Source: a virus
DNA length: 21,614 nt
Virus record (IMG/VR): IMGVR_UViG_3300008050_004543
Span: 1 to 21,614 of that record
Direction: 5' to 3' (one strand)
Within the stretch, counting starts at the first letter, position 1, and each line of letters opens with the position of its first letter. This document shows positions 1-21,614 of the stretch, piece by piece. The notes under the pieces are model-generated. The model ran no database searches. It was given only the letters and a program-made list of their open reading frames with translations, and was not told the DNA's origin. The position numbers were made by a program, and so were the translations under genes.

Positions 1-1
1 G

Positions 2-2557
2 AGATTCTCAACAGATCCAATGACGGTCATTCAGTCGAAGACTGAAGTGTCCTTCGCATCCGGATCTCTACAACATTATATCGCATCAGGTGGTCTGTTC
101 AGCACACCGATCATTACTCCGAGTGGCAGCCATACGAATCTCACAGGGAGTCAATCCGGATCTAACAGTTTTGTACAGAACTTCCCCGAAGGGGCTACCG
201 GGAGAACAGGAATCTTTGAAGTCTGGGCAGGACTCGTACCCGACCAGGTTGCCAATCTGACGGGATCCTCTCCAGCATTTACACAGCTGGCACTTGGATA
301 CAATGCAACCGGATCGATAGGATCCCTCCATGGATTCTCAGGCAGCTCAGCCTTCTACGCGAGTGCTTCCGTGTACAACGCGTACAACGTATCAGCATCA
401 TTCAGCAGTGGTAGTTCAGCCACATCCGATTCAGCCAGTGCGGGAAGAATCGCAGCGACCGCACTCCCGGGAACGAACACGATCTATCGGGGCGAATGGA
501 AAACCATCGCGTCCGGATCAGTACTTCCAGGACAGAGAGGCGTGATGCGTGGTACTGGTACCCTTGGATTTCAATACATAACGATATCCACGACCGGAAA
601 CGCAACAGATTTCGGAGATGGAGTACATAATCTCCATGGAGCATCCGGAACCACTAACGGGATAGGTGATAGAGGCATCACGCAGGGAGGAAATCACAAA
701 GATATCGAATACATCACACTCAGCACTCCTAGTGACGCAATCGATTTTGGAAATTATACACTTGTAGATTTGAGTTATGGATCTAACGGTACCAGTAATG
801 GACCTGATGATAGAGGACTTATGTTCAATTCCAGTACCGGAATTGAATATGTCACGATCAGTAGCTGTGGCGACGGCGTTGAATTTGGAACATCATTGAT
901 GAATACAGGTGGATATTCTCCATGTATGTCCAATGGAGTGAATCAACGAACTCTCAGATCTGCAGGGTATAACTGGAGGAAACAAATTGAAGCGTACACG
1001 GTAAACAGCCGTGGAAACGGTTGGTATTTCGGAGATTCCCTAGATTATACAAATAACCAAGGGGAAACCGGCACCAGCAATGATACTGATCAACGAGGTG
1101 TAAAGTTTGGTGGCTATTATTTAAACGGCGGCGGCCAAGTTAATACAATCGATTACGTCACAATCAGCACACTTGGAAATAGTTTATCTTTTGGAGATAC
1201 GTTAGCGGTAAACCAAGCAGGCGCAGCGTGTTCAAATGGTATAGATGGTAGAGCAGTCTTTGGTGGCGGGTCAAATACTTTGTCAGCAGTTGAATACGTT
1301 TCACTCAGTACACCTGCCGATACGGTAGATTTTGGAGATCTGATAGTAGCGCAAGATGCTAACTACAAAAATACCTTTTTAGATAATGGAGCGACTCCAA
1401 TGACAGTATCTGGATCATCTGTGTCAGTGGGACCGACATTTTTCTCCGGTTCTATAGCGTACGCATCCGGATCCACAACCAAGTTTAGATATGACGGAGT
1501 GAATTATTGGGATCTCACCAGAGGGACTGGACCAATTACCGGATCTGGAGGAACACTTGTTCAGGCTTCAGCACTCAGTACTGGTTCAATGGTTGTAGTG
1601 ACTGATCGGATCATGAACAGTACAGGCTCGAGTCAAGTCTCCGCATCAGTCGATTATGGAGCACTCGTGGACTTTTCAGCCAAAACCTTACCAGGACAGC
1701 GTGGAGTCAGTGCTACCCACGACGCCACCAATATAGAGTATATCACGATTGACACTTTAGGAAATAGTGCAGTTTTTGGTGATCTCACGAATATAACCGA
1801 TCAGCATTATGATGCAACCAGTAATGGGACCGGTCAACGAGGTATCATTCTTACGGATCCAACTATGGAATTCATCACAATATCCACAACGGGAAATTCA
1901 ACCCACTTCAGCCACGATGGACCCAACACCTTCAGTGCACTTACGAGCAACGGAACAGATCAGCGCGCTGTACTCATGAGAAGTACTGGTTACGCCGGTA
2001 CTATCAGATATTATACCATATCGACGCTCGGGAATGCTACCGATTATGCTGGCAAAAGTTCTTTCTCATCAGCTTTCCAAGGTGGTATATCAAACGGACG
2101 CAATGATCGAGGAATATTCTTTGGACGATATCCAGCCGCAGCAGCCGGCACGGATTATATGACGATATCATCCGGAGGAAATTCCCTCCGATTTGGTAAT
2201 GAGACATGGTCGGGGGACTCGTATGGTGGAGCTCTATCCAATGACACTGACGATCGTGGTATTTTGTTCGACAACAATTCCACCATTCGATACATTACAA
2301 TATCCACACCATCGGATTCTATCGATTTTGGCGACTCCGCAAAATTAGATGGGGACACCACCGAGAGAGCTACCAACCAGGGGTTTTCTAATGGAATTGG
2401 GAATCGAGGCATTATGGGACTCAGAACAGCTCTCGACCTTGATGCAAAAGCAATTACGTACATAACAATTAATTCACTCGGTAATGCAGTTGAGTTTGGA
2501 GAACGTATAACTCAAGCCGGCTACGGAAGTCCAGGCACATCCAATTCAGCTCTGTAG
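2..2557 (+). CDS. Repeat-rich phage structural protein, two six-repeat propeller-like blocks (5' partial)
   Basis: The frame is open to the window edge. The first ATG, at 20, has no ribosome-binding site, so the gene probably begins upstream. From that ATG there are 845 residues. The N-terminal ~170 residues are rich in Ser, Gly and Thr. Two blocks follow, each with six degenerate repeats of about 47 residues. Each repeat runs (D/Q/N)RG(I/V), then (I/V)(E/D)Y(I/V)T(I/L)ST, then GN(A/S)xxFGD, then a loop ending SNG. Block A spans residues ~172-455 and block B ~560-845, separated by a Ser/Gly-rich linker. Repeats of this wording are common in proteins of marine viruses, and beta-propeller folding is the natural guess. 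There is no signal peptide, membrane segment or enzymatic motif. It is probably a tail fibre, neck or adhesin-like virion protein. The structural role is fairly likely; the exact position on the virion is unknown. Confidence 0.75.
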   Translation, partial: RFSTDPMTVIQSKTEVSFASGSLQHYIASGGLFSTPIITPSGSHTNLTGSQSGSNSFVQNFPEGATGRTGIFEVWAGLVPDQVANLTGSSPAFTQLALGYNATGSIGSLHGFSGSSAFYASASVYNAYNVSASFSSGSSATSDSASAGRIAATALPGTNTIYRGEWKTIASGSVLPGQRGVMRGTGTLGFQYITISTTGNATDFGDGVHNLHGASGTTNGIGDRGITQGGNHKDIEYITLSTPSDAIDFGNYTLVDLSYGSNGTSNGPDDRGLMFNSSTGIEYVTISSCGDGVEFGTSLMNTGGYSPCMSNGVNQRTLRSAGYNWRKQIEAYTVNSRGNGWYFGDSLDYTNNQGETGTSNDTDQRGVKFGGYYLNGGGQVNTIDYVTISTLGNSLSFGDTLAVNQAGAACSNGIDGRAVFGGGSNTLSAVEYVSLSTPADTVDFGDLIVAQDANYKNTFLDNGATPMTVSGSSVSVGPTFFSGSIAYASGSTTKFRYDGVNYWDLTRGTGPITGSGGTLVQASALSTGSMVVVTDRIMNSTGSSQVSASVDYGALVDFSAKTLPGQRGVSATHDATNIEYITIDTLGNSAVFGDLTNITDQHYDATSNGTGQRGIILTDPTMEFITISTTGNSTHFSHDGPNTFSALTSNGTDQRAVLMRSTGYAGTIRYYTISTLGNATDYAGKSSFSSAFQGGISNGRNDRGIFFGRYPAAAAGTDYMTISSGGNSLRFGNETWSGDSYGGALSNDTDDRGILFDNNSTIRYITISTPSDSIDFGDSAKLDGDTTERATNQGFSNGIGNRGIMGLRTALDLDAKAITYITINSLGNAVEFGERITQAGYGSPGTSNSAL
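533..1340 (+). repeat. Six-repeat block A of the structural protein
   Basis: Six protein-level repeats begin at QRGV, DRGI, DRGL, QRTL, QRGV and GRAV. Each contains a YxTIST-like strand and ends near an FGD/FGN turn. The fourth copy (EAYTVNSRGNGWYFGD) is the most diverged. The DNA copies are too diverged for simple slippage, so the array is old. Confidence 0.7.
1697..2503 (+). repeat. Six-repeat block B of the structural protein
   Basis: Six repeats begin at QRGV, QRGI, QRAV, DRGI, DRGI and NRGI. Their core strands are YITID, FITIS, YYTIS, YMTIS, YITIS and YITIN, and most end in an FGD-like turn. The block is introduced by LPGQRGV, the same words that introduce block A, which suggests duplication of the whole unit. 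It reaches the protein's C-terminus. Confidence 0.7.
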
Positions 2558-2590
2558 GGATAAAATTCAATCGTTTCTAATTTGAACTCA

Positions 2591-2599
2591 TATATATAG
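2591..2599 (+). promoter_or_regulatory. Candidate late-promoter-like AT box upstream of the 282-residue gene
   Basis: TATATATAG lies in the 70-base gap between two genes, about 29 bases before the ATG at 2628. It differs at one position from the T4 late box TATAAATA. AT-rich sequence alone is weak evidence. An SD site (GGAGG, 2614-2618) follows, 9 bases before the ATG. Confidence 0.3.
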
Positions 2600-2627
2600 A
2601 TATACACACTAATGGAGGTTATCTTGC

Positions 2628-3476
2628 ATGGCAAAAACAAAACAAATTGATACACAAACCGCACTAGTTGATCCGGAACAGATCCAACAATCCGCGCTTA
2701 CTGAGATTCTCAACCAACCGGGTGGTCTCACGACGATCACGGATGAAAAGTTAGCTCTGATCTCAGAACGGATGGTGGAAATCAACCGAGCCACACAGGC
2801 AGTGGATCGGAAGAACACACAGACCACCAGCACGTTGATGTCTCTGACGATGTTGAACGACTCACCGTATCGGAGACTCCGTCAGGTTCTCGCACAGATC
2901 TCAAGAAAGAAATCTGCCGTTGAGGACTCTTACTTCCGACTCAAGGAGGATAAGATCAAAGCGAAACAGTTCCGGGAACGCGGTGATGAACTTTCCGTCG
3001 CTCGAGCAGAACGTCTCGAGTATGGGATCCAACAATCCACCAGAGGGATCGAACAGGCCCTGAAGGAGATTGGATTCTTCCAAGAGATCTACAATGAGAT
3101 TATGGTCAGTCATAACATTCCGGAGAACTGGGATGAAGAAGATTCCGAACAGGAAGAGATTGATGCTCACCTCAAAATGGCATTCCGACACGCGATCCGA
3201 GATATTATGGCCCATGGTCGACTCGGAATGGGAACTCTGGAGTATCTGGAACAGTATGGAGTCCATCCTCAGACTTGTCAACGTCTTGTACAGCAGTACA
3301 TCTCTGATAACGATCAGAGCATTGGTACCGGACAGGCACCTACTGTGGACAATCTGTATAACTTTCTAGATCAGATGTGTGAGCAATTCAGAGAAGCCCA
3401 CCAGGCTGTAATTCGTCGAATTGGTGTCAAGGGAATCATTAAGAACGAATGGCTGTATAAGACTGAACACGCATAG
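2628..3476 (+). CDS. Conserved helical phage protein, unknown function
   Basis: This is a 282-residue soluble protein. The start is supported by GGAGG at 2614-2618. It is predicted to be largely helical and charged. A central Lys/Arg/Glu-rich stretch (residues ~90-140, around RKKSAVEDSYFRLKEDK) is probably coiled coil. An acidic patch follows (WDEEDSEQEEID, ~168-180), then a C-terminal helical part. There is no signal peptide, membrane segment or catalytic motif that I recognise. It sits between the repeat-rich structural protein and the modification cassette, so a virion or assembly role is plausible but not shown. Its codon use is richer in G and C than that of the accessory genes that follow. 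I do not recognise a named family. Confidence 0.8.
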   Translation: MAKTKQIDTQTALVDPEQIQQSALTEILNQPGGLTTITDEKLALISERMVEINRATQAVDRKNTQTTSTLMSLTMLNDSPYRRLRQVLAQISRKKSAVEDSYFRLKEDKIKAKQFRERGDELSVARAERLEYGIQQSTRGIEQALKEIGFFQEIYNEIMVSHNIPENWDEEDSEQEEIDAHLKMAFRHAIRDIMAHGRLGMGTLEYLEQYGVHPQTCQRLVQQYISDNDQSIGTGQAPTVDNLYNFLDQMCEQFREAHQAVIRRIGVKGIIKNEWLYKTEHA

Positions 3477-3482
3477 CCTGTA

Positions 3483-4148
3483 GTGAAACCTCGGTTATGT
3501 GTCGCGACCCCCGCATATGGGGGGATGGTTCATACGGATTGGCATGACTCCATCATGTCGATGCATCGAGCCGGTATAGAAGTCGTAACGGTCTGTCTGG
3601 GTAATGAATCACTCATCACTCGAGCCCGCAACACTCTCTTGAGAGTCTTCTATGAACAACTCACTACGGTAGACCGTCTATTCTTCCTAGACGCAGACTG
3701 TGGGATTGATGGTCGAGACGTACTCTCAATGATGAATTCTCCACATGACGTGATAGGTGCACCGGTTGCCCTGAAAGGATTACAACCAGACGGCTCACCC
3801 CATCTCAACATTTCCGATCCAGTAAACATAAAAGGCGGATACCAAACAGTAAAGCATGTTGGAAATGCTGCCATGATGCTATCCAGAAAGGCCGTCACTA
3901 GTTTGATCCAGTATGCAATTCAAAACAATGATGTTTATACAAAAACATCAATGGCGACAAATAATACACGACAGCAACCCAATGATGGAGAGTATTACGA
4001 TGTTTTTAAAGTGTCTATAGATGAAAACAAAGTATACCTATCAGAGGATTACCACGTATGCAAAACATTAATACAGCTTGGATATCAAGTCGTTATCGAT
4101 CCAAGAGTGAAGACCAGACACAATGGAAACCACGTATTCCTTAGCTGA
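3483..4148 (+). CDS. GT-A glycosyltransferase (family 2-like)
   Basis: This 221-residue protein starts at GTG. An in-frame stop lies three codons upstream, and later ATGs would cut off the N-terminal nucleotide-binding strand. It opens with VATPAYGGMV, followed by GNESLITRARN. The metal-binding DxD is D70-A-D72 (FFLDADCG). The C-terminal half holds SEDYHVC (E188, D189) and the DPRVKTRHNG ending with H213, both typical of inverting GT-A enzymes. It should move a sugar from a nucleotide-sugar donor onto an acceptor that the sequence does not reveal. No membrane segment is present. It overlaps the radical SAM gene by 26 bases, so the two are translated together. The fold assignment is strong; donor and acceptor are unknown. 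Confidence 0.82.
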   Translation: MKPRLCVATPAYGGMVHTDWHDSIMSMHRAGIEVVTVCLGNESLITRARNTLLRVFYEQLTTVDRLFFLDADCGIDGRDVLSMMNSPHDVIGAPVALKGLQPDGSPHLNISDPVNIKGGYQTVKHVGNAAMMLSRKAVTSLIQYAIQNNDVYTKTSMATNNTRQQPNDGEYYDVFKVSIDENKVYLSEDYHVCKTLIQLGYQVVIDPRVKTRHNGNHVFLS

Positions 4149-5082
4149 ACAGAACACGCAGCTTTCAAGCACGGAATCAAATTCCATACAGGGGCTCATG
4201 AACCCCACAACATTCAGGATAGCTCAGATTGAAAACAACACCAATTGTAATTGGCGGTGTTGGTTCTGTCAAAATGCCCACTACGATGTTTCAAAAACAC
4301 AACACATGGACTTGGAATTCTTCAAGCACATTCTCAGAGAAGTCAGATCCGTCTACACACCAAGAGAGTTGAATGTGATCTCTTTTTCGGTATATAATGA
4401 GCCAACATTAGATCCTACGTTTAAGGAAAAACTCCAAATCATGACCGATATGGGATTCAGCTACTGGTTTCTCAGTAACGGTTCTGGTATGACGAAAGAA
4501 TTAGTAGATTTCCTCATTAGATATCCTCAAAACATCTATGATGTCAGACTAAACATACCGACTATGGATGAACAAGATTGGAAAAATGTCACTGGAACAT
4601 CAGTCAAGATGATGTACAAGCAGTATTACGAGCTCTGTTATTTATTTGAAAGAACGGATCAGTTAAATTTTCCCATCACGGTGATGGTGAACGGAGACGG
4701 CTCCGATTCACATAAAAAGACCTTTCTATCCGTGTATGAAAAGTTTAAACGATTTAACAATATACAATTGTCCATGACTGGATTGGTGGATAGGGCTGAA
4801 ATGCTCAAGGGCGTCAAGACGGACAAACAATCCATGCCACACAGTTCTGTCGATTACAAGGGAAAGAAACTCGCATGCGGAATGAACTATTTCGAAAATC
4901 TGTACTTCGGAATAGATGGAAACGTGTATTTCTGCTGCCATGATTATTTTCAGAAGTACAGTTTTGGTTCAGTGAAGGATAAACCGTTAAAGGAATTGAT
5001 TCAGTCTGATGAACGAGCTAAACAGATGGCTCGATTCAACGATGATTTTTGCTCCAAATGTTCACAAGCAATTATAGCATGA
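4123..5082 (+). CDS. Radical SAM enzyme with SPASM-like C-terminus
   Basis: This is a 319-residue protein. The CxxxCxxC cluster motif is C42, C46 and C49 (NCNWRCWFC), which binds the [4Fe-4S] cluster that cleaves S-adenosylmethionine. SVYNEPTLDP (~89-98) matches the second strand of the radical SAM barrel. The C-terminal part carries C252 and C271/C272 in the context GIDGNVYFCCHD, then FGSVKDKPLKEL and C310/C313 (FCSKC). This is the usual wording of a SPASM or twitch domain with auxiliary iron-sulfur clusters. Such enzymes modify peptides, sugars or other small substrates. The neighbouring glycosyltransferase and sulfotransferase suggest glycan or peptide modification. The start lies inside the glycosyltransferase gene; a later ATG at 4198 (residue 26) is possible. 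The substrate is unknown. Confidence 0.85.
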   Translation: METTYSLAEQNTQLSSTESNSIQGLMNPTTFRIAQIENNTNCNWRCWFCQNAHYDVSKTQHMDLEFFKHILREVRSVYTPRELNVISFSVYNEPTLDPTFKEKLQIMTDMGFSYWFLSNGSGMTKELVDFLIRYPQNIYDVRLNIPTMDEQDWKNVTGTSVKMMYKQYYELCYLFERTDQLNFPITVMVNGDGSDSHKKTFLSVYEKFKRFNNIQLSMTGLVDRAEMLKGVKTDKQSMPHSSVDYKGKKLACGMNYFENLYFGIDGNVYFCCHDYFQKYSFGSVKDKPLKELIQSDERAKQMARFNDDFCSKCSQAIIA

Positions 5083-5189
5083 ATAAAAAGTTAAAAAAGC
5101 ACGGATATATCTGGGACGGAGGATCTACTGCAGAAGAACTCCTCAAGCAGTATACTGATCAGTGGAAATCTATTCTGTACCGGAAATGA
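5079..5189 (+). CDS. 36-residue coupled small ORF between radical SAM and sulfotransferase
   Basis: ATG at 5079 overlaps the radical SAM stop as ATGA. The ORF's own stop overlaps the ATG at 5186 of the sulfotransferase, again as ATGA. The peptide begins MNKKLKKHGYIWDGG and ends WKSILYRK. It is basic at both ends, has Tyr at 10, 25 and 34 and Trp at 12 and 29, and has no Cys. Two exact stop/start overlaps argue that it is translated, and it fills what would otherwise be a gap of about 100 bases. It could be a substrate peptide of the flanking enzymes, a small accessory subunit, or only a coupling ORF. No family is recognised. Confidence 0.55.
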   Translation: MNKKLKKHGYIWDGGSTAEELLKQYTDQWKSILYRK

Positions 5190-5998
5190 AACAATTCTTC
5201 TATATAGCTGGATTACCCAGAACGGGTAGTTCGGTGTTGTGTGCGATTCTGAATCAGAATCCAGACTTTCATATCAGTGCAACATCACCACTTTCAAATA
5301 TCATGTATCGGGTTGTAGATGATTGGCAGAATAACATCAGTCAAACCAAGACGTATAGTCATCCGGATCAATTGAGAAATCTTTGGTTGCATATCCAGGA
5401 AGGTCTGTATGCGCATGTGGATGAACAGATCGTTTTTGATAAAGGACGGGCTTGGCATATGAGGGATCCTTTGGAATCACACAGACAGATAGTCGGTTCG
5501 GAGATGAAAGTGATCTGTCTCGTAGACAGCATTCCGGACATCTTAGCGTCATTTATTCATCTGATAGATCGGAGTGGAGATTATAATAATTTTATAGATG
5601 ATCAACTTCGCCAAGAAGGAGCAATCATTTCTACAGAGAATCGTTGTAAAGTTATGTTGAGACAAACGACAGAATCAGTGGGTTGGTGTTTTCAACACCT
5701 CAAAGATAGCTACTTCAGTTCAAATAGGAAAAATCTACAACTGATTGAACGGACGGATTTAGTAACCAAACCAGAAGAGATTCTAAAAGAACTCTATCGG
5801 TTCATTCAGCTGGATTATTTTCCGCATAAGTTTTCTGGTTTGGTGGCTACTCATGAAGAGAACGATCAGAAAGTCTATGGGGTTAAGAATCTTCATAGGG
5901 TTGAACCACAGCTGTATCAGAGACGTTACATTGCACAAGATGTTTTAGGGGTAGAACTCCATGAAAGGTTTTCCGGAAAAGAGTTCTGGAGAGTTTGA
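5186..5998 (+). CDS. Sulfotransferase
   Basis: I chose ATG 5186 because it overlaps the stop of the 36-residue ORF (ATGA) and starts just before the first strand. A GTG at 5162 would add eight residues. The protein has 270 residues. FFYIAGLPRTGSSVLCAIL (residues 4-22) is the 5'-phosphosulfate-binding loop of PAPS-dependent sulfotransferases, with PRTGSS at 11-16. The second binding segment is VICLVDSIPDILASF (~109-123). Ser122 is kept, but the usual Arg at its start is replaced by Asp114 or Ser115, which is odd. The enzyme would transfer sulfate from PAPS to a hydroxyl on a sugar or tyrosine. The cassette context fits decoration of a virion glycan or a peptide. Confidence 0.78.
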   Translation: MKQFFYIAGLPRTGSSVLCAILNQNPDFHISATSPLSNIMYRVVDDWQNNISQTKTYSHPDQLRNLWLHIQEGLYAHVDEQIVFDKGRAWHMRDPLESHRQIVGSEMKVICLVDSIPDILASFIHLIDRSGDYNNFIDDQLRQEGAIISTENRCKVMLRQTTESVGWCFQHLKDSYFSSNRKNLQLIERTDLVTKPEEILKELYRFIQLDYFPHKFSGLVATHEENDQKVYGVKNLHRVEPQLYQRRYIAQDVLGVELHERFSGKEFWRV

Positions 5999-6006
5999 TT
6001 TTTCTG

Positions 6007-6017
6007 ATATTTATAAG
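6007..6017 (+). promoter_or_regulatory. Candidate promoter-like motif ATATTTATAAG
   Basis: The 9-mer ATATTTATA lies in the short gap before the 1407-residue gene. It recurs in the gaps at 10272 and 14888, before two other gene groups. This shared placement is the only evidence. TATTTATA is the reverse complement of the T4 late box, so the orientation is uncertain. Confidence 0.3.
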
Positions 6018-6036
6018 AGACAAACTACAATTGTTC

Positions 6037-9000
6037 ATGAATACACTTACACAGGATATAATAAAACCGTTTCTGCTCGAACAGACACAGATCAAAAAGA
6101 TCGTGGGGATCTATGCAGGTAGATTTCAACCATTTGGTCCACATCACAAGAAAACCTATGAGTGGATGAAATCAAAGTTTGATGATGCATATATCACGAC
6201 GTCTGGGATTCGAAAACTTCCACGACATCCTTTATCGTTTCGGGATAAAGCCACCCACATGTCTAAAATGGGAATCCCCAAGAGTAAAATCATCAAAGAG
6301 AAGATTCCATATGTGGCAAATAAAACACTCAAGAAGTTTGATTCCAAGACTACAGCCGTTGTGTACATCTTTGGAGAAAAGGACGCAGGACGTCTCATGT
6401 CTGGAAAGTACTTTCAAGATTATAAATCCAATAAAGATAATCTTACCGGATATGACGAACACGGTTACATCTTGACTGCACCACATGTATCTGTGAAAGT
6501 AGGTGGTCAAGAACTCAGTGGGACAGCAATGAGAAACTTACTTGGTTCTGATGCGGATGATAAAACCAAGAAAAAATTATTTAAAAAATTATTTGGTTAT
6601 TACAGCGATGACATGTATAAGATGTTTGTAGATGCATTCGTCAGTGAATCACTTACTGAACTTGGATGGCCTTTAGGGTCCGGACCAACGATTGGTCACG
6701 GTTATCCAAATAAAAAAGAATTAGATAAGTACATGAGTAAGGTTAAAAAGCAAAGAAAAAACACAGACTCAAATAAAAAGTATCAGTTTGATCCCGTCAA
6801 TGAACTTTATTTCAATCGACCAAATACAGCATTCGTATATAGATTTAAGGGTGATTGGATGATGAAAGTCAAAACCAATAAGGCAGTTTATAACATTGAA
6901 TTGGATGGTAGAAACGAAAAACAGGCAAGGGCTTTTGCTAAAAAATATTTAAAGAGAAAGTTTCCAAAAGTTAAGTTGATGGAAGAAGTTACTAAAATCA
7001 AAAAATCAATTGGCGAAGCCGTGGATATTGATGAAGTAGCTGGAGTGATTCTATACACCATGGTGGATGGTCAACCAAGATATCTATTGCTCCGAGATGA
7101 TACTCATTGGTCCTTCCCAAAGGGTCATCTCCAACAGGGAGAATCTCTTCTGGATGGAGCAATGCGTGAAACCTATGAAGAAACCGGGATAGTACCCGGA
7201 GCCGTAGATCCCAAGTTTTTCTATGAGATGTTAGTAAACTTTGGCACTGATGAACAAAGGGTCATTACGCTATTTCTCTCAATGGTTCACACTACAAAGG
7301 TCACTCTCAGCGATGAGCACCAAGAATACAAATGGGCCACGTCAGAAGAAGTGGAAGCTCTAATGGAGCAACCAGATGTGATAAATCTACTCAACAGACT
7401 AGACCGACATTTCATGAAAGCTGAAGATATAAACGTACCAGTAAATGTAGGTGATACTGTATTGGTGGGCAAGTTTAAGAATAAAAAAATAAAGGTCAAG
7501 AGTATAGGTAAAGATAAACATGGGATGCCAACCATTAATGGTAGAAAAGCAACTACATTCAGGATACACAAAAAAGTTAATATTTTTGATGATATAGACG
7601 AAGATTTGATTGAGCGTTTTATCAGTTCATTCGATATGAAAGAATTTCTTGAAGAGTCTTCGACGATCGGATCGATGGGTGGTGGAGTCGTAGATGATGG
7701 ACCTCGATACTGGTGGGGTAATCAGAAGAGTTACAGAACCACCTCAGAAGCAGAAGTTGCCAAACTAGGATGGCGGATTGTAAACTATTTAGTACCTGAG
7801 CAGGAGTTTGAAATCCATGACACGAAATATCCAGATGGTCCAACTGGAGCTGTATCGTACTATCCATCCGGTAAGGTGGGTACCAAAGCTGGTACTGGAG
7901 TGATGAAGGACGTCAGAGGAACTGAGGCCTGGAAGAAATGGGTACAGAATATTAGTCGATCAGTAACACAGTTGGGTTGGACATTTGTAGATTGGATCGA
8001 CGCAGATCTTTCTATCAAACAGACAAAAAATGAACCAGTGGATGAGTTCGATCCTCGGAACGAAGTACCACCGGAAACAGAACCCAAGGGAGAAAAGGAT
8101 CAGCATGGTGAGATGGAAGAACCACCAGATGATCCGGATGCCCCGAATGAACCACACAAGAAAGATCTTTCCGAGCGGGCTCTTTCGGTTGGATGGTGGA
8201 AAAACATTCTGGAACGGGATCCAACTCAAGAGGAAGCAATCTCAGAAGACATCAAACCAGACGTGATCAAGAGTTTTGCGATTCAGGATTCTTTGAATAC
8301 TAAGATCTGGGACGGTGAAAAACTTAAACCACAGATCAGGAAAAAGCTACTAATGATCGGTAAGAACTTTTTTGATGATTTGGAATTAGAACCACAGGTA
8401 AAGCTCCAAGACATTACACTCACAGGAAGTATTTCAAATTACAACTGGTCCAAATTTTCAGATGTAGATCTGCATCTACGGATCGATTTCAGTCAGGTGG
8501 ATGAGGATGAAAATTTTGTAAAGAATTATGTACTGGCGAAGAAAACCATCTGGAACAATAAACATGATATCAACATGTATGGTTTTCCTGTAGAGGTGTA
8601 TGTGGAAAACATCGGTGACACTCACATCGCTTCTGGGCTATACTCTATTCTGAAGGACAAATGGCTGGTAGTTCCCAAGAAGAAAGAATTACAGATTGAT
8701 CTCGAAGACATAGCCACCAAAGCAGAAGGTTATTTAGGATCAGTTTCAACGTTGGAAAAATTAATGAAAGAGGAAAAGTACTCAGAAGTAATCCGGACGG
8801 TGGAAAAGATTCAGGAGAGATTAAAGAGAATGAGAAGTTCCGGATTAGAGCGAGGTGGAGAGTTTTCAGTTGAGAATTTAGCGTTTAAAGCTCTGAGACG
8901 ATCCCCCTTCATTGGTACGATCGTTGATATGAAAACAGCAGCATATGATGCCATGATGACCATGAATGGTACACAGACGGAAGGAACCTTTTCAACGAAT

Positions 9001-10260
9001 TGGTGGAAACAACTTATCACGGAAGGTGGTGCATACGGACATATGGCTCATCCGTTTGATGATTGGGATCTAACATTTAAAGATTTTAAAAATATTATAG
9101 AGATGGGGCTGAGTGGAAACCTCAATCGAGAAGATAATGTGACTGAAAAGCTAGATGGTCAGAATTTAATGATAAGTTGGAAAGGTGGTAACCTCATTAT
9201 AGCTCGAAATAAAGGTCACATCAAGAATGCCGGAAAGACTGCTCTATCCGTGAAAGGAATAGCGAGTATGTTTAGTGGAAGAGGTGAAATAAGTAATGCG
9301 TTCTCCTTTGCTGCAAAGGATCTACAGAAAGCTATAGGAGCTCTATCTAATAAACAGAGAGATAAGATATTCATGAACGGAAGGGCTTGGATGAATCTGG
9401 AAGTACTTTGGCCGGCATCATCAAACGTGATTGATTATGACGTAGCCCAGATTGTCTTCCACGGAGCGCTCGAGTACAATGATGCAGGAACTGTAGTGGG
9501 TCAGGTCAAAGGGAGTGCAAGAACACTCGAAGGAATGATCCGCCAAGTGAACCAGCATATTCAGAAACATTACAAGATAGCTAAACCACAATTTCTGACA
9601 GTTCCGAAGAATCAAGATTTCACAAAGCGGAAAACATATTATTTTAACAAGCTGAAAAAACTTCAAGATACATATGCACTCGCAGATACAGATACTCTAT
9701 CACTGTGGCATCAGATGTTTTGGCAGGAATGGATTATGAATGGAGCTAATCAAACCGATTTCACGAATATCACAAATGATGTATTGGTGAAACTCATGAA
9801 AAGATGGGCATTTGGAGATAAATCTTATAAGATCTCGGACATGAAGAAAGAATTGAGAGATGATCATCCGGAGTTTTTAGCTTGGGCCTTGGCTACGGAT
9901 AAAGTGGATGTTCAAAAGATACAAAAGCAAAATATGAAACCCTTTGAAGTTTTATTCTTTGAGCTTGGAGCTGAAATCCTTCACAGCGTTAGTAATTTTC
10001 TTGCTGTACACCCATCCAAGTCAGCACAGAAGATGAAAACAGCCACAAAGAAAGCAGCAGCTGCGCTGAAAAGGGGAGGAGATCCCAAGAATTTGAAATT
10101 ATTGAAGACTCAGTTAGAAAAGCTACAATCTATCGGTGGATTCGATGCAGTTGTCCCATCCGAAGGATTGGTTTTCAAATATAAGGGGAACACATACAAG
10201 TTTACCGGAGCCTTTGCTCCAGTGAATCAAATCACCGGTGCATTAAAATTTGGCCGATAA
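6037..10260 (+). CDS. Giant multi-enzyme protein: HIGH nucleotidyltransferase, Nudix, Pol-beta NTase and ligase-like domains
   Basis: ATG 6037 gives 1407 residues; a TTG at 5995 is less likely. Domain 1 (~22-200) is a nucleotidyltransferase of the NMNAT/cytidylyltransferase type, with AGRFQPFGPHH (27-37) and SGTAMR (161-166). Domain 2 (~333-458) is a Nudix hydrolase whose box is intact: G363, E369, R377, E378, E381, E382, G384. A small basic SH3-like stretch (~468-512) and a Pro/Glu-rich linker (~665-710) follow. Domain 3 (~740-880) is a Pol-beta-type nucleotidyltransferase, with TGS at 796-798, SDVD ending at D811, and a third acid near E853. Domain 4 (~1000-1407) resembles ATP-dependent RNA/DNA ligases: KLDG (K1038), ARNKG, NLEVLWP (E1122), SEGLVFKY (E1376) and YKFT (K1388). 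About 240 helical residues separate motifs III and IV. Several joints read aliphatic-x-E. Domain identity is strong from motifs; the overall role is inferred to be nucleic-acid or nucleotide end processing. Confidence 0.82.
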   Translation: MNTLTQDIIKPFLLEQTQIKKIVGIYAGRFQPFGPHHKKTYEWMKSKFDDAYITTSGIRKLPRHPLSFRDKATHMSKMGIPKSKIIKEKIPYVANKTLKKFDSKTTAVVYIFGEKDAGRLMSGKYFQDYKSNKDNLTGYDEHGYILTAPHVSVKVGGQELSGTAMRNLLGSDADDKTKKKLFKKLFGYYSDDMYKMFVDAFVSESLTELGWPLGSGPTIGHGYPNKKELDKYMSKVKKQRKNTDSNKKYQFDPVNELYFNRPNTAFVYRFKGDWMMKVKTNKAVYNIELDGRNEKQARAFAKKYLKRKFPKVKLMEEVTKIKKSIGEAVDIDEVAGVILYTMVDGQPRYLLLRDDTHWSFPKGHLQQGESLLDGAMRETYEETGIVPGAVDPKFFYEMLVNFGTDEQRVITLFLSMVHTTKVTLSDEHQEYKWATSEEVEALMEQPDVINLLNRLDRHFMKAEDINVPVNVGDTVLVGKFKNKKIKVKSIGKDKHGMPTINGRKATTFRIHKKVNIFDDIDEDLIERFISSFDMKEFLEESSTIGSMGGGVVDDGPRYWWGNQKSYRTTSEAEVAKLGWRIVNYLVPEQEFEIHDTKYPDGPTGAVSYYPSGKVGTKAGTGVMKDVRGTEAWKKWVQNISRSVTQLGWTFVDWIDADLSIKQTKNEPVDEFDPRNEVPPETEPKGEKDQHGEMEEPPDDPDAPNEPHKKDLSERALSVGWWKNILERDPTQEEAISEDIKPDVIKSFAIQDSLNTKIWDGEKLKPQIRKKLLMIGKNFFDDLELEPQVKLQDITLTGSISNYNWSKFSDVDLHLRIDFSQVDEDENFVKNYVLAKKTIWNNKHDINMYGFPVEVYVENIGDTHIASGLYSILKDKWLVVPKKKELQIDLEDIATKAEGYLGSVSTLEKLMKEEKYSEVIRTVEKIQERLKRMRSSGLERGGEFSVENLAFKALRRSPFIGTIVDMKTAAYDAMMTMNGTQTEGTFSTNWWKQLITEGGAYGHMAHPFDDWDLTFKDFKNIIEMGLSGNLNREDNVTEKLDGQNLMISWKGGNLIIARNKGHIKNAGKTALSVKGIASMFSGRGEISNAFSFAAKDLQKAIGALSNKQRDKIFMNGRAWMNLEVLWPASSNVIDYDVAQIVFHGALEYNDAGTVVGQVKGSARTLEGMIRQVNQHIQKHYKIAKPQFLTVPKNQDFTKRKTYYFNKLKKLQDTYALADTDTLSLWHQMFWQEWIMNGANQTDFTNITNDVLVKLMKRWAFGDKSYKISDMKKELRDDHPEFLAWALATDKVDVQKIQKQNMKPFEVLFFELGAEILHSVSNFLAVHPSKSAQKMKTATKKAAAALKRGGDPKNLKLLKTQLEKLQSIGGFDAVVPSEGLVFKYKGNTYKFTGAFAPVNQITGALKFGR

Positions 10261-10270
10261 TTATTTTTAA

Positions 10271-10284
10271 TATATTTATATATA
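10271..10284 (+). promoter_or_regulatory. Candidate promoter-like AT box before the zinc-ribbon gene
   Basis: TATATTTATATATA lies in the 34-base gap after the giant gene. Its first 13 bases are identical to 14887-14899, in front of another gene group. AAGG (10284-10287) then serves as the ribosome site for the ATG at 10295. Confidence 0.35.
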
Positions 10285-10294
10285 AGGTAACATG

Positions 10295-10789
10295 ATGAGT
10301 AAGAACATAGCAAAGATTCAATCTATGATTGATGGAACACACCAACGAAAAATTCAAGTTGGGTATAAAGCCAAAACGACGATTCAGCGGAAAGAAGGTG
10401 AACGCTGGACTGATGGAAATGGTACTGACTGGGAAGTCGTTGATGGAAAGAGAAAACAAATCACTAAGATTCCACCCCGGGGGTTTGACAAGTGCTCTGA
10501 ATGCGAAAAGTTAATTCTCAAGCAGCTTGATCAGGATACTTATAACCGGATGCATAAATGTTATCACTGCCAGGTGAATTTTGAACTTGACCTAAAGGCT
10601 GAGGGGAAATGGCATGAATGGGTGTGGGAACAAGAGCAACAGCGATGGACATCCGTTGAAGAAGAACTCCAACTGATCTTAAAGGATATGAAAGACAGTA
10701 GTGATCAAGCATTTGATCCGAGAGTAGCCAACGCTATGGCAAATGAAAATGTTGATATGACGATTAAGAAAAATACCGGAGATATATAA
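10295..10789 (+). CDS. Small zinc-ribbon-like phage protein, unknown function
   Basis: Two ATGs lie in tandem (10292 and 10295). The second has better spacing (7 bases) from AAGG, giving 164 residues. Two CxxC pairs, C67/C70 (KCSEC) and C89/C92 (CYHC), are 18 residues apart and should bind one zinc ion. The N-terminal part is basic with a Trp-containing motif (GERWTDGNGTDWE). The C-terminal part is acidic and probably helical. The gene ends in a TAATG overlap with the next ORF. A DNA-associated or assembly role just upstream of the terminase is possible. A small terminase subunit (gp16-like) was considered, but no motif supports it. Confidence 0.75.
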   Translation: MSKNIAKIQSMIDGTHQRKIQVGYKAKTTIQRKEGERWTDGNGTDWEVVDGKRKQITKIPPRGFDKCSECEKLILKQLDQDTYNRMHKCYHCQVNFELDLKAEGKWHEWVWEQEQQRWTSVEEELQLILKDMKDSSDQAFDPRVANAMANENVDMTIKKNTGDI

Positions 10790-11109
10790 TGAAGTTATTT
10801 AAAATATTGGGGGGAATCTTAGCAGCAATTGCAGGAATTGCTGGTATGTTATTCGCTGGTGGTAAGAAATCACAAGAAGTGAAAGAACTCAAGACAGTTA
10901 TCAAAGAAAACAAAAAAGAAGAGAAGAAGGTAGAAGAGACGATTGAGGTACTGGAAAAAGATAAAGTGAAAAACAAGAAAGAAATAACAGCCGCAAAAAG
11001 AAAATTAACGCGTAGTAAGAATGAAGTCAAGAAGATGGAAAAAGCCTACGAAGAAGATGACATCGAATCCGCAGAAGATTTTTTAAAAAAGTTTGCTAAG
11101 AATAAATGA
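10789..11109 (+). CDS. Small membrane-anchored coiled-coil protein
   Basis: This 106-residue protein starts at the TAATG overlap with the zinc-ribbon gene. Residues ~4-25 (ILGGILAAIAGIAGMLFAGG) form one hydrophobic, Gly/Ala-rich membrane segment. The rest is extremely rich in Lys and Glu, with heptad-like spacing expected of a long coiled coil (~30-95), ending FLKKFAKNK. A short N-terminus, one membrane helix and a coiled-coil domain match the general plan of inner-membrane spanins (Rz-type), but that plan is not specific. The next gene encodes an exported coiled-coil protein, so the two could act together. The membrane topology is well supported; the lysis role is a guess. Confidence 0.72.
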   Translation: MKLFKILGGILAAIAGIAGMLFAGGKKSQEVKELKTVIKENKKEEKKVEETIEVLEKDKVKNKKEITAAKRKLTRSKNEVKKMEKAYEEDDIESAEDFLKKFAKNK

Positions 11110-11111
11110 GG
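11108..11111 (+). promoter_or_regulatory. Ribosome-binding site that fixes the start at 11118
   Basis: GAGG lies 6 bases before ATG 11118. The alternative ATG at 11106 lies upstream of this site and would add four residues ahead of an otherwise ordinary signal peptide. Both facts favour 11118. Confidence 0.6.
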
Positions 11112-11117
11112 TCTACA

Positions 11118-11489
11118 ATGAAGATACTAAAATATTTTATAATATTCTGTTTTGCTTTATCAATCATAGATGCACAGGATACATTTACACAAGCAGAAGC
11201 GTTAGAGATGATAAAACAACGAGATGCACAATGGGAAGGTAAGATAGAAAAGGCTGATTCATTAATTGCATCACAGAAAGAATTGATTGCTGATTGTGAA
11301 GGTTTAGTAGGAAACTTAGAGGAAACTGCAAATTTAGATTCTCTGCTGCTGAATGCTAAAAGTGCACAAATTAAATTGTTAAAAGCTCGTGACGCAGCTA
11401 ATGAGAAGTTAGTGCAGTTGGTTGAACCAAAATGGTATGAGAACCAATATCTTTGGTTAATAATAGGATTCACCTTAGGTAAGATCTAA
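11118..11489 (+). CDS. Exported coiled-coil protein with C-terminal membrane segment (spanin-like?)
   Basis: ATG 11118 gives 123 residues. The N-terminus MKILKYFIIFCFALSIIDAQ is a signal peptide with a likely cut after Ala or near DAQ. Residues ~22-95 are helical, charged and coiled-coil-like, with one Cys. The C-terminus ends WYENQYLWLIIGFTLGKI, a short hydrophobic segment. Proteins with a signal, a coiled coil and a final membrane segment occur next to lysis genes in some phages, so this may form a pair with the preceding membrane protein. No holin or endolysin is visible nearby, which weakens that idea. The gene ends in a TAATG overlap with the terminase. Confidence 0.7.
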   Translation: MKILKYFIIFCFALSIIDAQDTFTQAEALEMIKQRDAQWEGKIEKADSLIASQKELIADCEGLVGNLEETANLDSLLLNAKSAQIKLLKARDAANEKLVQLVEPKWYENQYLWLIIGFTLGKI

Positions 11490-13075
11490 TGTCTGACATT
11501 AAAAAAGCCATACAGAGAGAGTATGTCAAATGCGTGGAAGAGCCCACTCACTTTCTCCAAAAGTATTCGATAATCCAACACCCCCAAAGAGGAAAGATCA
11601 AATTTGATCTATATGACTTTCAGTCTAAAACGCTCGAAGAGGTGAGAAAGAATCAGTATAGTATAATTCTCAAGTCTAGACAGCTTGGAATCAGTACATT
11701 GACGGCTGGATATAGTTTATGGCTCATGTTGTTTTTCCAAGATAAAAATATTTTAGTCATTGCCAAGGATAAAGGTGCTGCAAAGAATCTGGTCACGAAG
11801 GTTCGTGTCATGTTTCATAATTTACCAACGTGGTTGAAGACTAAGGTGGATGAAGATAATAAATTATCATTTCGACTAGGCAACGGATCTCAGATCAAAG
11901 CAGTTGCTGCTACTCCGGAAGCCGGTCGTTCTGAAGCATTGTCGATGTTGGTATTAGATGAGGCAGCATTTATTCCTGCAGTTGAAACTATCTGGACTGC
12001 AGCACAACAGACCTTAGCAACCGGTGGTCAGTGTATTGTCCTATCCACTCCAAATGGTGTTGGAAATTGGTTTCATAGAATGTGGGTTGATGCCACTGAT
12101 GGTATTAATGACTTTGCATTTATTGAACTACCGTGGCAACGACATCCAGATCGCGATCAAACCTGGAGAGATGATCAGGAGAAGGCATTGGGACCAACCA
12201 AGGCGGCACAGGAATGTGACGCTAACTTTCTCACATCCGGTAATTCCATTATAGATCCGCTAATACTTCAGTGGTACAAAGAGACTCTAGTTAAAGAGCC
12301 AATTGAACGAGCTGGAGTGGATAAGAATCTTTGGATCTGGGACTATCCTGACTATTCCAAGGAATATATTGTTGTAGCTGACGTGGCTCGTGGAGACGGC
12401 TCCGATTACTCTGCAACTCAAATTTTTGAGATAGAATCTCTCGACCAAGTAGCTGAATATAAAGGTCAGTTATCGACTACCGATTACGGTAATTTTCTCA
12501 TTGAGCTCGCTACTAAGTACAATGACGCTCTATTGATTGTTGAGAATAACAACGTAGGGTGGGCCACACTTCAGACAATTATCGATCGTGGGTATAAAAA
12601 CCTATTCTATCAATCTAAAGACCTTCAGTACGTAGATACTGAGCATCACATGGAAAGCAACCGATATAGATCTCAGGATAGAAATATGATTCCTGGATTC
12701 ACGACATCAAAGAAAACTAGGCCGCTCGTGGTTGCTAAAATGGAAGAATATACAAGAGAAAAAATGATCAATATAAGGTCTTCACGACTGGTTGAAGAGC
12801 TTTTTGTATTTATTTATCACAACAGCAGGGCAGAAGCCATGGCGGGATACAATGATGATCTCGTAATGTCTTTCGGTATAGCACTGTGGATCCGTGATAC
12901 AGCCCTGAGGCTAAAAAAAGAAAATGATGACTATCAACGACAAATGTTAGGGTCATTCTTAAATAATAATAATGGTTATGATGAAGGATTCGGTAAGGGT
13001 CAGATCAAACCAAAAGACAACCCCTGGGAGATTGAGATCGAAGGTAAAAAAGAAAATCTTAATTGGCTCCTATAG
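11489..13075 (+). CDS. 17: Large terminase subunit (gp17-like)
   Basis: This 528-residue protein is the packaging motor and headful nuclease. The N-terminal ATPase has an adenine-binding region (~40-60, FDLYDFQ), Walker A at 62-70 (KSRQLGIST), Walker B with D157-E158 (LVLDEAAF), and the coupling motif LSTPNG (185-190). The C-terminal RNase H-like nuclease has D298 (VVADVARGDGSDYS), E352 (IVENNN) and D456/D457 (YNDDLV). The length is somewhat below T4 gp17 (610), with a short N-terminus. It overlaps the upstream gene by one base and is followed within 12 bases by the portal gene. The family assignment is secure. Confidence 0.96.
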   Translation: MSDIKKAIQREYVKCVEEPTHFLQKYSIIQHPQRGKIKFDLYDFQSKTLEEVRKNQYSIILKSRQLGISTLTAGYSLWLMLFFQDKNILVIAKDKGAAKNLVTKVRVMFHNLPTWLKTKVDEDNKLSFRLGNGSQIKAVAATPEAGRSEALSMLVLDEAAFIPAVETIWTAAQQTLATGGQCIVLSTPNGVGNWFHRMWVDATDGINDFAFIELPWQRHPDRDQTWRDDQEKALGPTKAAQECDANFLTSGNSIIDPLILQWYKETLVKEPIERAGVDKNLWIWDYPDYSKEYIVVADVARGDGSDYSATQIFEIESLDQVAEYKGQLSTTDYGNFLIELATKYNDALLIVENNNVGWATLQTIIDRGYKNLFYQSKDLQYVDTEHHMESNRYRSQDRNMIPGFTTSKKTRPLVVAKMEEYTREKMINIRSSRLVEELFVFIYHNSRAEAMAGYNDDLVMSFGIALWIRDTALRLKKENDDYQRQMLGSFLNNNNGYDEGFGKGQIKPKDNPWEIEIEGKKENLNWLL

Positions 13076-13087
13076 ATGAGGTAAAAC

Positions 13088-14881
13088 ATGGCTAGAAACA
13101 ACATATTAGACAGATTAGGTCAATTATTCCGGAATAATATAATTATCCGCAAGACGGATGACAACCGACTAGTCGTAAAAGATCTAGATTTCACCCAGTC
13201 CGGACTCGTGAGTAATTTCGTCGACCGATACACTAAGGTTGTATCCCAAAGTCGAATGGGTAAATATTCATATAATCAAAATGCAAGAAATGCCTATGAG
13301 ATTGCTCGAAATGAGTTGTTTCGTGATTATGAACTCATGGATAGCGATCCAATCATTTCTAGCGCGCTTGATATCTATTCTGATGAATCGCTCATCGATA
13401 ACATTCAGGGAGAAATCCTTTCCATCAAGACCGATAACCCAAAGCTCCACAGCATTCTGCATAACCTCTTCTATGATGTATTAAACATTGAATTCAATCT
13501 CTGGTCATGGATGCGTAACCTGACTAAATATGGAGATTTTTATCTATTGATGGACATTATTGATAAATACGGTGTGGTAAATATAAAACCTCTGTCACCA
13601 TATGAGGTGACCAGGTTGGAAGACCACGACCCATCAAATCCAAAGCTCGTTCAGTATGAACTTCGCGACGATCCAACCAAAAGTACACAACAGGGTGGGG
13701 CCACTAGATTATATGAAAATTATGAAATAGCTCACTTCCGCCTACTCAGTGACAGTAATTTCCTCCCATATGGAAAAAGTACCCTTGAGGGTGCTCGTAG
13801 AGTGTGGAAACAATTGACTCTGATGGAAGATGCCATGATGATACACCGGATCATGAGAGCTCCTGAAAAGAGAGTCTTTAAGTTGGATATTGGTAATATA
13901 CCACCAAACGAAGTCGATAACTTCATGCAAAAGATAATTCAAAAGATGAAGAAGATTCCAGTGATCGATCAGCAAACAGGCGAGTACAATCTCAGATATA
14001 ATGTTGAATCTGTTACTGAAGATTATTTTCTACCCGTACGTGGAGGAGACTCAGGAACTGAAATTGAAACATTACCCGGACTGACCAATGACAATGCCAT
14101 CGATGATATAGAATATCTGAGAAACAAACTCATGGCAGCATTGAAGATCCCTAAGGCGTTTCTTGGATACGAAGAAGGAATCGGATCTAAAGCTACTCTG
14201 GCAGCAGAAGACGTAAGGTTTGCTCGAACGATTGAGCGGTTACAGAAAATACTCTGTAGTGAACTCACCAAGATAGCTATCGTGCATCTGTATGCACAAG
14301 GTTTTGACGATACCGACTTATTAGATTTTGATCTCGAACTGACAAATCCATCGATGATTCACGAACAGGAGAAGCTTGAACTGCTGACTCAGCAGGTGGA
14401 TATCGCGAACACAGCCATGGATAATAAATTATTTTCCCGGGAATGGGTATATGATAACATCTTTGACATGAACGATCAGGATAAGAAAGTTATGTTTGAT
14501 GGGCTCATTGAAGATCGAAAACAAGTATTCAGGATGGAACAAATTGAGACTGAAGGCAATGATCCAGCAGAAACAGGTGCCGCAGCTGAAGACATGGAAG
14601 AGGATGTTGGTGAATGGGGTGGATCCGAGAAAGGACCAAATCTTCCAGACCTGGATCGTGGACGTTCAACGTCACAAGATACCAAAGATGCTACCAAGTA
14701 TGAAAGAGAGCGATGGGGCAAACGCGAATTTAAGGGTGGATCTCCACTGTATCCTGGAAAGGGAGCTACAGCTGTAAAGAAAGAGGGACTACTAGCGTCA
14801 CTGAAAGAAAAGTTTGGACCAAATGATGTAGACTCAGGTATTCTGAATGAGAACTCTCTTTTAAGTGACGAAAAGGAGTAA
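13088..14881 (+). CDS. 20: Portal vertex protein (gp20-like)
   Basis: This 597-residue protein has GAGG at 13078-13081, 6 bases before the ATG. It would form the dodecameric ring at the packaging vertex, through which DNA enters and leaves and on which prohead assembly starts. Recognisable segments are YSYNQNARNAYEIARNEL (~61-78), DSDPIISSALDIYSDES (~85-101), and the later LRNKLMAALKIPKAFLGYEE, all typical of T4-type portals. The C-terminal ~110 residues are a Glu/Asp- and Gly-rich tail (AEDMEEDVGEWGG) that lengthens it beyond T4 gp20 (524). The terminase-portal adjacency is tighter than in T4, where tail sheath and tube genes lie between them. Confidence 0.93.
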   Translation: MARNNILDRLGQLFRNNIIIRKTDDNRLVVKDLDFTQSGLVSNFVDRYTKVVSQSRMGKYSYNQNARNAYEIARNELFRDYELMDSDPIISSALDIYSDESLIDNIQGEILSIKTDNPKLHSILHNLFYDVLNIEFNLWSWMRNLTKYGDFYLLMDIIDKYGVVNIKPLSPYEVTRLEDHDPSNPKLVQYELRDDPTKSTQQGGATRLYENYEIAHFRLLSDSNFLPYGKSTLEGARRVWKQLTLMEDAMMIHRIMRAPEKRVFKLDIGNIPPNEVDNFMQKIIQKMKKIPVIDQQTGEYNLRYNVESVTEDYFLPVRGGDSGTEIETLPGLTNDNAIDDIEYLRNKLMAALKIPKAFLGYEEGIGSKATLAAEDVRFARTIERLQKILCSELTKIAIVHLYAQGFDDTDLLDFDLELTNPSMIHEQEKLELLTQQVDIANTAMDNKLFSREWVYDNIFDMNDQDKKVMFDGLIEDRKQVFRMEQIETEGNDPAETGAAAEDMEEDVGEWGGSEKGPNLPDLDRGRSTSQDTKDATKYERERWGKREFKGGSPLYPGKGATAVKKEGLLASLKEKFGPNDVDSGILNENSLLSDEKE

Positions 14882-14886
14882 AAGAT

Positions 14887-14900
14887 TATATTTATATATG
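14887..14900 (+). promoter_or_regulatory. Candidate promoter-like AT box before the 297-residue gene
   Basis: TATATTTATATATG shares its first 13 bases with 10271-10283. It sits in a roughly 50-base gap after the portal gene, the largest gap in the packaging/head block. The function is inferred only from recurrence and placement. Confidence 0.35.
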
Positions 14901-14934
14901 AAATACTGTACACTAATATATGGGGATTGTATCC

Positions 14935-15828
14935 ATGAGGGATAAAAAGATCAAGCATAATAAGTTGCGCAACTCTGGTTTACTTTTTGAGTTTTTACTA
15001 AGGCAGGTCACTGCAGACGTTTTAGACAAAAATGATAAAAGTAAAGCATTAAAAATCGTAAAAGAGTTCTTTAACGAACATTCGGAATTGGGTAACGAAC
15101 GAGCATTATACAACATGTTAGTCAATCAGAAATATAAAACTGATAAACAAGCAGGGTTCTTCATATCAGAGGTGATAAAAGCCAGAGCAAAAATTAATAA
15201 CTCAACGCTCCGCCGAGAAAAGTATCGATTGATCACAGAAATACAAAAAAATTATGATCTCAGCAAATTTTTATCTACATCCGTACCCAACTATAAGGTG
15301 TATGCTTCTGTATATAAATTATTTGAATATGGGGACAGACTTGCACCTGAAGATAAGACGCAGACATACTTTAACCTCATTGAAAACATAACATCCGAAC
15401 CAAAACCTCAATTGAGTGACTCAGTAAATAAAAAATTACAATATAATGATGAACTTCGAGCTATTACGTATAGGATCTTATTGGAGAGATTTAATCAAAA
15501 ATATAATTATCTCAACGGATCTCAAAAGTATTTACTGAAGAACTATATCAATAACGTTTCCAATACTAACTCACTAGGCGACATCATTTCAGCCGGAGTG
15601 AATGAATTGAGAGAAAGTTTAACATCCATGCTCCACTATGTTGATGATAAAGTCACACAAATTAAATTGAAAGAGACCATCAACAGTATTGGAGATATTT
15701 GTCTTCCAACCAAGCCAACTGTCATCAAAGACAGTTCCGTTTTACAGCTGATGAGATATTATGAGCTGGAAAAAGAACTCAAGAAACATGGACGCGTCGC
15801 AAAGAAGCAGACTAAAAGAGCTGGTTAG
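14935..15828 (+). CDS. Conserved T4-like phage protein next to the portal, unknown function
   Basis: ATG 14935 is preceded by GGGGA (14922-14926) and gives 297 residues. ATG 14920 has no such site and would add five. The protein is basic and helical, starting MRDKKIKHNKLRNSGLLFEFL. It contains a long run of Asn- and Tyr-rich helices and ends in a Lys/Arg-rich tail (KKHGRVAKKQTKRAG). I recall similar proteins beside the portal gene in marine T4-like phages, but I cannot name a function. Its place between gp20 and gp21 is where T4 keeps its prohead core genes 67 and 68. The sequence does not show homology to those. No membrane segment or catalytic motif is visible. Confidence 0.78.
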   Translation: MRDKKIKHNKLRNSGLLFEFLLRQVTADVLDKNDKSKALKIVKEFFNEHSELGNERALYNMLVNQKYKTDKQAGFFISEVIKARAKINNSTLRREKYRLITEIQKNYDLSKFLSTSVPNYKVYASVYKLFEYGDRLAPEDKTQTYFNLIENITSEPKPQLSDSVNKKLQYNDELRAITYRILLERFNQKYNYLNGSQKYLLKNYINNVSNTNSLGDIISAGVNELRESLTSMLHYVDDKVTQIKLKETINSIGDICLPTKPTVIKDSSVLQLMRYYELEKELKKHGRVAKKQTKRAG

Positions 15829-16081
15829 AACGATTCTTCAAAAAGATCTGGAAGAGATCACTACGACGGGAGACGTGGATGGGTATAGTACCCCGAACGC
15901 GTTCGCGAAGAACAAGAAGAAGCGAAATAAAGATTTAGAAGTTGCTCTCAAGGCTACTGGATACAGTTTAGCTGAAGAATTAGATAACAAAGATGAGCAG
16001 TCAATAAAAAAAATGATTAGAAAAGAAGTGGCCGCGATCCTTAGAGATATTTGGATCAAACGTGGCGTTTGGGCTTCATAG
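15788..16081 (+). CDS. Small prohead-region protein with paired basic helices
   Basis: I prefer ATG 15788 over 15761, since 15761 lies deeper inside the preceding gene, leaving a 41-base overlap; this gives 97 residues. The N-terminus MDASQRSRLKELVRTILQKDL resembles the amphipathic leaders of the small genes after 19311. The middle is polar (TPNAFAKNKKKRNKD). The C-terminal helix, KKMIRKEVAAILRDIWIKRGVW, ends in aromatic residues. Its position between portal and prohead protease matches that of T4 core proteins gp67/gp68, so a scaffold-core role is possible. It could equally be an unrelated minor head protein. Confidence 0.68.
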   Translation: MDASQRSRLKELVRTILQKDLEEITTTGDVDGYSTPNAFAKNKKKRNKDLEVALKATGYSLAEELDNKDEQSIKKMIRKEVAAILRDIWIKRGVWAS

Positions 16082-16095
16082 ATAGGAGAACCTAG

Positions 16096-16401
16096 ATGGG
16101 TCGATACAGAGCAGATTCAACTGATAATACAAAATCAATGCCAAAGCAGATACCGGTAAAGTCATTCGGTACGGCTATTGCACCGGCAGCAGAAGCAGAG
16201 GTCGAGAGAGCCAGCTATGTAATAGTAAATGTAGAACATGCTACTAAATATGAATTTTTATATGAATCTGGTGGTACGTATGTAGATTATGGAATAGTGG
16301 CAGCTGATGGTCCTTTAAGAATAAACATTAATCCTATAGCTTGGAAAGGTGGAGCAGGTACGACTGGTCACGTATCTTTCGTATATCGAGGAGGAGCATA
16401 A
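16096..16401 (+). CDS. Small beta-rich phage protein, unknown function
   Basis: This 101-residue protein has a strong SD (AGGAG, 16084-16088), 7 bases before the ATG. The N-terminal ~25 residues are polar and probably disordered (MGRYRADSTDNTKSMPK). The rest alternates hydrophobic residues and turns (ASYVIVNVEH, YEFLYESGGTYVDYG, GHVSFVYRGGA), as in a small beta-sandwich. No signal peptide, Cys or catalytic motif is present. It overlaps the prohead protease start by one base (TAATG). A head decoration or minor structural role would fit the position. It is not assigned to a family. Confidence 0.72.
   Translation: MGRYRADSTDNTKSMPKQIPVKSFGTAIAPAAEAEVERASYVIVNVEHATKYEFLYESGGTYVDYGIVAADGPLRININPIAWKGGAGTTGHVSFVYRGGA
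16389..16394 (+). promoter_or_regulatory. Perfect SD that fixes the prohead protease start
   Basis: AGGAGG lies 6 bases before ATG 16401. The in-frame ATG at 16341 lies 60 bases upstream, inside the preceding gene, and has no such site. Confidence 0.8.
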
Positions 16402-17003
16402 TGCATAAACAATTACTAGTGGATTATATGCCATTTGAAATATCTGCACACAAGATCAATGAATCCATTCAAAAGAATAATGGCAAATTGATCGTAAAAG
16501 GAATTCTGCAACGTGCAGGAGCTCAAAATCAAAATGGACGCATCTATCCAAGAGAAATCCTACAGAGAGAAGCCTCGCAGTACACTGACACTCAGATAAA
16601 AGAGCGAAGAGCTCTAGGTGAGTTAGATCATCCAGACAGTTCAGTAGTCAATCTACAAAATGCATCTCATAATATTACTGAAATGCACTGGGACGGAGAT
16701 GATCTGTTGGGTACCGTAGAGGTGCTAGGAACACCCAGTGGGAACATTTTAAAAGAATTATTCAAGTCGGGAATCAAGTTAGGAATCTCATCTAGAGGAT
16801 TGGGTTCCGTTAAGGAAATCCGTGAAGATGATGCTGTAGAGGTGCAAGATGATTTTGAACTCATAGCATTTGACTTTGTCTCTAACCCATCCACCCACGG
16901 AGCTTTTATGTATCCGATGAATGAGGGCACAGATAGATCTAAACAGATTGAAAAGTGGTCAGGTGTCGATGGTATCATCAATGATATCATGAGGGGCGAT
17001 TGA
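16401..17003 (+). CDS. 21: Prohead core protease (gp21-like)
   Basis: This is a 200-residue serine protease of the T4 gp21 type (herpes-assemblin-like fold). The catalytic His is H77 in LGELDHPDSS. The nucleophile is S130 or S131 in LGISSRGLG. VKGILQRAGAQNQNGRIYP (32-50) and FELIAFDFVSNPSTHGAF (152-169) are typical family segments. In T4 this enzyme matures the prohead, cutting scaffold, capsid and internal proteins after (L/I)xE. The family length is usual. Here it lies just upstream of many proteins with aliphatic-x-E sites, which are its probable substrates. It ends in a TGATG overlap with the next gene. Confidence 0.93.
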   Translation: MHKQLLVDYMPFEISAHKINESIQKNNGKLIVKGILQRAGAQNQNGRIYPREILQREASQYTDTQIKERRALGELDHPDSSVVNLQNASHNITEMHWDGDDLLGTVEVLGTPSGNILKELFKSGIKLGISSRGLGSVKEIREDDAVEVQDDFELIAFDFVSNPSTHGAFMYPMNEGTDRSKQIEKWSGVDGIINDIMRGD

Positions 17004-17368
17004 TGGCGTCTATGTATAAAAGACAGATGCTCGAGTTTCACGACGGTCTATCAGAGATTCGTCCAAAGAAAAAGCCTTTAGTAAAAAAGCCACCAGCTAC
17101 AGAACAGCCGCCTAGTGTGCTTGATAATCTGATCAATGAAATCAATTCCATGGAATCAACTCAGCTGAGGAACGAAGTCAGTAAGGATAAACTGATTGGC
17201 GGGCAGGGTACCAGAAAAGGCAAGCTCATGCTATATCAAAGGGCTGATGGCAACTTTTATATGACGTTGAAAGGTAAAGAAGCTGAAATGGATGCTGGAT
17301 TAGTTAAAAATAGAAGCGATGCAATTAAAGCCGCTACCATGTTTGCAAAGATGATCAATGCCAGCTAA
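17003..17368 (+). CDS. Small phage protein, unknown function
   Basis: ATG 17003 overlaps the prohead protease stop (TGATG); 121 residues. The N-terminal third is basic and Pro-rich (RPKKKPLVKKPPATEQPP) and probably disordered. The C-terminal part (~55-121) looks like a small alpha/beta domain: GKLMLYQRADGNFYMTLKGKE, then a helix ending AATMFAKMINAS. There is no membrane segment. It overlaps the next gene by 11 bases, so the two are translated together. A minor head or core role is inferred only from neighbours. Confidence 0.72.
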   Translation: MASMYKRQMLEFHDGLSEIRPKKKPLVKKPPATEQPPSVLDNLINEINSMESTQLRNEVSKDKLIGGQGTRKGKLMLYQRADGNFYMTLKGKEAEMDAGLVKNRSDAIKAATMFAKMINAS

Positions 17369-18176
17369 ATCAAAAGCTCAGCAACGTTTCATGGGTATGG
17401 TTCATTCGTACAACAAGGGCGACATGAAAGATGCACCAGCTTCCGTGAAGAAAGCCGCAAAGGGGATGACCAAGAAGTCAGCAAAAGATTTTGCATCTAC
17501 GAAGCATAAGGGGAAACCTGAGCACGTTGCTGAAGCTCTAAGAAGACTGATCAGGCAGGAAATCCGAGCATATAATGAAGCTATAAGTAAAAATGACATA
17601 CAAGATCTTGCTATTGATTACTTAGGTGCTATGGGGCAAGTAGCAAGAGTAAGTAAAAGTAAATACCAGCAGTGGGCAAAAGGTTTAAAGAGTAGCTACA
17701 ATACAAAACAAGCGAAAGATGCTTTGATCTCACTAACTTCTCAAACTGGTGTTGCAAGTAGGATAAATAAAAGTAAATCTGATTCGTTTATGAAAAAACA
17801 TCTAAATGAATCCGTAAATGAAGCAAAAACGATCAATGTAGAGCCTAATTGGGAAGGCTTATATCGATTTATGATGCATATGAGAAAAGGCGATAATGCG
17901 GCATTTGTTCGAGTTACTAGAAAGATGGGCGCTGATTGGAAAAAATTAGAGCAGATGGCACAGAAGAAGCAGTGGTATGTTAGAGGTGATTTTTCTGAAT
18001 CCGTAAATGAAAAAGTAGCAAATCCATTTTCACAACATCTCAGGGATGCACAGGAAGAAGTAGAATATATGATATCACACCACTCGGGTGCAGAAGAAGA
18101 AGGCGTTTATGATAAACCCAAACAAGCAATAAAATTTTTACAAGTAGCCCAGAAAGCACTGGGCAAGATAACATAG
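17358..18176 (+). CDS. Modular basic protein: DUF3008-like N-terminus plus joined small modules
   Basis: This is a 272-residue protein. Residues 1-56 (MPAKSKAQQRFMGMV ... FASTKHKGKPEHV) match the DUF3008 family, a short basic protein found in bacteria and phages. A leader-like helix follows (EALRRLIRQEIRAYNEA, ~59-75). Three small modules come next, ending with LNESVNEA (~150) and FSESVNEK (~213). The two joints share 15 identical bases (GAATCCGTAAATGAA), and the same words appear again in the last gene of the window. The second module holds NWEGLYRFMMHMRKG and WYVRGDF. The joints contain aliphatic-x-E|(A/S/K), which a gp21-type protease could cut. The function is unknown; I read it as a head-packaged modular protein. 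Confidence 0.72.
   Translation: MPAKSKAQQRFMGMVHSYNKGDMKDAPASVKKAAKGMTKKSAKDFASTKHKGKPEHVAEALRRLIRQEIRAYNEAISKNDIQDLAIDYLGAMGQVARVSKSKYQQWAKGLKSSYNTKQAKDALISLTSQTGVASRINKSKSDSFMKKHLNESVNEAKTINVEPNWEGLYRFMMHMRKGDNAAFVRVTRKMGADWKKLEQMAQKKQWYVRGDFSESVNEKVANPFSQHLRDAQEEVEYMISHHSGAEEEGVYDKPKQAIKFLQVAQKALGKIT
17808..17824 (+). repeat. Joint repeat GAATCCGTAAATGAAGC, copy 1
   Basis: It encodes ESVNEA between two modules. The same 17 bases occur at 21500-21516, 3.7 kb away, and the first 15 occur at 17997-18011. A diverged copy (GAATCAATCAATGAAGC) is at 21308-21324. Confidence 0.85.
17997..18011 (+). repeat. Joint repeat, copy 2 (15 bases)
   Basis: GAATCCGTAAATGAA encodes ESVNE at the second joint of the same protein. 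It is identical to copy 1 over 15 bases, while the flanking modules are unrelated. Confidence 0.85.
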
Positions 18177-18185
18177 GAGATAGTG

Positions 18186-18674
18186 ATGGCTAAATTACGA
18201 AGTCTATTAGCTGAAGTATTTGAAGAACATGAAGCACCGATCGATCGCAGAGCGGTAGCAGAAGGAGTATCCCAGTATGGGATCGTTGGCAAGAAACTAT
18301 ACAGCGAACACAACATTATGGAGATCGCTGAACAGCTCGTTAAGATTGCTGAATCGGCACAGACCCACGTACTTTCTGAGACGGATGATTGGTTCGACAA
18401 AGTATCAGTGAACCGGAACATGAAGGCAATGACCGGAATGGTCAAAGAGTTCAAGAGCACAGCTACTGAGTATAAATCGCTATCCGAAAGGTTAGTTGCT
18501 CTGTATGAGGATATGGGTGGAATACTGAATCGGTACTACGACATCCAGGAAGAGCTTGATCCGGTAGGTGATGAAGATGATGATGTTGACAATGATGGTG
18601 ACTCTGATGAGTCGGACGACTATCTGGCAAACAGACGTGATGCTGTCACGAAGGCTGTAGGGAGTGGCAATTAA
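18186..18674 (+). CDS. Conserved marine T4-like phage protein with acidic tail
   Basis: ATG 18186 follows AGGAG (18175-18179) by 6 bases; a GTG at 18183 is unlikely. The protein has 162 residues. The N-terminus MAKLRSLLAEVFEEHEAP is an amphipathic, leader-like helix. The middle is helical (SQYGIVGKKLYSEHNIMEIAEQLVKI, TDDWFDKVSVNRNMKAMTGM). The C-terminus is a very acidic Asp-rich tail (GDEDDDVDNDGDSDESDD). I recall similar proteins in marine T4-like phages without a known role. Acidic helical proteins just after gp21 could be prohead scaffold or core (the gp22 position), but homology to gp22 is not visible. Confidence 0.75.
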   Translation: MAKLRSLLAEVFEEHEAPIDRRAVAEGVSQYGIVGKKLYSEHNIMEIAEQLVKIAESAQTHVLSETDDWFDKVSVNRNMKAMTGMVKEFKSTATEYKSLSERLVALYEDMGGILNRYYDIQEELDPVGDEDDDVDNDGDSDESDDYLANRRDAVTKAVGSGN

Positions 18675-18954
18675 GGAATTTTTATTCTGCTCACTATTGT
18701 TGTGGCAAATAGGAATAATAATCTACATACTGCTGAGTAAATTTTATGGTAAGACACCAAACCAAAATACTAAAATAGTATCAACGTCTGTTGAAAAGTT
18801 ACCATCTAAGAAAAAAATAGAACATGTGGATGTAGTCATGAAGAAAAGCATTATTATGGAAAAACCAAATATTTCAAGTATCAAGAGTGATGAAGAGATC
18901 AGAGGTAAGGTCTCTACACAAAAAGATAAACTGAAACGGCTCAGGAGAAGTTAA
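18664..18954 (+). CDS. Small single-pass membrane protein
   Basis: The frame starts at GTG 18664, just after an in-frame TAG at 18658. It overlaps the previous gene by 11 bases and encodes 96 residues. FLFCSLLLWQIGIIIYILLSKF (~6-27) is one strong membrane helix. The rest is polar and Lys-rich (KLPSKKKIEHVDVVMKKS, KDKLKRLRRS), probably cytoplasmic. The start codon has a poorly spaced SD (AGGGAG, 18659-18664, abutting the GTG), so expression may be low and depend on read-through coupling. The function is unknown; a membrane protein inside the head block is unexpected. Confidence 0.62.
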   Translation: MAIKEFLFCSLLLWQIGIIIYILLSKFYGKTPNQNTKIVSTSVEKLPSKKKIEHVDVVMKKSIIMEKPNISSIKSDEEIRGKVSTQKDKLKRLRRS

Positions 18955-19311
18955 ATGGCAAAGTTAGCAGATTTACTAAATCAGAAAGACTTGGGAAGGG
19001 TCCGGACCATGAAGGATAACCCACCGTTTAAGACGGAACGTCAGCAGATCCAACAGGAACTCAGTGAAGCGGATGAAGATTCCGTTGCTGATGCAGATAT
19101 GAAAGCAGCAAAGAAATTAGAGTTCAAGTTAGGGAAGGTGTATTCGACGGTCAATGATAGTGTGAAACTTATCATCAAGAATATATCAGATTTTAATGCT
19201 CCAGGATTAAAGGCTGCATTCTTGGATGGATTGAAAGTCGGAATTAAGGGTGGACAATTTGACGTTAGAGCAGCACAAAAGAGATTTGAAAAGTATTTTA
19301 AGGGACGTTAA
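18955..19311 (+). CDS. Small helical phage protein with candidate protease site
   Basis: This 118-residue protein has AGGAG at 18943-18947, 7 bases before the ATG. The N-terminal ~40 residues (MAKLADLLNQKDLGRV ... QQELSEADED) begin with an amphipathic helix and contain L-S-E|A, a good match to the T4 gp21 cut pattern. The remainder, ~43-118, is a compact helical domain (LGKVYSTVNDSVKLIIKN, FDVRAAQKRFEKYFKGR). No membrane or enzyme motif is present. It ends in a TAATG overlap with the first of the leader genes. If cut at LSE|A, it would release a domain of about 80 residues. Confidence 0.72.
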   Translation: MAKLADLLNQKDLGRVRTMKDNPPFKTERQQIQQELSEADEDSVADADMKAAKKLEFKLGKVYSTVNDSVKLIIKNISDFNAPGLKAAFLDGLKVGIKGGQFDVRAAQKRFEKYFKGR

Positions 19312-19523
19312 TGAAGATCACCAGAGCAGAATTAAAAGAAATGATTCGCGAAGAATTAAATGAAGTTAGTGATCCATACGATGGTGTATACAATAACCTA
19401 CATGATGCAATGGTGGCTGTTCATAATGTCTTTAAAAAACAGAAAGTTGATCGCAAAACAATGGGAGCATTTAGGAAATGGTGGGACCAATTAGATAGGT
19501 TCTATCCACGATCTCCGGAATAA
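19311..19523 (+). CDS. Leader-family small protein 1
   Basis: This 70-residue protein starts at TAATG. The leader MKITRAELKEMIREELNEV is followed by a short helical body (NNLHDAMVAVHNVFKKQKVD, FRKWWDQLDRFYP). The leader is shared with five more genes downstream. LNE|V after the leader is a candidate processing site. I infer an internal head protein. The body has no recognised relatives. Confidence 0.72.
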   Translation: MKITRAELKEMIREELNEVSDPYDGVYNNLHDAMVAVHNVFKKQKVDRKTMGAFRKWWDQLDRFYPRSPE

Positions 19524-19524
19524 T

Positions 19525-19572
19525 ATGAAATTTACTAAATCAGAAAACAGTGGGAGCATCTAGGAAAATAAT
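19525..19572 (+). pseudogene. Orphan leader stub with remnant of the preceding gene
   Basis: ATG 19525 begins MKFTKSENSGSI and stops at 19563. The first seven codons match the leader of the neighbours. The next bases (GAAAACAGTGGGAGCATCTAGGAAA) closely match 19454-19477 of the previous gene (GCAAAACAATGGGAGCATTTAGGAAA). It looks like a decayed or partly deleted copy of a leader gene. Confidence 0.6.
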
Positions 19573-19866
19573 ATGAAAATTACTAAAACAGAACTTAGAG
19601 AAATGATTCGTGAAGAACTGTTAAGAGAAGCCACAGACATAGATAAAATGGCGGATGAAATCATAAATAACGCAAAGCATTATAGCAAAAATATAAAACA
19701 TTATCATTCATTAGACGGGGATGTTTTTGGCGGTATGACTAATGGGCAGAAGAAATATGAAGCAATGCAAAAATTATTAGTTCAAGTAAATAAAGAATTG
19801 ATCAAGTTTGGTAAAACGTGGATAACTAAATATCAGAAATCAGTCGACAGGATAATGAAATCATGA
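19573..19866 (+). CDS. Leader-family small protein 2
   Basis: This 97-residue protein has the leader MKITKTELREMIREELLREA, with L-R-E|A as a candidate cut. The body (~21-97) is helical and polar (DKMADEIINNAKHYSKNI, GGMTNGQKKYEAMQKLL, WITKYQKSVDRIMKS) and lacks Cys or membrane segments. The body is unrelated to that of leader protein 1, so the leader is the only shared part. The stop overlaps the next start (ATGA). Confidence 0.74.
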   Translation: MKITKTELREMIREELLREATDIDKMADEIINNAKHYSKNIKHYHSLDGDVFGGMTNGQKKYEAMQKLLVQVNKELIKFGKTWITKYQKSVDRIMKS

Positions 19867-20099
19867 AACTAACTAAATCTCAACTTAAAGAAATCATTAG
19901 AGAAGAATTAAGAGAAGCCAGCTTAAACAAATATACTAAAGGCGTAGATTCTCAGGACAACGTAGGAAACGTATTTATAACAAAACACGATACCGGTGAC
20001 ATTACATTTCACATAGGAGGAAAGTCAGATTCATCTATTGTATTCAATCGTAGACAAATCAAAGATGTTATGAAAAAACTAAAGAAGATGGGAGCTTAA
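19863..20099 (+). CDS. Leader-family small protein 3
   Basis: This 78-residue protein starts inside the ATGA overlap. The leader is MKLTKSQLKEIIREELREAS, with L-R-E|A. The body (~22-78) appears beta-rich at first (GNVFITKHDTGDITFHIGG) and ends with a basic helix (NRRQIKDVMKKLKKMGA). It is a small alpha/beta domain with no recognised family and differs from its neighbours' bodies. Confidence 0.74.
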   Translation: MKLTKSQLKEIIREELREASLNKYTKGVDSQDNVGNVFITKHDTGDITFHIGGKSDSSIVFNRRQIKDVMKKLKKMGA

Positions 20100-20100
20100 C

Positions 20101-20601
20101 ATGAAACTAACCAGATCAAAACTCAAAGAAATCATTAAAGAAGAACTACAAGAGCTTCAAGAGATCAGTCACACCTTCACTGGAAACACAAAGTTCATGA
20201 AAAAGAAAATGTTGCCTCTGATGAGGAAAGCTGGAATCAAACATGTTAAGGTACGTGATTACGGTGGTGGACAAATGGAAGTAGATTTCGATGTCGATGA
20301 TGAGGTCTTTCAACACTTAAAAGACACACTGAAGAAGAGTCTTGGAAAGGAAGGTGGTTATAAGTGGAAATTAGCAAATTTGAACCTTGAGGGATTAGAA
20401 GAAGAACTCCTGAAAGAGCAGATGGATATCCGATCTGTATACTACAGTATCGGTGACGCAGTAGAAAATTTAATCTGGATCGCAAAGAGAAACACACAGT
20501 ATGAGAAGGATAGAAAATTAAAGGACTTTGGGAACAAATTTTTAAAAATGCTAGATGTGTTGAGGAAACACCTGGATAAGACATACGGAGATTGGGACTA
20601 A
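20101..20601 (+). CDS. Leader-family protein 4, two modules
   Basis: This 166-residue protein has the leader MKLTRSKLKEIIKEELQELQE. Module 1 (~22-98) is alpha/beta: KKMLPLMRKAGIKHVKVRDYGG, QMEVDFDVDDEVFQHL. Module 2 (~101-166) begins with EELLKEQ, itself a leader fragment, and continues with the same body as the next gene (MDIRSVYYSIGDAVENLIW ... TYGDWD). The protein therefore looks like a fusion of a leader, a first body and a leader-plus-body copy whose leader start has been lost. Confidence 0.75.
   Translation: MKLTRSKLKEIIKEELQELQEISHTFTGNTKFMKKKMLPLMRKAGIKHVKVRDYGGGQMEVDFDVDDEVFQHLKDTLKKSLGKEGGYKWKLANLNLEGLEEELLKEQMDIRSVYYSIGDAVENLIWIAKRNTQYEKDRKLKDFGNKFLKMLDVLRKHLDKTYGDWD
20401..20601 (+). 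repeat. Tandem duplication, copy 1
   Basis: 201 bases, from GAAGAACTCCTG to the stop codon, match copy 2 at 177 of 201 positions by my count (about 88%). The first 59 bases are identical. The offset is 239 bases, so the copies lie in different frames and in different genes. Similarity stops abruptly upstream of the leader remnant. Confidence 0.9.
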
Positions 20602-20840
20602 TGAAGATAACTAGATCAGAACTCAAAGAGATCATCCGGGAAGAACTCCTGAAAGAGCAGATGGATATCCGATCTGTATACTACAGTATCGGTGACGCGA
20701 TAGAAAATTTACTCTGGGTCGCGAAGAGAAACACGCAGTATGAAAAGGACAGAAAGCTAAAGGACTTTGGGAACAAATTTTTAAAAATGCACGATATGTT
20801 GCAAAAGCATCTGGATAAAACCTATGGAGACTGGGATTGA
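20601..20840 (+). CDS. Leader-family small protein 5
   Basis: ATG 20601 gives 79 residues; a TTG or other start at 20592 lies upstream in the previous gene and lacks the leader alignment. The leader MKITRSELKEIIREELLKEQ runs straight into the body MDIRSVYYSIGDAIENLLW, which ends TYGDWD. The body differs from module 2 of the preceding protein at six residues, mostly conservative. The stop overlaps the next start (TGATG). It is helical and charged, with aromatic residues, and its function is unknown. Confidence 0.76.
   Translation: MKITRSELKEIIREELLKEQMDIRSVYYSIGDAIENLLWVAKRNTQYEKDRKLKDFGNKFLKMHDMLQKHLDKTYGDWD
20640..20840 (+). repeat. Tandem duplication, copy 2
   Basis: This is the second copy of the 201-base unit. 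Here it follows a complete leader. Most of the 24 differences are synonymous, so both copies have been kept under protein-level selection since duplication. Confidence 0.9.
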
Positions 20841-21614
20841 TGAAGATCACAAAGACACGACTTGAACAGATCATCCGGGAAGAACTTAAACGATACAAAG
20901 AAACCGCTACCGAGGCAATCTTTGATCCCAATGAATTTAAGGTGATCTACAGAGAAGTTCAAGGCTCACTTCACGAGAATCCAGCCGCCATGGCAGCCGC
21001 TGCAATGGCTGCAACTCAACTGAGAAACCAACAGGGCAAGCAGATTAAAGCCACGACTGCATTGAATGATAAATCACACACTCAACACGATAAAGCCAAG
21101 AGTATGTTCCAACGCCTGAAGGACAAATTCAGTGGTAAGAAAGAATCTGTAGTAGATGAAGGAAAATTAAGTTCTCAAATCAAAAAGGCGGTAATGATAG
21201 CAATACAGATGAGTGGTAATATGACAGGAGCTACTGATAAGATTGAAAAGATTAAAAAGGGGTTATCCAAAGATAAAAAAGTAGCAGACGCACTTCGTCT
21301 TGCAAATGAATCAATCAATGAAGCTAAATCGCTTTCTAAGATGAATACTGATGAACTTATCAAGCATTGGGAAAAAGAATCGAAAACTGTAGAAATGATG
21401 AAAGATAAAAAACAAATTGATAAAACTGCATATAGGGTTGAGAGTGGAAAAATAGCAAGAATATTAAATCATTTGGGGGGACTCAAAAAGGATATGAAAG
21501 AATCCGTAAATGAAGCTAAATTTGATGCTACTGGCGTTGATTGGTCTGGTGAAATGATGTGGAAGTGGGTTTCCAAAGCATTAAAAACTGCTGGTATTAA
21601 AGAACTAAAATATA
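20840..21614 (+). CDS. Leader-family protein 6, modular (3' partial)
   Basis: The ATG at 20840 overlaps the previous stop. The frame is open to the window edge (258 codons), so the gene continues. The leader is MKITKTRLEQIIREELKRYKE. The first module has an Ala/Met-rich helix (NPAAMAAAAMAATQLR) and a basic helix (KSMFQRLKDKF). A joint ESVVDEG follows at ~101-107. A helical module ends LANESINEA (~154-162), and another ends MKESVNEA (~219-226). The final visible part is FDATGVDWSGEMMWKW. The joints contain V-D-E|G, I-N-E|A and V-N-E|A. It looks like a packaged polyprotein built from small modules; no enzymatic motif is visible in the part seen. Confidence 0.72.
   Translation, partial: MKITKTRLEQIIREELKRYKETATEAIFDPNEFKVIYREVQGSLHENPAAMAAAAMAATQLRNQQGKQIKATTALNDKSHTQHDKAKSMFQRLKDKFSGKKESVVDEGKLSSQIKKAVMIAIQMSGNMTGATDKIEKIKKGLSKDKKVADALRLANESINEAKSLSKMNTDELIKHWEKESKTVEMMKDKKQIDKTAYRVESGKIARILNHLGGLKKDMKESVNEAKFDATGVDWSGEMMWKWVSKALKTAGIKELKY
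21500..21516 (+). repeat. Joint repeat GAATCCGTAAATGAAGC, copy 3
   Basis: It is identical over 17 bases to 17808-17824 in another gene, and again encodes ESVNEA at a module boundary. The diverged copy at 21308-21324 marks the previous joint of this protein. Confidence 0.85.

Follow-up and report, generated by a model that had tools for sequence, protein, structure and literature searches.

A 1407-residue modular protein beside the head genes

The window analyzed here, 21,614 nucleotides of DNA from a marine T4-like virus, carries at positions 6037-10260 on the plus strand an ATG-started open reading frame (ORF) of 1407 aa; a TTG at 5995 is also in frame. The encoded protein (P0001) combines NMN-adenylyltransferase-like, Nudix, KOW-like, unknown, Pol-beta-type nucleotidyltransferase and RNA-ligase-like modules, and its gene is adjoined by genes for terminase, portal and a gp21-like (S77) protease (Table 1; a slash marks a predicted cut border). 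A chance fusion through sequencing error was ruled out, as long ORFs were found in many independent contigs.

Table 1. Modules of P0001 and neighboring genes in the window
Feature	Position	Strand	Details
N-terminal leader MNTLTQDIIKPFLLE15/Q	6037..6081	+	predicted capsid-targeting-like propeptide
Module 1, residues 16-208, NMNAT/cytidylyltransferase-like	6082..6660	+	GRFQPFGPHH, SGTxxR; end SLTE208/L
Short helical piece, residues 209-256	6661..6804	+	end DPVNE256/L; pLDDT minimum at 236-259
Inserted small module, residues 257-327 (LYFNRPN...KKSIGE327/A)	6805..7017	+	missing in ortholog L033
Nudix (Pfam 337-446, Ap4A-hydrolase-like) and KOW/SH3-like 463-525	7018..7656	+	end FLEE540/SS; weak border FMKAE462/D
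Unknown DDGP module 541-726 and acidic linker	7657..8214	+	CTS-like end ALSVGWWKNILE726/R
11-residue scar RDPTQEEAISE737/D, emptied cassette slot	8215..8247	+	comparison with L002, L003
Pol-beta-type nucleotidyltransferase 738-996 (phrog_36119)	8248..9024	+	CTS-like C-terminus FSTNWWKQLITE996/GG
RNA-ligase-like module 997-1407, starts GGAYGHM	9025..10260	+	KLDG, MNLE, EGLVFKY, YKFTG
Terminase large subunit	11489..13075	+	PF03237 6.8e-13; phrog_2
T4-like portal gp20	13088..14881	+	PF07230 2.2e-76
gp21-like prohead protease (S77)	16401..17003	+	PF03420 1.4e-31; phrog_207 7.4e-56; ELDHP, GISSRG motifs
Second, smaller modular protein (DUF3008 and two small modules)	17358..18176	+	SVNE/AK, SVNE/KV joints
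Protein with strict 10-residue T4-like leader MAKLRSLLAE/V	18183..18674	+	
Three small proteins, each with leader MK(I/L)T+xxL+E(I/M)IREEL	19311..20099	+	
166-aa protein, leader MK(I/L)T+xxL+E(I/M)IREEL	20101..20601	+	internal module behind EELLKE/QMDIRSVYY
82-aa paralogue, module of the 166-aa protein free-standing	20592..20840	+	leader MKITRSELKEIIREELLKE/QMDIRSVYY
Modular protein with leader	20837..21614	+	SINE/AK and SVNE/AK joints; incomplete at window end

A sequence-only reading of the window had proposed four enzymes in this frame. Its Nudix assignment was confirmed by a Pfam match (residues 337-446, 1.4e-14), and the structure model of this module resembles Ap4A hydrolases (Foldseek 3.4e-9). 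The proposed Pol-beta GS..DVD motif is present in a region matching phrog_36119 at 1.7e-45; the fold matches of this module are weak. For the putative HIGH-type nucleotidyltransferase, the NMNAT/cytidylyltransferase-type fold stood (relatives match PF01467, and the structure model matches NadM), but the HxGH motif did not, always reading GxHH within an invariant GRFQPFGxHH. The ligase-like motifs (KLDG, MNLE, EG(L/I)VFKY, YKFTG) are conserved, and KLDG with downstream NLE, EG(L/I)VFKY and YKFTG constitutes the RNA-ligase pattern of KxDG plus downstream nucleotidyltransferase motifs. Foldseek matched the ligase module weakly to Rnl1, Rnl2 and a Palaeococcus ligase (E ~0.02-0.1); no sequence match to a solved ligase was found, and module-profile sequence searches of the PDB returned nothing useful. 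Given such weak fold matches for ligase and Pol-beta, and GxHH in the NMNAT motif, the activities of these three modules are unproven predictions.

The order of an NMNAT-type domain followed by Nudix is that of NadM and the phage NMNAT-Nudix bifunctional enzymes, and the model matches 2r5w and 2qjo. Unlike those enzymes, the window chain has candidate cut sites and extra modules between the two domains; with its Nudix closest to Ap4A hydrolase and GxHH in place of HxGH, it falls outside NadM.

A prohead-protease-like motif at the module joints

The joints are pLDDT minima in two structure models. The five L/I-x-E sites listed in the sequence-only reading (E208, E327, E540, E737 and E996) are all present and all lie at homology-defined module borders; three that it had missed were found at E15 (LLE/Q, the leader end), E256 (VNE/L) and E726 (ILE/R). 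Its caution about a loose motif was justified: [LIV]xE occurs 22 times in the protein, including within domains (residues 86, 442, 925 and 1020), and raw counts there are weak evidence. Nine of the 22 fall within 6 residues of one of eight borders that together cover 7.4% of the protein. The motif followed by A, G or S occurs four times, three exactly at listed borders and one (E204) four residues off one. The Nudix/KOW-like border FMKAE462/D has K in place of a hydrophobic residue at P3, and is probably not cut.

Conservation of the joint motifs in homologues, on which the earlier claim depended, was strong. [LIV]xE stood at the border in 77 of 99 unrelated joint contexts from five module families, compared with ~6 expected from shuffles, and E occupied the border in 86 of the 99. 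The hydrophobic share was 91% at P3, 23% at P2, 44% at P4 and 19-23% at P5-P8, NTase-module positions being counted with a shifted anchor because a variable E beside IKKVV confounds the original one. The motif is retained while the modules on either side change. Two related NTase contexts had no E at the border, and the ligase site is absent from LR756508. The same motif is cut by T4 gp21, which cleaves after L/I-x-E and whose processing is blocked when Asp replaces the glutamate (PMC9026906), and it ends the propeptide of the capsid protein of this group (QLIDE/SS or QLINE/F). Two marks of a gp21 (Peptidase S77) substrate were found, a cognate S77 protease encoded by the virus itself and L/I-x-E at the mature border.

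Module exchange and two devices at the ligase border

Across 154 polyprotein ORFs, relatives shuffle, add or drop modules exactly at the joints, giving a polyvalent-type mosaic of unrelated enzyme domains. The flanks of L002 and L003 are 98-99% identical, with different modules (~336 and 241 aa) between ILE/RDP and ISE/D, and strains of the same species differ by whole cassettes between ILE/R and ISE/D. The ortholog L033 reads SLME/L where P0001 has SLTE208/L, and its EPVNE/GVDTDEVAG leads immediately into Nudix. Of the signature domains of polyvalent proteins (MuF, portal, ART, ParB-like), visual inspection suggested ParB-like modules in L003 and L009; Pfam gave no confirmation. In every complete context the kinase module follows E/G(V/I/K), whether fused (EIKE/GVNDPG) or encoded as a single gene with a 10-aa leader (MIKLMDLLNE/GVRDPG). 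Naturally split ligases have gained a site exactly at the start of the second half (12/12), compared with 0/48 unsplit ligases.

All 111 ligases have one of two release devices at their border, [LIV]xE (63) or an internal AAGGAG...ATG type (48). The former reads [LIV]xE/GG; the latter reads KELLLM/GG, and its DNA (AAGGAG-TTATTATTA-ATG) contains a conserved ribosome-binding site and, nine nucleotides on, a start codon inside the gene. AAGGAG was present in 29/32 of the KELLLM class compared with a background of 69/1303. The release type changed 14 times on the tree, with at least 8 changes forced. E/GG at the ligase as a leftover Shine-Dalgarno sequence (GAAGGAGG) was rejected for the E class, whose DNA reads GAA/GAG-GGT-GGA/T, because no more than 2-3 of the 69 distinct DNAs are of the GAAGGAGG type. 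Since they would lack a leader, the internal-start ligases may act in the infected cell and not be packaged.

The fixed distance of -1 between motif and ligase module would also fit [LIV]xE being part of each module's first strand or turn, kept by descent, with shuffling a few residues upstream. This explanation is extremely improbable: the site is common to five unrelated modules, P2 is unconstrained while P3 can be L, I or V, M replaces E in 48 ligases, and the site is created inside the split ligase while absent from the intact enzyme. It is also unlikely that P0001 is an uncut polyvalent protein, with domains fused for co-regulation or channelling, acidic flexible linkers as joints, and one chain injected or expressed. 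Polyvalent proteins with 2-15 domains form an established class, N4 vRNAP enters the virion without processing (PMC5512222), and the joints are disordered in the structure models. An acidic linker, however, would not yield a hydrophobic residue specific to P3 (91% versus 19-23% at P5-P8), nor would it account for the new sites at split-ligase junctions, the leaders of single-gene versions ending at the same residue, or the internal start as the sole alternative at the ligase border.

P0001 does resemble polyvalent proteins in being a large mosaic multi-enzyme phage protein; these are proposed to be packaged and injected, and Iyer et al. (2017, PMC5512222) draw a parallel between them and RNA-virus polyproteins. 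Theirs are uncut or carry an embedded peptidase, whereas Pfam and phrog searches found none in P0001; its sites match a separate prohead protease, and leaders recur within the chain.

Leaders and gene neighborhood

The gp21-like protease that had been placed at 16401 was identified there by PF03420 (Table 1). Polyprotein genes of the Microcystis phage Mel-JY01 (PP395634), on which no paper was found, likewise lie beside terminase, portal and protease; its 639-aa protein WWT39297.1 has the joint NNNIIAE238/GGLGGHM. Strict 10-aa leaders occur in 26/317 genes of five genomes compared with ~0.75 expected, including the free-standing kinase module, and T4 gp24 (MAKINELLRE/S) fits the pattern; T4-like leaders are concentrated in the terminase/portal/protease region. 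The leader of P0001 itself has 15 aa, outside the strict pattern though ending in LLE. Its residues 3-12 form a helix in the structure model, and it is conserved, with L004 reading MNLLTTSIIKPFLLE/Q and L033 reading MNQFIQEIIKPLLKE/D. The 82-aa and 166-aa paralogues share LLKE/QMDIRSVYY and are identical at 54/60 positions after the site.

A polyprotein that is cut could nevertheless work unpackaged in the infected cell as a late or early enzyme supply, and another protease may do the cutting. Ligases with an internal start need no packaging, and the Pol-beta relatives that stand alone in Synechococcus phage S-CRM01 and Caulobacter phage Cr30 are located among replication/early genes and have no clear leader. 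The position of the genes beside terminase, portal and protease, in Mel-JY01 as well, argues against this alternative, as do the concentration of T4-like leaders in the polyprotein's region and the identity of the joint motif with the site of the capsid protein, a protein that proheads process by cleavage; we judge it quite improbable.

A candidate head-packaged cargo polyprotein

We consider it likely that the 1407-aa ORF encodes a cargo polyprotein that is packaged in the head and that the prohead protease cleaves in trans, and whose enzymes would enter the next host. The joints, their motif, module exchange, the leaders and the internal start site are directly visible in the sequences, and from these we infer packaging, cutting, injection and purpose. 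Enzyme modules would be strung in one chain, each behind a flexible joint that ends in the prohead-protease site L/I/V-x-E and often follows a short helix resembling a capsid-targeting sequence. The leaders would draw the chain into the prohead core, the gp21-like protease, acting in trans, would cut it as the head matures, and the released enzymes would stay inside until they pass into the next host along with the DNA. The joints would double as exchange points where whole cassettes come or go; for almost half of the distinct ligases, the border would be served instead by a ribosome-binding site and start codon within the gene. The likely purpose would be an early nucleotide, NAD and RNA repair kit against RNA- or NAD-depleting host defence. 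We also lean, by a little, toward a plug-in cargo system throughout a widespread marine T4-like group, comprising a packaged polyprotein with exchangeable cassettes, internal initiation as a second release route, site-freed halves of two-piece enzymes and an RNA/NAD/nucleotide repair kit.

If this is correct, tailed DNA phages possess a true maturation-protease polyprotein, which would explain the loading of many different enzymes via one targeting and processing route. The loose three-letter motif would become a tool to list injected proteins from sequence alone. With joints marking the start and end of each cargo, unannotated viral proteins could be split by the hundreds into candidate injected enzymes, and phage-injected proteins at the onset of infection would become open to testing beyond T4 and phiKZ. 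No paper uniting prohead protease, polyprotein, phage and ejection was found in the open-access papers searched, and no virion proteomics of Maribacter phage Molly was found in literature text.

T4 internal proteins and Alt (PMC9026906) similarly have a short N-terminal leader with hydrophobic residues at 4, 7 and 8 and E10, are cut after L/I-x-E, and are ejected into the host. Each T4 cargo has its own gene and a single leader (Alt is cut at both ends), whereas here several cargoes and joints lie in one chain. Ejection proteins of SPN3US/phiKZ are likewise processed after glutamate by a gp21-like protease; however, the 14 sites in nine SPN3US substrates all serve terminal propeptide removal and never release several enzymes from one chain (PMC10052503). 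Eukaryotic RNA-virus and retrovirus polyproteins share the single chain, short motifs and a viral maturation protease. Unlike them, the window chain, which has no homology to theirs, belongs to a dsDNA tailed phage and has exchangeable, optional cassettes.

Enzyme-module joints match the specificity of a prohead protease

The 1407-aa polyprotein ORF lies a short way upstream of the terminase, portal and S77 prohead protease genes; relatives of the portal occur in the isolated phage Mel-JY01 (49%), Flavobacterium phage immuto (46%) and RM378 (34%). The chain contains an NMNAT/cytidylyltransferase-type domain (NadM-like by Foldseek), a Nudix domain (Ap4A-hydrolase-like by Foldseek), a KOW/SH3-like module, an unknown DDGP module, a Pol-beta-type nucleotidyltransferase (phrog_36119) and an RNA-ligase-like module assigned by motifs, its fold match being weak. 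The NMNAT-type domain and its relatives invariably carry GxHH where HxGH is expected, and so its activity may differ.

In scans of viral contigs the ligase module had at least 578 relatives, the NTase at least 178 and Pol-beta at least 13; no more than 80 of each were retained. Reducing the joint contexts to ≤40% identity left 99 from five module families. A joint E was present in 86/99 and [LIV]xE in 77/99, compared with ~6 expected from shuffles; the protease-like motif that the sequence-only reading had noted between domains is thus kept across homologues. Hydrophobic residues occupied P3 in 91% of contexts (the final E being P1), P4 in 44%, P2 in 23% and P5-P8 in 19-23%. Judged by sequence, this preference matches the L/I-x-E specificity of T4 gp21 (PMC9026906). 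As an internal yardstick, QLIDE/SS or QLINE/F (/, predicted cut) stands in the gp23-like capsid proteins of this virus group where T4 has FLTE65/A. Unrelated sequences preceding the ligase start GGAYGHM all end with [LIV]xE, otherwise KELLLM; for the NTase module the site lies a few residues upstream. Exceptions were the E462 joint (K at P3), two related contexts with RKISKALQKKSP preceding the NTase, and LR756508, without a ligase site. Motif matches also fall within polyprotein domains (residues 86, 442, 925 and 1020). Confidence minima in structure models of residues 730-1407 (mean pLDDT 72) and 1-545 (61), both modest, coincide with joints (730-748, 974-1004, 209-224, 236-259, 317-332, 460-474 and 507-545), and a few interior loops have low confidence as well.

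Leaders and candidate cargo genes

We also examined 317 genes of five genomes or fragments for a strict leader, M-x2-phi-x2-phi-[LIVM]-x-E. This revealed 26 genes versus ~0.75 expected, mainly in head/cargo regions. The T4 gp24 start, MAKINELLRE/S, agrees with the pattern; T4 leaders use residues 4 and 7 for targeting and 8 and 10 for processing (PMC9026906). The kinase module links leaders to joints: its border reads MIKLMDLLNE/GVRDPG or MVNLKQLLTE/GVFDKG when it is free-standing and EIKE/GVNDPG or KVTE/GVNDPG when it is fused. Further leader-like and modular genes are listed in the table; the Mel-JY01 product is possibly Alt-like cargo, and the CCA-adding-enzyme-like protein, encoded near by in G001, G005 and G007, is consistent with RNA repair cargo.

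Coordinates of the polyprotein and related features
Feature	Location	Detail
Polyprotein ORF, 1407 aa	6037-10260 (+)	T4-like virus fragment
NMNAT-type domain	window 6037-6660	GxHH
Upstream neighbours	2628-5998	glycosyltransferase-like (phrog_1574), radical SAM/SPASM, sulfotransferase genes
Leader plus module gene	window 20592-20840	MKITRSELKEIIREELLKE/QMDIRSVYY
Gene with the same module internally	window 20101-20601	EEELLKE/QMDIRSVYY; 54/60 identical past site
Tandem small proteins	window 19311-20840	near-identical leaders MK(I/L)T+xxLKEIIREEL, bodies mostly unrelated
Smaller modular proteins	window 17358-18176, 20837-21613; L010 18770-19339	repeated (S)VNE/AK joints
Separate adjoining Nudix and Pol-beta NTase genes	L187 (Maribacter phage Molly_1) 2723-4708	one gene begins with leader-like MKTGKIKTLIES...ALTE/; similar MKSEDIKSLIES...AITE/AAKG inside Nudix gene
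ADP-ribosyltransferase-like C-terminal region (by eye)	L206 (Mel-JY01) 22429-23595	adjoins prohead protease
CCA-adding-enzyme-like protein (by eye)	L010 1225-2961; G005 65922-67511	leader-like start MIYLSNLIPLNE
Conserved in-frame ribosome-binding site and ATG for ligase, within polyprotein gene	54 loci, among them L004, L005 and L013	at MGGAYGHM
Split RNA-ligase-like enzyme, example	L010 2949-5816 and 7773-8501	predicted cut sites ahead of both halves

On the best reading of these sequences, we infer that the polyprotein would be packaged in the head as one chain, cut by the prohead protease as the head matures, and its freed enzymes injected into the host. From domain types only, our guess is that the cargo would repair RNA, NAD and nucleotide damage from host defence. 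Polyvalent proteins (PMC5512222) are the closest known class, but their peptidases are embedded, or none is used. All 14 prohead-protease sites in nine SPN3US substrates remove a terminal propeptide (PMC10052503), and phage Nudix proteins are typically standalone, save fusions to head proteins, in a viral NAD/ADP-ribose survey (PMC9503650). No paper joining prohead protease, polyprotein, phage and ejected was found in the openly accessible literature.

Modules are shuffled among relatives

When fused, the ligase module is C-terminal, and the remaining modules are shuffled. In loci L005 and L007 the KOW-like module lies at the N terminus, whereas L010 encodes it as a separate gene of 96 aa. Nudix and Pol-beta modules are frequently missing, and kinase (PF13671/Zeta-like), NTN-like and other modules occur. 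Near-identical viruses (the window, L002 and L003; flanks 98-99%) vary by entire cassettes: the slot from WWKNILE/RDP to QEEAISE/DIKPD holds ~336 aa in L002, a different ~241 aa in L003 and an 11-residue scar in the window. Compared with L033, the window has one more module, placed after VNE/ and before Nudix. Other PHROG families likewise contain DUF3008 and an acidic D-x-D-x-D-G-D-x-D motif as recurring modules that can be exchanged.

Two predicted devices for releasing the ligase

Every one of 111 distinct ligases had either an [LIV]xE/GG border (E class, 63) or a KELLLM/GG type (48). The tree requires 14 changes of type, and well-supported branches make at least 8 of these unavoidable. KELLLM is encoded by AAGGAG-TTA-TTA-TTA-ATG or close, a predicted Shine-Dalgarno sequence nine bases ahead of an in-frame start. 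AAGGAG was present in 29/32 distinct DNAs, compared with 5% for Lys-Glu at other places in these proteins (log10 p ~ -33, a guide only, as related sequences are not independent). This start was much more frequent than any other in-frame internal one (54 loci; next, MMTNK, 5). No comparable DNA constraint was seen at the E-class ligase border, which the window carries as AAA CAA CTT ATC ACG GAA GGT GGT. The border is thus maintained as protein in one class and as RNA in the other, which points to a need for free ligase. The internal-start product would have no leader and so may serve the infected cell, in tension with the packaging reading.

Split ligases carry a site at the new junction

In 28 loci (overlapping records of one contig among them) the ligase is divided between ORFs, and no intein was seen in these loci. 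The N-part ORF ends past motif I (...DGQNLMISWR-x), and the C-part lies in another ORF, behind the NTase. Joints are predicted to arise where cargo begins: [LIM]xE directly preceded the C-part at 12/12 distinct split junctions (LITE/K, LLSE/G, LMSE/G, LIKE/G, MLNE/G and KITE/A), compared with 0/48 distinct unsplit ligases.

What the first reader, a model, noticed from the sequence alone, without database searches (positions are those of the whole stretch)
19311..21614. A family of genes sharing only an N-terminal leader resembling a capsid-targeting sequence
Seen: six consecutive genes begin with variants of MKITKxELKEIIREEL, followed by unrelated bodies. Several leaders end in L-x-E|(A/V). 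Known: T4 internal proteins share a short N-terminal capsid-targeting sequence (MKTYQEFIAEA in IPIII), which gp21 removes. Inference: these genes encode the phage's internal head proteins, a variable cargo that may counter host defences on entry. The gp21-like gene lies 2.3 kb upstream.
Basis: partly seen in the sequence, partly recalled or inferred. Interest (0 to 1): 0.82.

Follow-up and report, generated by a model that had tools for sequence, protein, structure and literature searches.

The report
Interchangeable leaders on phage head cargo
An uncultured T4-type phage and its relatives tag many unrelated small proteins with a shared removable front end that very probably sends them into the new virus head, where the head protease would cut it off; this would make them a variable payload, but neither the packaging nor what the payload does has been shown.

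Summary
Six consecutive genes (19311 to the window end) begin with MK(I/L)T(K/R)xxL(K/R/E)(E/Q)(I/M)I(K/R)EEL. Their bodies differ, except that 20601 repeats the C-terminal module of 20101. The leader is not chance: 169 distinct leader proteins were found in 84 loci, with no hits in 257 Gb of bacterial and archaeal genomes and none among 8,269 start codons of control viral contigs.
Three results support a cleaved capsid-targeting leader. (1) In 151 non-redundant leaders, L/I-x-E (usually L-N-E, then A or G) follows at residues 18-23; it is in 73% of proteins against 10% of body windows. L/I-x-E is the published T4 gp21 motif. (2) The same bodies occur in relatives behind unrelated N-termini, and in 48 of 98 such pairs the partner has [LIV]-x-E exactly at the switch point (2.3% expected). 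(3) Leader contigs carry the gp21-type (S77) protease in 27 of 50 cases against 1 of 23 controls.
Beyond the finding: a second, 10-residue leader (MIKLKDLLNE, the length of T4 IPIII's); a scaffold starting MDDLLKE|A; polyproteins whose modules are joined by ESVNE|A.
Packaging, cleavage and injection are inferred. The anti-defence role is untested. It works like the T4 ip system, but the leader is not T4's sequence: a new variant of a known kind.

The parts
19311..19523 (+). Leader gene 1 (70 aa): MKITRAELKEMIREELNE|VSDPYDG...; leader 19311-19364
   Evidence: leader score 39.0; L-N-E at residue 18
19525..19563 (+). Relic of a decayed leader gene (MKFTKSENSGSI*): a leader start fused to a tail matching the body of gene 1
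   Evidence: first 21 nt match the leader of gene 19573 (19/21); a 29-nt stretch matches gene 19311 at 25/29, across the stop (score 21; shuffles median 9, max 17)
19573..19866 (+). Leader gene 2 (97 aa): MKITKTELREMIREELLRE|ATDID...; leader 19573-19629
   Evidence: score 44.8; L-R-E|A
19863..20099 (+). Leader gene 3 (78 aa): MKLTKSQLKEIIREELRE|ASLNK...; leader 19863-19916
   Evidence: score 48.8; L-R-E|A
20101..20601 (+). Leader gene 4 (166 aa), two modules: MKLTRSKLKEIIKEELQELQE|ISHTFTGNTKF... then EEELLKE|QMDIRSVYY... (second module from 20419)
   Evidence: module A has relatives in L135 and L117; module B is repeated in gene 5 with the same LLKE|Q junction
20601..20840 (+). Leader gene 5 (79 aa): MKITRSELKEIIREELLKE|QMDIRSVYY...; standalone copy of module B; leader 20601-20657
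   Evidence: relative in L108:11977-12213 with the same junction
20840..21614 (+). Leader gene 6, open at the window end; leader MKITKTRLEQIIREEL without L/I-x-E, then modules separated by V-D-E|G (residue 107), I-N-E|A (161) and V-N-E|A (225)
   Evidence: module AK(S/A)LSKMNTDELIKHWEKES recurs in L173 after ESVNE|; an upstream in-frame TTG at 20837 is also possible
16401..17003 (+). Prohead protease, gp21 type (S77); conserved I-N-E-S near residue 20 in relatives suggests autocleavage
   Evidence: PF03420 1.3e-31; phrog_207 1.4e-55; GELDHP and GISSRG blocks and the late Asp aligned with T4 gp21
18955..19311 (+). Gene with another leader type, ...LGRVRTMKDNPPFKTE|RQQIQQELSE|ADEDSVADAD...; its body occurs in L003 behind MIKLKDMLNE|
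18186..18674 (+). Conserved prohead-region gene starting MAKLRSLLAE; counterparts start MSNKIKLKDILSE|A, MTTKLKELLYE
17358..18176 (+). DUF3008-headed polyprotein with ESVNE|A (E155, nt 17822) and ESVNE|K (E218, nt 18011) between modules
   Evidence: modules recur in L247 and L163 directly after SVNE or TINE
17003..17368 (+). Small gene with a longer charged leader, ...LDNLINE|INSMESTQLRNE|VSKDK...; resembles the KKPxxK...TINE|GPAYDY genes of relatives
   Evidence: leader resemblance judged by eye
13088..14881 (+). Portal protein gp20, T4 type (context)
   Evidence: PF07230 2.2e-76; nearest isolates Mel-JY01 49% and immuto 46%
11489..13075 (+). Terminase large subunit (context)
   Evidence: PF03237 6.8e-13; phrog_2 3e-46

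Best explanation
The 16-residue leader plus the following L/I-x-E is a removable capsid-targeting sequence. It docks each protein into the prohead core, where the S77 protease cuts after L/I-x-E and frees the body inside the head. The bodies are therefore internal head proteins: small, unrelated, fast-exchanging cargo, probably ejected into the host with the DNA. The leader is one of several interchangeable ones in these phages (long MKITKxxLKEIIREEL...LNE, short MIKLKDLLNE, longer types, and a polyprotein form with ESVNE|A joints). Nearly all end at the same cleavage motif, so any body can be swapped onto any leader or into a polyprotein. Shown: leaders, motif, swap points, gene context, protease homology. 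Inferred: prohead docking, cleavage, presence in virions, injection, effect in the host.
For: Leader found in 84 loci and absent from 257 Gb of genomes. L/I-x-E just after the leader in 73% of 151 proteins (shuffles 37%, body windows 10%); L/I-N-E 34% against 1%; A or G commonest at the next position; the site moves between residues 18 and 23 yet is kept (these residues were not in the search pattern). The published gp21 motif is L/I-X-E and T4 CTSs are 10-19 residues (PMC9026906); T4 ip genes read MKTYQEFIAE|A and MKTFKEFTSTTTPVSTITE|A. Body exchange: 98 pairs, partner has [LIV]xE exactly at the switch in 48 and within two residues in 75 (expected 2.3% and 10.7%); body-only alignments 41 and 77 of 89, with an exact case in 13 of 20 families. 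Short leader: Glu at residue 10 in 90 of 106, though not required by the pattern. Scaffold starts MDDLLKE|A; major capsid proteins keep [LIV]xE(A/S/T/N/G) near residue 60. S77 protease in 27 of 50 leader contigs against 1 of 23 controls, Fisher 2e-5. In a 194-kb contig four of five leader genes lie within about 15 kb of the protease. AlphaFold model of L068:11837: leader a separate helix (5-20), then a low-confidence linker and a separate helical body.
Against: No virion proteomics was found for these uncultured phages. About a quarter of leaders, including window gene 6, lack L/I-x-E in the expected place. The nearest cultured phages (Mel-JY01, immuto) show no long leader in the 40 kb around their protease, and a short-query search of isolates found none (low-complexity filtering limits it). 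Contig G025 has terminase, portal, capsid gene and a leader but no protease at the usual place; the leader is fused there to an upstream gene, so deletion or misassembly is possible. Leader contigs are mostly related T4-type phages, so co-occurrence with S77 is partly shared descent. One large body family does not follow the exact junction rule (2 of 27 pairs).
Confidence: 0.78

Rival explanations
1. The leaders do target the prohead core and are cut, but many bodies are core or scaffold helpers that are consumed or stay in the head (as T4 gp67 and gp68 are), not injected effectors.
For: Genes sit between protease and scaffold/capsid genes, not in a distant hotspot as T4 ip genes do. Modelled bodies are small and helical. 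A conserved neighbour (18186) carries a similar short start.
Against: High turnover: of the complete protease-to-capsid intervals listed, L006 holds at least five standalone long-leader genes and L008, L011, L015, L030, L050 and L051 none; polyprotein modules are shuffled.
Confidence: 0.3
2. The leader is a DNA-level recombination handle that lets genes be exchanged; its protein sequence is incidental.
For: Tandem leader genes, a duplicated module and a decayed gene show active rearrangement.
Against: Third codon positions vary most, with up to six Leu or Arg codons at fixed residues; bodies also move onto leaders with no similarity; L/I-x-E is kept while its position shifts.
Confidence: 0.06
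3. The leader is an amphipathic helix that docks to something other than the prohead core (membrane, host protein, RNA polymerase) and is not cleaved.
For: Predicted as a lone helix; about a quarter lack a clear L/I-x-E.
Against: Does not explain why bodies switch N-termini at [LIV]xE, why ESVNE|A joins polyprotein modules, or why the protease is beside them.
Confidence: 0.1
4. Bodies are mainly anti-defence proteins, like T4 Ip1-3, which inhibit GmrSD restriction enzymes. (This can be true together with the best explanation.)
For: Ip1-3 share only the leader and each inhibits a different GmrSD enzyme (PMC12373910); here too the bodies are variable and small.
Against: No body matched a family that points to anti-defence; one body model has no fold relatives; hosts unknown.
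Confidence: 0.35

Closest known systems
T4 internal proteins IPI, IPII, IPIII (ip genes) and their capsid-targeting sequence
   Same: Short shared N-terminal leader on otherwise unrelated small proteins, ending in L/I-x-E|A; gp21-type protease; variable set between phages (PMC9026906, PMC12373910)
   Different: Leader sequence is unrelated apart from the MK start; genes lie inside the head-assembly block instead of about 30-40 kb away; several leader types and polyprotein forms coexist
T4 prohead core and scaffold proteins gp22, gp67, gp68
   Same: Same gene neighbourhood; scaffold analogue starts MDDLLKE|A as gp22 starts MLKEQLIAE|A
   Different: Leader genes are numerous, variable and absent from some close relatives
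Phage polyvalent proteins (PMC5512222)
   Same: Multidomain proteins in phages, many predicted to be packaged and injected, compared by their authors to viral polyproteins
   Different: Their release is ascribed to embedded peptidase domains; here joints match the motif of the separate prohead protease
Ejection proteins of giant phages phiKZ and SPN3US
   Same: N-terminal propeptides removed by a gp21-related protease; paralogues with identical N-termini (PMC5694885)
   Different: Different cleavage motif (A-x-E or S-x-E), S80-type protease, no shared leader sequence with this one

Membership tests
T4-type internal head proteins with a capsid-targeting sequence | Shared short N-terminal leader on unrelated bodies | tested here: met
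   133-row alignment is conserved only over residues 1-16
T4-type internal head proteins with a capsid-targeting sequence | Leader ends in L/I-x-E, the gp21 motif | tested here: met
   (73% of 151; five of six in the window); motif from PMC9026906
T4-type internal head proteins with a capsid-targeting sequence | Leader homologous in sequence to MKTYQEFIAE | tested here: not met
   only MK and the L/I-x-E end agree, by inspection
T4-type internal head proteins with a capsid-targeting sequence | Phage encodes a gp21-type protease | tested here: met
   one exception, G025
T4-type internal head proteins with a capsid-targeting sequence | Proteins present and processed in mature virions | not testable with these tools
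   no culture or proteomics
T4-type internal head proteins with a capsid-targeting sequence | Injected into the host; inhibits a host defence | not testable with these tools
   bodies essentially unmatched in Pfam and PHROGs
Peptidase S77 (T4 gp21) | Pfam PF03420 above cut-off and catalytic blocks present | tested here: met
   (110 bits, cut-off 27); alignment shows His and Ser blocks and the late Asp
Polyvalent proteins | Several distinct domains in one packaged polypeptide | tested here: inconclusive
   modules joined by ESVNE|A and found alone elsewhere; packaging not testable

The most novel reading that the evidence does not exclude
Marine T4-type phages carry a plug-in cargo system: dozens of small modules move freely between several unrelated capsid-targeting leaders and multi-module polyproteins, the only fixed rule being an L/I/V-x-E joint that the prohead protease cuts. 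One virion would thus deliver a large, population-variable payload, including enzymes from polyproteins such as the 1421-residue one at 5995-10260.
Probability: 0.5. Interest if true: 0.76.

Novelty: new variant of a known kind. Interest (0 to 1): 0.64.

Why it matters
Leader detection identified many T-even ip genes, and T4 Ip1-3 turned out to be injected inhibitors of restriction enzymes. If the leaders found here do the same job, they mark a large and largely unannotated set of probable virion cargo proteins in uncultured marine phages, findable by N-terminus alone. The leader-swap and polyprotein patterns also make the cleavage site predictable to the residue, so N-terminal proteomics of marine virus concentrates could test it directly.

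Tried and rejected
tblastn of the leader alone against isolates gave no match; short, charged queries may be filtered, so this is weak. Pfam and PHROG scans of 133 leader proteins gave only scattered hits of one or two members. Structure of one body family: reasonable model (pLDDT 80) but no fold relatives in BFVD or PDB. The model of window gene 5 was low-confidence (pLDDT 67) and carries little weight. A genome-collection search with the body family failed for lack of conserved stretches. The same collection searched with the protease gave six loci, all in metagenome bins, so the host stays unknown. The DNA-handle explanation was tested by codon variation and set aside. Literature searches found no description of these leaders, within an open-access library only.
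Full report
What is there. The window is a 21.6-kb virus record, a fragment, with a T4-type head block in the usual order: terminase 11489-13075, portal 13088-14881, S77/gp21-type protease ending at 17003. From 19311 to the end come six consecutive genes with the shared leader. Two details change: gene 20601 repeats the C-terminal module of 20101 (about 88% identical), and a decayed leader gene lies at 19525-19563.

Not chance. All loci together gave 169 distinct leader proteins in 84 loci. In 133 aligned proteins conservation stops after residue 16. The conservation is at protein level: third codon positions vary most.

Cleavage motif. Positions 17 onward were free in the search pattern, yet L/I-x-E follows in 73% of 151 non-redundant proteins, against 37% after shuffling the same residues and 10% in body windows. 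L/I-N-E alone is 34% against 1%. The first residue of the motif is Leu in 103 of 113, the middle one Asn in 54, and the residue after Glu is Ala (31) or Gly (24) most often. The site falls at 18, 19, 21 or 22 as a rule, so leader length changes while the motif stays. The published gp21 motif is L/I-X-E, and T4 leaders are 10-19 residues (PMC9026906).

Leader swapping. Proteins with the long leader were compared with all ORFs lacking it. In 98 non-redundant homologous pairs from 13 families the partner, with an unrelated N-terminus, has [LIV]-x-E exactly at the aligned position in 48 and within two residues in 75; random positions give 2.3% and 10.7%. With leader residues removed from the query the result is 41 and 77 of 89, over 20 families. 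Pairs share relatives and are not independent; one large family (27 pairs) follows the rule poorly. Examples: L135 EELVE|ASDKIQVKGVG and L060 PPFKIDE|ASDKIQVQGVG; L006 ELLNE|RYIDPDDAG and L154 MIKLKDIVKE|AYIDPADAG; L192 EELNE|AAPKMRGRPG and L163 VVKE|AAPKMREKPG. In the window, EEELLKE|QMDIRSVYY joins two modules inside gene 4 and the same module stands alone behind LLKE| in gene 5.

Other leaders and polyproteins. Relatives carry a second family of starts, MIKLKDLLNE. A pattern that did not ask for Glu found 106 with Ile or Leu at position 2, of which 90 have Glu at residue 10; control contigs had none. Ten residues is the length of the T4 IPIII leader, whose residues 8 and 10 govern processing (PMC9026906). 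The scaffold upstream of the capsid gene begins MDDLLKE|A in many relatives, as T4 gp22 begins MLKEQLIAE|A. Long proteins, many with a DUF3008-type start, hold up to six E-S-V-N-E-A type joints; in the largest case they are spaced 65-131 residues apart, the size of the standalone bodies. [LIV]NE(A/G) is about seven times denser in ORFs of these loci than in control contigs (4.5 against 0.66 per 10,000 residues). Several polyprotein modules also occur as single leader genes. Window gene 17358 is such a protein, with modules shared with L247 and L163.

Link to the protease. Of 50 leader contigs found without reference to the protease, 27 carry S77, against 1 of 23 random contigs (Fisher 2e-5). 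Most of the rest lack the portal too, as fragments would. One exception, G025, has terminase, portal, scaffold and capsid genes but no protease at its place; the leader is fused there to the gene that normally precedes the protease, which could be a real deletion or a misassembly. Shared descent explains part of the association.

Mechanism. The economical reading is a capsid-targeting leader: docking to the core, cleavage after L/I-x-E by S77, release of the body in the head, and probable injection. A structure model of one leader protein shows the leader as a separate helix, then a low-confidence linker and a separate helical body. Docking, cleavage, presence in virions and injection are inferred. 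Whether bodies act against host defences is unknown; Pfam and PHROGs offered no useful function and the modelled body has no fold relative. T4 Ip1-3, which share only a leader and inhibit GmrSD enzymes (PMC12373910), make the idea reasonable but are not evidence for these proteins.

Novelty. Shared-leader internal proteins are known from T4-like phages. New here, as far as the open-access library shows, are this leader and its short companion, their spread in uncultured T4-type phages (the marine habitat is my inference from the related metagenome bins), the exchange of bodies at the cleavage motif, and the polyprotein form. That is a new variant of a known kind.

Noticed in passing
window 5995-10260: A 1421-residue polyprotein with a NUDIX domain (Pfam 1.5e-14), by eye nucleotidyltransferase-like and ligase-like parts, and [LIV]xE before several parts (IDE|VAGVILYTM before NUDIX, LITE|GGAYGH before the last domain). 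Relatives of 900-1800 residues shuffle these parts, and many keep LxE|GGAYGH. Possibly packaged enzymes.
   Followed up: partly
L275 (G025:6000-25316), 4000-9200: Head block with leader genes but no S77 protease; the leader is fused to the gene that normally precedes the protease.
   Followed up: partly
L089, L107, L110, L137, L157, L159, L160, L175, L186, L197 and the window end: Leader clusters often sit near contig ends, as if assembly breaks there; fits high within-population variation or repeats. Not tested against chance.
   Followed up: no
L253 and L254 (G039:1-40000): A run of about ten genes with a related leader MKITKRQLRRIIKEEKxKLL(N/R/S/D)E in a 71-kb contig in which neither S77 nor T4 portal was found; perhaps another lineage with the same architecture.
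   Followed up: no
protease N-terminus in the relatives and window 16401 onward: I-N-E-S, L-N-E-S or I-D-E-S near residue 20 of the protease recurs in the relatives inspected, a candidate autocleavage site (compare LIE-9 suggested for T4 gp21).
   Followed up: no
window 3483-5998: Genes judged by eye as glycosyltransferase-like, radical-SAM-like and sulfotransferase-like lie upstream of the polyprotein.
   Followed up: no
window 10789-11489: Two short overlapping genes with weak Rz-spanin profile matches, a possible lysis pair just before the terminase.
   Followed up: no
L002:6160, L050:16544, L200:21155: A small S21-like ribosomal protein gene sits shortly before the scaffold gene in several relatives (annotated RpsU in Mel-JY01).
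   Followed up: no
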